From Sinorhizobium alkalisoli (GTDB lineage: Bacteria > Pseudomonadota > Alphaproteobacteria > Rhizobiales > Rhizobiaceae), in contig NZ_CP034910.1 of the NCBI RefSeq assembly GCF_008932245.1, positions 620,001 to 684,000 on the forward strand: a stretch of 64,000 nucleotides of DNA, written 5' to 3'. Under the pieces are notes generated by a model. The model was not told where the DNA came from. It made no database searches and was given only the letters and a program-made list of their open reading frames with translations. Made by a program: the position numbers and the translations under genes. Of the stretch, positions 1 through 64,000 are shown in pieces; the stretch's first letter is position 1; each line of letters begins with the position of its first letter.

Positions 1-236
1 ATCATTTTCTGATGGCGGAGGCCGCAGCCGGCGGTCTGGGTGTGGCCATGTGCCCAAAGATCATTGCCATCGACGACATCCGCAAAGGCCGCCTCACTGC
101 GCCACTCGGCTTTCAGCCTGATGGCTCACATTACGGCATCATTCGTTCGGCGCTGGCGAAGAAGACGGCTGGGGTCGAGCAATTCGTGTCTTGGCTTCGC
201 GCGACCATTCAAGAAGATTTCAATGCGGCGTCTTGA
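1..236 (+). CDS. LysR-type transcriptional regulator, C-terminal fragment (cut by window edge)
   Basis: The window opens inside this gene; the frame is open from base 3 to a TGA at 234-236, leaving about 77 residues. The run AAGGLGVAMCP followed by a short basic turn, and the tail FVSWLRATIQ, match the end of the effector-binding domain of GcvA-like LysR regulators. The DNA-binding half lies outside the window, so the target cannot be judged. The next gene is on the opposite strand and ends at 369, so this is the last gene of its own transcript. Confidence 0.75.
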   Translation, partial: HFLMAEAAAGGLGVAMCPKIIAIDDIRKGRLTAPLGFQPDGSHYGIIRSALAKKTAGVEQFVSWLRATIQEDFNAAS

Positions 237-368
237 CCGGCGTTGCGGGCTCATCGATCAAGATTGGTCCAGGTCGCGCAAAGAAGTCCTTTTCAGTTTA
301 AGAGGCCATTCCTGACGGAGACGTGACGACGCAACAACACCTTTCCATACAAGATCGCTGTCAGCTGC

Positions 369-1037
369 TCACGTAACCGGGCCAAGTATATTTGCTCTCG
401 CTTCGACAATGTGGTCGTACATCTTTCGCTCGGCTTCTCTGCTGTCCCGATCGTTGATCGCGTCAAGAATGGTCTGATGCTTGGCGATGTAGGCCTGCAT
501 GCGCTCAGGGGTCAGTGAATGCTCTTTCATTTTTCCCCAGAGATTTCCCGTCCGCACGGCGTGAATGCCTTCATAGAGCGAGGCGAGAAGACCATTGCGG
601 GCGGCTGCGACGATGATGCGGTGAAAGACAGCATCCCATTTCTCGAATTCGGCCAGGCTTTCCGCCGCGCTGCCCCGATCGATCGATTTCTGCATCTCAT
701 CGATCTCCTGCCTCGTCGCCCGCAATGCCGCCAAGGCGGCGATCTTGGGTTCTATTATAAGCCGAGCTTCGAAAACCTCCGCCGGATAGGTGCGCAAGGT
801 GTCTCCCGCACTGCTTGGCGTTCGGCGAAGGGCCGCCGAGCTTACGCCGCTGCCGGCGATAAACGTTCCCCTGCCGACATGCCTGATAAGCCGACCTTCC
901 TTCTCCAGCGAAGCGAGCATCCGTCGAAGTGCGGTACGGGGAAGCCCGAGTTTCAGCGCCAGGTCGCGCTCAGGAGGCAAGCGATCGCCGGGTTCCAGAC
1001 CTTCCGCCTCGATGAAGTCTTTCAATACGACGCTCAT
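369..1037 (-). CDS. GntR family regulator with FCD ligand domain (FadR subfamily)
   Basis: A 222-residue regulator. The N-terminal winged helix shows the GntR signature (LEPGDRLPPERDLALKLGLPR, then LEKEGRLIRHVGRGTFI), and the C-terminal all-helical FCD domain shows EARLIIEPKIAALAA and the conserved helix around WDAVFHRIIVAAARNGLL. The start at 1037 is chosen because GGAGAGG lies 4 bases upstream; an in-frame ATG at 1064 has no such site. The gene is divergent from the ABC transporter operon and shares a promoter region whose near copy also precedes the aldehyde dehydrogenase at 12162. It is therefore the likely repressor of both. FCD regulators usually bind organic acids or amino-acid-derived ligands; the ligand here is unknown. 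Confidence 0.85.
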   Translation of the reverse strand: MSVVLKDFIEAEGLEPGDRLPPERDLALKLGLPRTALRRMLASLEKEGRLIRHVGRGTFIAGSGVSSAALRRTPSSAGDTLRTYPAEVFEARLIIEPKIAALAALRATRQEIDEMQKSIDRGSAAESLAEFEKWDAVFHRIIVAAARNGLLASLYEGIHAVRTGNLWGKMKEHSLTPERMQAYIAKHQTILDAINDRDSREAERKMYDHIVEARANILGPVT

Positions 1038-1060
1038 GAGCCCTCTCCAAAATAATTGTC

Positions 1061-1140
1061 GCAACCAAATTGATCTATATTGACACCAATAGCAAGACCA
1101 ATCTTATATTGATCGCGTGTTAAGCGCTGATTGGTAGCGA
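1061..1140 (+). promoter_or_regulatory. Promoter and probable GntR operator region, copy 1 of a duplicated segment
   Basis: A plus-strand promoter can be read as TTGACA at 1080-1085, an 18-base spacer and TTATAT at 1104-1109. Around it are repeated half-sites: ACCAA(T) at about 1064, 1085 and 1097, the opposite ATTGGT at 1130, and an imperfect inverted pair of GATC-N-ATAT type at 1072-1079 and 1105-1114. The segment lies between the GntR gene and the ABC operon. The 59 bases from 1061 match 12072-12130 at 56 positions by my count, which points to a shared regulator. Confidence 0.7.
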
Positions 1141-1265
1141 ATGGCGCTGACCCACAGGGAATGCGTGCTGAGCACTGCTGGCAGAACTATCGTCGGATGG
1201 CAGCACGCAGAGAGCAGCGACTAAGATCGCAACGTGACGGCTCCGTTGAAATGGGAGGAATCTCA

Positions 1266-2930
1266 ATGGCCGCTAGAACAGAGGCTGTTTCTGGACACGA
1301 AGCAGCGCTTTCGGTGCGTGGCCTGACGGTCGACCTGCCGAAAGGTATGGAACGGGCCCATGCCGTCGAGAACATTTCGTTTGATCTCAAGCGGGGTCAG
1401 ATCCTCTGTATCATTGGCGAGTCCGGTTCGGGCAAGTCGGTTACGGCAAACACGATCATGGGGCTCTTGCCGAAGCTGATCCCCGTCTCGTCCGGTGCCA
1501 TTCATCTTGACGGCACTGCCATCATCGGCGCATCGCCGAAGACGCTGCGGGATCTGCGCGGTCGTGTCGTCTCGATGATTTTCCAGGATCCGCTCTCGGC
1601 GCTCAACCCGTTGATGACGGTTGGCGAGCAGATCACCGAAGTCCTGATGGCGCATGGTGTGGGCACGAAGGCGTCGCGGCGTGACCGTGCGATCGAACTG
1701 CTGACCGAAGTCGGGCTGCCCGATCCGGAGCTCATGTACTACCAGTACCCGTTCCGGCTGTCGGGCGGGCAACGCCAGCGTGTGATGATCGCCATGGCGC
1801 TCGCCCTCGAACCTGCGGTCCTGATCGCGGACGAACCAACCACAGCGCTCGACGTCACCACGCAGGCGCAGATCCTCAAGCTGATCCGTGACATTCAGCG
1901 CCGAAAGGGCATGAGCGTCATGTTCATCACCCACGACTTCGGTGTCGTGGCCGAGATCGCCGACAGTGTCGTGGTCATGGAGAAGGGTCGCATCGTCGAA
2001 CAAGGCAGCGCCGAGCAGGTTCTGAAATCCCCCTCACATCCCTATACCCAGCGCCTGATCGCGGCCGTCCCGCATCTTACGGGCAAGGATCGTGCACCCC
2101 AGGAAGCGGCCGGCAAGGAGACGATTCTGAAGGTCGAGGGACTGGCGAAGACCTATCGTAGCGGTAGTACCCTGTTCGGCAGCCAGCGCATCGTGCCTGC
2201 GGTGAAGGATGTTTCGTTTGAACTCGCGGCAGGGCGCACGCTGGGCGTTGTCGGCGAAAGCGGCTCCGGAAAGTCGTCGCTGGGAAGGCTTCTGATCAAG
2301 CTTCTGGATAGTGACGGCGGAGAAATTCTGTTTCAGGGCCGCGACATCGCCAAGCTTTCCGAGCCCGAATTTCGGTCGCTGCGGCCGCAGATCCAGATGA
2401 TCTTCCAGGATCCTTTCGCGTCGTTGAATCCGCGTTCGACCATTGGACAGATACTGACCGTCGGTCCCGTCGCGCATGGCATGCCGTATCACCAGGCGCG
2501 TGAGGAAGCACGGGCGTTGCTCGCCCATGTCGGTCTCGATGCCGGCGCCTTCGGCCGCTACCCGCACGAGTTTTCCGGTGGGCAACGCCAGCGCATCGGC
2601 ATTGCCCGGGCCCTGATGTTCAAGCCCAAGCTGCTGGTCGCCGACGAGGCCGTCTCCGCCCTCGACGTGTCGATCCAGGCTCAGATCCTCAAGCTGCTCG
2701 ACCAGATCCAGCGGGAGACCGGGGTATCGATGATCTTCATCACCCATGATCTGCGCGTCGCCAGCCAGATCTGCGACGAAATCGCGGTGATGCAGAAAGG
2801 GCGGATCGTCGAGCACGGCCCGCCGTCCCAAATCTTTCTCGACCCGCAATCGGCCTACACGCGTGAGCTGGTGGCCGCAATCCCCGGGGAGCGACCGAGG
2901 GACACTCGACCAATTGCCGTTAACTCGTGA
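1266..2930 (+). CDS. Peptide/opine ABC transporter ATPase, fused DppD-DppF type
   Basis: A 554-residue protein with two complete ABC cassettes, so one chain supplies both ATPase subunits of a dipeptide/oligopeptide/opine-type importer. Cassette 1 has Walker A GESGSGKS at 51-58, signature LSGGQRQR at 165-172 and Walker B ending DEPTTALD near 189-196. Cassette 2 has Walker A at 330-337, signature FSGGQRQR at 436-443 and DEAVSALD near 460-467. The usual proline of the second Walker B region is alanine; this is not a catalytic position. The start at 1266 is preceded by GGGAGGAA; a frame extension to 1131 has no initiation signal. It is the first gene of the operon with the binding protein at 2967 and the permeases. 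Confidence 0.93.
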
Positions 2931-2966
2931 GAGCTACGGCCGAAGTACCACTAGGGAGGAAATATC

Positions 2967-4631
2967 ATGACGAAAGATTCCACACCGAAATCGGGCTATT
3001 CGCGACGCGACGCGCTCCGCCTCATGGCAGCGGGTGGCCTTGCCTGCTTTGCCGCACCCAACCTGCTCGGCAAGCCTGCCTTTGCCGATACCGCCAACCC
3101 GACCGGCCGTGTCGTCGTCGGGCTTTCGCAAGAACCCACCGTCTTCCATCCGCTGATGGCGCATATCGAGGTCGACGACGCGGTCCATTTCTCTGTCTTC
3201 GACGCCCTCTTCCGGATGGATCCGAAGGGTGTTCTCCAGCCCAATCTTGCCGCCGAAGTGCCTACCCAGCAGAACGGCGGCATTTCGGAGGACGGCCTGA
3301 ACTGGCGTATCCGCCTGCGTGACGACGTTCGCTGGCACGACGGCGAGCCCTTCACCGCCGAGGATGTGAAGTTCACTCTCGAGCTGATCACCAATCCGAA
3401 CTTCCGCGCGTGGCGCACCGGTGGGCATTCGCTGGTTCGCGATATTACGGTGGTCTCGCCGACCGAACTCACCTGGCGCATGGAGGAGGTTTTCGCCCCA
3501 TACCTGTCGTTCCTCGCCGAAACCTTCATGGTGCCCAAGCACATTCTCGAAAAAGAGGCCGATCCAAACACCGCCGCCTTCAACCAGGCGCCAGTCGGCA
3601 CCGGTGCCTTCAAGTGGGCGCAGCGCGTTGCCGGCGACCATCTCGAACTCGTCGCGAACCCTGAATATTTCGGCGACGGCCCCTATATCGAGCGGCTGAT
3701 CTTCAAGTACATTCCCGACATGACGGTGCTCTATACTCAGTTCAAGAGCGGCGACATCGACCTTACAGACCAGGCGTACATCACCGCCGACCACTACGAG
3801 GAAGCCAAGACATTGCCGGGCCGTGTGGTGACACTGCAGCCGGGGGCTTCGCTCGAGTCAATCTTTCTCAATCTCGAGAAGCCGCAATTCAAGGACCCGG
3901 CTGTCCGCCAGGCGCTCTATGCCGCAATCGACCGAAACGCCATTAACGACGCGATCTATTACGGCGTCAACACGCTCACCGAGACGTTCATGCCGAAGGC
4001 GTCATATTATCACAATCCCAAACTGCCTGCGCAGGAGTTCAACCTCGACCGGGCTCGCAAAATCCTCGATGAGGCCGGCTGGGTTCCGGGACCGGATGGG
4101 ATACGTGCCAAGGACGGAGTCCGACTTTCGTTCGCCAATTCGACAACTTCGGGTAACAATCTGCGCGAACAGGTGCAGCAGTTTTTGCAGCAGACATTTG
4201 CGGAAATCGGCGTCGAGATGACCATCTCGAACATGCCGGCGGCCGTCATGTGGGGCGATTTCTGGCTCAAGTCGCAGTTCGACTCGGCGATGGCGGGTGT
4301 CACCTATCTCATCGCGGCGGACCCGGACGCCACCAACCGCCTCCACACCAGCGCCATTGGCGCGAAGGGCGGGAAGGGCTCGAACACCGCCCAATATTCC
4401 AACCCGGAAGTCGATGCGCTGCTCGAAAAAGGTGCCCGCACCTTTGATCCGGAGGCACGTCGCGAGATCTACTACCGCGTGCAGGAGATCGTCCGCGAGG
4501 ACCTGCCGTTCCTGCCGCTGTTTGCCCCAACCAATGTGGTCGGGCGCAAGGAGGGTCTCGAGGGCTGGGAGCCCAATTCCAACACCCGCACGGCTTCCTG
4601 GCATGCCGCCGGATGGCGTTGGCAGAGCTGA
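2967..4631 (+). CDS. Family 5 periplasmic solute-binding protein (peptide/opine type)
   Basis: A 554-residue extracytoplasmic binding protein of the DppA/OppA (SBP_bac_5) family. The N-terminus carries a twin-arginine motif (SRRDALRLM, residues 13-21) ahead of a hydrophobic stretch and an AFA-type cleavage site near residue 40, so Tat export is likely. Family hallmarks visible are LNWRIRLRDDVRWHDGEPFTAEDV cut into its two halves (WRIRLRDDVRWHDG and PFTAEDVKF), and the YFGDGPYIERLIFKYIPD region. GGGAGGAAATATC precedes the ATG. It follows the ATPase by 36 bases and is followed by a GC hairpin before the permeases. Ligand is not deducible; the downstream oxidases suggest an amino compound. Confidence 0.92.
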   Translation: MTKDSTPKSGYSRRDALRLMAAGGLACFAAPNLLGKPAFADTANPTGRVVVGLSQEPTVFHPLMAHIEVDDAVHFSVFDALFRMDPKGVLQPNLAAEVPTQQNGGISEDGLNWRIRLRDDVRWHDGEPFTAEDVKFTLELITNPNFRAWRTGGHSLVRDITVVSPTELTWRMEEVFAPYLSFLAETFMVPKHILEKEADPNTAAFNQAPVGTGAFKWAQRVAGDHLELVANPEYFGDGPYIERLIFKYIPDMTVLYTQFKSGDIDLTDQAYITADHYEEAKTLPGRVVTLQPGASLESIFLNLEKPQFKDPAVRQALYAAIDRNAINDAIYYGVNTLTETFMPKASYYHNPKLPAQEFNLDRARKILDEAGWVPGPDGIRAKDGVRLSFANSTTSGNNLREQVQQFLQQTFAEIGVEMTISNMPAAVMWGDFWLKSQFDSAMAGVTYLIAADPDATNRLHTSAIGAKGGKGSNTAQYSNPEVDALLEKGARTFDPEARREIYYRVQEIVREDLPFLPLFAPTNVVGRKEGLEGWEPNSNTRTASWHAAGWRWQS

Positions 4632-4647
4632 CCTACGCGTGGCATAC

Positions 4648-4671
4648 GCCGCCGCCGCTTCAGGCGGCGGC
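4648..4671 (+). terminator. GC-rich hairpin between binding-protein and permease genes
   Basis: GCCGCCGCC at 4648-4656 can pair with GGCGGCGGC at 4663-4671 around a 6-base loop; the run CATTCTTT follows. It lies in the 74-base gap between the binding-protein stop and the permease start. Such structures usually act as partial terminators or 3-prime mRNA stabilisers that leave the binding protein in excess over the membrane subunits. Confidence 0.55.
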
Positions 4672-4705
4672 CATTCTTTGACGCTGTCATGAAGGAGGAG
4701 AGCCA

Positions 4706-5656
4706 ATGCGCGGCTTCCTGCTCAATCGCCTTTCACAGAGCCTCGTCCTGCTCCTGATCGTTTCGGTCATCGGGTTCGTCGTCCTCAACCTCCTTCCGGG
4801 CGGCCCGCTGGCGCAGTTCGGGCTCGATCCCAGCATGACCCAGGACGATCTCAATCGCCTGAAGGAGCAGTTGGGGCTCAACCGTCCGCTGTGGATGCAA
4901 TATCTGGACTGGGCCTGGCGCCTTGTCCAGGGTGACTGGGGTCACTCCTTCCGTGACGGCGCTCCCGTGCTGGACGTGATTGGCCGCCACCTTGTTGCGA
5001 CGCTGTTGTTGATGGGGTCCTCCACCGTCATCGCCATCGCCATCGGCACCTGGATCGGCATCCGCGGCGCCACGCACCGCTATTCGGCTTTCGACTATCT
5101 GGCGACGGTCGGTGCGATGGTGGCCTTGTCGATCCCGACCTTCTGGTTCGGGCTGATCGGCATCTATGTGTTTTCGCTGCAGCTCGGCTGGCTGCCGGCG
5201 GGCAACATGTACACGATCGGCGACGGCTCGGCCCTGAACTATCTTCATCACCTGATCATGCCGAGCATTGTGCTGGCGCTGGTCCATGTCGCCATCTGGA
5301 GCCGCTACATGCGCACGGCGACGCTCGATGTCATCAGCCAGGATTTCGTCAAGACGGCACGCGCCAAGGGGCTGAGCGAGCGGCGGATTTTGATGAAACA
5401 TGTCGTCGGCAATGCGCTGCTGCCAATGATCACACTGGCCGGAATGCAGCTTCCGAGCGTCCTGACCGGCGCTCTGGTCACCGAGACGGTGTTCACCTGG
5501 CCGGGAATGGGCCGGCTGTTCCTCGATAGTCTCGGCTACAGCGACTACCCCGTGGTGATGGGGCTGCTGATGTTCTCGGCAATCCTCGTCGTGCTCTGCA
5601 ACCTGATCGCCGACATCGTCGTCGCTATCATCGATCCCCGAATCCGTCTGAGCTAA
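4706..5656 (+). CDS. ABC transporter permease, DppB type
   Basis: A 316-residue inner-membrane permease of the BPD_transp_1/DppB group. The N-terminus RGFLLNRLSQSLVLLLIVSVIGF is characteristic (basic start, first membrane span about residues 9-29), followed by the large periplasmic segment with LGLNRPLWMQYLDW and a GDWGHSF motif. The cytoplasmic EAA-like loop is present (ISQDFVKTARAKGLSERRIL), and the C-terminal EWTWPGMGRL-like segment reads VFTWPGMGRLFLDSLGYSDYP. AAGGAGGAGAG precedes the start. It pairs with the DppC-type permease directly downstream. Confidence 0.93.
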   Translation: MRGFLLNRLSQSLVLLLIVSVIGFVVLNLLPGGPLAQFGLDPSMTQDDLNRLKEQLGLNRPLWMQYLDWAWRLVQGDWGHSFRDGAPVLDVIGRHLVATLLLMGSSTVIAIAIGTWIGIRGATHRYSAFDYLATVGAMVALSIPTFWFGLIGIYVFSLQLGWLPAGNMYTIGDGSALNYLHHLIMPSIVLALVHVAIWSRYMRTATLDVISQDFVKTARAKGLSERRILMKHVVGNALLPMITLAGMQLPSVLTGALVTETVFTWPGMGRLFLDSLGYSDYPVVMGLLMFSAILVVLCNLIADIVVAIIDPRIRLS

Positions 5657-5690
5657 GCGCCTCATGGACGCTCAACAGGAGGCCACCATA

Positions 5691-6569
5691 ATGACCGCCA
5701 TTGTCGCAAATTCAGCCCAGGACCGTTGGTGGAACAGCCGGACGGCGCGCCGCTTCATGAGCCACCATCTGGCCCTGATCGGGATGGTGATGATCGCCGT
5801 CCTGACGCTCGCATGCGTCCTGGGGCCCCACCTGCTGCCCTATGATTCACTCTATATCGACCTGCGCGCCCGCTTCGCTCCGCCGCTGATCGGCGACCAT
5901 TATCTCGGCACAGATCCGCTCGGCCGGGACCTAGCGGCGCGGCTCTTCATGGCGGGGCGGGTTTCCCTGCTGGTCGGCTTCTCCGCGATGCTCTTGTCGA
6001 CGCTGATCGGAACCCTCGTGGGCGTGATTGCCGGCTACCGGGGCGGCTGGATCGGTACGACGCTGATGCGCACGGTGGATGGGTTCCTGTCGTTTCCGTC
6101 GATTTTCCTAGTACTGGCGCTTGCCGCAGCGCTGAAACCCAGCCCGATGATGATTACGGTTGTCATCGCTGCCACGAGCTGGATGGAGGTTGCCCGGATC
6201 GTCGAGGCCGAGGTTCGCTCCCTTCGCGAGCGGGAATTCGTCCAGGCCGGTCGTATGTTGGGCTTGAGCGGAACCCATATCATGTTCCGCGAAATCCTTC
6301 CCAATGCCATGGGTCCGATCATCGTCGCGGCCACTTTGACCGTCGCCCGCGCGATCCTCATGGAGGCCTATATCAGCTTCCTCGGCTATGGAATTCAGCC
6401 GCCGCTGCCCAGTTGGGGAAACATGCTGAACGGCGCGCAACAGTATCTGGGTAGCGCCCCCTGGTTGGCGATCATTCCAGGTGCCGCCATTACCATCGCC
6501 GTAACCAGCTTCAACTTCATCGGCGACGGGCTCAGGGATGCGCTCGATGTTCGCGGCGATCACAACTGA
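5691..6569 (+). CDS. ABC transporter permease, DppC type
   Basis: A 292-residue permease, partner of the DppB-type subunit. It has the OppC-like N-terminal segment (first span about residues 26-46), the motif YLGTDPLGRDLAARL that marks DppC proteins, the EAA loop (EREFVQAGRMLGLSGTHI) and the end segment LPSWGNMLNGAQQYL. The start at 5691 is supported by AGGAGG 8 bases upstream; an in-frame ATG at 5664 would place that site inside the gene. Only 34 bases separate it from the DppB stop, so the two are co-transcribed. Confidence 0.92.
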   Translation: MTAIVANSAQDRWWNSRTARRFMSHHLALIGMVMIAVLTLACVLGPHLLPYDSLYIDLRARFAPPLIGDHYLGTDPLGRDLAARLFMAGRVSLLVGFSAMLLSTLIGTLVGVIAGYRGGWIGTTLMRTVDGFLSFPSIFLVLALAAALKPSPMMITVVIAATSWMEVARIVEAEVRSLREREFVQAGRMLGLSGTHIMFREILPNAMGPIIVAATLTVARAILMEAYISFLGYGIQPPLPSWGNMLNGAQQYLGSAPWLAIIPGAAITIAVTSFNFIGDGLRDALDVRGDHN

Positions 6570-6726
6570 GGAAATAAGCACTCGGGCGGGTCGCGGCAGC
6601 CTGGAGAAAGGCACACCCGCTTGTAAATGGGTTCAGTCTACCGCGGCTACTGCATCGATGAGCGTGGTCACCTCTCTCTTGCAGCAATCCGAAGAGCCTT
6701 GGCGGCAACGATGAGAAGTTAAGCTC

Positions 6727-8037
6727 ATGGAAGCATTCAGAATTGCAGACAAGAACACGCCGTACTGGTGGGAAGAGGCACCTGTCAAACCGCTGCCGCG
6801 GCAGCCGCTGGCCAAGAAGCTAGATGTGGCGATCATCGGCGCCGGATACGCGGGGCTATCGGCCGGCCTGGTTCTGGCGCGCGAGGGCCGTTCGGTGGCA
6901 GCCTTCGATGCGATGAAGCCGGGCGAGGGGGCCTCGACGCGCAACGGCGGAATCACCAGCGGAAGCATTCGGCCGGACTTCGCCACGATTGCCCGGCGCT
7001 TCGGCGAAGAGAAGGCGCTGGCCATCGAGGCCGAAGGCAAGATCGCCCGCGAATTCCTCTATGACTTCATCCGGACCGAAGGACTCGCGTGCGACTTTCA
7101 GCTGGTTGGTCAATTCAAGGGCGTAATCGGATATGACGATTACGAGAAGACGGCCCGTGGCGCCGAAGTACTGGCGAAGAGATTGGGGATCGAGGCCCAC
7201 GCGGTGCCGTTTTCCGAACAACGCAATTACATTGGGACGGATTTCTATCGCGGCGGCATGGTGCGGATGGATATCGGTGGGCTGCACCCGGCCAAGTTCC
7301 ACGCCGAGCTCCTGCGGGTGGCGCTGGCTTCGGGACTGACCGTCCATGCAGGTACGCGCGTGACTTCGGTAGAGAGGGATGGCTCGGAGTTCCGGGTCGT
7401 GACTTCGGCCGGAACGGTTCAAGCGCGGCAGGTCCTGGTCTGCACAAATGGCTATACCGACGGTGCGGTTCCCTTCCTGCGCCGCCGGCTGGTCCCGGTG
7501 CGCAGCCGTATCATAACCACCGAGGAACTTGCGCCTGAAGTAATGGCGCGGCTGATGCCAAAACGGATGATGATGATCGAGGGCCGGCAGCTGGGTTTCT
7601 ATTATCGCCCGACACCGGACGGCAAGCGCATCCTGCTCGGCGGTCGCGACAGTTCTCGCGCAGGCGATCCGGCCGCGCCGAAGTTGTTTCTGCGCCGGGG
7701 CCTGGTCAATCTTTTCCCAGAGCTGGAGAACGTGCGCCTGTCGCACAGCTGGTTTGGCAATGTGGCGATGCACCGCGACATGCTGCCTCGCATCTTCGAG
7801 AATGACGGCGTGGTCTATGCGACGGGTTTCTGCGGTTCGGGGGTAGTCTGGGCGCCCTGGATCGGAATGCATGCGGCTCACAAGCTGCTGGGACATGCCG
7901 AGCAATCGCGCACAGCTTTCGACTTCCGTCCGCCTGCGTTCATCCCCCTTTACCGTGGCAATCCTTGGTTCATGCCGGCCATCATCCAAGGCTATCGGAT
8001 GCAGGACCGCATCGCCCTATACCGCGCCCGCCGATAG
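6727..8037 (+). CDS. FAD-dependent oxidoreductase, DAO fold (PuuB/OrdL-like)
   Basis: A 436-residue flavoprotein of the DAO family. The dinucleotide fold IIGAGYAGLSAGL lies at residues 36-48, the second ribose-binding acidic residue is in AFDAMKPGEGASTRNGG, and a GFCGSGVVWAPWIG segment near the C-terminus closes the FAD site. The set resembles gamma-glutamylputrescine oxidase and related amine or amino-acid oxidases that yield an aldehyde or oxo-acid, hydrogen peroxide and an amine or ammonia. It follows the transporter by 157 bases and precedes a second flavoprotein. Substrate is inferred only as an amino compound delivered by the upstream transporter. Confidence 0.85.
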   Translation: MEAFRIADKNTPYWWEEAPVKPLPRQPLAKKLDVAIIGAGYAGLSAGLVLAREGRSVAAFDAMKPGEGASTRNGGITSGSIRPDFATIARRFGEEKALAIEAEGKIAREFLYDFIRTEGLACDFQLVGQFKGVIGYDDYEKTARGAEVLAKRLGIEAHAVPFSEQRNYIGTDFYRGGMVRMDIGGLHPAKFHAELLRVALASGLTVHAGTRVTSVERDGSEFRVVTSAGTVQARQVLVCTNGYTDGAVPFLRRRLVPVRSRIITTEELAPEVMARLMPKRMMMIEGRQLGFYYRPTPDGKRILLGGRDSSRAGDPAAPKLFLRRGLVNLFPELENVRLSHSWFGNVAMHRDMLPRIFENDGVVYATGFCGSGVVWAPWIGMHAAHKLLGHAEQSRTAFDFRPPAFIPLYRGNPWFMPAIIQGYRMQDRIALYRARR

Positions 8038-8121
8038 AGCTTAACCGTTTGAGGACCCCAGTGCTCCTACGGGGGCGCTGTTCGAGAAACGCATACACGA
8101 TTGCAGAGGAATACATAGATC

Positions 8122-9456
8122 ATGTCGGTCGAGGTCCAGAAAGTCCGTAACAGTACCTCTTTTCCAACCCAGGTGGATGTCGTCGTCATCGGGGCAGGGA
8201 TCGTCGGTACATGCACGGCCTATGAACTCTCCCACCAAGGGGTCTCCGTTGCTCTGCTCGAAAAGGGCATCGTTGGCGGCGAACAGTCAAGCCGCAACTG
8301 GGGATGGGTTCGTCAGCAGAACCGCGATCTCCATGAGCTTGCCCTTGCCATGTACAGTCTGCGACGCTGGGAGGAATTGAGCACCGAGATCGGCCGCGAT
8401 CTCGGGTTCCGTCGAAGCGGGATTCTTTACTGCACCAGGAGTGAGGCGGATATCGCCAGGTGGGAGAAGTGGGGGAAGGCCGCACGCATTCAGGGATTTC
8501 AGAGCCAAATACTCACTGCTTCAGAGGCCAACGAGCGGGCCTCGGGCGGCACGTCCTTGTGGGTCGGCGGCGTCTGGTCTCCGACCGACGGGAGGGCTGA
8601 GCCCAGCCTTGCCGTGCCAGCCATCGCCGAGGCCGCCAAGGAAAACGGCGTATCGCTCCATCAGAACTGCGCCGTTCGCGGTCTCGACGTTACGAATGGC
8701 CGGGTAACCGGGGTGTGGACGGAGCGGGGAATTGTAAAAGCGAGCACCGTTGTTTGCGCCGGCGGGGCATGGGCTTCCCGCTTTTCTCATCGCTATGGAA
8801 TCGAACTTCCGGTCGCCAACATCGCCGGGACGGCGATCAAGACAACGCCGGCGCCCGAAATCGTTCAAGCGGGGTGCCTATCGGCTTCGAACTTCGTGTT
8901 GCGGCGTCGGATTGACGGCTCCTACACCATTGCCGTACCCGGACGCGGTACGCTCGATATCACGCCGCGCGGAATGCGATATGCATTCAAGTTCTACGAG
9001 ATGTATCGCAGCAAGATCGGCAAGAAACTCAAATACCGCCTCAACGGCAGCTTCTGGAATGGCCCCGATGCCTTCGGCAACTGGGAGAACGACGAGATCT
9101 CGCCGTTTGAGAAGAGCCGCATTCTGGATCCGGCGCCCGATGCCGAACTCGTCAAGCTCGCGGTGAAGAACCTTGAAAGCGAATACCCTGCGCTTAAAGG
9201 GATCGGGGTCGAGCGTGCCTGGGGCGGGCTCATCGATACCTCTCCGGACCTAGTGCCGGTTATTTCGCGAGTGGAGGAACTTCCCGGCTACGTAATCGCA
9301 GCGGGCTTCAGCGGACACGGTTTCGCGATCGGACCGGGGGCTGGCCGGCTGGTGAGCGAGATCGTCTTGAATAAGGAGCCACTGACCGACATCTCGCCTT
9401 ACAGGCTGAGCCGGTTCAGCGATGGCTCGGCGATCCGAAGACCGGAAATGATGTAG
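8122..9456 (+). CDS. FAD-dependent amino acid oxidase/dehydrogenase, DAO fold
   Basis: A 444-residue DAO-family flavoprotein. The FAD fold VVVIGAGIVGTCTAYELS starts at residue 20, followed by EKGIVGGEQSSRNWGWVRQQ, a hallmark of D-amino-acid dehydrogenase/sarcosine-oxidase relatives. The C-terminal flavin contact reads AAGFSGHGFAIGPGAG. It is clearly paralogous to the oxidase at 18061-19383, sharing the EQSSRN-GW block, the SYTIAVPGR/SYTLAISGR block and the SPFE block. It lies 84 bases after the other flavoprotein and before an Lrp gene, consistent with one operon. No stereospecificity can be read from the sequence. Confidence 0.85.
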   Translation: MSVEVQKVRNSTSFPTQVDVVVIGAGIVGTCTAYELSHQGVSVALLEKGIVGGEQSSRNWGWVRQQNRDLHELALAMYSLRRWEELSTEIGRDLGFRRSGILYCTRSEADIARWEKWGKAARIQGFQSQILTASEANERASGGTSLWVGGVWSPTDGRAEPSLAVPAIAEAAKENGVSLHQNCAVRGLDVTNGRVTGVWTERGIVKASTVVCAGGAWASRFSHRYGIELPVANIAGTAIKTTPAPEIVQAGCLSASNFVLRRRIDGSYTIAVPGRGTLDITPRGMRYAFKFYEMYRSKIGKKLKYRLNGSFWNGPDAFGNWENDEISPFEKSRILDPAPDAELVKLAVKNLESEYPALKGIGVERAWGGLIDTSPDLVPVISRVEELPGYVIAAGFSGHGFAIGPGAGRLVSEIVLNKEPLTDISPYRLSRFSDGSAIRRPEMM

Positions 9457-9568
9457 CCGTTAGATCGGCTGCCGTTTGGAACCCAATGGATTATTGTCAC
9501 CGAGCCTCGCCCACTGACGAGACTCCCACCGCTCATGCAAGGTCGTGGCAACAATCGGGTGGTTGCAC

Positions 9569-10045
9569 ATGAAACTGGACAGAATTGACATCAAGATCCT
9601 CTCCGAGCTCCAGAAGAACGGACGCATGACTTATGTCGAGCTCGCTGAGCTGGTTAACCTATCCGCCACCCCTTGCCTCGTGCGCGTGAAGAAGCTGCAG
9701 TCGGAAGGCTATATCGGCGGCTATTCTGCGCTGATCAACATGGGAAAGCTCGGCCAGGTTCTGACCGTCTTTGCAGAGATAACCCTGAGGAACCATCGCC
9801 AGGCCGACATCGCCCGCTTCATGTCAGCCATCCAGAATATAGAGCAGGTTATCGAATGCCACATCGTCTCGGGCGACTACGACTATCTCGTCAAGTTTGT
9901 GGCGAACAGCATAGGAGAATACCAGTCGCTGATGGAGCGGCTGGTAGAAATGGACGTCGGAATCGAGAAATACTTCAGCTTCGTCGTCCTTAAATCGCCG
10001 ATAACGAAGTACCACATGCCGCTGGCGAGCCTGTTCGACCTTTAG
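9569..10045 (+). CDS. Lrp/AsnC family transcriptional regulator
   Basis: A 158-residue regulator with the standard N-terminus KLDRIDIKILSELQKNGRM and an HTH (VELAELVNLSATPCLVRVKKL), then an AsnC ligand-sensing domain with the HIVSGDYDYLVKF signature. The ATG at 9569 matches family starts; a GTG at 9545 in the same frame is an alternative. It is the last gene of the transporter/oxidase run and probably senses an amino acid to tune it. A decayed relative lies just downstream on the other strand. Confidence 0.9.
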   Translation: MKLDRIDIKILSELQKNGRMTYVELAELVNLSATPCLVRVKKLQSEGYIGGYSALINMGKLGQVLTVFAEITLRNHRQADIARFMSAIQNIEQVIECHIVSGDYDYLVKFVANSIGEYQSLMERLVEMDVGIEKYFSFVVLKSPITKYHMPLASLFDL

Positions 10046-10174
10046 TGGGCCGTGGCTGGGCTAAACAGCTCAGAGGCTAGCGCAGGTCCGGAAGGCGAAA
10101 CAGCCGCAGTGCCGAGCCAGCAGAGCTGTCTACGCTGATCGAAACAGAACTTAAAATTCGGCAAGGTCGATTGG

Positions 10175-10604
10175 CTATGCAAAGCCGGTCTTCACTCTGT
10201 CCATTATCACCATTGTCTGAAATCCTCTGATATCCGGGTTCTCATAGAAGAACTTGCGCGTGAAGATTTCGTAGTCTTCCATGCTTTCGTGCCGTTACGC
10301 TCAAACGAAGTCCGACTCGCCGGTCACATAATAGCCGTTCATGACCTCCGGTGTTTGGCGGACGGATTGCTTGAAGCGGTACACTGTGTCGGCGCGTTCC
10401 CGCTCCAAGGACACAAGCACCAGCATGGCGATCGGCCGACCGATCATCTTCGGCTCCACAATCGAGACATCCGACTCGATGACCCCTGCTCCCTCAGGCG
10501 TTTCACACGCCTCTACACGGCCGTTGGCGACAGCCCCACATGTTGACCAAGTTCCTCATAGCTGTGCCGGTTGTTTGTCTGCAAAACACCAGCGGGCGGA
10601 ATCG
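10175..10604 (-). pseudogene. Decayed Lrp/AsnC regulator gene
   Basis: Read on the minus strand in shifting frames, the segment spells an Lrp protein: LQTNNRHSYEELGQHVGLSP, a stop (TAG near 10527), then RRVKRLREQG, a one-base slip, then VIESDVSIVEPKMIGRPIA, YRFKQSVRQTPEVMNGYYV and TGESDFV, another slip, then ARKxMEDYEIFTRKFFYENP and GFQTMVIMDRVKTGFA with a stop at 10175. At least one nonsense change and two frameshifts are present and the N-terminal start is unrecognisable. It lies downstream of the threonine aldolase gene on the same strand. Bases 10605-10777 hold nothing I recognise. Confidence 0.8.
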
Positions 10605-10777
10605 ACAATCCTGCGGGCGAGCTTGCGGCGTCCCTCGGACTGCGTCGCGCCTTCGGTCCGACCAAACATCACCCCTTCGGACGCGGCGCAGTCAAGGGGC
10701 CATGACGGCGCAGGGGCTGTTTGGTGCGACAGAGGCGATTGTTATTCCGACAATCAATTGCGGATCGATGACGCCTC

Positions 10778-11812
10778 TCACGTCGAGCCCTCAGCGATCT
10801 CGCGCACTGCCGCGATGGCCTCATCGACAGCGGCGCGGTTCACATCGAGATGGGTGACCCAGCGCATTCGCCCACCGGGCCAGAAGCTCGCCGCGATGCC
10901 GAGCTCACGTAGCGCCTCGGACAGCCGGGTCGCCAGATCGGGCGCGAGCTCGACAAAGACCACGTTGGACTGCGGCGGAGTCACCTTCAACCCCTCGATT
11001 CCCGCAAATGCCTGCGCGAGCACCTGAGCATTGGCGTGATCTTCGACCAGCCGGTCGACATGATGGTCGAGCGCGTACAGCCCCGCCGCTGCGATTATTC
11101 CTGCCTGCCGCATCCCTCCGCCGAGCATCTTGCGCCACCGGCGGGCGCGCGCGATCAAGATGGAATCCCCGACCAGCACCGATCCGAGCGGCGCACCGAG
11201 TCCCTTCGACAGGCACAGCGACACGCTGTCGTAGCCTTCGGCCAGGCACCCGACGTCAACGCCAAGCGCCGCGGCCGCGTTGAACAGCCGCGCACCATCG
11301 AGATGGGTGGCGAGCTTCCGCTCCCGCGCAAAGTCGGCAACCTCGGCCAGATGATCGCGCGGCAGGACACGTCCGGCGAACGTGTTCTCGATGGTCACCA
11401 GTCGCGTGATCGCAAAATGCGGATCGTCGTCCTTCACCGCGGCGTGAAGGTCCTCGAGGGGGATCGTGCCGTCGGCGCGCACCGGCAAGGGCTGGGGCTG
11501 GACCGAGCCCAGCACCGCAGCGCCTCCGGCTTCCCACAAATAGGTATGAGCTCCGGTTGCGCAGAGGAATTCCTCGCCGCGCTGGCAATGGCTCATTATC
11601 GCAGCGAGATTGGACATTGTGCCGGTTGGCACGAACAGTCCCGCTTCCTTGCCGAGCATTGCGGCAAGTCGGGCCTCGAGCGCCTTGACCGTGGGGTCGT
11701 CGCCGAGGACATCGTCGCCCACCTCGGCGGCAGCCATTGCCGCACGCATCCCCAGGGTCGGACGAGTGACCGTATCGGAACGGAAATCAAGGCGGATGAC
11801 AGGGGTTTGCAT
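10778..11812 (-). CDS. ltaE: Low-specificity L-threonine aldolase
   Basis: A 344-residue fold-type-I PLP enzyme that cleaves L-threonine or L-allo-threonine (and other L-beta-hydroxy amino acids) to glycine and an aldehyde. Visible hallmarks are [13 protein letters not shown] at the start, [11 protein letters not shown] at 32-42, the cofactor-ring residue in [13 protein letters not shown] (Asp172), and the Schiff-base lysine in [14 protein letters not shown] (Lys203, near E. coli Lys197). Length fits the family. ATG at 11812 is preferred to an in-frame TTG at 11854. The gene is monocistronic-looking and divergent from the aldehyde dehydrogenase, which could oxidise the aldehyde product. Confidence 0.92.
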
Positions 11813-12049
11813 AGTCCAGGTCCATTGATGAGGCTTTCTTGCTGATACAGCCAAACGACCCGGCCGGACTATCGAATTTTGCTGACGGCTTTTGGTGATG
11901 CAGTATCACCGATAAGGCGATCAATATTTCCTCGATTGATGGTTGGCGCGACGGTTTATTATTACCGAGGACTGATAGCGAGGCGCATGCATTCCGGTCG
12001 GGTCATGCTTTAGTCGACGGGCCTAGTGTTTCGTGGGGGTAGGGCGTTC

Positions 12050-12152
12050 ATGAGCGTCGCAAATTATTGCCGCAACCAATTTGATCTATATTGACACCAA
12101 TTGCAAAACCAATCTTATATTGATCGCGTGAAAAACCTGATTGGTAGCGAAG
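12050..12152 (+). promoter_or_regulatory. Promoter and probable GntR operator region, copy 2
   Basis: Near-duplicate of 1034-1140. TTGACA at 12091-12096, an 18-base spacer and TTATAT at 12115-12120 form a plus-strand promoter, and the ACCAAT/ATTGGT half-sites are kept at 12076, 12096, 12108 and 12140. Upstream similarity reaches back to TCATGAG at 12049, matching the start-codon region of the GntR gene in copy 1, so the duplication included the edge of that gene. The rest of the 349-base gap between 11812 and 12162 shows no further gene. Confidence 0.7.
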
Positions 12153-12161
12153 GTGCTGAAC

Positions 12162-13658
12162 GTGAAGCCAACTCCCGCGCAAAAAACAACCCCGCTTGTC
12201 TCTCCCGCCTCGGCTGCCGTAGTTCGAGATGCTCCTACACAACTGCTTATTGGCGGCGATTGGGTTTCTGCAAAAGAAGACCGCACCTTTGAAGTGGTCG
12301 ATCCCTCGACCGGAGATGTAATCGCCACCGTTTCCGATGGCGACATCGCCGATGGAATATCTGCGGTCGACGCAGCGGAAAAAGCGTCCGAGGCTTGGAA
12401 AGCAACCCCGCCGCGGCGTCGTTCGGACGTTTTGATGAAGTGTTTTCACCTCGTGCTCGAACAGGCGGAATGGCTCGCGCAACTGATCACCGTGGAAAAC
12501 GGCAAGGCACTCGCGGACGCCAGGTCGGAGGTCGCCTACGCGGCCGAGTTTTTCCGCTGGTATGCGGAAGAAGCTGTACGGGCACCGGGCGAATTCGGAC
12601 CTGCACCTTCAGGCGCCAATCAGATCATCGTCAACCATGAACCGATTGGTATCGCCGTATTGGTGACGCCCTGGAACTTTCCGGCAGCGATGGCGACCCG
12701 AAAAATCGCTCCCGCATTGGCCGCGGGCTGTACGTGCATCCTGAAGCCCGCAGCGGAGACCCCGCTTACGGCGCTGGCGATCGGCGAAATTATGCGCCAG
12801 GCAGGCGTTCCGGCCGGCGTGGTCAACATCGTGACAACGAAGAAGGCCGCCCCCGTGGTCAGCGCCATGCTGCATGACAAGCGGGTACGGAAGCTGTCGT
12901 TCACCGGCTCGACAGGTGTCGGCCGGACACTGCTCCGCGAGGCTGCGGACCAGGTCGTCAGTTGCTCCATGGAACTCGGCGGCAATGCGCCTTTCATTTT
13001 ATTCGACGATGCCGATCTGGAGACCGCCGTCGCCGGCGCGATGGTTGCCAAGATGCGCAATGGCGGCGAGGCATGTACGGCCGCGAACCGCTTCTATGTG
13101 CAGAAGGGTATTCTGGCGGACTTTACGCGGCGCTTCGCGGAAGAGATGGCGGCACTCAAGGTCGGACCAGGACTGGCCGCGGAGACGCAGCTTGGGCCAC
13201 TGATCACCGAGGCCGCTGTCGCCAAGGTGGAACGCCTGGTGGACGACGCCGTTGCGAAGGGAGCCCGACTGGTTACCGGCGGCAGCCGGTGGAACGGCGA
13301 CGGCTTCTACTATCAGCCCACCGTACTGGCCGACGTTTCTCCCGACGCCGAGATCCTCCGCGAGGAAATCTTCGGACCGGTGGCGCCAGTCATCGCCTTC
13401 GAAACTGAGGACGAGGTCGTCCGGATCGCCAACGACACCGAATACGGGCTGGTGTCCTATGTGTTCAGCGGCGACCTCAAACGTGCGCTTGCGGTCGCCG
13501 GACGGCTGGAAAGTGGCATGGTCGGTATCAACCGGGGCGTAGTCTCCGACGCTGCCGCACCATTCGGCGGCACGAAGCAGAGCGGCCTCGGCCGCGAGGG
13601 AAGCCATCACGGCATGCTCGAATATCTCGAAACGAAATACATCGCCGCAAGCTGGTAG
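12162..13658 (+). CDS. NAD(P)-dependent aldehyde dehydrogenase (succinate-semialdehyde dehydrogenase-like)
   Basis: An aldehyde dehydrogenase of about 498 residues, GabD-like. Counting from GTG 12162, the general-base glutamate is Glu271 (MELGGNAP), the nucleophile Cys305 (NGGEACTAANR), and TPWNFP carries the oxyanion asparagine. The start is uncertain: no ATG occurs near the expected N-terminus. GTG 12162 has GAAGG 8 bases upstream; GTG 12153 and TTG 12141 are alternatives, the last lying inside an ATTGGT half-site. Its promoter copies that of the transporter/oxidase operon, so it probably oxidises the aldehyde released by those oxidases. Confidence 0.88.
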   Translation: MKPTPAQKTTPLVSPASAAVVRDAPTQLLIGGDWVSAKEDRTFEVVDPSTGDVIATVSDGDIADGISAVDAAEKASEAWKATPPRRRSDVLMKCFHLVLEQAEWLAQLITVENGKALADARSEVAYAAEFFRWYAEEAVRAPGEFGPAPSGANQIIVNHEPIGIAVLVTPWNFPAAMATRKIAPALAAGCTCILKPAAETPLTALAIGEIMRQAGVPAGVVNIVTTKKAAPVVSAMLHDKRVRKLSFTGSTGVGRTLLREAADQVVSCSMELGGNAPFILFDDADLETAVAGAMVAKMRNGGEACTAANRFYVQKGILADFTRRFAEEMAALKVGPGLAAETQLGPLITEAAVAKVERLVDDAVAKGARLVTGGSRWNGDGFYYQPTVLADVSPDAEILREEIFGPVAPVIAFETEDEVVRIANDTEYGLVSYVFSGDLKRALAVAGRLESGMVGINRGVVSDAAAPFGGTKQSGLGREGSHHGMLEYLETKYIAASW

Positions 13659-13784
13659 GCGCCCGGACCGCTTCGTGCTGCTACCGTTATCGACAATCTC
13701 GTAGCAAGGCCGGGGCCGGCTCGCGTGCATCTCGCCTAACCACAGCGAGGATTTGCTTTCACTCAGGTAAAATTGGAGAATCAG

Positions 13785-14138
13785 ATGTCACTACTCAAAA
13801 CCATCGACCCGAATCCTTCGTTCGAGCCGAAGCACGCGACCCCCGCGCCGGATCGCCTTATCGCGGGTGCACCCGCCTTCAAAACCTGGGCGCAGGACAG
13901 CGACAAAGAGGGCAAGGTGAATACCGGCATCTGGGAGGCCACTCCCGGCGAGACGCACTCCATCAAGGGCGAAACCTTTGAGTTCTGCCATATCCTGCAG
14001 GGCGTGGTCGAGTTGACCGAGAAGGGTAAGGAACCGGTCATTTATCGCGCAGGCGACAGCTTCGTGATGAAACCCGGCTATGTCGGGGTCTGGAAAACGA
14101 TCGAGACGGTACGGAAGATCTACGTCACGGTCACTTAA
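13785..14138 (+). CDS. Cupin-fold protein (EutQ/DUF861-like), copy A
   Basis: A 117-residue single-domain cupin. The conserved core is WEATPGETHSIKGETFEFCH, then VVELTEKGKEPVIYRAGDSF and KPGYVGVWKTIETVRKIYV. The metal-binding set of classical cupins is reduced, as in the EutQ/DUF861 branch. The ATG at 13785 has GGAG 7 bases upstream. The protein is almost identical to copy C at 17494-17847 and to the decayed copy B at 15893. Its role is unknown; in this neighbourhood it sits with amino-acid oxidases and RidA. Confidence 0.82.
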   Translation: MSLLKTIDPNPSFEPKHATPAPDRLIAGAPAFKTWAQDSDKEGKVNTGIWEATPGETHSIKGETFEFCHILQGVVELTEKGKEPVIYRAGDSFVMKPGYVGVWKTIETVRKIYVTVT

Positions 14139-14239
14139 TCGTTGCACCAAAGAGACCGTTCCGACCACATTATTTCCGATTTTTACGGCGGCGACGGGGG
14201 GACCTGGCAGGGGAGGTCTGCCGGGTCGGCAAGGCCAAA

Positions 14240-14268
14240 ATGCTTGGGCGGATTGTTCGTCCAAGCAT
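14240..14268 (+). terminator. Perfect long hairpin downstream of cupin copy A
   Basis: ATGCTTGGGCG (14240-14250) pairs with CGTCCAAGCAT (14258-14268) over 11 base pairs with one G-U pair and a 7-base loop. No T-run follows. A degraded version follows cupin copy B (16334-16362) and an 8-bp version follows copy C (17419-17439), so the element travelled with the cupin. Terminator or mRNA-protecting structure. Confidence 0.5.
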
Positions 14269-14324
14269 CCGCTAAACCCAGCTCGTGCTTCCAGCAGTAT
14301 CCCCTGGAGAGATGCAGTCAGCCG

Positions 14325-14369
14325 TCGCGCTTCTTTGACGGCTCCAGAATCAAGGTGGGCGAAATTTGA
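14325..14369 (+). pseudogene. C-terminal stub of the FAD oxidase at 18061
   Basis: The plus strand reads SRFFDGSRIKVGEI and a stop, against SRFFDGSRIKVGGI and a stop at the end of the intact oxidase on the minus strand at 18061. Similarity continues past the stop: 14370-14480 resembles the minus-strand sequence 18060-17965 beyond the intact gene (shared blocks such as CAGATTTCG and GACGCGGGC). Nothing of the rest of the gene remains. Bases 14490-14784 show no gene I recognise. Confidence 0.8.
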
Positions 14370-14784
14370 TCGTGTCGGATAAGATGACGCGCGTGTGAGG
14401 TCCGTGCGTCAGATTTCGACTTGATCGCCTGAGCGAGGAGCCCGCATCGTCACCCGTTCGCCAGCGACGCGGGCGCTAACTCGGATATGAACCGGTATGC
14501 AAAGCTTGTCAGCAGCAGAGCGTGCAGACCAAGCCTGCCAAGGCAGGGCGCATCCTATATATACCTGAAGAAGGGCCGATATTTCAGTGGGGTGTGGTGA
14601 GCCGCAATGGAAAGCGCTCAAGCAGTTCCGACGGGCCCGAACCTGAGAAGCTGATGCAAACCCAGGCAAGAGTAGACGCCTGGGCGGATCACGGTGGAGA
14701 TGCCGTAGGTGGCAGAGACCTTCACCACGTTATTGGACTGATAAACGACGCCGGTTACGCGTCGAAGAAACATGGAAGCAAGGC

Positions 14785-15774
14785 ATGCATCTGTTCGCAC
14801 GCAAGGACCTCGAGGAAGCCGCCACACTCGTCTATCGACATATGTCACCCACTCCGCAATATGCGTGGCCGCAGATTTCGGAAAAGGCAGGGTCCGTGGT
14901 CTGGATCAAGCACGAGAACCATACGCCGGCCGGCGCTTTCAAGGTCCGCGGCGGGATCACCTTCATGGAGTGGCTCCGCCGCAGCGGTCGTCCGACCAGA
15001 GGGATCGTCACGGCAACGCGCGGCAATCATGGCCAGAGCCAGGCCCGTGCCGCGCGGGCAGCCGGTCTTGCCGCCAAGATCGTGGTCCCGCACGGCAATT
15101 CCGTCGAGAAGAACGCAGGCATGCGGAGCTTCGGCGGCGAGGTTATCGAGTACGGCCGCGACTTTGACGAGGCCCGTGCCGAAGCCCGGCGCCTTGCCGC
15201 CGAAACCGGTCTCTTCCTTGTACCGCCCTTTCATGAGGAGATCGTCCGGGGTGTCGCGACCTACGGCTTGGAACTCTTTACCGCGGTGCCCGATCTCGAC
15301 GCCGTCTATGTGCCGATCGGCTGCGGTTCGGGGATTTGCGGCGTCATCGCCGCGCGCGAGGCCCTGGGCCTGAAGACGGAAGTGATCGGCGTCGTTTCGG
15401 CGCACGCGCCTGCGGCGAAGCTCTCCTTCGAGGCCGGACGGCTGATCGAAACCGAAACGGCGCTGACGTTCGCCGACGGCATGGCCGTGCGCATTCCCGT
15501 CGAAGACGCTTTCGCAATCTACTCGAAGGGCGCCTCGCGGATCGTCGCCGTCAGCGACGAGGAGGTCGCCGAAGCGATGCGCCTCATCTACCGCGCCACC
15601 CACAACGTCGCCGAGGGTGCCGGCGCCGCGCCGCTCGCTGCGCTCCTCCAGGACGGCGCTGCCATGCGCGGCAAAAAGGTCGGACTAATCCTCAGCGGCG
15701 CAAATGTGGACGCCGAGATCTTCCAGAAAGTACTGGGTGGGGAGACACCACCGGTGGCGACGGCAAGCAAGTGA
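14785..15774 (+). CDS. Fold-II PLP enzyme: threonine/3-hydroxyaspartate dehydratase-like
   Basis: A 329-residue PLP enzyme of the threonine dehydratase/serine racemase fold, with no ACT regulatory domain, as in catabolic members. The PLP lysine is Lys53 in TPAGAFKVRGG, the substrate loop is RGNHGQSQA at 79-87, and the phosphate-binding glycine loop is GCGSG at 179-183. These enzymes eliminate water from beta-hydroxy amino acids to give an enamine/imine and then an oxo-acid. It could act on threonine, serine, hydroxyaspartate or a related compound; sequence alone does not decide. It sits between cupin copies A and B. The ATG at 14785 follows GGAAGCAAGGC. Confidence 0.83.
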   Translation: MHLFARKDLEEAATLVYRHMSPTPQYAWPQISEKAGSVVWIKHENHTPAGAFKVRGGITFMEWLRRSGRPTRGIVTATRGNHGQSQARAARAAGLAAKIVVPHGNSVEKNAGMRSFGGEVIEYGRDFDEARAEARRLAAETGLFLVPPFHEEIVRGVATYGLELFTAVPDLDAVYVPIGCGSGICGVIAAREALGLKTEVIGVVSAHAPAAKLSFEAGRLIETETALTFADGMAVRIPVEDAFAIYSKGASRIVAVSDEEVAEAMRLIYRATHNVAEGAGAAPLAALLQDGAAMRGKKVGLILSGANVDAEIFQKVLGGETPPVATASK

Positions 15775-15806
15775 CAGTCGGCGGCACGAGAGCTTCAGGC
15801 AGAGTT

Positions 15807-15849
15807 TTCACTATGGCTATCTCGTCGAAGTCGATGCGATAGCCGTCAT
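15807..15849 (+). repeat. 43-base ridA fragment, exact inverted copy of 19459-19501
   Basis: The bases are identical to 43 coding bases near the 3-prime end of the intact ridA gene (minus strand, 19501 to 19459), here on the plus strand and encoding HYGYLVEVDAIAV in frame. The flanks diverge at once on the left; on the right the sequence continues into the leader of cupin copy B. It is a gene stub, not a gene. Confidence 0.9.
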
Positions 15850-15892
15850 ACATCCGTTTCTATCGCATTTACTCAGGCAAGGAAGGAGAACT

Positions 15893-16218
15893 AAAACCAT
15901 CGACCCGAATCCATCGTTTTAACCGAAGCACGAAGCACGCGACCCCCGCGCCGGATCGCGGGTGCATCCGCCTTCAAGACCTGGGCGCAGGACAGCGACA
16001 AAGAGGGCACGGTGAACACCGGCGTCTGGGAGGCCACTCCCGGCGAGACGCACTCCATCAAGGACGAGACTTTTGAATTCTGCCATATCCTGCAGGGCGT
16101 GGTCGAACTGACAGAGAAGGGTAAGGAACCGGTCATTCATCGCGCAGGCGACAGCTTTGTGATGCAACCCGGCTATGTCGGGGTCCGGAAAACGATCAAG
16201 ACGGTGTGGAAATTCTAA
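15893..16218 (+). pseudogene. Cupin copy B, degenerate
   Basis: This is a decayed copy of the cupin at 13785. The start codon and the first three codons are missing (the match begins at KTIDPNPSF), a TAA interrupts at about 15919, a short insertion and deletion shift the frame, and the intact-looking remainder (VWEATPGETHSIKDETFEFC onward) ends with KTVWKF instead of KIYVTVT. A ridA stub precedes it and the cupin-associated hairpin follows it. Confidence 0.85.
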
Positions 16219-16411
16219 CACGGTCTCTTATCGTTGCATCCAAGAAGCCCTGTCCGACGCACCCTACCTCCTATTTTTGAGGCGACGACGGAGCGACCTG
16301 ACAGGGGAGGTCTGGCCGTCGGCAATGCCCAAAATGCCGGGGCGGATTGTTCGCCCAAGCATCCGCTAAACCCAGCTCGTGCTTCCAGCAGTTTCCCCTG
16401 GAGATATTCAG

Positions 16412-17263
16412 TCAGCCGAGAGCCTGGCTGGCCAGGACGAAAGTTTGAACCTCCGGCGATTGCGACTCGCTTATAGCACCCCGAGTCATCGCAACAACTC
16501 CGCCCTCGTGAGGCAGCCCCCAGCCTTCGAGCAACGACGAAAGGCCGCTCTGTTCAGGGATGTCGATGCGCACGAAACGACCTTCCTTCCCGGAGAGGAT
16601 AAAGGCAATCAAATCCCTCGCCTGGTCGGCGTTTTCTGCCGCGACCGGCCCGACGACTTCGCCTACCCCGAAAGATCGCGTGGCCGCGAAGGCGGCGATG
16701 TTGTCACCGTTCCGGATAACGGCAAACGGACCCTCCTTCGCCAGCGTATCGTAGAGGGCGCCGCGGTCGGCGCCGAAAGCCGCATGGTCGAGCGCTTTGA
16801 TTGCCGGCATGGCGTCGCCGGGCCTTATCCACCCGACATTTTCCGGTGTATCGACCTGACCAACAACACCCTGGTGGCGGAAGATTTGGTGAGTCGCAAC
16901 GAAGCCCAGCTTTTCATAAAGTGGTAAGCCGTCGCTCGTTGCCGTCAAACGGCATTCCCGATCCCCGGCGAGTTCGATCACGGCGCTGGTCAATTTTCTT
17001 CCAAGTCCCCGGCCGCGCTGGTTTTCGTCGACAATAATCATGTTGATCGCTGAACAGGTGTTGCCGAAGGGAGTCATGAGAGCCGTGCCCACCACACGGT
17101 CATCCGCGAGGGCAACGCGTCCCTCGCTTATCGACCATATCATTTCCCAGTCTTCTCTCCTGTGCGCCCAGCCCGCTGCACGCGACAGCGCCAGAGCACC
17201 ATCCAGATGGTGAGCCTCGAAAGGCGCGAGAGTAACCGTTTCCGTTTGCATGGGGTGATCCAT
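16412..17263 (-). CDS. Two-domain GNAT N-acetyltransferase
   Basis: A protein of about 283 residues. The N-terminal half is a GNAT domain with the acetyl-CoA loop ENQRGRGLGRKL after the beta strand INMIIVD, and YEKLGFVATHQIF; the C-terminal half resembles the second acetyltransferase-like domain (DUF1248 type) found in this group, with GPFAVIRNGDNIAAFAATR. ATG 17263 is chosen; ATG 17251 is nearly as good and no strong ribosome site separates them. It is the last gene of the minus-strand run from 21016. Acyl acceptor unknown. Confidence 0.8.
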   Translation of the reverse strand: MDHPMQTETVTLAPFEAHHLDGALALSRAAGWAHRREDWEMIWSISEGRVALADDRVVGTALMTPFGNTCSAINMIIVDENQRGRGLGRKLTSAVIELAGDRECRLTATSDGLPLYEKLGFVATHQIFRHQGVVGQVDTPENVGWIRPGDAMPAIKALDHAAFGADRGALYDTLAKEGPFAVIRNGDNIAAFAATRSFGVGEVVGPVAAENADQARDLIAFILSGKEGRFVRIDIPEQSGLSSLLEGWGLPHEGGVVAMTRGAISESQSPEVQTFVLASQALG

Positions 17264-17418
17264 TTCGTTGGTCTCTAAGCTCACCTCGGAACAGCGGCGG
17301 CGGTTGTCGCGATACCGGGTGAAGTATTGAAGTTTCAGGCTGTATCCCGCGACGACAGCGATGCACGAGCCCCTGAAGAGGTTTTGGCTGCGCGCGCGAG
17401 CCGGGTTTGCAAGACGGC

Positions 17419-17439
17419 ATGGGCGGATAAACCGCCCAT
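17419..17439 (-). terminator. Hairpin after cupin copy C
   Basis: ATGGGCGG and CCGCCCAT form a perfect 8-bp stem with a 5-base loop, 55 bases beyond the cupin stop on the minus strand. It corresponds in position to the hairpins after cupin copies A and B. No T-run. Confidence 0.45.
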
Positions 17440-17493
17440 CCAATTTCGGGATTGAGCCGATCGAAGGGCCGTGTCTGCCCCTCGCTCAAAGGA

Positions 17494-17847
17494 TCAGGTG
17501 ACCGTGACGAAGATTTTCCGCGCCGTCTCAATTGTCTTCCAAACCCCGACATAGCCGGGCTTCATCACGAAGCTGTCGCCCGCGCGATAGATGACCGGCT
17601 CCTTACCCTTCTCGGTCAACTCGATCACACCATGGACGAGGTGGCAAAATTCAAACGTTTCGCCCTTGATGGAGTGCGTCTCACCGGGCGTCGCCTCGTA
17701 AACGCCGGTATTGACTCTGCCCTCCTTGGCGGTGTCCTGCAACCAGGTCTTGAACGCGGGGCTGCCGGCGATCAGGCGATCCGGCTCGGCAGTCCTATGC
17801 TTCGGTTCAAACGATGGGTTCGGGTCGATGGTTTTCAGTAGTGACAT
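17494..17847 (-). CDS. Cupin-fold protein (EutQ/DUF861-like), copy C
   Basis: A 117-residue intact cupin, near-identical to copy A on the opposite strand (shared MSLLKTIDPNPSFEPKH start, VYEATPGETHSIKGETFEFC core, same KPGYVGVWKTIE tail). Differences are scattered, such as HLVHGVIELTEK for HILQGVVELTEK, so the copies are not recent exact duplicates. CGGAGAACTAG precedes the ATG. It lies downstream of the oxidase at 18061-19383, with a ridA-derived stub between them. Confidence 0.82.
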   Translation of the reverse strand: MSLLKTIDPNPSFEPKHRTAEPDRLIAGSPAFKTWLQDTAKEGRVNTGVYEATPGETHSIKGETFEFCHLVHGVIELTEKGKEPVIYRAGDSFVMKPGYVGVWKTIETARKIFVTVT

Positions 17848-17897
17848 CTAGTTCTCCGTTTTTTACCTGAGTGAAAGTGAGATCCGCGTCGTCGTTA

Positions 17898-17941
17898 GAA
17901 ACGAATGCATGATGGCTATTGATCGACTTCGACGAGACAGC
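17898..17941 (-). repeat. Second ridA-derived stub, upstream of cupin copy C
   Basis: On the minus strand GTCTCGTCGAAGTCGAT followed by AATAGCCATCATGCAT and CGTTTCTA matches the ridA stub before cupin copy B (15812-15862), including the stretch beyond the ridA match. The frame is lost. It shows that a ridA-tail/cupin unit existed before the copies separated. Confidence 0.65.
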
Positions 17942-18060
17942 ATGCTCCCCCACTGGCAATATTCGAATTGGCCCGCGTCGCGGGGAACAGGTGACGCATC
18001 GGGGCTCCTCGCCCAGGCGAAATCTGTTGCGCCGACCTTACACGCGCTTCATCTACACCA

Positions 18061-19383
18061 TCAAATTCCGCCCACCTTTATTCTGGAGCCGTCAAAGAAG
18101 CGCGACAGCCGGAAGGGCGTGGGGTCGACACAGGGTGCATCATTGGCAACCAGGTCGGCTGCCAGGCGGCCGATGCCCGGCCCGAGCCCGAAGCCGTGGC
18201 CGGAACCGCCCGCGGCAAGGTAAAGGCCTTTCACACCATCGGCCGGCGAGATGACCGGTACCGCGTCCGGCGTACAATCCACATAGCCTCCCCAACTGTC
18301 GGCGACTTCGATGCCCGTCAGTGCAGGGAACTGCTTTGTGACACCTTTCAGAATAGCCGCGATCGTGCGGCGGCTCGGCGCCGGGTCAAGAACGCGCATC
18401 CGCTCGAACGGCGAGGTCGTGTCGCTATTCCAGCTAGCGAATGCCTCCGGACCACGAAAGAAGGACCCGTTGATGCCTATTTGCACCGCCTTCAGACGCT
18501 TCATGAACATCGGCATGAACGAGCGGGCGTAGCGAAGGCCTTGTGGGGTGATATCCAATGTAGCCCTGCCGCTGATCGCAAGCGTGTAGCTGCCATCCAA
18601 CCGGCGGGTCAACGCGCACTCCGGCGTATAGATCGCCTCACCCAGGTCCGTTGTGGGTCGGGTACGCAGCGCCGTCTGGCGCACGCTCGCCTGCGGGAAC
18701 AGGACTCCGTACTGGTGACAAAACATCGACGTCCAGGCACCGCCGGCGCAAAGAACGGCTTGCGTCCGGATGGTCCCCTTTTCCGTGATAACCCCCGCCA
18801 CCGCTCCATTGACCATATCGAGGCCTCGCGCCGCGCATTCCTGGTGGATCGTCGCCCCAAATTTGCGAGCGCCGTTCGCGATCGTCGGCGCGGCGATGGC
18901 GGGCTCGGCCTTGCCGTCATTGATCGAATGGACCCCCCCAAGCCATTGGCGGCCTTTCGCGGGAATTGCGGCAGCCGCTTCCCTGGCGCTCAGCATCTTC
19001 GTATTGACGTTGAACGGGCGGGCCGTCTCACGCCATGCTTCCCATTCCGCCAGCTGCTTCGGATTGTCCGTGGCGTAAAGCAGACCGCATCGGCGGAAGC
19101 CGACGTCGTCACCGATCTTCGCCGCGAACTCATCCCAAGCTTGCAACGCGATGCCTGAGAGCGGCAACTCGCGCGCATCCCGCATCTGCCGCCGGCACCA
19201 ACCAAAGTTGCGGCTCGACTGCTCGCAGCCGACATGGCCTTTTTCGACCAGAGCGACGGACAGTCCCCGCTCTGCGAGAAAGAAAGCTGCCGTTGCACCG
19301 ACGATGCCGCCGCCGATGACGACGACATCCGCCTGGGCGGGAAGCTCTTGATCGTTCTGTATGCGTTTGACGATTGGAGACAT
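18061..19383 (-). CDS. FAD-dependent amino acid oxidase/dehydrogenase, DAO fold
   Basis: A 440-residue flavoprotein with the FAD fold VVVIGGGIVGATAAFFLAER from residue 20, EKGHVGCEQSSRNFGWCRRQ, and the C-terminal flavin contact AAGGSGHGFGLGPGIG. It is a paralogue of the enzyme at 8122-9456. It lies 29 bases after ridA on the same strand; an imine-forming oxidase beside RidA, which hydrolyses enamines and imines, is a sensible pairing. The start at 19383 is chosen from family alignment; the longer frame to 19581 overlaps ridA and is non-homologous. A stub of its 3-prime end lies at 14325. Confidence 0.87.
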   Translation of the reverse strand: MSPIVKRIQNDQELPAQADVVVIGGGIVGATAAFFLAERGLSVALVEKGHVGCEQSSRNFGWCRRQMRDARELPLSGIALQAWDEFAAKIGDDVGFRRCGLLYATDNPKQLAEWEAWRETARPFNVNTKMLSAREAAAAIPAKGRQWLGGVHSINDGKAEPAIAAPTIANGARKFGATIHQECAARGLDMVNGAVAGVITEKGTIRTQAVLCAGGAWTSMFCHQYGVLFPQASVRQTALRTRPTTDLGEAIYTPECALTRRLDGSYTLAISGRATLDITPQGLRYARSFMPMFMKRLKAVQIGINGSFFRGPEAFASWNSDTTSPFERMRVLDPAPSRRTIAAILKGVTKQFPALTGIEVADSWGGYVDCTPDAVPVISPADGVKGLYLAAGGSGHGFGLGPGIGRLAADLVANDAPCVDPTPFRLSRFFDGSRIKVGGI

Positions 19384-19412
19384 GGGGGCTGACCTGAACT
19401 TTGGCGGCCGAT

Positions 19413-19838
19413 CTATACGGCACTGTTTCCTGCCCCTCCGGCAGGAGCATCCGAGGCAATGACGGCTATCGCATCGACTTCGACGAGATAGCCATAGTGA
19501 AGTTCCGGCACCGGAACGACGGTGCGAGCCGGGCGGGAATCCCCTAGTCGCGCCCCATAAACCTGGTTGAAGCGGGGCCAATTGGCCACGCCGACGATGT
19601 AGGCGGTCACCCTGACGAGATCGGCCGAGGTTCCGCCTGCGGCTTCCAGGATCGCCAGCAGGTTGTCGAGGGCCTGCACCGCCTGGGTCTCGAAGCTGTC
19701 ATCCGGCAGGGCTTCTCCACCGGGTCGGATCGGCAGCTGGCCCGAAATGTAGAGGTGCTGACCGACGAGCTTCGCTTGTGAGTAGTGGCCCGCCGGGCTT
19801 GGTACTCGACCGGTATTCACAGTCATGGACTTGGACAT
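19413..19838 (-). CDS. RidA/YjgF family enamine/imine deaminase
   Basis: A 141-residue member of the RidA superfamily. The catalytic arginine falls at Arg105 (SRPARTVVPV) and the conserved glutamate at Glu120 (YLVEVDAIAV), and the core GQHLYISGQLPI and SFETQAVQALDNLLAILEAAG are standard. RidA proteins hydrolyse reactive enamine/imine intermediates made by PLP dehydratases and amino-acid oxidases, which is exactly what its neighbours encode. GGAGG precedes the ATG, which overlaps the stop of the upstream gene by one base (TGATG), implying translational coupling. Confidence 0.9.
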   Translation of the reverse strand: MSKSMTVNTGRVPSPAGHYSQAKLVGQHLYISGQLPIRPGGEALPDDSFETQAVQALDNLLAILEAAGGTSADLVRVTAYIVGVANWPRFNQVYGARLGDSRPARTVVPVPELHYGYLVEVDAIAVIASDAPAGGAGNSAV

Positions 19839-21016
19839 CACCAGCCTCCAAAGCGGGTCCAACGGGCCTCGACAGCATGCGAGCGGCCGCGGACCACGTG
19901 ATAGGTTTCGTGCTGCGCGGCGGTCGCACAGGCGTGATTCGGCAGGATCCGCACCCGGTCTCCGACCGCAAGATCCGGGAGCCGTGCATTCGATCCGGGG
20001 CGCACCGCTATGATTCCATGTTCCTGGTTCGCGTCGGCAACGATGATGTCATGATAAGGCGTGCCATCCACGTCACAGACCAGACCATAGCCCTGGTCGA
20101 CGGCCTGCTTGCCAGTGCCGCGGTCCCGCGACAGCGACATCCATCCGCCATCGGTTATGATCCAGCCTTTCTCGCGCTGGTGTCCGATGACGGTTGCGAG
20201 CACGCTGAGCGCGATATCGTCGATTTGGCAAACACCAAGCCCAGCCATCACCAGGTCGAAGAAGACGAACACGCCCGCGCGGACTTCCGTCACTCCCGCG
20301 AGATCCGTCGCGTGATGGGCCGTCGGTGTCGAGCCGACGCTGACGACCGGGCACGGCAGCCCCGCGTTCCGCAAAATGCGCGCGGCCTCCACGACGGCCA
20401 ATCGTTCGGTTTCCGCGTAGAGCCGCAGCGCCTCGACGCCTCCGCCCTTATAGCTGTCGCCGGCATGGGTGAGCACGCCACGCAGCTCGGCACCTGCCGT
20501 CAACGCCTGCCCGATTTCCACCAGCTGCGCGTGATCAGTGGGTCGCACACCGGAGCGGTGGCCGTCGCAATCGATCTCGATCATGGCCGGGATGCGCGTC
20601 CCGGTCCGCCGAGACGCCTCGGCCACCGCTTGTGCCTGCTGAACAGCATCCAGAGTGACTACGAGATCGACGCCGTTCGCCCGCAGCTCCGCGACACGCT
20701 CGAGCTTCGCTGGGGTGATGCCGACCGCATAGATCATGTCCCGGACGCCTGCCGCCGCGAACTGTTCAGCTTCCTTCAGGGTAGAGACGGTCGCCGGGCC
20801 CGCCGGCGAGTTCATTACCCGCCGCGCCACTTCGATCGACTTGGCGGTCTTCAGATGCGGCCGGAGTGACACGCCCAGGGCGTCAAGGCGGCTCCTGAGC
20901 CGCTGAACATTCCGGTCCATTCGGTCGGCGTCCAGGATCAAACAGGGTGTTTCCAAGTCCTCAAGGCGGGTCGAGGCGGCCAGCCGGGAGGTGGGGTCGG
21001 TCGTGGCTAGAGCCAT
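19838..21016 (-). CDS. Fold-III PLP enzyme, DSD1-type D-serine/3-hydroxyaspartate dehydratase-like
   Basis: A 392-residue alanine-racemase-fold protein. The PLP lysine is Lys56 in RPHLKTAKS. The metal site is His361-x-Cys363 (NHACAT): D-serine dehydratases and D-threo-3-hydroxyaspartate dehydratase carry His-x-Cys, while D-threonine aldolases carry His-x-Asp. This argues for a metal-assisted dehydratase over an aldolase. ATG 21016 has GGAG 9 bases upstream. The gene is divergent from a LysR regulator and heads the run dehydratase, RidA, oxidase, cupin, GNAT. The enamine product would be handled by RidA. Confidence 0.84.
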   Translation of the reverse strand: MALATTDPTSRLAASTRLEDLETPCLILDADRMDRNVQRLRSRLDALGVSLRPHLKTAKSIEVARRVMNSPAGPATVSTLKEAEQFAAAGVRDMIYAVGITPAKLERVAELRANGVDLVVTLDAVQQAQAVAEASRRTGTRIPAMIEIDCDGHRSGVRPTDHAQLVEIGQALTAGAELRGVLTHAGDSYKGGGVEALRLYAETERLAVVEAARILRNAGLPCPVVSVGSTPTAHHATDLAGVTEVRAGVFVFFDLVMAGLGVCQIDDIALSVLATVIGHQREKGWIITDGGWMSLSRDRGTGKQAVDQGYGLVCDVDGTPYHDIIVADANQEHGIIAVRPGSNARLPDLAVGDRVRILPNHACATAAQHETYHVVRGRSHAVEARWTRFGGW

Positions 21017-21108
21017 GAATCTGATCTCCAATTCTGGATTTCACCTTGCGATCAAACCATGAAGATGACAATTAATGACATGTGAATGATCGCTTCAGGT
21101 TCCGATTA

Positions 21109-22050
21109 ATGTTGACGTCCGACGATCTTGCCTTCTTTTCAGTGCTGACAGGCTCGAAATCTCTGGCCGAGAGCGCGAGAAAGCTGAACGTTACGCCACC
21201 GGCGGTGACACAGCGCCTGCGCGCCCTGGAGGAGAAAGTCGGGGTGCGGCTGATTGACCGCTCCGGACGGCGGCTGCGGCTTACGGAAGAGGGCTCGTTG
21301 GTCGCTTCGCACAGCGTTATCGTCAGCGAGGCCATCGATTCGCTTGCCGAAGCCCTGGCTGATCGCAGGGGTGCGGTTCGCGGACATCTCAGGGTCGCCG
21401 CACCACACGGATTTGGACGGCTTCATGTGGCGCCGGTCGTGGAAGCGTTCGCACGAGAGCACGGCGGCGCGACCGCTACCCTGCAGCTGTCCGACCATCC
21501 GGCGGCGCTGCTCGTCGAAAGCTATGATGTCGTTGTTCACATTGGGGCGCCGGGGCATCTGGACCAGGTCGTTACGACATTGGCCCCCAACCCTCGAATA
21601 CTCTGCGCAAGTCCGAGGTATCTCGACTCGGCACCGCCCATTTCAGCGCCTGCCGATCTTGCTCAACATCGTTGCCTAGCCGTTCGCGAGAACGAAGAGG
21701 ACGTGACGCTGTGGCGGTTCAAGGGGCCGCGGCAGGAGATTGCGACGGTGCGCGTCAATCCAGTCATGTCGAGCAATGATGGTGCCGTCATCCGGGAGTG
21801 GGCGCTTGCCGGTCAGGGCATCATGATCCGTTCCGAGTGGAACGTGGCAGAAGATCTCGCTGAAGGACGGCTGCGGCAGGTGCTGCCCAACTGGAAACTC
21901 CCACCGGCCGACATTGTCGCGATGCTCGGCTCGCGCCACGGGCGAAGCGCCCGGACTGCCGCCTTCCTGACGATGCTTCGACAGGCGCTGAAGCCGCCGC
22001 CCTGGCAAGCCGGGCGCCCGGAACCGGGTCTCGTCAATAGCCCAGGATAG
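21109..22050 (+). CDS. LysR-type transcriptional regulator
   Basis: A 313-residue regulator with an N-terminal winged HTH (FFSVLTGSKSLAESARKLNV, then AVTQRLRALEEKVGVRLIDR) and the usual effector domain. ATG 21109 is chosen; an in-frame GTG at 21082 is possible. Its 92-base divergence from the DSD1-type gene is the classical arrangement for a LysR activator of the neighbouring operon. Its 3-prime end overlaps the convergent aldehyde dehydrogenase by 17 bases. Confidence 0.9.
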   Translation: MLTSDDLAFFSVLTGSKSLAESARKLNVTPPAVTQRLRALEEKVGVRLIDRSGRRLRLTEEGSLVASHSVIVSEAIDSLAEALADRRGAVRGHLRVAAPHGFGRLHVAPVVEAFAREHGGATATLQLSDHPAALLVESYDVVVHIGAPGHLDQVVTTLAPNPRILCASPRYLDSAPPISAPADLAQHRCLAVRENEEDVTLWRFKGPRQEIATVRVNPVMSSNDGAVIREWALAGQGIMIRSEWNVAEDLAEGRLRQVLPNWKLPPADIVAMLGSRHGRSARTAAFLTMLRQALKPPPWQAGRPEPGLVNSPG

Positions 22051-23461
22051 CCTTCGTCTCGAGATACTCTTCGAGCCCGTGCACGCCATATTCGCGTCCG
22101 TTGCCTGAGCGCTTATAGCCACCGAATGCGGCCGCCCCGTCCCACGCCGGATAGTTGATATGAACCTGCCCGGCGCGGATCCGGGAGGCAACCCTCCGTG
22201 CCCGCTCCCGATCCGAGGACTGGACATGGGCTCCCAGTCCATAATCGGTGTCGTTTGCGATCGCGATTGCCTCTTCTTCGTCCCGGTACGGCATGATCGC
22301 CAGCACGGGCCCGAAAATCTCCTCGCGAGCGATGCGCATGTCCGGCTGAACCTCGGAAAAAATCGTCGGCTGCGTGAAGAAGCCTCGATCGAGGCCTGGT
22401 GGGCGACCCAGTCCGCCGCACAGGAGCTTCGCGCCTTCGTCGATTCCGGCCCGGATCATGGCCTGCACCCGCTCATACTGGGCGCGATTGGCAATCGGAC
22501 CCATGGCGGTCTCGGAATCGCGTGGATCGCCGACGTGGATGGCGTGCGCGGTTTTGCTGGCCAGATCCTCGACTTCGGCGAGCCGATGGGCGGGTACGAT
22601 CATGCGTGTCGGGGCGCTGCATGACTGGCCGACATTGCGCATTCCGGCAAGCACGCCCTTGGGCACCGCCTCGGTAAAATCGGCGTCATCGAGCAGTATG
22701 TTGGGTGACTTGCCGCCAAGTTCCTGGACCACCCGCTTGACCGTCGGGGCAGCCGCCTGCGCGACGAGCACCCCCGCCCGCGTCGAGCCGGTGATCGAGA
22801 TCATGTCGACATCTGGATGGCTGGAGAGGGCTGCACCGACACTATCTCCAGTGCCGTTGACCAGGTTGAACACGCCTGGCGGAGTACCCGCGTCGTGCAT
22901 CAGTTCGGCAAAAAGCAAGGCACTGTAGGGTGACAGCTCACTGGGTTTGAGGACGACGGTGCAGCCCGCCGCGATCGCTGGGGCAAGCTTGGCGGTGATC
23001 TGGTAGAGCGGCCAGTTCCACGGCGTGATCAAAGCACAAACGCCAATCGGCTCCTTGGCCGTTGCGGTGTGCCCATTAATCGCCAGGAATGGATAGTTCT
23101 GAAGGACCTCCATCTGGACGCGAACGTGCTCGGCAGCGAAAAAAACCTGCGAGGCGCGCGCGAAGCTGATCGCCGCGCCCATCTCCATGACGAGGGTCTC
23201 GGCGAAGAGTTCCGCTCTCTCGTTCAGCAGCGCATGCACCCTGCCGAGCAGCTCGAGCCTCTCGGACACAGATGATTGAGAGAAGGCGGGGAAGGCCTTG
23301 CGCGCTGCCGCAACCGCGCGATCGACGTGGTTTGCGTCTCCGGCGGCAATATGCCCGATAACCCGTTCCGAGGCGGGATCAACGACGGGCAGACTCGTTG
23401 CGTCCGCGTGTTCTTGCCACTCCCCGCCAATATAGAACTGGGTTCCTCGTTCGGTTATCAT
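22034..23461 (-). CDS. NAD(P)-dependent aldehyde dehydrogenase
   Basis: A 475-residue aldehyde dehydrogenase. General base Glu247 (VQELGGKSPN), nucleophile Cys281 (NVGQSCSAPTR) and the TPWNWP oxyanion motif with Asn149 are all present. The overall pattern (FYIGGEW start, YPAWDGAAAFGGYKRSGNG near the end) fits broad-specificity members such as those acting on aliphatic or aromatic aldehydes. AAGG precedes ATG 23461; the frame upstream to 23602 is non-homologous. It is monocistronic-looking and convergent with the LysR gene. Confidence 0.9.
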   Translation of the reverse strand: MITERGTQFYIGGEWQEHADATSLPVVDPASERVIGHIAAGDANHVDRAVAAARKAFPAFSQSSVSERLELLGRVHALLNERAELFAETLVMEMGAAISFARASQVFFAAEHVRVQMEVLQNYPFLAINGHTATAKEPIGVCALITPWNWPLYQITAKLAPAIAAGCTVVLKPSELSPYSALLFAELMHDAGTPPGVFNLVNGTGDSVGAALSSHPDVDMISITGSTRAGVLVAQAAAPTVKRVVQELGGKSPNILLDDADFTEAVPKGVLAGMRNVGQSCSAPTRMIVPAHRLAEVEDLASKTAHAIHVGDPRDSETAMGPIANRAQYERVQAMIRAGIDEGAKLLCGGLGRPPGLDRGFFTQPTIFSEVQPDMRIAREEIFGPVLAIMPYRDEEEAIAIANDTDYGLGAHVQSSDRERARRVASRIRAGQVHINYPAWDGAAAFGGYKRSGNGREYGVHGLEEYLETKAILGY

Positions 23462-23632
23462 GTTTGAACCTTTCGACAGTGCAATGCGGCCGGGGCGCGC
23501 CAATGTCAGGAGCATGCCCCATTCCACTTGAAGGCGACAATTCATGTCGCCTGAATGTCGGCTTAAGAGGGGCGTTAACAAAAGAGTCGACGGCAAGCTC
23601 AAAAAGTAGATGCGCCTTTGCTTTGCGGCACT

Positions 23633-24076
23633 CTATTTTCGGATCACAGAGGAGAGCGCAAAGGCGGTCAGCGTATCGCGTACCCCGGGCATCTCGGCTA
23701 TCAGCTGCCAAATCTGCCGGATGCGGTCAGCCTCGGGAGACTCAACCCTGACGAGGAGATCGAAGTCACCAGTCATGACGTCGCAAGCCACGACTTCCGG
23801 GATCCTCCGCAACGCCTGAATAACGTCGCCACCCCTCATGCGATCGTTCCGATAGACGAAGATCAGCGCGGTCGTCACGTGTTGGTTACTCCCTCCATCG
23901 CCGGTGACGATCGTATATCCTTTGATGAAGCCTTCTCGCTCCAGTCGTTCGATCCGTACTCGCACGGCGTTACGCGAGAGATTCACTTTCGCCGACAACT
24001 CCGCATGCGAGATGCGGGCGTTTGCCTTCAATTCGACGATGATCTGTTCGTCAGTTCGATCGAGAAGATATTTCAT
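23633..24076 (-). CDS. Lrp/AsnC family transcriptional regulator
   Basis: A 147-residue regulator: LLDRTDEQIIVELKANARIS and an HTH (AELSAKVNLSRNAVRVRIERL), then a RAM sensing domain with VMTGDFDLLVRVE. It is 18 bases downstream of the homoserine-kinase-like gene, so it is probably the operon's own amino-acid-responsive regulator. Confidence 0.9.
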   Translation of the reverse strand: MKYLLDRTDEQIIVELKANARISHAELSAKVNLSRNAVRVRIERLEREGFIKGYTIVTGDGGSNQHVTTALIFVYRNDRMRGGDVIQALRRIPEVVACDVMTGDFDLLVRVESPEADRIRQIWQLIAEMPGVRDTLTAFALSSVIRK

Positions 24077-24094
24077 GGGGTCGGTGCCGGTCGT

Positions 24095-24880
24095 TTAGCC
24101 TAGAATGTCGGGCGTTACCGACCGATAAGCTACCACGGCGACTTCCGGTAGGAAGGTTCTTTCCTTCTGACTGGCAAATCGCCTCGATGTCGAAGCCATT
24201 ATGAGGCCCGGCAAAGCTTCCTTTTCCGCGCCGCTCAGGCTTCGAATCTCTTCATAACCCTGCAGTAGCGCGCGTGCCCGCTCCTCGTTCAGTTCTCCGT
24301 TGGTTTCCCCCGCCCAACCGACAAGCACATCGGCAACCTCCGAGACCAGCACATCATCGTGCCGAAGCCTGAAGTTGATGACGCCGCTTACTTCCTCTCC
24401 AAGAAAAAAGACATTCTCTTGGGCCAGCGCGCCATGAACTGCCCCGGTTGGAAGATCCGATGCTGTGCGTCTTACCTTTCGTTCCAAGACCGCATGGATT
24501 TGAGCCATCACACGGCCCAGGCTTCGGCATTTTGCCGCGCCTGCAATGGTGGATGAGGAGCCCGGTACGAAGCTGACGACGGCAACCAATCGACCCGCGG
24601 CCCGGCACGTGGCGTGGCCCTCGACGGTGCGCAGCGGCTTGGGGCAGGGTACGCCCTTTCGATAGAGCTCCTCCATGGTTTCGAAGGCTCTTTCCAGATC
24701 TAATGGCTGGGCTCCGCTCTCGAAAAGCGTAACGATGAATTCCCCTTCCTTGGCGCGAAACAGGTAGGTCGTCTCGCTGTCGCCGTCAGCGATCCCAATC
24801 ACTGACGAAAGCGACGTAAAACCATAAACTGCAGTGATCGATTGGCGATCTTCGTCAGAAAGCTCGGTAAAAACAGCCAT
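24095..24880 (-). CDS. Homoserine kinase-like (ThrB2/APH fold) protein lacking catalytic aspartates
   Basis: A 261-residue relative of the rhizobial-type ThrB homoserine kinase. Recognisable blocks are MAVFTELSDED, the substrate-side YRKGVPCPKPL, and NVFFLGEEVSGVINF. Active kinases read H-x-D-L-x-x-x-N and then I-D-F; here the blocks are HGALAQEN (Ala151 at the catalytic Asp) and INF (Asn169 at the metal Asp). About 45 residues between the lobes, present in the roughly 320-residue enzymes, are also missing. The gene is intact and sits in an operon with homoserine dehydrogenase, so it may be a sensor or a protein under relaxed selection. Confidence 0.78.
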   Translation of the reverse strand: MAVFTELSDEDRQSITAVYGFTSLSSVIGIADGDSETTYLFRAKEGEFIVTLFESGAQPLDLERAFETMEELYRKGVPCPKPLRTVEGHATCRAAGRLVAVVSFVPGSSSTIAGAAKCRSLGRVMAQIHAVLERKVRRTASDLPTGAVHGALAQENVFFLGEEVSGVINFRLRHDDVLVSEVADVLVGWAGETNGELNEERARALLQGYEEIRSLSGAEKEALPGLIMASTSRRFASQKERTFLPEVAVVAYRSVTPDILG

Positions 24881-24928
24881 TTCCCTACCCTTGTGAGAGA
24901 TGGAGTGAGATGGAGGAAGCGGCGCCCG

Positions 24929-26344
24929 TCACCGCTTCAGCCGATTGATGCAGACGACCTTCGGCTGTGTCATGTCTTCGTAGGCAAACCGAACGCCTTC
25001 ACGTCCCATGCTGCCGAATTTGAATCCGCCAAAGGGCATTGCGTCGAACCGATAGTCGGACGAGTCATTGATCATGATACCGCCGGCGTCGATTTGATTG
25101 GCGGCATCAAGGGCCTCCTCCAGATCGTTGGTGAAAATACCAGCGTGGAGGCTGTATTCCGGGCTGTTCGCCAGCTGGATTGCCTCATCCAGTCCATCGA
25201 ACGGCTGCAGGATGACAATCGGCGCAAAGACCTCCTCATTCCACAGGTCGCACGTTGCTGGCACGTTCTCCAGCACTGTTGGGGGGTAGAGAGTGCCGGA
25301 TGGCCTATGCCCGCAAAGGAGAGTGGCGCCAGCGGCGATTGCGCGCTCGACCATGGCAGCAGCTCGACCGACCGCCTTTTCGGAAATCATCGGCCCCACG
25401 TCAGTATCTGCTTCCAACGGGTTGCCGGTCTTGAGCTTGGCGGTCTGAGCCACGAACTCGGCCTTGAACCGTTCATAGATCGGTCGTTGGAGCAGAATCC
25501 GCTGCGTGCCGATGCAGTTTTGGCCCGCCGCCCAGTATGCACCCGACACGCACCCTTCGACCGCGGCGTCAAGATCGCTGTTTTCCATGACGATAACCGG
25601 TGCATTTCCGCCGAGGTCCATCGCGAGCTTCTTGATGCCGGCACTCTTCGCGATGGCCTCGCCGGTCGTAAAACCCCCTGTGAAGGAGATCATCCGAACG
25701 TCCTTGGCCGAAACGAGCGCCTTGCCCAGGTCCGCCCCGCCGATAGCTACGGTGATGACTTCCTCGGGCAAGCCGCTTTCGATCAACGCTTCAACCAGCT
25801 TGATGGCCGAAAGAGGCGTAAGCTCCGAGGGCTTCAGGAGTATCGCATTGCCGCCGGCGATCGCGGGGCCGAGCTTGTGGGCCACGAGATTGAGCGGGTC
25901 ATTGTAAGGCGTGATCGCAGTGATGATGCCGAGCGGCTCCCGTGTGTACCAGCCTTGACGGGATTCTGAGCCCGCATAGGAATCGAAGGGGATCACCTCG
26001 CCAGCATTCCGCTTGGCTTCGTCCGCCGAGAGCTTCAAAGTATTGACACATCTTGTAGCTTCCTTGCGGGCTTGCGTGATTGTTTTCCCCGCTTCCCCTA
26101 CGACAAGGAGTGCAAAATCCTCTTTGTGGGCTTCAACAATCGCTGCCGCCTTTTCGAGAATTGCGGAGCGTCTATGACGGGGTAGGGAACGTGCGATCTG
26201 CGCACCACGATTGGCGCGCTGAAGCAGCAGGTTCACACTGTCGGCACTGGTCACAGCGACTGTCCCGACAAAGCTGCCGTCGAAGGGATTGCTGATAATG
26301 ATCTCGTCCACGGATGTCTTCTTGCTGATGGCGAGGCTCTGCAT
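24929..26344 (-). CDS. Aldehyde dehydrogenase of a homoserine cassette
   Basis: A 471-residue aldehyde dehydrogenase most like the lactaldehyde/phosphonoacetaldehyde dehydrogenase branch ([17 protein letters not shown] motif, [20 protein letters not shown] near the end). Nucleophile Cys277 is present (GQNCIGTQR). The general base, glutamate in nearly all relatives, is aspartate here (Asp243, MDLGGNAP). Its ATG overlaps the homoserine dehydrogenase stop by one base. The coupling suggests that the substrate is aspartate 4-semialdehyde made by that enzyme, giving aspartate; this is inference. Confidence 0.86.
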
Positions 26345-27402
26345 CAGGCGGCCTCCCTCTTAGCAGTGGCCTGGGCGTTGTGGATGGCGACAATATCGGA
26401 CAGCAGCGCATAAGCGGTCTCAATCCGGCCGGCGCCGGGGCCGGTGATGGTAACAGAGCCGAGTAGTTCGGTGTTAAGCGATACGGCATTGGTCGCGCCG
26501 TTTACACCAGCGAGTGGATGATCGAAGGGAAGTTGCTTCGGAGAAACACTGCCAGTTACCGTCCCGTCCGCATTCCGAACCGCCGATCCGATCAGCTTCC
26601 AACGGTTATTTGTTGCTGCCGCGGTTTGGATATCGGAAGGAGACAGCCCGGAAATCCCCTTGCACGTGACCTCTTCGGGCTTGAGGCTTGCCCCCAGCAG
26701 CTCGTTTGCCAGGATCACCACTTTAAGGCGAACGTCAAAGCCTTCGACATCAGCGGTCGGATCGGCTTCCGCATAGCCGAGGATCTGGGCTTCCTTGACC
26801 GCTGTGGCGAAGTCAAGACCAGCTTCCATACGGCCGAGGACAAAGTTCGAAGTACCGTTCAAGATCCCCTCGAAACCCTTCACCTCTGCGCCGGCAAGCG
26901 TCTTTTCCGCCATGCGGATGACAGGGGTGCCACTCATGACGGAGCCCTCGTATTCGAAATGAACGCCGTTCGCCTTTGCAATGGCCTTCAGTTCTTGGGC
27001 AGCGATCGCGACCGGCCCTTTGTTCGTGGTGACGACATGCTTGCCGGACTGCAGGGCCCAGCGGCAGTGCGAAACAGCCGGCTCGCCGTCCTTCGGGTTT
27101 GTAAATGTTGCTTCCACGATGATGTCAGCAGGCGCCGTCTTGATGATTGTTTCGTTGTCGGCTTCCGCACTGCCGCCGGAGAGCTGGCCAAAGCCGCCTT
27201 TCGCGAACTTCGCTTCAACGAGGGTCTTAGCGTCGAGGCCGTTTGGCGAAATAACGGAACCGAGATAAAGGTCGCTGACAGCAACAATGTTCAGGCGGAA
27301 GCCGAGGTCGCGTTCCCAGAGCGGATTCTTCGTCGCAATGAGTTCGGCCAAAGCGCGATTGACGCCACCAAACCCGATAAGAGCAATGTTGTAGATTGGC
27401 AT
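26344..27402 (-). CDS. Homoserine dehydrogenase, short form without ACT domain
   Basis: A 352-residue NAD(P)-dependent oxidoreductase. The nucleotide fold is [12 protein letters not shown] at residues 7-18, TTNKGP carries the conserved lysine Lys128, the substrate region is [11 protein letters not shown] at 179-189, and the catalytic segment is [16 protein letters not shown] at 212-227. Biosynthetic homoserine dehydrogenases are usually about 430 residues with a threonine-sensing ACT domain; its absence suits a catabolic enzyme free of feedback control. GGAGGATCC precedes ATG 27402. It heads the operon with the aldehyde dehydrogenase, the kinase-like protein and Lrp. Confidence 0.9.
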
Positions 27403-27657
27403 TTGGATCCTCCGGTGAAGCATTGTGTTCCGCAATGATGAGATGCGGATCGCTCAGTCGGAACGGCACAAACAGACCAATCTGCAGTGCGTTTTGCTCG
27501 TATCACCGCCGTCGTGGCTGGTGGCCCGGGGTTGAACCGTCGGCAACCGTGTCCAACGCCGCAGCGCGCGGGCAGACAGAACTCGGATCAATGGATGGAT
27601 TCGGCTGAGGAAGGATTATTGACGTCCATGACGCTCCAGCGAAGGCAGCGAGTTTGG

Positions 27658-27864
27658 TCAGTGGCCGGCCGGCGCATCGTCTCGCGCTGGTCGACCGTCG
27701 AGCTTAAGGGAAAGCTGTAGGCCACGTTTCGGCATCGGCAGGGGCGGGCTCAATTGAATGCGACCGAAGGTCTGCCTGCGCCGCTCCTGATCGCGTTCCC
27801 GCTGACGGCGGGCTGCGGCCACGGCCGCCATTGCGCGCTCAATGACTTGCTCTGCATGAGTCAT
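27658..27864 (-). CDS. Small hypothetical protein, charged
   Basis: An intact 68-codon frame beginning MTHAEQVIERAMAAVAAARR. Its ATG is preceded by GGAGG at 5 bases, which is the main reason to accept it. The N-terminal half is a predicted charged helix rich in arginine and alanine; the C-terminal half is proline-rich. No family is recognised. It lies alone in a 610-base gap between the homoserine operon and the LacI gene; 27403-27657 shows no other gene. Confidence 0.45.
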   Translation of the reverse strand: MTHAEQVIERAMAAVAAARRQRERDQERRRQTFGRIQLSPPLPMPKRGLQLSLKLDGRPARDDAPAGH

Positions 27865-28012
27865 GGATGCCTCCATTTGTTCTTGTTATGTTCTCATTTG
27901 CGGTGCGCCGTGTCAACCGGCCGGAAAACGCTGTCGCCGTGGTGGTTTATGCTTGCGGATCGCCGGGGTGCTATGGTTTGTGACGGGATAGGGATCAGAC
28001 ATTCGGCGTGAG

Positions 28013-29068
28013 GTGAACGGCCCGATCGTGGAGCGGAAAACGAATCTCAAGGATGTGGCGCGGGAGGCGGGGGTTTCCCTCAGCACGGCATCGCATGCAC
28101 TCAATGGAACCGCGCCGCTGACCGTCGAAGTGCGTGAGCGGGTGCTCGAATCCGCCCGCCGGCTCGGCTATCTCGAAATCAGGCGGAAGAAGGCGACGAT
28201 CGCGACATTGCAAGTCGTCCTGCTGGCGCTCACCAGCGACGCCGCGCCGCAGAGCGACGTCAACATGGTGAGCTGGACGATCCTCAATGGCCTGCGGCGG
28301 GAATGCGAAAGGCGCGGAATTCGCATCGTGCCCTTCGTCAGCGCGACCATGCGGCTCGATGCAGCGCAAGTGCGCGATGCGGCCGAGAGCGAAAAGGCCG
28401 ACGGCATCGTAATCCTGAACGACGACAGGCCGGAACTCATCCGGGCTCTTTCCGCACTCAACCGCTCAATGGTGATTCTCAATGGCGAGGACCCTTCGAT
28501 GCTGGTCGATACGGTGACGGTCGAAAACCGCTTCGGCGCCCGGCTCGGCACCGAGCATCTTCTTTCGCTCGGACACCGTCGCATCCTGCATCTTACCTGG
28601 CAGGGGCGCACCACCATCCGCCGGCGCTATGACGGCTATGTCGATGCCCATCTGGTCACGGGCCTGCCGGTGCCGGAAAACATGGTCGTGGTCGCCGAAA
28701 GCTACGAACCGCGTCATGGAAAACAGGTGATGCGGGCTCTTCTGAAGGCGGATCGCAGCCTGCGTGGCGCGACCGCGATCTTCTGTGCTGCCGACAATCT
28801 GGCGCTGGGCTGCCTGGAGGCGTTCGCCGAGGCCGGCATCAGCGTGCCGGAGGAGGTCTCGGTGCTCGGCTTCGACGATATCGTGCCGGGCGAATTCAGC
28901 ACGCCGGCCTTGAGCACCATCCAGATGCCGGCCGACCGGCTCGGCGCCGCCGCGCTTTCACTGCTGGAGCAGCGTCTGATCGCCAACGACCCGCTGCGCC
29001 CGGCCCATCGGCTCGAGCTCGGATGCCGGCTGATCCTGAGAGGCAGCGTCGCGCCGCCCCCGAGATAG
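28013..29068 (+). CDS. LacI family regulator (locus A)
   Basis: A 351-residue repressor: HTH NLKDVAREAGVSLSTASHAL, hinge helix VRERVLESARRLGY, then a periplasmic-binding-protein-like ligand domain with the FCAADNLALGCLEAF and VLGFDD hallmarks. The start is GTG 28013; GTG 28028 is an alternative. Its stop lies 3 bases from the convergent end of the sugar transporter operon, so it is the likely repressor of locus A, acting at the palindromes around 37215-37372. Confidence 0.9.
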   Translation: MNGPIVERKTNLKDVAREAGVSLSTASHALNGTAPLTVEVRERVLESARRLGYLEIRRKKATIATLQVVLLALTSDAAPQSDVNMVSWTILNGLRRECERRGIRIVPFVSATMRLDAAQVRDAAESEKADGIVILNDDRPELIRALSALNRSMVILNGEDPSMLVDTVTVENRFGARLGTEHLLSLGHRRILHLTWQGRTTIRRRYDGYVDAHLVTGLPVPENMVVVAESYEPRHGKQVMRALLKADRSLRGATAIFCAADNLALGCLEAFAEAGISVPEEVSVLGFDDIVPGEFSTPALSTIQMPADRLGAAALSLLEQRLIANDPLRPAHRLELGCRLILRGSVAPPPR

Positions 29069-29071
29069 TTA

Positions 29072-30130
29072 TTACTTCATGCCGGTTCCGGCGATTCCCG
29101 TAGTGATGTAGCGCTGCAGGAACAGGAACACGATCGTCACCGGGACGAGACTGAGGAAGGTCATGGCAAGGATATAGTGCCATTGCACCGAGAACTCGCC
29201 CTGGAACGCATTGAGGCCGACCTGAAGGGTGAAGTTCTCGCGGCTGCTGAGCACGATCAAAGGCCAGAGGAAGTCGTTCCACCGCCAGAGCACGGAGAAG
29301 ATTGCCAGCACCGCGAGCGCAGGCGCGGTCAGCGGCAGGATAATGCGCCAGAAGATGCGAAACTCGCTGGCCGCATCCACCCGCGCCGCCTCGATCAGCT
29401 CGTCGGGGATCGTCAGCATATATTGCCGGAGCAGGAACACGCCGGTCGGCGTCGCCACGGTCGGGATGATGACGCCCCAGAGATTGTCGACGAGGCCGAC
29501 CCCGACGACGACGAGATAGGCCGGCACCATGACGACGGTGAGCGGGATCATCAAGGTCGAGATGATCAGCACGAAGATCGCCTTCTCGCCGCGGAAGCGG
29601 TACTTGGAGAGTGCGAATGCCGCAAGCGCGTTGACGATCAAGGTCAGGATCGTCGCGACCAAGGTGACGAAGACCGAATTCTTCAGGAAGGTCAGGAAGC
29701 TGAAGCGGGTCAGCGGATCCGTGTAGTTCTGCGTTGCGACCGTCAGCCGCTGGACCGGCGAAATGCTCTTAGTGTCGACGCTGACGGCCTTGGCGGGGTT
29801 GTCGGGATCGACCAGTTGCGCCTTGAGTCCGATGCGGCGGACCATCGCCATTTCGCGGGTTTCGCCGTCGATCGTCGCAGTCCAGAGGCTTAACGGCTTG
29901 TCGTAACCCCGAACCTCCACCAGCACCGTCGCGACGGGCAGCAAGGTCGGCGGAAAGCGGGTGATCTCCGCCTCCGGTTTCAGCGAAGACAGGCCCGCCC
30001 AGGCGACGGGAACGAGAACGGCGAGCGTGCCGCCGATCAGCCACAGCCAGGAGAGGACATCGGTGATGTCGATCCGGCCGGGGCGGCGGGTGCGGGTCAG
30101 GAAGCCGATGGCGTTGAAGGTGCCGTGCAT
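29072..30130 (-). CDS. Sugar ABC transporter permease, MalG type (locus A)
   Basis: A 352-residue carbohydrate-uptake-type permease, last gene of the minus-strand operon. The EAA loop reads IEAARVDAASEFRIFWRIILP. Between the first and second membrane spans is an extra periplasmic domain of about 70 residues (from VRGYDKPLSLWTATIDG to VATQNYTDPL), absent from short MalG-type proteins and shared with the locus B permease at 57912. The C-terminus RYITTGIAGTGMK is also shared. ATG 30130 lies 2 bases after the upstream stop. Confidence 0.92.
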   Translation of the reverse strand: MHGTFNAIGFLTRTRRPGRIDITDVLSWLWLIGGTLAVLVPVAWAGLSSLKPEAEITRFPPTLLPVATVLVEVRGYDKPLSLWTATIDGETREMAMVRRIGLKAQLVDPDNPAKAVSVDTKSISPVQRLTVATQNYTDPLTRFSFLTFLKNSVFVTLVATILTLIVNALAAFALSKYRFRGEKAIFVLIISTLMIPLTVVMVPAYLVVVGVGLVDNLWGVIIPTVATPTGVFLLRQYMLTIPDELIEAARVDAASEFRIFWRIILPLTAPALAVLAIFSVLWRWNDFLWPLIVLSSRENFTLQVGLNAFQGEFSVQWHYILAMTFLSLVPVTIVFLFLQRYITTGIAGTGMK

Positions 30131-30132
30131 GA

Positions 30133-31122
30133 TCAGGACTCCACCTTGCGGCTCAGGCGCAGTTGCCCGAGGGTCAGGATGAGAAGAACCAGCCCCATGA
30201 GGACGGAGGCGGCGGACGCGAGCCCGAAGAGCCTCAAATCCCCGGCAAAGGCCATCTGGTAGATATACTGGACGAGGAAGGTGTTGGCCGTGCCCGGACC
30301 GCCGCCATTGGTCAGCACCCATGCCTCGTCGAAGATCTGCACCGAGCGGATCATCAGGAGGATCAGTACGACCAGCAGGTTCGGCCCGAGCAACGGCAGG
30401 GTGATCCGGAACAGGGTGCGGGTCGGCGAGGCGGCGTCGATCGCCGCCGCCTCGTAAAGATCCTTCGGGATCGCCTGCAGACCGGCGAGCAGGATCAGCG
30501 TGTAGAAGCCCATGTGGAACCAGACGGAGACCACGACGACGAAGAAGCGCGACCAGCCGACATCGAGAAGGAAGATTTCCGGCGGCACGCCGAGCATCTG
30601 GAGGAAGGCGTTCAGCAGGCCGTTGCGGTCGAGAAACCATTTCCAGATCAGACCGATGACGACCGGCGACAGAAGCACCGGGTAGAAGAACATGGCCCGG
30701 AAGAAGCCGCGCGCGGAGATCGCGCGATTGAGGATCAGTGCGGTAACCAGCGCGACGAGCAGCGTGGCGACGACATTGAAGCCGACGAACCAGAGCGTGT
30801 TCCAGATCGCCGTCCAGAAGAGCGATTCCTCGCAGCTTCCCGGCGCGAGATAATCGGCGCAGGAGAGAAGCTTGCGGAAATTATCGAGCCCGACAAAGGG
30901 GCGGTTGGAGATAAGGAGATCGGTGCCGCCGGTGAAGGCATAGCCGATGGCGATGGCGATCGGCAGGAAGGTGAAGATGCCGAAGAGCACGAGGTTCGGC
31001 GCAAGGAAGACATAGGGCATCCGCCGCTTGCCGATCAGCCGCTCGACGGCGTTGATCGGCGCTTCCACCACGGCCATGGCACCGTCGAGCGCCCGGTCCG
31101 CAAGTCCTGCCGGCCCGGCCAT
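30133..31122 (-). CDS. Sugar ABC transporter permease, MalF/UgpA type (locus A)
   Basis: A 329-residue permease with about six spans and the EAA loop KDLYEAAAIDAASPTRTLFR. The periplasmic loop after the first span has two cysteines in CADYLAPGSCEESLFW, matched in the locus B permease by CGSYIDPGSCAEDTFW. GGGAGG precedes ATG 31122, one base after the ATPase stop. Partner of the MalG-type gene downstream. Confidence 0.93.
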   Translation of the reverse strand: MAGPAGLADRALDGAMAVVEAPINAVERLIGKRRMPYVFLAPNLVLFGIFTFLPIAIAIGYAFTGGTDLLISNRPFVGLDNFRKLLSCADYLAPGSCEESLFWTAIWNTLWFVGFNVVATLLVALVTALILNRAISARGFFRAMFFYPVLLSPVVIGLIWKWFLDRNGLLNAFLQMLGVPPEIFLLDVGWSRFFVVVVSVWFHMGFYTLILLAGLQAIPKDLYEAAAIDAASPTRTLFRITLPLLGPNLLVVLILLMIRSVQIFDEAWVLTNGGGPGTANTFLVQYIYQMAFAGDLRLFGLASAASVLMGLVLLILTLGQLRLSRKVES

Positions 31123-31123
31123 A

Positions 31124-32221
31124 TCAGGTCCTCCCGCGGCGGCGGGCGAGAGCCAATTCGCTCGCCGGGTCGAAGACATGCAGGCGCTGCTGCTCCGGCA
31201 TGATCTTGAGAATGCTGCCTGGCGCAGGCGCGAAATGGCCGGGCTGATGGATGATCACCGGCTCCGACTGTCCCTGAAGATTGCCGTAGACATAGGTCTC
31301 GGTGCCGAGGCTCTCGTGATACTGCACCTCGAAGGGCAAGCCTTCGTCGGAGAGCATGAAATGCGCCGGGCGGATACCGGCCACCACCTCCTGTCCGGCG
31401 GAAACCGCGCCCGGATCGGCATCGCTCGCAAGCAGGGCCGGATGGCCGACGTCGACGAGCACGCGGCAGTCGTCGCTGACGACGGCACGGCCTTTCAAAA
31501 TGTTCATGCGTGGCGAGCCGAGGAAGCTGGCGACGAAGAGGTTGCGCGGATGATCGAAGAGCTCGAGCGGCGTGCCGACCTGTTCGACGCGACCAGCCCG
31601 GAGCACGACGATCTTGTCGGCCATGGTCATCGCCTCGACCTGATCGTGGGTGACATAGATCATCGTCGTCTTCATCTGGCGATGCAGCCTGGTGATCTCG
31701 GCCCGCGTCTGGACGCGCAACGCCGCGTCGAGGTTCGAAAGCGGCTCGTCGAAGAGGAAGATCGCCGGTTCGCGCACGATCGCCCGACCGATCGCCACGC
31801 GCTGGCGCTGGCCGCCGGAGAGTTGCCGCGGCTTGCGGTCGAGATAGGGCTCGATCGCCAGCATCCGCGCAGCCTCCGCGATCCGCGCCTCGATCTCGTC
31901 CCGCTTGAACTTGAGGTTTTCGAGGCCGAAGGCGAGGTTCTTGCGCACGCTCATATGCGGGTAGAGCGCGTAGGATTGGAAGACCATGGCGATCTTGCGC
32001 TCGGCCGGCGACAGCGCGGCGACATCGCGCCCGCCGATCGCGATCCCGCCGGAGGTGATGTCCTCGAGCCCGGCGATGATGCGGAGCAGCGTGGACTTGC
32101 CGCAACCGGATGGGCCGACGAAGACGACAAAGTCACCATCCTCGACGTCAAGGTTCACGTCGTTGAGCGCGGCAACCGAACCGAACGATTTGTTAAGGTT
32201 GGAAAGTTTGAGATCTCCCAT
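31124..32221 (-). CDS. Sugar ABC transporter ATPase, UgpC/MsmK type (locus A)
   Basis: A 365-residue cytoplasmic ATPase. Walker [10 protein letters not shown] is at 36-44, the signature is [14 protein letters not shown], Walker B ends FDEPLSNLD, and the H-loop is [13 protein letters not shown]-terminal TOBE/OB regulatory region follows from about residue 240 (VAGIRPAHF). It energises the two permeases that follow it. Confidence 0.94.
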
Positions 32222-32234
32222 CGCCCTGCTCCCA

Positions 32235-33566
32235 TCAGGTCAAATCTTCGATGATATCCGTCGGGTTCCAGCCCTCCGGCAGTCGCGTCGGACGCGTGAC
32301 CGCCACTTGGTGAGCGGAAAAGCCGCGCACGCCCTTGAGGTATATTGCCGGCACGCCGCCGGGATAGTCGCAAAGTCCGACGACCTTGCCGTCGGCGCCG
32401 CGCGTCCAGGCATTCGGCCGCCCCTCCGCTTCCACGCGCGGGGCGATATCCGCGAATGTTGGCCTGAGATCGAAGCTTCGCCCCGTGCCGAGCGGCCCCG
32501 GCCCTTGTGCCAGCGTGATGCCGCGAAGCGCGACGTTGTGAATGCCAGCCTTCGAGGTGGAGACGAGATTGATCGCACCTTCCATTCGGCCGCCGATCTC
32601 CTCGACGAGCAAATTCTCGACCGCACCGGCCCTCTGTTCCGGCCGCCTGTCGACCACCGTCACGGTCAGCGCTTCGCCGGAGCCCCAGAAGCCGTCCGGC
32701 GTCTCGCGGCAATCGACATCAATCCGCGAGAAGCGGATGTTGCGCATGTGGCCGCCGTCGCGGGAGAAAAGGCCAAGTCCGCGGTTGGACCGGACGACCT
32801 TGCAATCCTCGAAGACGACATTGGTGAAGTCGCCGAAGGATTCCGTCCCGAGCTTGAGCGCGCAACTGAGGCTCGAAACGGTCGAGCGGCGGACGATGAC
32901 ATTCTCGCAGGTGCCGATCGCCTTTGCGTCCGGCCCGGCGCTGGTCTTGAGGCAGATGCCGTCGTCGGCGGTCGATATCGTGCAATCCTCGACCAACACG
33001 CGACGGCAGGCATCGAGCACCAGGCCGTCGGTGTTCGGCAGGCGCCGGTCATTGGCAATCGAGACATTGCGGATGGTAGCATCCTCGCAGTCCACGAGGT
33101 GCAGGGTCCACATCGGCGAGCCGGTCACGTGAAAGCCGTCGAGCAGAACGTTGAGGCAGCCTTCGAGGACGACGACGCGCGGGCGGAACTCCGCCGGAAC
33201 GAAGGTGCCGACCGTCGCATCATCGCCGATGATGAAATGCTCGCCGCCCGCCTCGATCCTGCCGGGCCCGGTGATCCCGATGTTCTCCGCATCGCGGGCG
33301 ACGATCATGCCGCGGTTCGATTTCTCCGCGATGACGCGGACCGTCGTGGCGCGATAGGCCTCATAGTCCGGGATCGGCCGGAGCAGGGCGCCCTCCGCGA
33401 GGTGCAGTTCGACGCCGCTCTTCAGGGTCAGCCCACCCGCCACATGCTCGCCGGCGACAAGCGTGACGCGACCGCCATGCGCAGACGCCACGTCGATCGC
33501 CTCCTGAATAGCGGCCGTGGCGTCGCGGCCCGTCGCCTCAATGCGGATGTGCTGCGGGCCCGCCAT
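32235..33566 (-). CDS. GH28-family glycoside hydrolase (polygalacturonase-like), cytoplasmic
   Basis: A 443-residue right-handed beta-helix protein with two of the GH28 catalytic motifs: NTDG at 178-181 and the paired aspartates in TADDGICLK (Asp201, Asp202). The third motif of classical polygalacturonases, G-H-G, is replaced by [10 protein letters not shown], as seen in non-canonical GH28 branches. There is no signal peptide, so it should act on imported oligosaccharides, probably as an exo-enzyme on galacturonate- or rhamnogalacturonan-derived chains. Its ATG overlaps the GH105 stop by one base. Confidence 0.82.
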
Positions 33567-34675
33567 CAGGTCGTGCCGCCCTTGAGAAGCACGTCGATCA
33601 GCAAGAGCATCGTCAGCGCTTGTCCGTACGGCGTCGGCAGGTTGGGGATGCGGCGATAGAAATCGAGGTCGTGGCCCATCGGCGTTCCGTCCGAGACGCC
33701 GTGGACGACGCCCTCCTGGTCGATCTGACGCAACACCGCCATCAGTGCCAGATCGGCATGGACCCGATCCGCCTCGGGGAGAATGCCGGCCTCGATGCCG
33801 CGCAGGATGCCATAGGCGATCCCCGCCGTGGCGGAGGTCTCCAGTGGCGAGGTCGGATCATTGACGAGGGTGTGGAACATGCCGTCGTCGCGCTGGTGGC
33901 GCTTCAGCGAGCTGACCTGACTCTTGAGGACATTCGAGAGGAAGCGCTTGTCCTTCGAGGAAAGCGACGGCACGAGCTCGAAGAACTCGGGGATCGCCAC
34001 CGTGATCCATGCATTGCCGCGGGCCCAGAAGGCCCTGGCGAAGTTGTGGCGGCCGTTGAAAGTCCAGCCGTGATACCAAAGGCCGGTGATGGGATCGGAA
34101 AGATAGCGGGCATGGACCAGAAATTGGTAGACCGCCTCATCGATCCAGTCCCGGCGGTTCGAGATCACGCCGGCCCGGCCAAGAAAGAGGCCGGCCATGA
34201 ACAGCGTATCGTCCCACAGCTCGCCGTCGTTAAGACGCTCCTTTACCACATGCTGGAAGCCGCCATCCTCGGTCTTCGGCAGCTGATGCACGAGCCAGTC
34301 GGCCCAGTCCTCGACCAGGGCGCGGAAATCCGGCCGGTCGACATGCTCGGTCAGGATGGCAAGCGCCAGCATCGGCGCCGTGCTGTTGATTTGTCGCGCC
34401 GGCAGCCCGCGCTGGATCTGCCAGGCATACCAGGCGACGAGTTCATCGAGCGCCCTGCGGTCACCGGTGGCGAGCGCTCGGCGCAGGAAACCATAGAGGC
34501 CGACGCCGACCTCCCAGTCCCATTCGTCGAACTGGATGCCGCTGGGCTGATCCGCGCCGACAAGGCCTTCCTTTATCCCCTTCAGGCGGCTGAACGCGGC
34601 CGCCACCTTGTCGATCGTGATCTTGAGCGACGCTCGCTCGATGGAGATCTGGTTCATCTGCATGCTTTCACTCAT
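33566..34675 (-). CDS. GH105 unsaturated rhamnogalacturonyl/glucuronyl hydrolase (YteR-like)
   Basis: A 369-residue (alpha/alpha)6-barrel enzyme that hydrates and releases the terminal 4,5-unsaturated uronate left by polysaccharide lyases. The catalytic region is LWDDTLFM (aspartates at 155-156), with YHGWTFNGRHNFARAFWARGNAW at 201 on (as YHGWTFNGRHNF and WARGNAW) and the closing MGHDLDFY. No signal peptide, so it is cytoplasmic. ATGA overlap with the 840-residue gene upstream and TGATG overlap with GH28 downstream imply tight coupling. The paralogue in locus B is at 51011. Confidence 0.9.
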   Translation of the reverse strand: MSESMQMNQISIERASLKITIDKVAAAFSRLKGIKEGLVGADQPSGIQFDEWDWEVGVGLYGFLRRALATGDRRALDELVAWYAWQIQRGLPARQINSTAPMLALAILTEHVDRPDFRALVEDWADWLVHQLPKTEDGGFQHVVKERLNDGELWDDTLFMAGLFLGRAGVISNRRDWIDEAVYQFLVHARYLSDPITGLWYHGWTFNGRHNFARAFWARGNAWITVAIPEFFELVPSLSSKDKRFLSNVLKSQVSSLKRHQRDDGMFHTLVNDPTSPLETSATAGIAYGILRGIEAGILPEADRVHADLALMAVLRQIDQEGVVHGVSDGTPMGHDLDFYRRIPNLPTPYGQALTMLLLIDVLLKGGTT

Positions 34676-37194
34676 GAATAGAAGAGAGGCGCCGGATCCC
34701 TGCCGGGAGCGGCACTGTCGAAAGTGATTTCCGGTCTCGGTTGCGTGTGATCGAATGTCATCGGCTGCCCGCCCACCGAGAACGTGCCCTCGTAGGCGAG
34801 GCGCAATTCCGGTCGATCGGGTGGCGTCACCGAGAGCATCAGTCGATCGGCGTCGAAGTCGACGGCGGTCGCGATGATCCGCTCGCGGAAGCGCTCGAAA
34901 TCGGCTGGATCGCCGCAGCTGACTGCGGCGATCCAGCCGGAACGTCGTCCTTCCGAGCGGATCTCCCGTCCGGCGGTCGCGCCCTTCTCCATCATTTCCA
35001 GGCCGTTGGTGGCGTGAAGGGCGGCGAAGCCGGCACCGGAGCGAACGAGCAGCCATTTGTCTTCGATCAGCACCTCGTCGAGGCCGTCCCGACCGAGATA
35101 AGCATGTGTCCAGCCGTTGCGATGATCTTGCGTATCGAAGATCATCAGTGCGAGATCCCGATGTTGAGCCACGCGCGGGAGCATGCCACTTCCCGCCCAG
35201 TAGGAGGGGCGCTGCGTGCCCCAGGGATCGTCTTCACCCGGATGGTTCACCCAGAGCCGCGCCATCGGATGCCCCGAGAGGCGGATGTCGATCACATGCT
35301 GCTGATGACCCTTGCGGCCGGTCTTGTGATCGACGACGGTCGAGAGCTGTGCCGACTGGTTCTTGAAGAGGACGAGCTTGCCGGCATCGAGCCCCTGGGC
35401 GTAGCGGGCTTCGATGGCACGGCCGGGTTCGAGCCGTGCAAACCCCTTGAGATGCGCCGGCGGGGCGTAATTCGAACAGCAGAACATCGGCAGCGACGCC
35501 ACGCCCCCGTTCAGCCAGCCCTCTCCAAAGGCGACTTCGGCGAAGGGGGCGAGTTCGGTCAGCGGACCTGCGCGCAATTCCTTGTCATAGGCGCGGCCCT
35601 GGGACCCCGCCGGCACGCCGGCAAGCGTGTGGAGCGCGATCATCTCGAAGACCAGGTCGAGCTGGTGGCTGGCGCGCGCCGCAAGGTCAGGTTCCGCCCA
35701 ATGTTCGAGCGCCATGAGGCCGATGAAGTCGATCGGGTAATAGGCGGCCGAGTTCCACTCGGCGAGCCCATGCGCCTCGACGGCGTCGAACCAGCGGGAG
35801 AGGCGCGCCGTGGCGAGTTCCGCCTGTTGACGCCCGGTCCTGCCCGAGGCCGTGAAGAGGGCGTCCGGCAGGCATTCGCCGGCAAGCAGCTGGCTCACAT
35901 GGAAGCAGAGCACGTGGTTTTCGCTCCAGAACCACATGACGTCGTTGCCGGGCTCGTCTATCCAGTATCGATAGCCGAGCACGGTTTGCCGGATTTTCTC
36001 TGCGATCTCCGGCGCGAGCCGACGGCCGTAGCCACGAAGAAGCCAGAGGAGCGGCACCATGACGAAATCGGAGCAATCCTCGCGCCGGCCGATCGCGTGG
36101 AGCGTTGCCGCGAAGATCCGGTCGATCGTCGGCTTGTCGTCATCGCCCGCAGCCAGCATGGCAAGGGCCCGGCCGATGCGTTCGGCGCCGAAGCGAGCAC
36201 TGTAAGCGAGGGCCGTCCGCTTTCGCACCTCGATTGAGGAAGCCCCCGCACCTGGCGAGGTCTGGCTGAGGAATGCAGCATCGATGACACGGGTGATGGT
36301 GCCCGCGCCCGATCCGATCGTCAGCCGCACCGCATGATAGCCGTCGGGAAGCCCGCGCGTTCCTGGGATCGAAAGACGGGTTTCGTGCGCACCCAGCAAT
36401 ACCTCGGCCCGCGCGAGAACGGCGCTGTCATGGCCATGGCTGACGACCTCGACAAGGACAGGAAGGTCACGGCCGGGCGGGGTGTCGAAGATGACTTCCA
36501 GCGCCTCGTCGACGAAGACGTCTTGGCTCGGACGGACGTCGCGGGCAAGCGCGGCAAGACGGCCGACTTCCTCTTGGTCGAGGGCAATCGGCAGCACGAC
36601 CGTCAGCGACGCCTCGTCCAGGAGTTCGAGTTCGAAGAACCAGATCGTGTCCCGCTCGGCGAGATCTTCCGTATGCAGCAGGATGTCGTTGTCGCCCGCC
36701 TCTAGTGCGAGCGTCAGATCGCATGCGCTTTCGACATTGCGCTGGAACGGCTTGAAGCGGACCTGCTCGGTGCCGTTCACCCAGATGCGCACGCCGCCGC
36801 AGGTGCTGAGCCTGAGGTTCAGCTTCCGCGCTGTCTGACATCGGAACGTGCCCTTGAGCCAGCGGCGGACATGGGTCGGGGTGTGCCAGAAACCGGTGAA
36901 TTCCACGCGGCGGTTTGCGCCCGGCAGGTTCAGGCGGGCCTCCGGCCAATTGCGTTCCGGCTCGATCGCGCGGCCGACCATCTCCGCCCAGAAGGCCTTG
37001 CGGCAGGGCAGGTCCCCGACCTCGACGAAACCGTTGAGGAAGCGATAATCGACGCGATCCTCGGCCGGTGCAGCCACGCCCGGAAAGTCCGCGCGGATAA
37101 GTGCGGACACGATCCAGGCGGTGATCGTCTCGCCCTTTGAAACCCGATAGGTCGGCTCGGACGAGGCCGCGATCGTCGTGGGATTGCTCTCCAT
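34672..37194 (-). CDS. Large cytoplasmic protein of unknown family, probable oligosaccharide-degrading enzyme
   Basis: An 840-residue protein that I cannot place in a named family. From sequence texture: an N-terminal beta-sandwich with a sugar-binding-like strand TCGGVRIWVNG at 131-141, a second beta region to about 310, a helical core 325-560 with invariant-looking aromatic/acidic blocks (WFWSENH at 421-427, EWNSAAYYPID at 479-489, QGRAYDKEL at 532-540), and a C-terminal beta-rich part with WVNHPGE at 648-654 and RPSYWAGSGMLPR at 662-674. This layout recalls polysaccharide lyases with a toroid plus beta-sandwich. No signal peptide. The same blocks occur in the 827-residue paralogue at 52941. 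It is first in the operon with GH105 and GH28. Confidence 0.7.
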   Translation of the reverse strand: MESNPTTIAASSEPTYRVSKGETITAWIVSALIRADFPGVAAPAEDRVDYRFLNGFVEVGDLPCRKAFWAEMVGRAIEPERNWPEARLNLPGANRRVEFTGFWHTPTHVRRWLKGTFRCQTARKLNLRLSTCGGVRIWVNGTEQVRFKPFQRNVESACDLTLALEAGDNDILLHTEDLAERDTIWFFELELLDEASLTVVLPIALDQEEVGRLAALARDVRPSQDVFVDEALEVIFDTPPGRDLPVLVEVVSHGHDSAVLARAEVLLGAHETRLSIPGTRGLPDGYHAVRLTIGSGAGTITRVIDAAFLSQTSPGAGASSIEVRKRTALAYSARFGAERIGRALAMLAAGDDDKPTIDRIFAATLHAIGRREDCSDFVMVPLLWLLRGYGRRLAPEIAEKIRQTVLGYRYWIDEPGNDVMWFWSENHVLCFHVSQLLAGECLPDALFTASGRTGRQQAELATARLSRWFDAVEAHGLAEWNSAAYYPIDFIGLMALEHWAEPDLAARASHQLDLVFEMIALHTLAGVPAGSQGRAYDKELRAGPLTELAPFAEVAFGEGWLNGGVASLPMFCCSNYAPPAHLKGFARLEPGRAIEARYAQGLDAGKLVLFKNQSAQLSTVVDHKTGRKGHQQHVIDIRLSGHPMARLWVNHPGEDDPWGTQRPSYWAGSGMLPRVAQHRDLALMIFDTQDHRNGWTHAYLGRDGLDEVLIEDKWLLVRSGAGFAALHATNGLEMMEKGATAGREIRSEGRRSGWIAAVSCGDPADFERFRERIIATAVDFDADRLMLSVTPPDRPELRLAYEGTFSVGGQPMTFDHTQPRPEITFDSAAPGRDPAPLFYS

Positions 37195-37214
37195 AGATCG
37201 CCTCCCGCGGATCC

Positions 37215-37232
37215 AATGAAAACTTTTTCATT
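37215..37232 (+). promoter_or_regulatory. Palindromic LacI-type operator 1 (locus A)
   Basis: AATGAAAA-CT-TTTTCATT is a perfect 8+2+8 palindrome, 21 bases from the start codon of the minus-strand operon and 153 from the plus-strand binding-protein gene. Together with the related site at 37355 it flanks the divergent promoter region. Confidence 0.65.
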
Positions 37233-37354
37233 ACTGTCTCGAGCTGTAGCGCGACGTCGCTCGAGCGGTGTCGCAAAATAAACGGCTTGACCTTTGCTCT
37301 GTCAAGTCGCAAAAAAGAGAAAACCGACTACGGATGAGGAATTCCGGCTCGGCC

Positions 37355-37372
37355 AATGAAATTATTTTCACG
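37355..37372 (+). promoter_or_regulatory. Palindromic LacI-type operator 2 (locus A)
   Basis: AATGAAAT-TA-TTTTCACG is an imperfect copy of the palindrome at 37215, placed directly before the GGAGGAGG site of the binding-protein gene. Two sites 140 bases apart would allow repression loops over the divergent promoters. Confidence 0.5.
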
Positions 37373-37384
37373 GAGGAGGTGTGT

Positions 37385-38656
37385 ATGTCGAAGCTTTTTT
37401 CGGGTGTAAGTGCCCTGGTATTCCTCGTCGCGGCCGGCGCGGCGCAGGCCGAAACCAAGACGATCACATTCGTGTTCACCGATGACGACCAGGGCTATGT
37501 CGAGCGCATGGCGGAACTCAGCCAGGAGTTCGAGGCCGCCCATCCGGACGTGAAGGTCAACTTCGTTTCGTCCGGATACGATGCCGTGGTCAAGCAATTG
37601 CCGGTGCAGCTTGCCGTCGGCGAGGGCCCCGACGTGGCGAAGATCGCCGATTGGCAGCTCGCGCCCTACTATCTCGACATGCGTCCGTACATGAAGGACC
37701 CGGAGGCGTTCGCCAAACTGCATGGAGGAAGCCTCGACCAACTGCGCCTGCCGGGCATCAACGATCCGAATTCCATAAACGGCTATGTGGCGTCGCAGAC
37801 CCTCAATCTGCCCTTCGTCAACAAGACCCTGTTCGAGCAGGCCGGCGAGCCTCTGCCCGGACCGAAGGCAAGTTTGAAGGAAATCGTCGAAGCCTCGGCA
37901 CGGGTCGCCAAGGCGACGGGCGTGCAGATACCCTTCACCATGGACCGCTCGGGTCATCGCTTCTCGGGTGGGGCCTTCTCCTACGGCGCAACCTATGTGA
38001 AGGACGGCAAGTTCAGCTTCCCGGACGAGGCGGCGAAGAAATATATCGCCGATCTCTACGCCTGGGCCGAGGACGGCAGCTTCCCCAAGGAGATGTGGGG
38101 CGCGGCCGGCGGCTCTCAGTACAAGAACATGGGCGACGAATTCGTCAACGGCAATGTGGTGACCTATCTTGCCGGCAACTGGATGGTGAACCCGTTCCAG
38201 ACCAAAATCGGTGACGGCTTCGACTGGACCGCGATCAATGCGCCCTGCGGCGAAGCCGGCTGCTTCGCCATGCCGGGCGGCACCGCGATCGTCGGCTTCA
38301 AGCGCACCAAGCATCCCGAGGTCGTGGCCGAGTTCATCGAGTTTCTCGGCTCCGAGAAGATCCAGCGCGAGATCGCCGAAAACTACGTCATCCTGACGGG
38401 CGCGGACATCAAGGACCCGCAATACAAGCTTTCGAGCGAAGACGCCAAAGCATCCATGGCGGTCTTCCTCGACAATAAAAAGAATGTGCCGGAGGCCGCG
38501 CGCGAATTCGAGCGCATGAAAGGCGGCACCGCCCTTTACCAGCAGATCGTGCAGCGCATGAGCCAGCTGATCGTCGGCGAATTGTCGCTCGAAGAAACCT
38601 ACAAGGTGCTGGAGGACGACGTCCGCAAGATCAACGAGGCCGTCTCGACGCAGTAG
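37385..38656 (+). CDS. Family 1 sugar-binding protein of ABC transporter (locus A)
   Basis: A 423-residue periplasmic binding protein of the SBP_bac_1 family. A Sec signal peptide ends AGAAQA at residue 22. Family features are SQEFEAAHPDVKVNFV and the LPVQLAVGEGPDVAKI segment. A CGEAGC pair near residue 292 is matched by CGSVNC in the locus B protein at 55503, so a disulfide-bearing subgroup is likely. GGAGGAGG precedes ATG 37385. It is divergent from, and the presumed partner of, the permeases at 29072-31122; its own transcript has no permease. Confidence 0.92.
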   Translation: MSKLFSGVSALVFLVAAGAAQAETKTITFVFTDDDQGYVERMAELSQEFEAAHPDVKVNFVSSGYDAVVKQLPVQLAVGEGPDVAKIADWQLAPYYLDMRPYMKDPEAFAKLHGGSLDQLRLPGINDPNSINGYVASQTLNLPFVNKTLFEQAGEPLPGPKASLKEIVEASARVAKATGVQIPFTMDRSGHRFSGGAFSYGATYVKDGKFSFPDEAAKKYIADLYAWAEDGSFPKEMWGAAGGSQYKNMGDEFVNGNVVTYLAGNWMVNPFQTKIGDGFDWTAINAPCGEAGCFAMPGGTAIVGFKRTKHPEVVAEFIEFLGSEKIQREIAENYVILTGADIKDPQYKLSSEDAKASMAVFLDNKKNVPEAAREFERMKGGTALYQQIVQRMSQLIVGELSLEETYKVLEDDVRKINEAVSTQ

Positions 38657-38873
38657 ACGGCGCGCCGGATCTGTCCGGCGGCTGGGGAAGCTCTTCCTTC
38701 CGGTCCGGCGGCTCGACAGGCTCTCCTTCGGGAAGCTCGTCGGGCCGCGGTTCCTTGACGGGCGGGTCCGGAATGCCGAGCGGGGGAACCGGGTTCGGGG
38801 GGATGATCCCGGGTCCAGGACCTGGGCCTGGCCCTGGACCTGGACCTGGGCCGATCGGGTCGGGTGCCATCAT
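38631..38873 (-). CDS. Small proline/glycine-rich GPGP-repeat protein
   Basis: An 80-residue frame starting MMAPDPIG, then a run of Gly-Pro dipeptides (residues 9-21), then a proline/glutamate-rich tail. AAGGAG lies 5 bases before the tandem ATGs, which supports expression. No signal peptide or family is recognised. Its 3-prime end overlaps the convergent binding-protein gene by 26 bases, and the hairpin at 38663-38680 lies inside its coding end. The repeat DNA (CCAGGTCC-type units) may be prone to slippage. Confidence 0.6.
   Translation of the reverse strand: MMAPDPIGPGPGPGPGPGPGPGIIPPNPVPPLGIPDPPVKEPRPDELPEGEPVEPPDRKEELPQPPDRSGAPSTASRRPR
38663..38680 (+). terminator. Hairpin at the convergent end of the binding-protein gene
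   Basis: CGCCGGA and TCCGGCG form a 7-bp stem with a TCTG loop, 7 bases after the binding-protein stop. No T-run follows, so any terminator function is tentative. Confidence 0.35.
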
Positions 38874-38934
38874 CGAACTCCTTCGCTATTTTATATCGCC
38901 CAAGCGCGCAGCGGTTCCGGGGCGGGCGGATCCG

Positions 38935-39435
38935 TCATCTCCGTCGAAGGTCTATGTCGCTGGTCGCCACGCGGTTTCCCGTATTCGGATCGACGTCGAT
39001 GGTCGTAAGCTGCATGCCGTTCTCTCCCACTTTTCGCAGAACCATGTTCGCGCGATGATCGCCATTCACCGGTTCCGCCCAGCGGACGGCAAGATTGATC
39101 GCATTCCCCTGGCGCGCGCCCGTCAGCCTCGACCGGCCGCCCTTCGGTCCGACATAGGTGCCGCGATACCGCCTGCCGTCAAACCTGAGATCCGCACTGA
39201 TCGCGCGCGAGACCACGATCAGGCCGCGGCACCTGCCTCGCATGGAAAGGGCAGGACCGGCACTTTTCGTGTCGAAGCTGCACGAAACGTTGATCGGGGC
39301 GGAGTCGGCGCGAAGGCGCACGGAACCACGTCCCACCCAGTCGCCTTCGAGAGAAGCCAGGAAGGTCTGTTCGTCAGCCTGCGCGGTTCCCGCCGGCACG
39401 GTCAATATGGCTGCAAGCAGAAGTCTCCGGATCAT
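38935..39435 (-). CDS. Exported hypothetical protein
   Basis: A 166-residue protein with a Sec signal peptide (MIRRLLLAAILTVPAGTAQA, cleavage near residue 20). The mature part is beta-rich, beginning EQTFLASLEGDWVGRGSVRL, the pattern of small lipocalin-like or DUF-type periplasmic proteins that start with a G-x-W motif, with two cysteines (CSF and GRC) that could pair. GGGAGATAGGAGA precedes ATG 39435. Function unknown. Bases 39436-39709 hold no recognisable gene. Confidence 0.7.
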   Translation of the reverse strand: MIRRLLLAAILTVPAGTAQADEQTFLASLEGDWVGRGSVRLRADSAPINVSCSFDTKSAGPALSMRGRCRGLIVVSRAISADLRFDGRRYRGTYVGPKGGRSRLTGARQGNAINLAVRWAEPVNGDHRANMVLRKVGENGMQLTTIDVDPNTGNRVATSDIDLRRR

Positions 39436-39709
39436 TCTCCTATCTCCCATTTGCAGCACTGTGCCGCGAGGATCCCCAGATGAGATGCGCGCGCTGTGGT
39501 CCAGCCGGCATCGGGCAAACGCGCGGCCACCGTCGAGGTTCCCGCCGGACGGAGGCAGCGAGTTTCAGGGGCGAATCTTCTGACGCATCGGGCCGAAATC
39601 GTATCGGATATCCGGAAAGCTCGACGCGCGGATCAAAGAGCTACAGCGGCCTTTGCGCGTGTGAAAAGACGCCCGGTGCCGTGGAGGCATCTTGCGTCCG
39701 TTTAGCGGC

Positions 39710-40573
39710 CTATCTTGCGAATTTCTTCGCACCGGCAACACAGGCGACGATCGCGAGCGTAGCGGCAAGCATGGTCCAGCTCACGCTTTCGCCGAGGAAG
39801 ATCGCCGCGAGAGCAAGGCCGAAAAACGGCTGCAGCAATTGCAGCTGTCCGACGGCGACGATACCGCCTTGCGCAAGGCCACGGTACCAGAAGACAAAAC
39901 CGACCAGCATGCTGAAGATCGAGACATAGCCGAGACCGATCCAGGAGGCCGCGCTTGATTGTGCGAGGCTCACGGGCATGGTCAGGAGCATCAGCATGGT
40001 CATGGCCGGAAGCGAGAGCACGAGCGCCCAGGAGATCACCTGCCAGCCGCCGAGCTTGCGCGACAGGCTCGCACCTTCGGCATACCCGAACCCGCAGGCA
40101 AGGATGGCGGCCAGCATCAGGAGGTCGCCCGCCGGCGACGCTGCGAAGCCTTGCCTCAAGGCGAAGCCGACGACGATGGCGCTGCCTAGGCCGGAGAACA
40201 GCCAGAAGGCCGGCCGCGGCCGCTCGCCGCCGCGGACGACGCCAAAGACGGCTGTCGTTACCGGCAGGAGCCCGACGAACACAATCGAGTGGGCGGAGGT
40301 GACCTGTTTGAGCGCGAGCGCCGTCAGAAGCGGAAATCCGACCACGACGCCCAGCGATACCAGAAAAAGCGACAGGAGATCGCCACGCTCCGGTCGCCGT
40401 TCCCGGAACGCGAGGAGGAGTAAGCCGGCAAGTGCCCCGGCGATCACTGCGCGAGCGACGGTCAGAAACAGCGGATCGAACTCCATCACCGCCACACGCG
40501 TCGCCGGCAACGAGCCGCTGAAGACCAGAACGCCCAGAAATCCGTTGACGAAACCGCTCGTCGTCTTTTCCAT
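39710..40573 (-). CDS. DMT superfamily (EamA) transporter
   Basis: A 287-residue membrane protein with about ten spans arranged as two EamA repeats; the second repeat ends PFFGLALAAIFLGESVSWTM, the usual motif. Members export amino acids or other metabolites. It is divergent from a MocR-type regulator 83 bases away, a common pairing in which the regulator controls the exporter. AAAAAGGAGAG precedes the ATG. Confidence 0.88.
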   Translation of the reverse strand: MEKTTSGFVNGFLGVLVFSGSLPATRVAVMEFDPLFLTVARAVIAGALAGLLLLAFRERRPERGDLLSLFLVSLGVVVGFPLLTALALKQVTSAHSIVFVGLLPVTTAVFGVVRGGERPRPAFWLFSGLGSAIVVGFALRQGFAASPAGDLLMLAAILACGFGYAEGASLSRKLGGWQVISWALVLSLPAMTMLMLLTMPVSLAQSSAASWIGLGYVSIFSMLVGFVFWYRGLAQGGIVAVGQLQLLQPFFGLALAAIFLGESVSWTMLAATLAIVACVAGAKKFAR

Positions 40574-40638
40574 GCAACTCTCCTTTTTCCTGTCGGGTAT
40601 CGGGCGAAGTCGTTGGCACTTCCAGATACAATCCGGTA

Positions 40639-40654
40639 CAGTTTCTCCAAACTG
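40639..40654 (+). promoter_or_regulatory. Inverted repeat in the MocR/EamA divergent region
   Basis: CAGTTT-CTCC-AAACTG is a perfect 6-bp inverted repeat just before the regulator start. Direct repeats CCGGTACAG (about 40633) and ACGGTACGG (about 40669) flank it. MocR regulators commonly bind direct repeats, so this is a plausible operator region. Confidence 0.4.
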
Positions 40655-40656
40655 TT

Positions 40657-42075
40657 ATGGTCATGGAAACGGTACGGATGGTTGTCGAGACGCTGAACGC
40701 AGAGGGCGAGAGCTTGATCGACAGGGTGATGGCGACCGTCAGGAATCGCATTTCCAGCCGCGTCTTGACGCCCGGTGCCAGGCTGCCGTCCATCCGCGCC
40801 TTCGCGACGAGCATGAAAGTGTCGAAGTCGACGGTGGTGGAGGCCTATGAAAGGCTTGCGGCCGAGGGGCTGATCCGCTCGCGGCCGGGCTCCGGTTTCT
40901 TCGTCGCTGCGCCGCTTGCGCCCTTGTCGCTTGCCGAGATCGGCCCGAAACTGGACCGCGAGGTCGATCCCCTCTGGATTTCACGGCAGGCGCTCGAGGC
41001 CGACGATGCCGTCTTGATGCCCGGCTGCGGCTGGCTGCCTCCAGGCTGGATGCCGGCGGACGGCTTGAGGCGTGGCCTGCGCGCGCTTGCCCGCGGCAAC
41101 GCCGCGACCCTCGTCGATTACGGACCGCCACTCGGATTGCTGCCACTGCGTCAGCTTCTCGCCCGCCGCCTGGCGCCGCGCGGCATCGAGGCCTCGCCCG
41201 AGCAGATCCTTTTGACGGAATCCGGCACGCAGGCGATCGATCTTCTCTGCCGCTTCCTCCTGAAGCCGGGTGACGTCGTGCTCGTCGACGACCCGTGCTA
41301 CTTCAATTTCCTGGCGCTCTTGAGGGCGCATCAGGCGGAAATCGTCGCAATTCCCTATGAGCCGTCCGGACCGGATATCGGTGCATTCGCCGAGGCGCTT
41401 TCCGTGCACCGGCCGCGCCTCTACATCACCAATTCAGCCCTTCACAACCCGACCGGTGCGACGCTGGCGCCGCTGGTCGCCCACCGTCTGCTGAAGCTTG
41501 CGGACCAGTCGGGCCTGACGATCATCGAGGACGACATCTTCGCCGATTTCGAAGAGACGCCGGCGCCGCGGCTGGCGGCCTTCGACGGGCTTGAGCGGGT
41601 CGTGCATATCGGCAGCTTCTCGAAGTCGCTGTCGGCGGCCTTGCGCTGCGGCTTCATCGTGGCGCCGCGCGGCTGGATCGAACCGCTCACGGATCTCAAG
41701 ATCGCCACAAGCTTCGGCGGAACGGGATTTTCCGCGCCGCTCATGCTGACGCTCCTGAAGGACGGCAGCTACCGCAAGCATATGGAAGCCGTGCGCGGCC
41801 GGTTGGCCAAGGCGATGGCGGAGACAGCGTTAAAACTCGAGCGGATCGGCATAACCCCTTGGCTGGAGCCGCAGGCAGGGATGTTCCTGTGGTGCAGGCT
41901 GCCGGACGGCGTCGATGCGGCCGAACTCGCGAGAAATGCGCTTGCGAGAAACATCGTGCTCGCGCCCGGCAACGCTTTCAGCCATGCGCAGACGGCCGGC
42001 GGTTTCCTGCGCTTCAACGTCGCCCAGTGCGTGGATGAGCGGCTGTTCAGGGAAATTGCTGAGCTTATGGGCTGA
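40657..42075 (+). CDS. MocR family regulator (GntR HTH fused to fold-I aminotransferase)
   Basis: A 472-residue fusion: GntR-type winged helix in residues 15-85 (LTPGARLPSIRAFATSMKVS, EAYERLAAEGLI, RPGSGFFV) and an aminotransferase domain with the PLP lysine at Lys323 (SFSKSLSAALRCGF), HNPTGA at 263-268 and EDDIFADF. These proteins sense PLP or an amino-PLP adduct. The exact start is open: ATGs at 40657, 40663 and 40678, the last with GGAAACGG upstream. Likely controls the divergent exporter. Confidence 0.88.
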   Translation: MVMETVRMVVETLNAEGESLIDRVMATVRNRISSRVLTPGARLPSIRAFATSMKVSKSTVVEAYERLAAEGLIRSRPGSGFFVAAPLAPLSLAEIGPKLDREVDPLWISRQALEADDAVLMPGCGWLPPGWMPADGLRRGLRALARGNAATLVDYGPPLGLLPLRQLLARRLAPRGIEASPEQILLTESGTQAIDLLCRFLLKPGDVVLVDDPCYFNFLALLRAHQAEIVAIPYEPSGPDIGAFAEALSVHRPRLYITNSALHNPTGATLAPLVAHRLLKLADQSGLTIIEDDIFADFEETPAPRLAAFDGLERVVHIGSFSKSLSAALRCGFIVAPRGWIEPLTDLKIATSFGGTGFSAPLMLTLLKDGSYRKHMEAVRGRLAKAMAETALKLERIGITPWLEPQAGMFLWCRLPDGVDAAELARNALARNIVLAPGNAFSHAQTAGGFLRFNVAQCVDERLFREIAELMG

Positions 42076-42149
42076 GGCGGCTCCAGGCCTTCGAAATGCC
42101 GTGGAACGCGCCTGCCAGACGCGATTGCGTGGGCGAACCATCCCCGCGG

Positions 42150-42938
42150 TCAGGTCCCGGTGCGGCGTTTAAGATACCCTATTTCCGCATTCGTCAGCGG
42201 GCGGCTTGCCCCTTTGGGCAGGTCACCGAGGATGATATCGCCGATCGACACTCGCAGGAGGCGAAGGCATTCGAAGCCGAGGGCCTCGAGCATGCGGCGG
42301 ATCTGACGATTGCGCCCTTCCTTGAGTTCTACCTCGATCCAACTGTTGCGATCGCCGCATCTCAAGCGCCGGACCCGTGTGGCCCTCAGCAATTCGCCGC
42401 CCTCGCTCACCCCCTCCATCATCGCCCCGGCCGTTGCCTCGTCGAACTGGCCGCGCACCTGGACGTGGTAGACCTTGCCGAGATGGGTCTCGGGATCGAG
42501 CAGGCGCTGCGCCAGCACCGTGTCGTTGGTGAAAAGCAGAAGGCCCTCGCTCGCCTTGTCGAGCCGCCCGACGGGGGAGAGGAAGCGGGTGCCGCGCTGG
42601 TCGAGGCAGTCGAACACTGTCGGCCGCCCCTCCGGGTCGTCTCGGGTCGTCACGATCCCGCGCGGCTTGTTCAGCATCAGATAGACCTTGGCCTCCGCCG
42701 CGATCACCACCCCGTCGACGGCGATCCTGTCCTTCTCGATGTCCACCCAGCGGGACAGGTCCGTGGTGCCGTGGCCACCTACGCTGACGCGGCCCTCTTC
42801 GATCAGCCTCTCGGCCTGGCTGCGGGAGCAATAGCCGAGTTTTGAGATCGCCCGCGCGAGCGTCACGCGCTGGCCGGCCCGATCACCGTCCTGTGCGTCT
42901 CTGCCGCGCTTCAGCGCAGATGGGCGGCGCCCTTTCAC
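42150..42938 (-). CDS. rRNA pseudouridine synthase, RsuA/RluB family
   Basis: A protein of about 262 residues. An S4 RNA-binding domain (LARAISKLGYCSRSQAERLI) is followed by the synthase domain with catalytic Asp127 in SPVGRLDKASEGLLLFTND and the closing GRNRQIRRMLEALG. It isomerises a specific uridine in ribosomal RNA. GTG 42938 is chosen because GGAGG lies 8 bases upstream; ATG 42956 in the same frame is possible. It is a housekeeping gene between accessory loci and convergent with the MocR gene. Confidence 0.9.
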   Translation of the reverse strand: MKGRRPSALKRGRDAQDGDRAGQRVTLARAISKLGYCSRSQAERLIEEGRVSVGGHGTTDLSRWVDIEKDRIAVDGVVIAAEAKVYLMLNKPRGIVTTRDDPEGRPTVFDCLDQRGTRFLSPVGRLDKASEGLLLFTNDTVLAQRLLDPETHLGKVYHVQVRGQFDEATAGAMMEGVSEGGELLRATRVRRLRCGDRNSWIEVELKEGRNRQIRRMLEALGFECLRLLRVSIGDIILGDLPKGASRPLTNAEIGYLKRRTGT

Positions 42939-43160
42939 CCGTTCATCCTCCACCATTCGTCGGTCTGTGCATCGAGCCTTCCGAACATCGGCTCCGATTT
43001 TCGGGACGATGCGCCAGCGCATCTGATACGACGCGAGGCACTGTGGTTCATCTGGCATAATCCATGATCGGGGGCCAAGAGGAAATCGCTCCGCCGAGCA
43101 GGCGCACGCCGCCGTCTGCGCTGGAAATACGCCCTTCCAGCCGAGCGCAAAAAATCTCTA

Positions 43161-43174
43161 GTAAAAATTTACTG
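43161..43174 (+). promoter_or_regulatory. Palindromic site upstream of locus C
   Basis: AGTAAA-AA-TTTACT is a 6+2+6 palindrome 88 bases before the binding-protein start of locus C, in an AT-rich promoter stretch (43141-43215). It differs from the ATGAAAA-type palindromes of loci A and B, so a different repressor may act here. Confidence 0.4.
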
Positions 43175-43261
43175 AAAATATTGCCTCCGCCGAGTTTTTG
43201 AGAAATACTCCGCCTCCGAGACGTGAGGATCGTCTCGGGACCGTAATCTTGGGAGGAGTTA

Positions 43262-44536
43262 ATGGACAAACTGGTGCGTACCCATCTGCCGCGTATCGCC
43301 GGCCTCGCCATTGCGGGCGCGAGCCTCTTGGCCGTGAGCGCGGCGCAAGCGAAGGAAATCACCATCTGGTGCTGGGATCCGAACTTCAACGTCGCCATCA
43401 TGAAGGAAGCCGGTGCGCGCTACACCAAGATGCACCCGGACGTGACCTTCAATGTCGTTGATTTCGCCAAGGCCGACGTCGAGCAGAAGCTGCAGACAGG
43501 TCTTGCCTCCGGTACGGCCGACGCGCTGCCCGACATCGTGCTCATCGAGGACTACGGCGCGCAGAAATATCTCCAATCCTTCCCGGGCGCCTTTGCGCCC
43601 CTCTCCGGTACCGTCGACTATTCTGGTTTCGCACCCTACAAGGTCGAGGTGATGACCCTCGACGGTCAGGTCTACGGCATGCCCTTCGATTCCGGGGTCA
43701 CCGGGCTTTACTACCGCAAGGACTATCTCGAGCAGGCCGGCTTCAACCCGGAGGACATGCAGGACATCACCTGGGACCGCTTCATCGAAATCGGCCAGGA
43801 GGTCGAGGCCAAGACAGGCAAGAAGATGATGGGCCTCGACCCGAACGATGCCGGGCTCGTCCGCATCATGATGCAGTCGGCCGGGCAATGGTATTTCGAC
43901 AAAGAGGGCAAGCCGAACATCACCGGCAACGCCGCGCTGAAGGCGGCGCTGGAGACGATCGGCAAGATCATGTCCGCCAACATCTACAAGCCGGCCAATG
44001 GCTGGTCCGACTGGGTCGGTACCTTCACCTCCGGCGACGTCGCTTCGGTCGTGACCGGCGTGTGGATCACCGGCACCGTCAAGGCACAGCCGGATCAGGC
44101 CGGCAAATGGGGTGTCGCGCCGATCCCGGCTCTTTCCATCGAGGGCGCCACCCATGCTTCGAACCTCGGCGGATCGAGCTGGTACGTGCTTGAAAGCTCC
44201 GAGGAAAAGGCCGAGGCCATCGACTTCCTCAATGAAATCTATGGCAAGGACATCGATTTCTACCAGACGATCCTGCAGGATCGCGGTGCCGTCGGCTCAC
44301 TGCTTGCGGCTCGCGGCGGCGCGGCCTACGAGGAGGCCGATGCCTTCTTCGGCGGCGAGAAGGTCTGGCAGAACTTCTCGGACTGGCTGGCGAAGGTGCC
44401 CTCGGTAAATTATGGCATCTTCACCAACGAGGCCGATCTCGCGGTAACTGCGCAATTGCCCGCCCTGACCCAAGGCACCCCGGTCGATGAGGTGCTGCAG
44501 GCGATCGACGCCGAGATCGCCGGGCAGATCCAGTAA
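43262..44536 (+). CDS. Family 1 sugar-binding protein of ABC transporter (locus C)
   Basis: A 424-residue SBP_bac_1 protein with a Sec signal peptide ending VSAAQA at residue 30. Recognisable blocks are EAGARYTKMHPDVTFNVVDF and GMPFDSGVTGLYYRKDYLEQAG, typical of oligosaccharide-binding members. GGGAGGAGTT precedes the ATG. It is first in the operon with two permeases, a GH2 glycosidase and the ATPase. It is not close to the binding proteins of loci A and B and lacks their cysteine pair. Confidence 0.93.
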   Translation: MDKLVRTHLPRIAGLAIAGASLLAVSAAQAKEITIWCWDPNFNVAIMKEAGARYTKMHPDVTFNVVDFAKADVEQKLQTGLASGTADALPDIVLIEDYGAQKYLQSFPGAFAPLSGTVDYSGFAPYKVEVMTLDGQVYGMPFDSGVTGLYYRKDYLEQAGFNPEDMQDITWDRFIEIGQEVEAKTGKKMMGLDPNDAGLVRIMMQSAGQWYFDKEGKPNITGNAALKAALETIGKIMSANIYKPANGWSDWVGTFTSGDVASVVTGVWITGTVKAQPDQAGKWGVAPIPALSIEGATHASNLGGSSWYVLESSEEKAEAIDFLNEIYGKDIDFYQTILQDRGAVGSLLAARGGAAYEEADAFFGGEKVWQNFSDWLAKVPSVNYGIFTNEADLAVTAQLPALTQGTPVDEVLQAIDAEIAGQIQ

Positions 44537-44564
44537 TCGCGCCGGTCGGATTGCGACCGCTCCC

Positions 44565-44588
44565 GGCCGTGGCGCTCGAGCCACGGCC
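44565..44588 (+). terminator. Hairpin between binding-protein and permease genes (locus C)
   Basis: GGCCGTGGC (44565-44573) and GCCACGGCC (44580-44588) form a perfect 9-bp stem with a 6-base loop in the 81-base gap after the binding-protein stop. No T-run; likely a processing or attenuation point. Confidence 0.55.
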
Positions 44589-44617
44589 AGTGACTTCCCA
44601 TGTTCATGAGGTTGACG

Positions 44618-45517
44618 ATGGTTCAGGCGCGCCGCGGCGGCATCGGCCGGTATTATGACGTCAATGGCTGGCTCTTTGTCGCGCCGGCGCTCGGGCTGAT
44701 CGCCATTTTCATGGTCTACCCGATCCTGTGGTCGCTCTGGATGTCCTTCCAGGCCGGCCGCGGCATGACGATGCAGTTCGCAGGCTTCGCCAACATCGTC
44801 CGCCTCTGGAACGATCCCATCTTCATCAAGGCGCTTACCAACACCATGACATATTTCGTGGTGCAGGTGCCGATCATGATCCTTTTGGCGCTGATCCTGG
44901 CGTCGCTTCTTAACAATCCGCGCCTCGTCGGCCGCGGCCTGTTCCGGACCGCGATCTTCCTGCCCTGCGTCACCTCGCTCGTGGCCTATTCCGTGCTCTT
45001 CAAGGGCATGTTCGCCCCCGATGGCATCGTCAACTCGACGCTCCAGGCGATCGGAGTGATTGCCACGCCCATTCCGTGGCTGACGCATCCTTTCTGGGCG
45101 AAGACGCTCGTCATCATCGCGATCACCTGGCGCTGGACCGGCTACAACATGATTTTCTATCTCGCCGCCCTGCAGAATATCGATAAATCGATCTACGAGG
45201 TTGCCCGCATCGACGGCGTTCCGGCCTGGGCGCGCTTCACCCACATCACCATTCCGCTGCTGAAACCGGTGATCCTCTTCACCACGGTGATCTCGACAAT
45301 CGGCACGCTGCAGCTCTTCGACGAGGTGTACAACCTGACCGAGGGCAAGGGCGGCCCCTCCAACGCGACGTTGACGCTCTCGCTCTACATCTACAATCTG
45401 ACCTTCCGCTTCATGCCGAGTTTCGGTTATGCGGCGACGGTCTCCTACGTCATCGTCGTGCTCGTCGCCCTTCTTGCCTTCCTGCAGTTCTTCCTGGCAC
45501 GGGAGCGCGACCGATGA
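44618..45517 (+). CDS. Sugar ABC transporter permease, MalF/UgpA type (locus C)
   Basis: A 299-residue permease with six spans, first about residues 17-37 (WLFVAPALGLIAIFMVYPI), and the EAA loop KSIYEVARIDGVPAWARF. ATG 44618 has GAGG 7 bases upstream; earlier in-frame ATGs at 44600 and 44606 lack a site. Overlaps the next permease by four bases (ATGA). Confidence 0.93.
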   Translation: MVQARRGGIGRYYDVNGWLFVAPALGLIAIFMVYPILWSLWMSFQAGRGMTMQFAGFANIVRLWNDPIFIKALTNTMTYFVVQVPIMILLALILASLLNNPRLVGRGLFRTAIFLPCVTSLVAYSVLFKGMFAPDGIVNSTLQAIGVIATPIPWLTHPFWAKTLVIIAITWRWTGYNMIFYLAALQNIDKSIYEVARIDGVPAWARFTHITIPLLKPVILFTTVISTIGTLQLFDEVYNLTEGKGGPSNATLTLSLYIYNLTFRFMPSFGYAATVSYVIVVLVALLAFLQFFLARERDR

Positions 45518-46335
45518 GGACGAAACCCACGAACATACTCCCGGCGGTTCTCACCTATGGCTTCGTCGGGCTGATGGCTTTCCTCTCCGTCTTCCCGTTC
45601 ATCTGGATGGTGCTCGGTGCCACCAATGCGTCGATCGACATCATCAAGGGCAAGATGTTGCCGGGTGAAGCGCTGGCGACCAATGTCGCCAATTTCTTCA
45701 CGCTGGTGAACGTGCCGCTCGTCTTCTGGAATTCGGCGAAGGTCACTATTCTCGCGACGGTGCTAACGCTCGCCGTCTCGTCGCTTGCCGGTTACGGCTT
45801 CGAGATCTTCCGCTCGCGCCAGCGCGAACGGCTCTACGGCGCCATGCTGCTGACGCTGATGATCCCGTTCGCGGCGCTGATGATCCCGCTCTTCATCATG
45901 ATGGGTAAGGCCGGCCTCATCAACACCCATATCGCCGTCGTGCTGCCGACGATTGGCTCTGCCTTCGTCGTCTTCTATTTCCGGCAGAGCACCAAGGCGT
46001 TCCCCTCGGAACTGCGCGATGCCGCGAAGGTGGACGGGCTCAAGGAGTGGCAGATCTTCCTTTATATCTACGTGCCGGTGATGCGCTCCACCTATGCGGC
46101 GGCCTTCATCATCGTGTTCATGACCGCATGGAACAATTATCTCTGGCCGCTGATCGTCCTGCAGTCCAACGAGACCAAGACGATCACCCTGGTCATCTCC
46201 TCGCTCGCCTCCGCCTACTATCCCGATTACGGCGTCGTCATGGTCGGCACGATCCTCGCGACGCTGCCGACGCTTGCCGTCTTCTTTTTCATGCAACGAC
46301 AGTTCGTCCAGGGCATGCTGGGCTCAGTCAAATAG
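45514..46335 (+). CDS. Sugar ABC transporter permease, MalG type (locus C)
   Basis: A 273-residue permease, the ordinary short MalG/UgpE size, without the extra periplasmic domain of the locus A and B partners. EAA loop: SELRDAAKVDGLKEWQIF. Its C-terminus QFVQGMLGSVK is typical. The stop is 5 bases from the GH2 gene start. Confidence 0.93.
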   Translation: MRTKPTNILPAVLTYGFVGLMAFLSVFPFIWMVLGATNASIDIIKGKMLPGEALATNVANFFTLVNVPLVFWNSAKVTILATVLTLAVSSLAGYGFEIFRSRQRERLYGAMLLTLMIPFAALMIPLFIMMGKAGLINTHIAVVLPTIGSAFVVFYFRQSTKAFPSELRDAAKVDGLKEWQIFLYIYVPVMRSTYAAAFIIVFMTAWNNYLWPLIVLQSNETKTITLVISSLASAYYPDYGVVMVGTILATLPTLAVFFFMQRQFVQGMLGSVK

Positions 46336-46340
46336 GAACG

Positions 46341-48602
46341 ATGATGCGCTCTGTTATCTCCTTCAATGATGAATGGGTCTTCTCGGAAGGCTTCGCGGAT
46401 GCCGGCACGCTGAGGAGCGGTGAGCCGGTAAGCCTGCCGCACAATGCGGTCGAACTTCCCTTCAACTATTTCGACGAAACGTGCTACCAGCGCGCCTTCA
46501 CCTATCAGAAGGTGCTTGCCTGGCGCCCGGAATTCGAGGCCCGGGAAGTCTCGCTCGTCTTCGACGCCGCGATGGCGGACGCTGTCGTCTATCTCAACGG
46601 TGAGGAGGTCGTCGCCCACAGGGACGGCTATACGCCTTTCGAGGCGCGGCTGACCGGACGGCTGCGCACCGGCGACAATCTGATCACCGTCAAGATCGAC
46701 GGAAGCGAGAATCCGGAGATCCCGCCCTTCGGCGGACGGATCGACTATCTCACCTATGCCGGCATCTACCGCGACGTGTGGCTCAAGGTCACCGACGCGG
46801 TGTCGATCGCCAATATCAAGGTCGAAACCCGCGACGTCTTGAACGACACCAAGTCCGTCGGCGTTCGCTGCGATCTGGCAAACCCGCAGAGACTCAGCGT
46901 TGCGGGCACGGTGACGGCGCTCCTCAGGGACGCCCAGGGTGAATTGCTGGCCGAAGCGGTCGGCGAAACACACGGCGAGGGTGTTACGCTTGAGATGACG
47001 GGCCTTACGGGCATTTCGCTCTGGGATATAGACAATCCTGTGCTCTACCGGATGGAGATCCAGCTCCGGACCGATCACGGCCGCGACCTTCATTCCGCGC
47101 ATTTCGGTTTCCGCACGGCGCAATTCTCTGCGGAAGGCTTCCGCCTCAATGGGCGGTCGCTGAAGATACGCGGCCTCAACCGCCACCAGGCCTTTCCCTA
47201 TGTCGGCTACGCCATGGGCCGCACGGCGCAGGAGCGCGACGCGGAGATCCTCAAGCACACGCTTCACTGCAATCTGGTGCGCACATCGCACTACCCGCAG
47301 TCGAAATGGTTCCTCGACCATTGCGACCGCATCGGCCTCTTGGTCTTCGAGGAAATCCCCGGCTGGCAGCACATCGGCGGCGAGGAATGGAAAGAAGAGG
47401 CGATCCTGAACGTCCGCCGTATGATCGAGCGCGACTGGAACCATCCATCGATCGTCATATGGGGCGTGCGCATCAACGAATCCCAGGATTCCCACGATTT
47501 CTACACCGAGACCAATCGGCTTGCGCGCGAGCTCGACCCGACCCGCCAAACGGGAGGCGTACGTTACATCACCGACAGCGAGTTCCTCGAAGACGTCTAT
47601 ACGATGAACGACTTCATCCTCGGCAATGAGGAACTGCCCGGCTCGAACCGTCCGCGCACGCCCTTGCGCCCACAGCAGGAATGCACCGGACTTCCGCGCA
47701 AGGTGCCGTACCTCATCACGGAATTCGGCGGCCACATGTATCCGACGAAGATCTACGACCAGGAGCAACGGCAGGCCGAGCATGTGCGCCGCCACCTCGA
47801 GGTGCTGAACGCTGCCCATGGCGATGCGAGCATTTCCGGCGCCATCGGCTGGTGCATGTTCGACTACAATACCCACAAGGATTTCGGTTCCGGCGACCGG
47901 ATCTGCTATCACGGCGTGATGGACATGTTTCGCGAACCGAAATTCGCGGCTTACGTTTATGCGAGCCAGTGCGACCCGTCGGAGGAAGTGGTGATGAAGC
48001 CCGTGACCTTCTGGGCGCGCGGCGAACGCAATATTGGCGGGGTGCTGCCCTTGATCGTGCTCACCAACTGCGACAAGGTCGAACTGAAATATGGCGCGCT
48101 CACGAAGCGCGTCGGCCCGGACCGCGAGAATTTTCCACACCTGCCGCATCCGCCCGTCATCATCGATCATCGCCACTTCACCAAGGACGAGCTCGGCGTC
48201 TGGGGCATGAAGTGGGAGAGTGCGGAATTCACCGGTTTCCTGGCCGGCGAAGCGGTCGCCCACCTCCGGATTGCCGCCGATCCGGTGCCGATGACGCTGA
48301 AGCTTCAAGCGGACAGTGGCACGATCCGCGCCGAAGGTCGCGACAGCGTCCGCGTGATCGTCCGCGCCCTCGACCAGGTCGGCAATGTCCTGCCCTTCCT
48401 GAATGACGCCGTCGATGTCTCCGTGCAGGGGCCGGCACGCCTAATCGGTCCGAGCCGGCTCGTCTTTCAGGGCGGCTCTACCGGCTTCTGGTTGGAATCG
48501 ACGGGAACTGCGGGCGAAATTTTGGTGACCGTCGCGTCGTCACGGCTCGGCACCACGAAGCTCAAGCTGTCCGCCGAGGCGGAAGGAGCAGCCGAGGCAT
48601 GA
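46341..48602 (+). CDS. GH2 family glycosidase (beta-galactosidase/beta-glucuronidase type), cytoplasmic
   Basis: A 753-residue enzyme with the GH2 order: jelly-roll sugar-binding domain (residues 1-155), immunoglobulin-like domain (to about 258), TIM barrel (to about 570) and a C-terminal beta domain. The acid/base is Glu380 in [10 protein letters not shown] and the nucleophile Glu461 in [21 protein letters not shown] and RTSHYPQS are family blocks. No signal peptide, so it cleaves imported oligosaccharides. Substrate cannot be set between galactosides and glucuronides. AGGAACG precedes ATG 46341. Placed inside the transporter operon, with ATGA overlap to the ATPase. Confidence 0.9.
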
Positions 48603-49675
48603 GCGAGCTGCAACTCACCGGTGTCCGCAAGGCCTATGGCGGCCTCGAAGTCATCAAGGGTGTCGACCTCGACATCAAGACGGGCGAGTTCGTCGTCTTC
48701 GTTGGGCCGTCCGGCTGCGGCAAGTCGACCCTGCTCCGCATGATTGCCGGGCTTGAGGATATCACCTCCGGCGATCTCACCATCGACGATATCCTCGTGA
48801 ACGATGTCGACCCGTCGAAGCGCGGGATCGCCATGGTCTTCCAGTCCTATGCGCTCTATCCGCATATGACGGTGCGGGAGAATATGGGCTTTGCCTTGCG
48901 TTTTGCCGGTGTCCCCAAGCCTGAGATCGAGAAGCGGGTGAAGGAAGCCGCCAACATCCTGGAGCTCGAGCCGTTGCTGGACCGCAAGCCGAAGCAGCTC
49001 TCCGGCGGCCAGCGCCAGCGCGTGGCGATCGGCCGCGCGATCGTCCGCCACCCGAAGATCTTCCTCTTCGACGAGCCGCTTTCGAATCTCGATGCGGAAC
49101 TGCGCGTGCACATGCGCATCGAGATCGCAAGACTGCACAAGCAGCTTGCCGCCACCATCGTTTACGTCACGCATGACCAGGTCGAGGCGATGACGCTGGC
49201 CGACAAGATCGTCGTTTTGCGCAGCGGTGTGGTGGAGCAGGTGGGCTCGCCCCTGGAACTCTATGACGACCCCGCCAATCTCTTCGTTGCGGGCTTCATC
49301 GGCTCGCCAAAGATGAATTTCCTGAAGGGCATGATCGAGATCGGCGGGGATGGGCGGGCCTATGCACGACTGCCGGACCATGGCAATGAGAAGATCACCG
49401 TTAACCCCAAGGGTCTCAAAGAGGGGATGCCGGTGACGATCGGCATCCGGCCCGAGCATTTCAAGGAGGATGGTTCGGCGAGCCTCGATCTGACGATCGA
49501 CATGCTCGAGCATCTTGGCGGCGAAACCTTCGCCTATGCCCGCCATGGCAGCGGCGAATTGATCGTGATTGAGACGAAGAACGGCCGAGGCCTCAAATCC
49601 GGCGATCGCATCGCGGCACGATTTGACCCGGCCTGCGCGCTTGTGTTCGACGAGCGCGGAAAGAGGATGCGGTAG
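48599..49675 (+). CDS. Sugar ABC transporter ATPase, UgpC/MsmK type (locus C)
   Basis: A 358-residue ATPase: Walker [10 protein letters not shown] at 36-44, [14 protein letters not shown] signature, FDEPLSNLD Walker [13 protein letters not shown]-loop, then a TOBE region (TIGIRPEHF). Last gene of locus C, overlapping the GH2 stop by four bases. Confidence 0.94.
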
Positions 49676-49844
49676 CGGACGGGTCGGCGGCCGCGCCGAC
49701 CGCGAGACGGGGGACGCGGCAGCTTCTTTCACCGCAGCAGCCGGCGTTCAAGCAGGGTTGCATGTCCCGCCGACCATCGAGAAGGGCCAGAGTGCATCAA
49801 TCGGCCGCCATTCGTCTCGACGGGCAGGTCCGGGCTTGGATCAT

Positions 49845-50894
49845 TCAGACACGAGCCGGCCCCGTGGACGAGCGTTCGACCAGATGGCAGGCGAGTTCCA
49901 GCCGGCGGGGCGGAAACGGCAGGTTGGAAAGGCTGTCGCGCAGGAGGTCGAGGGCAGCCGAGCCGATCTCGCGCATCGGAATGTGCATCGTCGTCAGCGG
50001 CGGATTGAGGAAGGCGGCCTGCGGCAGGTCGTCCATGCCCATTACCGAAACATCGCGTGGCACGTTGTAGCCCATTTGCTGGATGCCAAGCATGGCGCCG
50101 ACAGCGAGGCTGTCGCCGGCTGCGAGGACGGCAGTGAAATCCAGCCCGCGCTTCTCGATTCGCGAAACAATGGCCTGCGTCGCGAGTTCCGGCAGCCAGT
50201 CATCAACCGGGACGACAAGGTCCGGGTCGGCCGGAAGACCGCGGTGGAGCAGTGCATCCCGCCAGCCCTCATAGCGACGCTCGATGGTGCGGCGGCCGGG
50301 CCGCATGAGGAAGAGGATGCGCTCGTGACCGAGGCCCATCAAGTGATCGGCGGCAAGCCGCGCGCTCGAGCGGTTGCATGGTGTGACGCTCGACAGCCGC
50401 ATGAACGGGTCGTCGCCGTTGAGCAGCACGACCGGCTTCTCGAAGTCGCGTGTCGCGGCCAGGAGCGCCTCGTCGTCGATGGTGAGGAAAAGGAGTCCGG
50501 CGATCTCCGGGTCGCCCTTTGCCTCCTTGAGCAGGGTGAGTTCCTCGGTCTTGTCGGCAATGGGCCGGGTAATGATCTCGAGACCGAGGGCCTGCGCCCG
50601 CTCCTTCAACCCGTCCAGCACGTAGAGTGTGAACTGGTTGCGCACGTAGTCGAGCATCGCGGCGCTTGAGGCGGCGAGAATGACCTTCTGGCCCGCGACA
50701 GCGGTCGGAATGACGTAGTTCGCGATTCTCGCTGCCTCGAGCACCTGCTGGCGGATGTCCGGACGCACGCCCTTTTCTCCGGCCAGGGCTCGCGAGGCGG
50801 TACTCAACGAAACGCCGCAGGCCGCGGCGATATCCTCCAGCCGCACGCGGCGGCTCTTCCTGCCCCGTTTACCCGGCAGCGGTCTTACAGCCAT
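49845..50894 (-). CDS. LacI family regulator (locus B)
   Basis: A 349-residue repressor with HTH RLEDIAAACGVSLSTASRAL, hinge RQQVLEAARIANY and a ligand domain with AAGDSLAVGAMLGIQ and VMGMDD. ATG 50894 has GGAG 8 bases upstream. It is divergent from the GH105/KduI operon, and the palindromes at 50918-50973 lie in the shared 116-base gap, so it probably represses both that operon and itself. Confidence 0.9.
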   Translation of the reverse strand: MAVRPLPGKRGRKSRRVRLEDIAAACGVSLSTASRALAGEKGVRPDIRQQVLEAARIANYVIPTAVAGQKVILAASSAAMLDYVRNQFTLYVLDGLKERAQALGLEIITRPIADKTEELTLLKEAKGDPEIAGLLFLTIDDEALLAATRDFEKPVVLLNGDDPFMRLSSVTPCNRSSARLAADHLMGLGHERILFLMRPGRRTIERRYEGWRDALLHRGLPADPDLVVPVDDWLPELATQAIVSRIEKRGLDFTAVLAAGDSLAVGAMLGIQQMGYNVPRDVSVMGMDDLPQAAFLNPPLTTMHIPMREIGSAALDLLRDSLSNLPFPPRRLELACHLVERSSTGPARV

Positions 50895-50917
50895 CGCACC
50901 ATCTCCAATACCGCCAT

Positions 50918-50973
50918 CATGAGAAAAATTTTCAGATTGCGCAAGAAAAAACATCGTGCATTATTTTCTCATG
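50918..50973 (+). promoter_or_regulatory. Paired operator half-sites between LacI and the GH105/KduI operon
   Basis: CATGAGAAAA at 50918-50927 is repeated inverted as TTTTCTCATG at 50964-50973. The left arm also forms an inner palindrome GAAAA-A-TTTTC at 50923-50933. The motif ATGAGAAAAATTTTCA resembles the locus A operators ATGAAAACTTTTTCAT and ATGAAATTATTTTCA. Confidence 0.6.
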
Positions 50974-51010
50974 GAGCCGCCCACCGGCATGGGCGAATGG
51001 GAGGAATGCC

Positions 51011-52111
51011 ATGGCCCCGGACGGCCGCGATATTCGGGAGGGCCTCGACCGCCTTGTAACCGGCATGACCGGCCTCAAGCATGACGGCCGCTTCCACGAG
51101 CCGAACCTCGACGGCACGGCCGGCGACTACATCAGCTTCGATAGCTGGGAATGGCCGCAGGGCGTCGGACTTTACGGCCTCATCCGGCTGTGGCTCTTCA
51201 CCGAGCGCGACGACCTGCGCCAGCTGGTGGAAGAATGGTATTCCGACCGGCTCGTCGCCGGGCTTCCCGAGCTCAACGTCAACACGACGGCGCCGATGCT
51301 CGGCCTGTCGGTTCTTTGGGAACGGACGCGCGACCCCCGCTGGCAGCCGGTGCTCGACAATTGGGCGAGCCGCGTGATTTCGCAAATGGGTCGCACCCAG
51401 GAAGGCGGGTTCGAGCATCACGTCTCCGACAAGGTCAATGACAACGAGCTCTGGGACGATACGCTCTACATGGTGGCGCTGTTCCTCGCCTCCTATGGCC
51501 AGGCAAGCGGTCGCCAGGAACTGGTCGATGAGGCGTCGCGGCAGTTCCTCGTTCATGCCCGCTATCTCGCCGACACCCGCACGGGCCTGTGGTTCCATGG
51601 CTGGACCTTCGATGGCCGGCACAATTTTGCGGAAGCCCGTTGGGCGCGCGGCAACGCCTGGATCACGGCCGGCATACTCGACCTCTTCGATCTGGCGGAG
51701 ATAGCAAAGCCGGTGAAGGACTACCTGCTGGGCGTGCTCACGGCCCAGGTCGATGCCTTGCTGCCGCTTCAGACGACGTCCGGCGCTTGGCGCACCCTGC
51801 TTGACGATGCCACCTCCTATGAGGAGATCTCCGCCACGGCAGGCATCGGCTACGGCCTCCTGAAGGGGTATCGTCTCGGCCTCGGTACGCCGGCATGGCG
51901 AAGCGCCGGACTGAAGGCGCTGCAGGCGGTAATGAGCAACATCGACGAGACCGGCACGGTGCTCAATGTCTCCTATGGCACCCGCATGGGCCACGACCTG
52001 CAATTCTACAAGGACATTCCAATCCAACCGACGGGTTACGGACAGGCCCTGGCGATCCTGTGCCTTTCCGAGGCCCTGCAGCACGTCGGAGCAGAGGGAC
52101 AATCGGCATGA
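51011..52111 (+). CDS. GH105 unsaturated uronyl hydrolase (locus B)
   Basis: A 366-residue paralogue of the locus A enzyme, with LWDDTLYM (aspartates 149-150), FHGWTFDGRHNFAEARWARG at 196-215 and MGHDLQFY near the end. No signal peptide. GGGAGGAATGCC precedes the ATG. It releases a 4,5-unsaturated uronate that rearranges to 5-keto-4-deoxyuronate, the substrate of KduI, whose start overlaps its stop (ATGA). Confidence 0.92.
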   Translation: MAPDGRDIREGLDRLVTGMTGLKHDGRFHEPNLDGTAGDYISFDSWEWPQGVGLYGLIRLWLFTERDDLRQLVEEWYSDRLVAGLPELNVNTTAPMLGLSVLWERTRDPRWQPVLDNWASRVISQMGRTQEGGFEHHVSDKVNDNELWDDTLYMVALFLASYGQASGRQELVDEASRQFLVHARYLADTRTGLWFHGWTFDGRHNFAEARWARGNAWITAGILDLFDLAEIAKPVKDYLLGVLTAQVDALLPLQTTSGAWRTLLDDATSYEEISATAGIGYGLLKGYRLGLGTPAWRSAGLKALQAVMSNIDETGTVLNVSYGTRMGHDLQFYKDIPIQPTGYGQALAILCLSEALQHVGAEGQSA

Positions 52112-52944
52112 CGATGAAGGTTTTGTATGGAGCGTCCCCCGAGGATGTCAAAGGCTATGATACGGAGCGCCTTCGCAGCGCATTCCTTATCGCCGATCTC
52201 TTTGCGGCGGATGCGGTCAACTTCTCCTACACCCACGTCGATCGCCTGATCCTCGGCGGCGCGATGCCGGTCGAAAAGAGCCTGACCTTCGGATCGGGCG
52301 CGGAGATCGGCACGCCCTATCTGCTCTCTGCGCGCGAAATGGGCATTGCCAATCTCGGCGGCAAGGGGACCGTGACCATCGACGGCAAGGCTTTCACGCT
52401 GCAAAACCGCGATATTCTCTACGTCGGCCGTGGTGCGAAGGAAATCACTGTAGCGAGCGCTTCCGCGGAGGCCCCTGCGCGGTTCTACATGAACTCCGTT
52501 CCTGCCGGGGCGGATTTCCCGCATCGCCTGATAGCCAAGGCCGAAGCAAAGCCGCTCGACCTTGGCGAGGCGCGCCGGTCGAACAAGCGCCGGCTGGCGA
52601 TGTATATTCATCCCGAGGTGGCACCGTCTTGCCTGCTTCTCATGGGCATCACCGACCTTGCCGAGGGCAGCGTCTGGAACACCATGCCCCCGCATGTCCA
52701 TGAACGGCGGATGGAGGCCTATTGCTACTTCGACATGGCCGACACGGACCGGGTGATTCACCTGATGGGCAAACCGGAGGAGACGCGCCATCTCCTCATC
52801 GCAAACGGCGATGCCGTGCTTTCGCCGGCCTGGTCGATCCACATGGGTGCGGGCACCGGACCTTACGCCTTCGTCTGGGGCATGACCGGCGAAAACCAGG
52901 AATATAACGACGTGGCCCCGGTGGCTCTGGCGGAACTGAAATGA
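52108..52944 (+). CDS. kduI: 5-keto-4-deoxyuronate isomerase KduI
   Basis: A 278-residue cupin-fold isomerase, the same length as E. coli KduI. It converts 5-keto-4-deoxyuronate to 2,5-diketo-3-deoxygluconate in pectin breakdown. The zinc ligands fall at the E. coli positions: His196 and His198 (PPHVHERRMEAY), Glu203 and His245 (WSIHMG). It is translationally coupled to GH105 before it and to the 827-residue gene after it by ATGA overlaps. Confidence 0.96.
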   Translation: MTMKVLYGASPEDVKGYDTERLRSAFLIADLFAADAVNFSYTHVDRLILGGAMPVEKSLTFGSGAEIGTPYLLSAREMGIANLGGKGTVTIDGKAFTLQNRDILYVGRGAKEITVASASAEAPARFYMNSVPAGADFPHRLIAKAEAKPLDLGEARRSNKRRLAMYIHPEVAPSCLLLMGITDLAEGSVWNTMPPHVHERRMEAYCYFDMADTDRVIHLMGKPEETRHLLIANGDAVLSPAWSIHMGAGTGPYAFVWGMTGENQEYNDVAPVALAELK

Positions 52945-55424
52945 CCACAACGACATCACATATCAAAAAGGTGCTGAAGCCGGGCGAGGCGGTCCGCTAC
53001 TGGCAGCTCGGTGCTGTCGCTGAAGAACGTTTCGACGTGCCGGACGCCCCGATGAAAGGGGAAATGGACCCGTTCTTCTTCCTGACGAAGCACAAGAACT
53101 TCATTCCGCACGAATATCCCTGCCGCACGATCTTTGCCGAACGCCACCGCGGAAACCGACCCGACATACGTGGCGCATTCCATGCCGCGCGGTGGTGGTT
53201 GCCCTTCGGTTCGCCGCGGCTTGACCTCTCGGGCTTCTGGTTCCGTCCGACGCGTCTTGCCAACTGGGCGCGCACCTTCATCGAAGCGGACGCGGCCGGA
53301 GAGGCGAAGGTTCGCCTCGGCACCTGCGGCGGCGCTGTCCTGTGGCTGAACGGCTCCGAAATCGGCTGGATGGCGCCCTACAGCCGCAATCTCGAGGCAA
53401 AAGCGGAATTCGACCTTCCCTTGAACGCGGGCCTCAACGAGATCACCCTGTTCTTCGACGATCTTGCCGAGCGCGACGCCCGCTATTTCATCCAGCTCGA
53501 CTATCTCTCGGGCCCGAGCGCCGCCGTCGCGGTGCCGGTTCCCTGCACCGGGGAGGCTGCGGATGCGGTCGAAGCCGCGCTCGACGGCATGCATTTCGAC
53601 CGGCCCGCCTATTTCGACGGCGACATGACGCTGATCTTCGCCGCCCCCTTACCGATGGACGTCAAGGTCGACGTCGCGGTCGAGGGCGACTTCATGTCGA
53701 CGGAACGTTTCGATTACGGCTTCGTGCTCAAGGCGGGCGAAACCCGCCTCGTCGTCGGCCCCTCGCGCGACATGCCAGCCGACTTCCGCCATTTCCGGAT
53801 GACGCTCGACGCGGAAGGTTTCGTCGCCTCCCGCTCGATTGGCGTCGAAATCTGCGATTCCGTCCGCCAAGGCAACGCACCCGCGTCACTTGCGGCACGG
53901 ATCGACGAGACACTCGACGAGATTTCTGAGTTCTCCGAGCGCGACACGGTGCGCGCCTTCGCGCGGCTGGCAAGCGGGCGCGGCGGTGCGGACACGGACG
54001 CGATGATCGAGGAAATCCTGCCCTCGATCGAGGACTGCCACGACTGCGCCGACTTCTCCCTCGTGCCGCTCATCTGGTCGCGCACCGCCTGGGGCACGGA
54101 GATTGGCGCGGCGACCCGCACGCGCATAGACCGCGCCATCCTCGGCTTCCGCTACTGGATGGACGAGCCGGGCAACGACGTGCAGTGGTATTTCTCCGAG
54201 AACCACGCGCTGCTCTTCCACACCTCGGCCTATCTCGCCGGCAACCTGCTGACGGACAAGACCTTCCTGCGTTCCGGTCGCAAGGGCGCCGAGCAGCGCG
54301 CCGTCGGTGCCGCCCGCGTGCGGGCCTGGCTTGACCATTTCGAAGCCTGGGAAATGGCGGAGTTCAATTCCGCCCCTTATTTCCCGATCGACCTCAAGGG
54401 TCTGACGGCGCTCGCCGCGCTGGCGCCTGATGCCGACATTGCCGAGCGCGCCAAGAAAGGCATCGTCCGGCTCTGCGAGATCGTCGCGCGCTGCGCCCAT
54501 CACGGCATGGTGACGGCGGCGCAGGGGCGCTCCTATGAGCACACGCTCTGCGCCGGCCGGTCGCTCGAGCTTTCGGGCGTTGCCCGCCTGCTCTGGGGCA
54601 AGGGCTGGTACGGCCGGCGCGTGCACGCGCTGCCGCAGCTTGCCGTCTGCCTGCGCGACCACGGCCTGCTGATTCCGGAAGCTTTCGAGGCCGTCGCGAA
54701 CCATCGCGCCGAGGCGCATCAGGAATGGTGCTTCTCTCAAGGCGAAAACCGCTTTGCCGCGCTCTATCACTACAAGAGCCGCGCCTTCGCCATGGGCTCG
54801 GCCGCCCACTACCGCTGGAACGAGTGGGGATACCAGGAGACCGTGCTGCATCTTCGCATCGGCGAGCGGCCGGAGGCCGCCGTCTGGATCAACCACCCCG
54901 GCGAGACGATCCAGTTCGGCTACGGCCGTCCGTCCTATTGGGGCGGTTGTGGCTCGCTGCCGCGCGCCCATCAATATCGCGGTCTGGCGGTGCTGGACTT
55001 CACGACGGTCGACGAACAGGCCGACTTCACCCATGCCTGGTTCCCGGTCGCGGAGTTCGACGAAAGCAGCGTCAAAGGCAATCTCGCTCTTGCCCGCAGC
55101 GGGTCCGGTGCCGTCCTTCTCAGGGGCAGCGCCCCGTTCGAGAGCGTGACCGTAGGCCCGTCCGCCAATGTCGAACTGCGCCAACGGGGCCGCAGGACCC
55201 GCTGGATCGTCCGCGTCTGCGAATCATCAAGCCTTGCGGAGGTCGAGGCACGCTTCGCGGCTCTTTCCGTGGAAGAAGAGGCCGACGGAACGCTTGTCGT
55301 CAACGATCCCGATTATGGGCCGGTGCGGTTCCGAGCGGATGGCTCGGCAGAAGCGGAAGGACGCATCATCGTACCGAAGGCATTCACCGTCGCCGGCGAG
55401 GCGACGATGCTATCGGCAGCATAG
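52941..55424 (+). CDS. Large cytoplasmic protein of unknown family, paralogue of 34672-37194
   Basis: An 827-residue protein colinear with the 840-residue protein of locus A. Shared blocks are GTCGGAVLWLNG at 127-138, FRYWMDEPGNDVQWYFSENH at 403-422, EFNSAPYFPID at 474-484, QGRSYEHTL, VWINHPGE and GRPSYWGGCGSLPR. The N-terminal segment and the second beta region are much less conserved than the helical core. No signal peptide. Sits between KduI and the binding protein, overlapping KduI by four bases. Both copies neighbour GH105, which argues for a step producing or consuming GH105 substrates. Confidence 0.7.
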   Translation: MTTTTSHIKKVLKPGEAVRYWQLGAVAEERFDVPDAPMKGEMDPFFFLTKHKNFIPHEYPCRTIFAERHRGNRPDIRGAFHAARWWLPFGSPRLDLSGFWFRPTRLANWARTFIEADAAGEAKVRLGTCGGAVLWLNGSEIGWMAPYSRNLEAKAEFDLPLNAGLNEITLFFDDLAERDARYFIQLDYLSGPSAAVAVPVPCTGEAADAVEAALDGMHFDRPAYFDGDMTLIFAAPLPMDVKVDVAVEGDFMSTERFDYGFVLKAGETRLVVGPSRDMPADFRHFRMTLDAEGFVASRSIGVEICDSVRQGNAPASLAARIDETLDEISEFSERDTVRAFARLASGRGGADTDAMIEEILPSIEDCHDCADFSLVPLIWSRTAWGTEIGAATRTRIDRAILGFRYWMDEPGNDVQWYFSENHALLFHTSAYLAGNLLTDKTFLRSGRKGAEQRAVGAARVRAWLDHFEAWEMAEFNSAPYFPIDLKGLTALAALAPDADIAERAKKGIVRLCEIVARCAHHGMVTAAQGRSYEHTLCAGRSLELSGVARLLWGKGWYGRRVHALPQLAVCLRDHGLLIPEAFEAVANHRAEAHQEWCFSQGENRFAALYHYKSRAFAMGSAAHYRWNEWGYQETVLHLRIGERPEAAVWINHPGETIQFGYGRPSYWGGCGSLPRAHQYRGLAVLDFTTVDEQADFTHAWFPVAEFDESSVKGNLALARSGSGAVLLRGSAPFESVTVGPSANVELRQRGRRTRWIVRVCESSSLAEVEARFAALSVEEEADGTLVVNDPDYGPVRFRADGSAEAEGRIIVPKAFTVAGEATMLSAA

Positions 55425-55502
55425 CCGGCATGAGCCGCCTGTATGGGGCAGGCGGTTTTGAACGCAGCGGGCGGGAGGCCCGCTTCAGGGAGGAGAACGA
55501 TC

Positions 55503-56771
55503 ATGACGAAGACCAAGACCATTCTGGCGGCGCTCGCCGTCGGGCTTCTGGCATCCACGTCGGCCCTTGCGGGCGACGTTCGCATTATGTGGTATTCGGA
55601 CGGCGTCGAAGGTGAGGTTCTGAAGGACCTGCTCGATCGCTTCATGAAGGAGAATCCTGGGATCAACGTCATCCTCGACAACGTCTCCTACAGCGTCGTG
55701 CGCGAACAGCTTCCGGTGCAGCTCGAGGCCGGCGACGGGCCGGATATCGCTCGCGTGACGAACCTCAAGGCGCAGAGCCAGCATTGGCTCGACCTGCGCC
55801 CTTTGGTCGCCGATGCGGCCTACTGGGATGAAAACTTCGGCGCGCAGGCCGATTGGATGCGGCCGGACGGCTCTAACCAGATCTCCGGCTTCATGACGCA
55901 GATTACACTGACTGGCGGCTTTGCCAACAAGACCCTGTTCGATCAAGCGGGCGTCGCCATTCCGGGCAAGGACGCGACCTGGGACGACTGGGCGAAGGCT
56001 GCCAGCGAAGTGGCGCAGAATCAGCAGGTCCCCTTCGCGATGGCACTCGACCGCTCCGGCCACCGCCTGACCGGTCCGGTCCTCTCTTTCGGCGCGAACT
56101 TCATCGGCGCGGACGCCAAGCCCGCTCCGCTCGATCAGGGCTCCAAGGATTTCCTCACCAAGTTCATCGGCTGGATCGAAGACGGGACGATGAGCAAGGA
56201 CGTCTGGGTCTCGGCCGCGGGCTCCACCTACCGGGCGGCTGCCGACGACTTCATCAACGGCCAGCTCGTCTACTATTATTCCGGGTCGTGGCAGGTGCCG
56301 AACTTCTCGACGAAGATCGGCTCGAACTTCGACTGGGTCGCGACCGGCAGCCCCTGCGGCTCGGTCAATTGCACCGGCATGCCGGGCGGCGCAGGCCTCG
56401 TCGCGATCAAGTACACGAAGAACCCGAAGGAAGTCGCGAAGGTGATGGACTATCTCGCCCGCGAAGACATCGTGAAGGAGTTTTCCGAGCGCACGCTGTT
56501 CCTGCCCGCGCACAAGGGTCTTCTGGCGAAGGGCCTCGACTTCAAGACCGATGACGCCCAGGCGAAGGAAGCTCTCAACGTCTTTGTCTCCTCAACCGGC
56601 TCCCTGTCCGAGCTCGCCCAGAAGCTGCCGGGCTGGTTCTGGTCCGATACCTTCTACGGCGCCATGGTCACCCGTGTCAGCCAGGCCGCTGCCGGGGAAA
56701 TGTCGGCCGACGAAGCCTTCTCACGCATCGACGCGGACATCGCGGCCAAGGTGAAGGACTCCGGCCTCTGA
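55503..56771 (+). CDS. Family 1 sugar-binding protein of ABC transporter (locus B)
   Basis: A 422-residue SBP_bac_1 protein, signal peptide ending STSALA at residue 23. It is a paralogue of the locus A protein: LPVQLEAGDGPDIARV, GGFANKTLFDQAG, ALDRSGHRLTG and the cysteine pair CGSVNCTGMPGG are all matched there. GGGAGGAGAACG precedes the ATG. A GC hairpin separates it from the permeases. Confidence 0.93.
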   Translation: MTKTKTILAALAVGLLASTSALAGDVRIMWYSDGVEGEVLKDLLDRFMKENPGINVILDNVSYSVVREQLPVQLEAGDGPDIARVTNLKAQSQHWLDLRPLVADAAYWDENFGAQADWMRPDGSNQISGFMTQITLTGGFANKTLFDQAGVAIPGKDATWDDWAKAASEVAQNQQVPFAMALDRSGHRLTGPVLSFGANFIGADAKPAPLDQGSKDFLTKFIGWIEDGTMSKDVWVSAAGSTYRAAADDFINGQLVYYYSGSWQVPNFSTKIGSNFDWVATGSPCGSVNCTGMPGGAGLVAIKYTKNPKEVAKVMDYLAREDIVKEFSERTLFLPAHKGLLAKGLDFKTDDAQAKEALNVFVSSTGSLSELAQKLPGWFWSDTFYGAMVTRVSQAAAGEMSADEAFSRIDADIAAKVKDSGL

Positions 56772-56855
56772 CCAGGCCGATCCGCGAGGCGAACCAACCT
56801 CGGACATCCGCCGGCGGCATGACGCTGCCGACGGCACCGGGATGCGGTCACGGTC

Positions 56856-56878
56856 GCCCGCCGCCGCTATCGGCGGGC
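56856..56878 (+). terminator. Hairpin between binding-protein and permease genes (locus B)
   Basis: GCCCGCCG (56856-56863) and CGGCGGGC (56871-56878) form an 8-bp stem with a 7-base loop, ending 17 bases before the permease start. No T-run. Same position as the hairpins at 4648 and 44565. Confidence 0.5.
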
Positions 56879-56895
56879 CTGGGAGGGAAACCGAC

Positions 56896-57915
56896 ATGAG
56901 AATGGACGAATCCGGCAGATCCGGTTTGGGCCAGATCGCCATGATGCCGATACACTTCCTTATGGGCGTTCTGGATGCGCCGTTGCGCTGGCTGCAGCGG
57001 GCTACCGGCATCAATGGCATGGCGGCGTTCTTCCTGCTGCCGAACATGATGATCTTCGGCGTCTTCGTGCTGCTGCCATTCTTCATCAACTTCGCCTATT
57101 CGATGACCGGCGGCACCGCCCTCTTCCTGCCGGACCGCAGCTTCGTCGGCGCGGACCAGTATGCGCGGCTCTTCGACTGCGGAAGCTATATCGATCCTGG
57201 AAGCTGCGCGGAGGACACGTTCTGGACCGCGGTGCGCAACACCGGCTGGTTCGTCGTGCTCCAGGTCACGCTGATGATCCTCGTCTCGCTCGTCACCGCG
57301 CTGATTCTCAACCGTGAGCTGATGGCGCGCAGCTTCTGGCGTGCAGTCTTCTTCTTCCCGGTCCTCCTGTCGCCGGTCGTTGTCGGCCTCATCTGGAAGT
57401 GGATACTCCAGCGCCAGGGCCTCCTCAATTTCGGCCTTTATAGCCTCGGCTTTGACCCCTATGTCTGGCTCAACGACCGCAACTGGTCGTTTGCCGCGAC
57501 CATCGGCGTGTCGATCTGGGCGCATATGGGCTTCTACACGCTGATCCTGCTTGCCGGTCTTCAGGCAATCCCGAAGGACCTCTACGAGGCCGCGGAAATG
57601 GACGGTACGCGCCCGGCGCGCGCCTTCTGGCGCATCACCCTGCCGCTGCTCATGCCCAACCTGCTCGTCGTCGTCGTGCTCGTGCTCATCCGCGCGGTGC
57701 AGATCTTCGACGAGGTCTACGTGCTGACTGGCGGCGGTCCTGGCACCAGCACGCTCTATCTCACGCAATATATCTACGAGACCGGCTTCGCGGCGCAGCT
57801 GCGCAATCCCGGCCTTGCCGCCGCCGCCTCCATCCTCATGGGCGCCGTGCTCGTCGTGCTCACATTGCTTCAGCTCGGCCTCGGCCGCTCGGAAAAGAAG
57901 GGAGGCCGCAAATGA
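56896..57915 (+). CDS. Sugar ABC transporter permease, MalF/UgpA type (locus B)
   Basis: A 339-residue permease, paralogue of 30133-31122. EAA loop KDLYEAAEMDGTRPARAFWR; periplasmic cysteine pair in CGSYIDPGSCAEDTFW. GGGAGGG precedes ATG 56896. Overlaps the next permease by four bases. Confidence 0.93.
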   Translation: MRMDESGRSGLGQIAMMPIHFLMGVLDAPLRWLQRATGINGMAAFFLLPNMMIFGVFVLLPFFINFAYSMTGGTALFLPDRSFVGADQYARLFDCGSYIDPGSCAEDTFWTAVRNTGWFVVLQVTLMILVSLVTALILNRELMARSFWRAVFFFPVLLSPVVVGLIWKWILQRQGLLNFGLYSLGFDPYVWLNDRNWSFAATIGVSIWAHMGFYTLILLAGLQAIPKDLYEAAEMDGTRPARAFWRITLPLLMPNLLVVVVLVLIRAVQIFDEVYVLTGGGPGTSTLYLTQYIYETGFAAQLRNPGLAAAASILMGAVLVVLTLLQLGLGRSEKKGGRK

Positions 57916-58964
57916 GCGCGATCGTACGCTTTCTCACTCGCCGCCGGGGCGGCAAGGGCTGGCACTGGACCGATATCGTCACCTGGGCCTGGCTGGTGGG
58001 CGGTCTCCTCATCATGTTCGGCCCGGCCGTCTGGCTGGTCGGCTCGTCCTTCAAGTCGCCGGCAGCGCTTGCCGAATTCCCGCCGACGATCCTGCCCTAT
58101 GTCACGCAGAAGGTGACGGTGGAGGGTTACGACAAGCCGCTCGACCTCTACGAGGCGACGCTCGAGGACGGCAGCACGGTGGTACTTGCCGAAGTGCGCC
58201 GCATCGGCGTGACGAGCCAGATGGTCGATCCGGCAAAGCCCGGCGAGATCATCAAGGTCAACATCGCCAAGCGCACGCCGGTGCGTGAAATGTCCTTCGC
58301 GACGGCAAATTACACCGAACCCTTCACCCATTTCGACTTCGTGCGCTACCTCTGGAACTCCGTCTTCGTAACGGTAACGGCGACGCTAATCACGCTCATC
58401 GTCAACTCCATGGCCGCCTTCGCGCTCAGCAAATACGAGTTCCGCGGTCGAACGGTGGCGATGCTCGTGATCCTCGCCACGCTGATGGTGCCGCTCTCCG
58501 TCATCATGGTACCGCTTTATTCGATCGTCTCGGCGCTCGGCCTCTTCAACAATCTCTGGGGAGTAATCCTCCCGACGGTAGCGACGCCGACCGGCGTCTT
58601 CATCCTGCGCCAGTACATGCTGACCATTCCGGACGAGCTCGTCGATGCCGCGCGCATGGACAAGGCGTCGGAATGGCAGATCTACTGGCGCATCATCCTG
58701 CCGCTGACGGCGCCAGCGTTGGCCGTGCTTGCGATTTTTTCCGTCGTCTGGCGCTGGAACGACTTCCTGTGGCCGCTGATCGTTCTATCCCGCAAGGAGC
58801 TCTACACGCTGCAGGTCGGTCTCAGCATCTATTCCGGTGAGCTGAACGTGCAGTGGCACTTCATCCTCGCCATGACCGTCGTGACAATGATCCCGGTCGT
58901 GCTGGTCTTCATCTTCCTGCAGCGCTTCATCACCACCGGCATCGCCGGCACCGGACTGAAATAG
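57912..58964 (+). CDS. Sugar ABC transporter permease, MalG type with extra periplasmic domain (locus B)
   Basis: A 350-residue permease, paralogue of 29072-30130 and carrying the same insertion of about 70 residues after the first span (VEGYDKPLDLYEATLEDG to FATANYTEPF). EAA loop: VDAARMDKASEWQIYWR. The C-terminus RFITTGIAGTGLK matches the locus A protein. The stop lies 8 bases before the ATPase start. Confidence 0.93.
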   Translation: MSAIVRFLTRRRGGKGWHWTDIVTWAWLVGGLLIMFGPAVWLVGSSFKSPAALAEFPPTILPYVTQKVTVEGYDKPLDLYEATLEDGSTVVLAEVRRIGVTSQMVDPAKPGEIIKVNIAKRTPVREMSFATANYTEPFTHFDFVRYLWNSVFVTVTATLITLIVNSMAAFALSKYEFRGRTVAMLVILATLMVPLSVIMVPLYSIVSALGLFNNLWGVILPTVATPTGVFILRQYMLTIPDELVDAARMDKASEWQIYWRIILPLTAPALAVLAIFSVVWRWNDFLWPLIVLSRKELYTLQVGLSIYSGELNVQWHFILAMTVVTMIPVVLVFIFLQRFITTGIAGTGLK

Positions 58965-58972
58965 GGGGCATC

Positions 58973-60055
58973 ATGGGCCATATCAAGCTCACCAATGTGA
59001 AGAAGTCGTTCGGCGCCGTCGACGTCATCCACGACATCAATCTGGAGATCGAGGACGGCGAGTTCGTCGTCTTCGTCGGCCCGTCGGGCTGTGGCAAGTC
59101 CACGCTGCTGCGCATGATCGCCGGCCTCGACCGGCCGTCGAGCGGTGATCTTGCCATCGACGGCAAGGTGGTCAACACCGTGCCGGCCGCCGACCGCGGA
59201 CTTGCCATGGTCTTCCAGTCCTATGCGCTTTATCCGCATATGAGCGTGCGCCAGAACCTCGCCTTCGGCCTCGAGAACACCCGCATGCCGAAGGACGAGA
59301 TCGCCGCACGCATCGCCGAAGCGGCCCGCATGCTGGAGATCGACAGCTATCTCGACCGCCGCCCGGGCCAGCTTTCGGGCGGTCAGCGCCAGCGCGTCGC
59401 CATCGGCCGCGCCATCGTGCGTCGGCCCGTCGCGTTCCTGCTCGATGAGCCGCTGTCGAATCTCGACGCGGAACTGCGCGGCTCCACCCGCGCCGAGCTT
59501 GCCGCGCTTCACGCGCGCCTTGCCGCGACGATGATCTACGTGACGCACGATCAGGTCGAGGCGATGACGCTGGCCGACCGCATCGTCGTGCTGCGCGCCG
59601 GGCGCATCGAGCAGGTCGGCACGCCGCTTGAACTCTACAATCGTCCCGCCAACCGCTTCGTCGCCGGCTTCATCGGCTCGCCGCACATGAACTTCCTCGA
59701 AGGCACCGTGGAATCGACTCACTCGTCGCGGGCAATCACCACGCTTGCCGGCGGCCATCGGCTGGAAGTTCCGGTTGGCAGCGCTGCGGTGACGAAGGGC
59801 GCGCGCATCGCTCTCGGCGTGCGACCGCACCACATCGCGCTCGGCGGCGAGGCCAGCATCCCCGCGAAGATCCGGCTGGTAGAATCGCTCGGCGCGGAAA
59901 CCGTACTGCATGCTGACGTCGCCGGGCAGAAGGTTCTCGTCGTCGCTCCCGGCCAGCATCATCTGGAGCCGGGCGCCGACATCGGCCTGTCCTTGTCTGC
60001 GGCACCCATCCATGTCTTCGATGACAAGGGGCTTCGCCTTGACCACGCTCTTTGA
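58973..60055 (+). CDS. Sugar ABC transporter ATPase, UgpC/MsmK type (locus B)
   Basis: A 360-residue ATPase: Walker [10 protein letters not shown] at 36-44, [34 protein letters not shown] and a TOBE region (ALGVRPHHI). AGGGGGCATC precedes ATG 58973. Its end overlaps the KduD start region by up to 35 bases. Confidence 0.94.
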   Translation: MGHIKLTNVKKSFGAVDVIHDINLEIEDGEFVVFVGPSGCGKSTLLRMIAGLDRPSSGDLAIDGKVVNTVPAADRGLAMVFQSYALYPHMSVRQNLAFGLENTRMPKDEIAARIAEAARMLEIDSYLDRRPGQLSGGQRQRVAIGRAIVRRPVAFLLDEPLSNLDAELRGSTRAELAALHARLAATMIYVTHDQVEAMTLADRIVVLRAGRIEQVGTPLELYNRPANRFVAGFIGSPHMNFLEGTVESTHSSRAITTLAGGHRLEVPVGSAAVTKGARIALGVRPHHIALGGEASIPAKIRLVESLGAETVLHADVAGQKVLVVAPGQHHLEPGADIGLSLSAAPIHVFDDKGLRLDHAL

Positions 60056-60797
60056 CCTTGCCGGCAAGACCGCGCTCGTGACGGGCGCCAGAACCGGCCT
60101 TGGCAGGGGAATGGCGCTCGCGCTGGCGCGAGCGGGCGCCGACATCGCCGCGATCGGCTCCACGGAAATGCCCGAGACGGAAACGCTTGTCCGCGACGCG
60201 GGCAGGCGTTTCCACGTCCAGAAGGTCGATCTCTCGAAACCGTTTGATGCGGCCGCCGTCATCGGCAATGTGGCTGGCGCCTTTGGCGGCATCGACATCC
60301 TCGTCAACAATGCCGGCATCATCCGCCGCGCTGATCTGCTCGACTACAAGGAGAGTGATTGGGACGACGTTCTCGACGTCAACCTGAAGTCTGTGTTCCT
60401 GCTGTCGCAGGCCGCCGCCCGTCACATGATCGCGACGAAGCGGCCCGGCCGCATCGTCAACGTGGCCTCTATGTTGACCTTCCAGGGCGGCATCCGCGTG
60501 CCGGCCTATACCGCCTCCAAGCACGGTATCGCAGGCCTGACCAAGGCGATGGCAAACGAGCTTGCACCGCACGGCATCACCGTCAACGCCATTGCGCCAG
60601 GCTATATGGAAACGGACAATACCGAGGCACTGCGCCATGATCCCGATCGCAACGCGCAGATTTCCGCGCGCATTCCGATAGGACGCTGGGGGACGCCAGA
60701 CGATCTGGCCACCGCAGTGCTGTTCTTCGCGGCGCCCGCCTCGTCCTACGTGACCGGCACCGTGCTGCCGGTCGACGGCGGTTGGATGGTGCGGTAG
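60021..60797 (+). CDS. kduD: 2-deoxy-D-gluconate 3-dehydrogenase / 2,5-diketo-3-deoxygluconate reductase KduD
   Basis: A short-chain dehydrogenase of about 258 residues that reduces 2,5-diketo-3-deoxygluconate to 2-keto-3-deoxygluconate after KduI. Cofactor loop TGARTGLG at 21-28, NNAG at 96-99, catalytic Ser150, Tyr163 and Lys167 (YTASK). FDLAGKTALVTGA and the ending VLPVDGGWMVR are typical of KduD. ATG 60021 lacks a ribosome site; TTG 60039 has AAGGGG 7 bases upstream and would give 252 residues, close to E. coli KduD. Last gene of the locus B operon. Confidence 0.92.
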   Translation: MTRGFALTTLFDLAGKTALVTGARTGLGRGMALALARAGADIAAIGSTEMPETETLVRDAGRRFHVQKVDLSKPFDAAAVIGNVAGAFGGIDILVNNAGIIRRADLLDYKESDWDDVLDVNLKSVFLLSQAAARHMIATKRPGRIVNVASMLTFQGGIRVPAYTASKHGIAGLTKAMANELAPHGITVNAIAPGYMETDNTEALRHDPDRNAQISARIPIGRWGTPDDLATAVLFFAAPASSYVTGTVLPVDGGWMVR

Positions 60798-60854
60798 TGA
60801 ATATCCCAAAACCTTCGAGGTTTCGACCGGGGTGATCTACACCTGGCGGCGGCA

Positions 60855-60897
60855 AGCTTGGTCCGGCAGGCCGGCCGGCCGTTCTGCCGGTCAAGCT
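60855..60897 (+). terminator. Large hairpin after kduD
   Basis: AGCTTG-GT-CCGGCAG pairs with CTGCCGG-T-CAAGCT, a 13-bp stem with a small internal bulge and a GC-rich loop containing GGCCGGCCGGCC. A smaller stem AAACCT-TCG-AGGTTT precedes it at 60809-60823. No T-run follows. The 300-base gap 60798-61097 contains no gene; these structures probably separate the kdu operon from the curlin genes. Confidence 0.5.
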
Positions 60898-61097
60898 CGT
60901 CGACTCTGCCGGATGGGCGCTCACCTTTGTTGCGCTGGCGGGGTCCTGGACAGGCTGAAAGGGCTGGTCAGCATTGCGCAGCAGCCGCGATCATCACCTG
61001 AACCCCAACTGAACGGCGTCTTCAGCCTCCGTTCGAACGGCGTGATCTACAAAGAAGCCGTTCAACACGCGGCCCGTCCGCCAAAGGAGACGCTGTC

Positions 61098-61532
61098 ATG
61101 ATCCGCAAATCCATCGCATCCGCCCTTTTCGTTCTCGGCAGCATTGCCGCTGCTGTTCCCGCGTCGGCGAACGACGTGCGCATCGAGCAATATGGCTGGT
61201 CGAACTCGGCCGGCGGCGCCCAGGGCGGCTACAGAAACCGTATCCGCGTCTATCAGAACGGCCGCTACAACACGGCGATCGGCCAGCAGGACGGCCGCCG
61301 CAATCTGTCCGCCATCGGTCAGGAAGGCAATCGCAACTACGGCGCTACCTATCAAACCGGCAATCGCAACGTCGCCGGCGTCGGCCAATTCGGCTCCAAT
61401 CACAACGCGATCCTCACCCAGGACGGCAACGGCAATGTCGCTGCCGGCGTGCAGGTGGGCCGTGGCTGCGACGCCAATGTCAGCCAGGGCGGCCGTGGCA
61501 ATGTCGCCGCCTTCGTCCAAACCTGCCCGTGA
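61098..61532 (+). CDS. Curlin-repeat amyloid subunit (CsgA-like)
   Basis: A 144-residue secreted protein: signal peptide to about residue 24 (PASA), then imperfect curlin repeats of the Q-x-G-x-x-N type, such as YQNGRYNTAIGQQ, GQEGNRNYG, YQTGNRNVAGVGQ and TQDGNGNVAAGVQ. Such repeats stack into functional amyloid fibres of biofilms. Two cysteines (124 and 143) in the C-terminal part are unusual for a curlin. AAGGAG precedes the ATG. First of three genes in a curli-type operon. Confidence 0.85.
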   Translation: MIRKSIASALFVLGSIAAAVPASANDVRIEQYGWSNSAGGAQGGYRNRIRVYQNGRYNTAIGQQDGRRNLSAIGQEGNRNYGATYQTGNRNVAGVGQFGSNHNAILTQDGNGNVAAGVQVGRGCDANVSQGGRGNVAAFVQTCP

Positions 61533-61543
61533 GGAGGCGAGCC

Positions 61544-61945
61544 ATGCCCCGCATCGCCGATCATCCCCGCCGTGCCACGGCGGCACTCGCTCTGGTCCTG
61601 CTCCCGGCCGTCGCCTTGGCGGCCATGGGAGCCGCCGGTCAGGCCGACGGGCCGGTGCGCTGCGAGATCCGTGTCGCTCCCGAGGGCACGCTGATGACGC
61701 TGGAGGCGCTGGTCCACGCCGATAAGAACGTGAGCGGCACCTATTCCTTCCGCGTCAAAAGCGCCGGCCGTATGGGCGGCACTGATATCGAGCAGGGCGG
61801 CGCCTTCGATGCCGCGCCCGGCCGGCCCGCCGTGCTCGGCACCGTCGCGCTCAGTGCGAACGGTGCCGCCTATGACGCGGCGCTCGACGTGACCGTCCGT
61901 GGCAGCAATGTCAGCTGCACCGAGCGCGTCGGAGGCAGGAAGTGA
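61544..61945 (+). CDS. csgH: CsgH-like periplasmic curli assembly/inhibitor protein
   Basis: A 133-residue protein with a signal peptide (hydrophobic ATAALALVLLPAVALAA) and a beta-sandwich-like mature part: VRCEIRVAPEGTLMTLEALV, SGTYSFRVKSAGRMGGTDIE, and a late cysteine in SNVSCTERV that could pair with Cys in VRCEI. CsgH is the alphaproteobacterial counterpart of CsgC, which stops premature curlin aggregation in the periplasm. GAGGAGG precedes ATG 61544. Its place between two curlin genes fits. Confidence 0.75.
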   Translation: MPRIADHPRRATAALALVLLPAVALAAMGAAGQADGPVRCEIRVAPEGTLMTLEALVHADKNVSGTYSFRVKSAGRMGGTDIEQGGAFDAAPGRPAVLGTVALSANGAAYDAALDVTVRGSNVSCTERVGGRK

Positions 61946-62010
61946 AATTCAAACAGCGGCCATCACGCGTCTGACAAGACGCGCCGGCGCCGCAGGGAGG
62001 TGGAGTTCCG

Positions 62011-62424
62011 ATGACCCGCAACAAGTTCAAGACCCTGATCGCCGCGTTCCTCGCAGCCGGTCTCAGCCAGCCGCTATTGTCTGCGCCGGCCCATGCCGGA
62101 GGCTCGGTGTCGCTCACCTATGCCCCGGCGACCGCCCAAAATGCCGGTGTCCTGGCGACAGGCCTGCGCGCCTACTCGCTCTATCGCGGCTGGCGAAGCG
62201 CCAGCATCCGCCAGTCGGGCGACGGCAATGCCGCCGGGATCGGCCAGAACGGCCGCGGCAATCTCGGCATCATTCGGCAAAAGGGGAGCGGTCATTCGGC
62301 CATCCTGCAGCAGAACGGCGACGATAATGCCTACGGCATTTTCCAATACGGCAAACGCACCGCCGCCAATATCGAGCAGAACGGCAATGGCGGCAGCGGC
62401 GTCACCCTCAGCTACGGTTGGTGA
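62011..62424 (+). CDS. Curlin-repeat protein (minor subunit or nucleator-like)
   Basis: A 137-residue protein with signal peptide to residue 29 (PAHA) and four curlin-type repeats: IRQSGDGNAAGIGQ, NGRGNLGIIRQ, GSGHSAILQQ, NGDDNAYGIFQ and IEQNGNGG. The region before the repeats (SVSLTYAPATAQNAGV) is not repetitive, unlike the other curlin here. It could be the nucleator or a second subunit. GGGAGGTGGAG precedes the ATG. Confidence 0.8.
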   Translation: MTRNKFKTLIAAFLAAGLSQPLLSAPAHAGGSVSLTYAPATAQNAGVLATGLRAYSLYRGWRSASIRQSGDGNAAGIGQNGRGNLGIIRQKGSGHSAILQQNGDDNAYGIFQYGKRTAANIEQNGNGGSGVTLSYGW

Positions 62425-62454
62425 CCCGTCCCAGGCGACGTGGCCGAACGGCAT

Positions 62455-63432
62455 TCATGTCACGATTTTGCTACGTGTAGTGATATTAGTCGAGTCAAGT
62501 TCTTGAGATGGCAATTCGCTGTTGCGGGGCTGGCTTTCCCTCATTAACCAATCCTGAACCGCCTTGCCGGCGTCAAAAGGCTCTGCCTTTTGAGAACGTA
62601 GCAGGTAATAGCCATGTTCGGTGCAGATATTCAGATCTCCCTGTGGCCGGACCAGTTTCCCCTGATCCAAAAACGAATCAACGAGATGACGCCAGCCAAG
62701 TGCAATCCCCAGTCCGTCGATGGCGGCCTGTATCGAATGCGAATAGGTGTTGAATACCACTGCCTGTTCCAACTCGGTCGCCGCGTGTCCGGCCTTTGCC
62801 AGCCAGGCTTTCCAATTCATCCATTCGGTATGATTCGATGACACCTCGATCAGATCCAGCCCGGACAATGACGAAAGATCGCGTGCGGTCGGGTTGGCCT
62901 CAAGATAGTCCGGTGAACATATTGGAAAGATCGACTCGTCGAACAGCAGTTGAGAATCATAGCCCGGCCAATTGCCGTCGCCCCGCAAAATCGCCAAGTC
63001 GACCGATTCTGACAGGCATTCCTCGTCGTTATCCGAGGCAACCAGCATGATCCTGACATGCTTGTTCGCGCGGTTGAATTCCTGCAGCCTCGGCATCAGC
63101 CAGAGCGAGGCAACTGAATTGGTCGCGGCGAGTTTTACCGGCTTGTCCTGATATTCCGCAATGATCTTGCGCGAAGCGTCGCGCAATGTCTGAAGCGCCG
63201 GCTGAATTTGACTCAGAAAGGATATCCCCTGCGCCGTCAGGATGATCGAGCGAGGACCGCGGTGAAACAGCGGCACGTCATAATGCAACTCTAGCAGTCG
63301 TACTTTGCGGCTGATTGCAGTCTCGCTGATATTCAACTTTTTTGACGCGCTGACAAAGCTCTGGTATTCGGCTGCGGCCTCGAACGCCAATAGATAGTCC
63401 AGCGGCGGCAAAGACGGGTTTCCCTTGGCCAT
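62455..63432 (-). CDS. LysR-type transcriptional regulator (GcvA-like)
   Basis: A 325-residue regulator with N-terminal PPLDYLLAFEAAAEYQSFVSA split HTH (SASKKLNISETAISRKVRLLE) and the GcvA-type effector domain (KLAATNSVASLWLMPRLQEF, ESVDLAILRGDGNWPG, AIDGLGIALG). It is divergent from the truncated gene at 63663 with a 230-base gap, so it probably controls that gene rather than the curlin genes. Confidence 0.9.
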   Translation of the reverse strand: MAKGNPSLPPLDYLLAFEAAAEYQSFVSASKKLNISETAISRKVRLLELHYDVPLFHRGPRSIILTAQGISFLSQIQPALQTLRDASRKIIAEYQDKPVKLAATNSVASLWLMPRLQEFNRANKHVRIMLVASDNDEECLSESVDLAILRGDGNWPGYDSQLLFDESIFPICSPDYLEANPTARDLSSLSGLDLIEVSSNHTEWMNWKAWLAKAGHAATELEQAVVFNTYSHSIQAAIDGLGIALGWRHLVDSFLDQGKLVRPQGDLNICTEHGYYLLRSQKAEPFDAGKAVQDWLMRESQPRNSELPSQELDSTNITTRSKIVT

Positions 63433-63662
63433 ACTTTGTCCCTGAGATTAGGCGGGAAACGGAGCCGATTGCATGACCTTTTGCAACAAGTGACTGGTCA
63501 GTGGGCGCATCCGTTTTGCCGCGAATTTCTTTGGGCATAGCGTATCAAAAAAATATTCAGAGAAAACCGCGTTTCGCACCACTATGCCTGGGTATCCGGC
63601 TGAAACGTTTCCGGCTGCAATAAGAGCTTGAATACAAGGTCTCGCGGAGAGGAGGACTGCCA

Positions 63663-64000
63663 ATGAATGTCCAAGCCATTTTTCCAACTCCGACGTCCCG
63701 CGCAGGCGTTCTGACGCCCGGACTGCCGCTTCTGCCACATGGGATGGAGCGTCATCCCGTACCGGGCGGTGGCAGTAGAGCGGTCCGGATAGAGCAGGGG
63801 GATGAGATTACGGTGCAGGACCGCGAAGGCCTGCAACCGGTGGAGGTCATCTTTTTCGCGCCGAGTGGCAATTCGGATGCAGGGATGCTGGGGCTGAGAG
63901 GTGGGCGCGATCCCAAGGCGCTGAAAACTGCTTTGCTGGGCGATATTTCGGGCAAGCGCGTGCTAAAGGCACTCAACGCTGCCGGTTTCGACATTGGAAA
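63663..64000 (+). CDS. N-terminal part of an unidentified enzyme (DUF1989-like start; cut by window edge)
   Basis: An open frame from ATG 63663 (GAGAGGAGG upstream) runs off the window after about 112 residues. The segment RAVRIEQGDEITVQDREGLQ followed by VEVIFFAPSG resembles the beta-rich DUF1989/urea-carboxylase-associated domain. A GcvA-like LysR regulator is divergent, so an aminomethyl- or amine-metabolism enzyme is possible. Without the C-terminal part the function cannot be set. Confidence 0.6.
   Translation, partial: MNVQAIFPTPTSRAGVLTPGLPLLPHGMERHPVPGGGSRAVRIEQGDEITVQDREGLQPVEVIFFAPSGNSDAGMLGLRGGRDPKALKTALLGDISGKRVLKALNAAGFDIG

Follow-up and report, generated by a model that had tools for sequence, protein, structure and literature searches.

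Among the (alpha/alpha)-toroid polysaccharide lyases, the cited sections of the literature place His/Tyr pairs at 311/365 in Atu3025, 226/280 in VBAly15A, 337/390 in BIexoHep, 202/258 in Alg17C and 187/239 in Dp0100 (PMC11921355), and Tyr/His pairs lying 166 residues apart are given for Atu3025 (365/531), VBAly15A (280/446) and Dp0100 (239/405) (PMC11921355, PMC12915356). The toroid His of VBAly15A is described there as not fully required, and its downstream His is read as substrate-binding and not as base (PMC11921355). Atu3025, VBAly15A and BIexoHep are PL15 enzymes, exolytic alginate/heparin lyases which according to these sections finish oligosaccharides, Alg17C belongs to PL17 and Dp0100 to PL39. 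The PL40 ulvan lyase Uly1040 is portrayed in the part cited as a 97-kDa enzyme of toroid and beta-sheet with Asn245, Tyr305 and His485 (PMC12915356). The gum-arabic rhamnose-glucuronate lyase, a beta-propeller in the section cited, bears no likeness to the protein described here (PMC8377490).

The window analysed here, a stretch of 64,000 nucleotides from Sinorhizobium alkalisoli, contains the gene of an 840-residue protein (34672..37194, minus strand), a candidate uronide lyase. The open reading frame runs from 37194 to 34672 with an ATG start and is free of internal stops, and all five aromatic-acidic blocks quoted in the initial annotation, among them WFWSENH, EWNSAAYYPID, QGRAYDKEL and WVNHPGE, are found in its translation. 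As proposed there, the gene heads a GH105/GH28 operon: on the same minus strand it is followed by a gene for a GH105-type unsaturated uronyl hydrolase (P0242, 33566..34675; PF07470, matched within a longer scanned ORF), whose start codon overlaps the stop codon of the first gene (ATGA), and by a GH28 gene (32235..33566; PF00295), whose product reaches 701.5 bits with the NCBIfam polygalacturonase PglB at a cut-off of 600. Minus-strand genes for an ABC transporter ATPase of the UgpC/MalK type (31124..32221; Pfam, NCBIfam) and two ABC permeases come next; the permease listed at 30133..31179 probably starts further in, and so does that at 29072..30640, because its Pfam domain is confined to residues 341-514 of the listed ORF. 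The most hydrophobic N-terminal 15-residue stretch of the 840-residue protein has a mean of 1.36 (Kyte-Doolittle) versus 2.01-2.17 in the three solute-binding proteins of the window, and therefore no signal peptide is visible by this hydrophobicity scan alone, in agreement with the earlier description. The operon is present in many rhizobia and agrobacteria, where its first gene is listed as “hypothetical protein”.

A full paralogue of 827 amino acids, 32% identical to the 840-residue protein, had also been recognized beside GH105 and KduI, and it indeed lies at 52941..55424 on the plus strand directly after the genes for a second GH105 protein (51011..52111, plus) and KduI (51895..52944, plus; matched part from residue 74 of the listed ORF). 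Further plus-strand genes of this second cluster encode an adjoining solute-binding protein (55443..56771), two ABC permeases (56842..58964, that is 56842-57915 and 57912-58964; NCBIfam) and KduD (59910..60797; matched part from residue 48 of the listed ORF). Both GH105 proteins of the window match the PDB entries 3qwt, 3pmm, 4xuv and 1nc5, the last being YteR. Among 14 loci of the paralogue type, 12 have GH105 and KduI nearby, which counts for a lyase; L158 and L166 lack both, which counts against it.

Searches of Pfam, NCBIfam, PHROGs and PDB sequences yielded no match for the 840-residue protein, so that the earlier remark that it could not be matched to a named GH or PL family holds and its filing under a named family was dropped. 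In the Pfam scan it matched neither PL22 nor PL2, and PF07470 belongs to its GH105 partner, an unsaturated uronyl hydrolase like YteR and others, and not to the protein itself. PF07940, PF05426 and PF16332, which we take to be the Pfam models of the heparinase II/III-type PL superfamily, were absent from the protein at E<=1 and from all 52 diverse relatives at E<=0.01, and the family profiles retrieved no sequence of this superfamily from the PDB. The relatives gave weak matches to PA14, pentapeptide and BamB models only; taken together with the profile matches, these hits comprise PA14 (also RsgI3 in the PDB), the pentapeptide model, BamB, a nucleoprotein and a beta-xylosidase, and we read them as PA14 or chance. 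PA14 (PF07691) scored 25.1 bits in P0073 and 24.4 bits in P0098 at a gathering score of 24, and did not match the 840-residue protein, whose residues ~1-320 may nevertheless be PA14-like. The family is more than a chance grouping, because at least 666 homologues were found at E<=1e-10 among 8000 candidates scored, and unannotated members extend to haloarchaea, Bacillota including those of the gut, and Chloroflexota. When taxa were scanned with the A2 profile, at least 3 of 200 and at least 1 of 385 genomes had a member; both are lower bounds, since scoring was limited to 4 and 2 candidates, respectively, in each genome. In a scan of the bacterial family, 14 of 101 genomes had any member and 5 the 840-residue type; the protein is thus common among the rhizobia gathered and not in evenly drawn genomes of its bacterial family. 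We found no account of it in the open-licence literature.

The initial annotation had described a layout of beta-sandwich, helical core and beta-rich part. Hydrophobic periodicity is strand-like for residues 20-320 (2 of 200 shuffles as low) and helix-like for residues 325-595 (0 of 200 shuffles as high), which supports the layout in part, but residues 600-820 are not distinguishable from shuffles; Chou-Fasman averages were too flat to reveal the layout. A set that includes His, Asn and Tyr is strictly conserved: D373, E425, N426, H427, E479, Y485, G533, R534, Y536, Q631, P652 and H697 are kept in 99 of 99 aligned proteins, and the family signature reads E-N-H...E...Y...G-R-x-Y...Q...H. E425-N426-H427, E479, Y485, R534 and Y536 fall in the helix-like part (~325-595), and Q631, H651 and H697 in the C-terminal part. 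H651, in contrast to H697, is His in only 81 of the 99 proteins, and its distance from Y485 is 166 residues in the 840-residue protein and 166-254 across the alignment.

The distance between H427 and Y485 is 57-58 residues in all 99 proteins, which resembles the spacing in PL15, PL17, PL39 and PL40 lyases and falls, by sequence position alone, within the toroid-lyase range of ~52-60. According to the sections cited above, the two residues are 53-54 apart in PL15 and 56 apart in Alg17C, and a further His follows the Tyr at 165-166 in PL15, as H651 does here, and at 166 in Dp0100. Unlike PL15, the family has an E-N-H motif, an extra N-terminal part and no Pfam match, and these sections mention no GH105 partner for PL15 enzymes. 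It differs from PL17 and PL39 in the missing PF05426 match and in a context that is pectin-type and not alginate. Uly1040, in the part cited, is endolytic on polymer with a Tyr-to-base spacing of 180, and PL40 has Trp or sometimes His after the Asn where our family always has His; ulvan is composed of rhamnose and uronate, a combination hinted at by the Thioclava context described below. The profile-profile check suggested earlier was carried out by hhalign with alignments A2, A3 and A4 against heparinase II/III, PL15-, PL17- and PL5-type sets labelled by Pfam model (L142 and L154 dropped, L151-L153 unused), the PL15-type pair coming from this bacterial family, and these thin profiles gave less than 1% throughout. 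A within-Pfam control pair (PL17- with PL5-type) reached 92-93% and known cross-family pairs 0.1-17%; as these known pairs were also missed, the insensitive check says little either way. PF16332 and PF05426 occurred in 2 and 13 of 151 genomes, too few for good profiles.

Enzymes of GH105 require an unsaturated end, and hydrolases do not make such ends. In enterobacteria, the cytoplasmic step in question would be filled by the PL22 oligogalacturonide lyase and the intracellular exo-lyases of PL2. The S. alkalisoli genome has no match to PL22, RGI_lyase or Pectate_lyase_4 in a scan that covered these three lyase models and detected its positive controls. The tie of the 840-residue protein to GH105 is close: in 76 of 79 related loci (the 80 best of 590, minus the too short L078) GH105 lies directly downstream on the same strand within 400 nt, which counts for a lyase, although the loci cannot be treated as independent where they belong, as many do, to Rhizobium, Agrobacterium and Sinorhizobium. 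At least three natural fusions, among 120 homologues listed of the 666, join both proteins in the order of the genes with at most 9 residues between the parts. Moreover, protein type and GH105 type co-segregate in the 94 loci with both (79 and 15, none mixed, L173 being a near tie), GH105 missing from 6 of 100 loci. A GH88-family gene also lies directly downstream of the homologue in Catenovulum (Gammaproteobacteria) and Subdoligranulum (Bacillota), and on two Roseobacter plasmids the cluster consists of a GH88-family gene, a TRAP transporter, KduD, LacI, KduI and the homologue of the 840-residue protein, with no other annotated enzyme able to make the unsaturated substrate, again a point for a lyase.

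We lean towards the view that the 840-residue protein acts in the cytoplasm as a lyase on oligosaccharides containing uronic acids and so would make the substrates of GH105; its family has no name in any of the libraries searched. The ABC transporter would import short pectin-type or related uronides, and the sugar may be held between the helical core and the C-terminal part, its carboxylate by N426 with H427 and R534/Y536. Y485 would be the acid and probably the base too, H427, H651 or H697 being a possible second base, and cleavage of the chain by beta-elimination would leave a 4,5-unsaturated uronyl end. GH105, encoded by the overlapping downstream gene or present on the fused polypeptide, would then remove the unsaturated sugar, KduI and KduD would pass it on to central metabolism and GH28 would trim saturated ends. 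That the protein supplies GH105, as supposed initially, agrees with adjacency, fusion and co-segregation, but pectin as substrate is weaker than was implied, because parts of the wider family adjoin possible amino-sugar genes.

Alternatively, the protein could be a rhamnosidase- or uronidase-like glycoside hydrolase built around a helical core, which shares its imported oligosaccharide with GH105, working ahead of it or after it, and has a catalytic pair from E425, E479 and D373; we regard this as rather unlikely. These three invariant residues would also suit a hydrolase, the homologue P0026 bears the source name “Alpha-L-rhamnosidase six-hairpin glycosidase”, the Thioclava copy adjoins genes for L-rhamnose uptake and catabolism, and with GH28 the operon itself already uses a hydrolytic route, which counts against a lyase, as does the reading of the His of VBAly15A that corresponds to H651. 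Unsaturated oligosaccharides could also come from outside the cell. A hydrolase, however, would not make the end that GH105 needs, none of the matches of the 52 relatives at E<=0.01 was to a hydrolase family, and the invariant Asn-His...Tyr set with its spacing fits toroid lyases better, so a lyase is favoured. There is about an even chance that the protein is a very divergent heparinase II/III-type toroid enzyme of the PL12/15/17/21/39/40 kind, that is a new family of known fold, a reading which overlaps with ours and differs in filing only. The Asn-His...Tyr spacing with the His at 166 as in PL15 and PL39, the succession of helix-like core and C-terminal part, and the source name “Heparinase II/III-like protein” of P0007 and P0051 point to it, but the superfamily models, the PDB search and hhalign, insensitive as it is, gave no signal.

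It is very unlikely, in our view, that the protein is no uronide enzyme at all and binds sugars or processes amino sugars while often travelling with GH105 clusters. PA14 matches at the N-terminus of 4 of the 52 relatives (E<=0.01) and SIS, PfkB, ROK or PF01182 neighbours in L085, L170 and L173 are in line with such a role, as are the oxidoreductases and isomerases around the Haladaptatus homologue. L085 and L170 carry, instead of GH105, a PF01182 gene of the glucosamine-6-phosphate isomerase / 6-phosphogluconolactonase type, L088 likewise lacks GH105 and no GH88 is annotated in the 25-kb stretch covered around the haloarchaeal homologue, all of which counts against a lyase. Nevertheless, the GH105 fusions, the unmixed co-segregation and an invariant polar set typical of a catalytic site argue against this reading.

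If the protein is a lyase, it would supply a missing cytoplasmic step in the use of pectin fragments by root bacteria, and many hundreds of database proteins, those of gut Bacillota and haloarchaea included, would gain an annotation through the family. The fusion polypeptide would then be expected to convert a saturated uronide to a keto-deoxy uronate. With somewhat less than an even chance, the family may form a large carbohydrate-enzyme clan, with members in Rhizobiaceae, gut Bacillota, Chloroflexota and haloarchaea, that applies toroid-lyase chemistry to intracellular uronide oligosaccharides, the fused form both making and removing the unsaturated end.

Genes of LacI-family regulators accompany the two clusters, at the end of the operon in convergent orientation (28013..29068, plus strand) and in the second cluster at 49845..50954 (minus strand). 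Upstream of the 840-residue protein, a divergent gene encodes a solute-binding protein (37268..38656, plus strand; likely real start 37385), and the promoter of the operon at 37195..37384 carries twin operator-like palindromes, two unstranded operator candidates at 37215..37232 and 37355..37372, which are 140 bp apart.

The gene for the 840-residue protein (37194 to 34672, minus strand, 840 codons) contains in its translation all sequence blocks quoted in the initial annotation, and the proposed operon with GH105 and GH28 was borne out. Its stop codon and the start codon of the first GH105 gene (33566-34675, minus strand) overlap in an ATGA, followed on the same strand by GH28, an ABC ATPase and two permeases; the GH28 matches the NCBIfam model PglB above the cut-off. 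A LacI-type regulator is located past the permeases on the opposite strand and a solute-binding protein gene is divergent from the 840-aa gene. The full paralogue described beside GH105 and KduI is also present (827 aa, 52941-55424, 32% identical) in a second, plus-strand cluster of a second GH105 (51011-52111), KduI, paralogue, solute-binding protein, two permeases and KduD, which is adjoined by a minus-strand LacI regulator. Both GH105-type proteins (PF07470) score above the cut-off of NCBIfam NF051900, but the name 'beta-galactosidase BglB' looks doubtful, as the nearest solved structures to both are GH105. In line with the claimed absence of a signal peptide, no signal-like hydrophobic stretch was found in the 840-aa protein, the GH105 or the GH28, whereas the solute-binding proteins have one, so the chemistry is read as cytoplasmic.

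Searches of Pfam, NCBIfam, PHROGs and PDB sequences with the 840-aa protein were empty, in agreement with the earlier failure to place it in a named family. Among 52 diverse members at E<=0.01, Pfam returned PA14 in four and a pentapeptide model in three, and NCBIfam returned BamB in one. As PA14 lies just above the gathering score in two homologues (25.1 and 24.4 versus 24, within residues 104-162), we infer that the N-terminal part is PA14-like. The family is wider than first seen. The 120 listed of 666 homologues are 88% to 48% identical, come mostly from Rhizobiaceae and other Alphaproteobacteria and, if they have a name at all, are nearly always called 'hypothetical protein'; the paralogue has a large homologue set of its own. 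A plasmid scan revealed 200 records with homologues, including the archaeon Haladaptatus, whose 661-residue protein, compared with 8000 candidates, had 1086 relatives at E<=1e-5. The 120 listed of these include Chloroflexota, Armatimonadota, Christensenellales, Hungatella and Eisenbergiella, with lengths of 537-696 residues in 118 cases, besides one of 404 and one of 791; the reverse search returned 199 plasmid records (Rhizobium 123, Sinorhizobium 12). A joint alignment combined 45 sequences from the two rhizobial types with 54 from this wide type, 99 in all. Occupancy is 43-53% over the first ~320 positions and 93-100% over the remainder, which makes the helical and C-terminal part the core and the N-terminal part optional. 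The surroundings of a haloarchaeal plasmid homologue (L135, 11815-13800) encode several Gfo/Idh/MocA oxidoreductases, acetyltransferases, an aminotransferase and a protein of the heparinase II/III family.

The best 80 of 590 loci were fetched, and in the 79 long enough to read GH105 follows within 400 nt downstream in 76 and GH28 lies within 2500 nt in 66; in the paralogue-type loci GH105 and KduI are inside the cluster in 12 of 14. Across 100 loci, first-type protein and first-type GH105 occur together in 79 and paralogue type and second-type GH105 in 15, with no mixed pair and no GH105 in the other six, a count that includes a near tie in the Subdoligranulum locus and is uncorrected for shared ancestry. 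Furthermore, three fusion proteins of 1189-1201 residues join the two partners (51-52% and 62-63% identical to the window pair). Plasmid clusters of Pseudosulfitobacter and Salipiger combine the homologue with a GH88-family gene, TRAP transporter, KduD, LacI and KduI. The Thioclava cluster contains the homologue, GH88-family, ABC transporter, LacI, KduD, KduI and TRAP, with L-rhamnose genes adjoining, and that of Catenovulum the homologue, GH88-family, MFS and AGE epimerase. In Subdoligranulum (L173) the order is SIS, PfkB, SBP, ROK, homologue, GH88-family, GH63-like, an unmatched ORF, GH88-family and MFS; the GH63/MGH1-like glycosidase and the second GH88-family gene occupy 10669-13401.

Two candidate operator palindromes of the type ATGAAAANNTTTTCAT are located 140 bp apart (37215-37232 and 37355-37372) between the divergent SBP and 840-aa genes. 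Of the 76 loci of sufficient length, 65 carry such sites ahead of the gene when up to two mismatches are allowed (two in 58, 139-149 bp apart; one in seven), as against 0/368 control windows, and the 11 loci without them are all among the 13 without GH28. Exact sites (four free central bases) occur within 500 nt upstream in 47/76 loci and nowhere else in the 1.67 Mb of these loci. In the whole genome the first palindrome of this promoter is the only exact site, and one mismatch adds nine places, one of them the second palindrome. The likely reader of the twin sites is a LacI-type repressor looping DNA.

GH105 enzymes act on unsaturated uronyl ends. In this genome the PL22, RGI_lyase and Pectate_lyase_4 models were all without a match, while control genomes were positive (the scope being these three models), and in the two minimal Roseobacter clusters no annotated product other than the homologue is a candidate source of such ends. 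Invariant in all 99 aligned sequences are D373, E425, N426, H427, E479, Y485, G533, R534, Y536, Q631, P652 and H697, followed by D376 (96), D413 (95), R662 (94) and H651 (81); the Catenovulum and Subdoligranulum copies retain this set, H651 included. H427 and Y485 are 57-58 residues apart throughout. Y485 and H651 are 166 residues apart in the 840-aa protein; among the 81 sequences that have H651 this distance spans 166-254, with a median of 172. Compared by sequence position, residues and spacing resemble those which the available parts of two sources (PMC12915356, PMC11921355) give for PL15 (Atu3025 His311/Tyr365/His531, BIexoHep His337/Tyr390/His555, VBAly15A His226/Tyr280/His446), PL39 (Dp0100 His187/Tyr239/His405), PL17 (His202/Tyr258) and PL40 (Asn245/Trp246/Tyr305/His485); in VBAly15A the Tyr is required and His226 not fully so, with a probable role in binding for His446. 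This likeness is a lead and no test of descent. Taken together, the need of GH105, the missing lyase models, the Roseobacter clusters and the residue set lead us to favor, by a modest preference, a candidate lyase acting by beta-elimination, while a hydrolase seems rather unlikely. Whether the protein should be filed as a divergent member of the toroid-lyase superfamily, a reading that overlaps with beta-elimination, we regard as evenly balanced: the residue set points to it, whereas hhalign against known toroid-lyase sets gave no match, although this comparison is insensitive, as known cross-family pairs were also missed and the sole recovered control pair lay within one Pfam family.

Some loci count against a simple pectin story. 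GH105 is missing downstream in L085, L086 and L088 (the L086 contig ends ~500 bases past the gene); a PF01182 gene of the glucosamine-6-phosphate isomerase/6-phosphogluconolactonase type is present without GH105 in L085 (16689-17534, additionally with SIS and Gfo/Idh) and L170 (5894-6718), and a HAD protein is encoded directly upstream of the homologue in L086 and L088. It is therefore possible that the wide family also serves amino-sugar-containing uronides, other substrates being hinted at in part of the family.

For strain C58, the available part of one source identifies PglB with Atu4560 and links it to polygalacturonic acid degradation, credited to Mathews et al. 2019 (PMC6683767), and the available part of another reports up-regulation of the maltose-type transport gene atu4559 during co-culture with tea (PMC9138961). 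The C58 copy of the 840-aa gene presumably lies two tags further on. The window also encodes a GH2-type protein (46047-48602), whose matches to the GalA, GalB and beta-glucuronidase models all stay under the cut-off; its gene is grouped with those of an ATPase and a further set of SBP and permeases.
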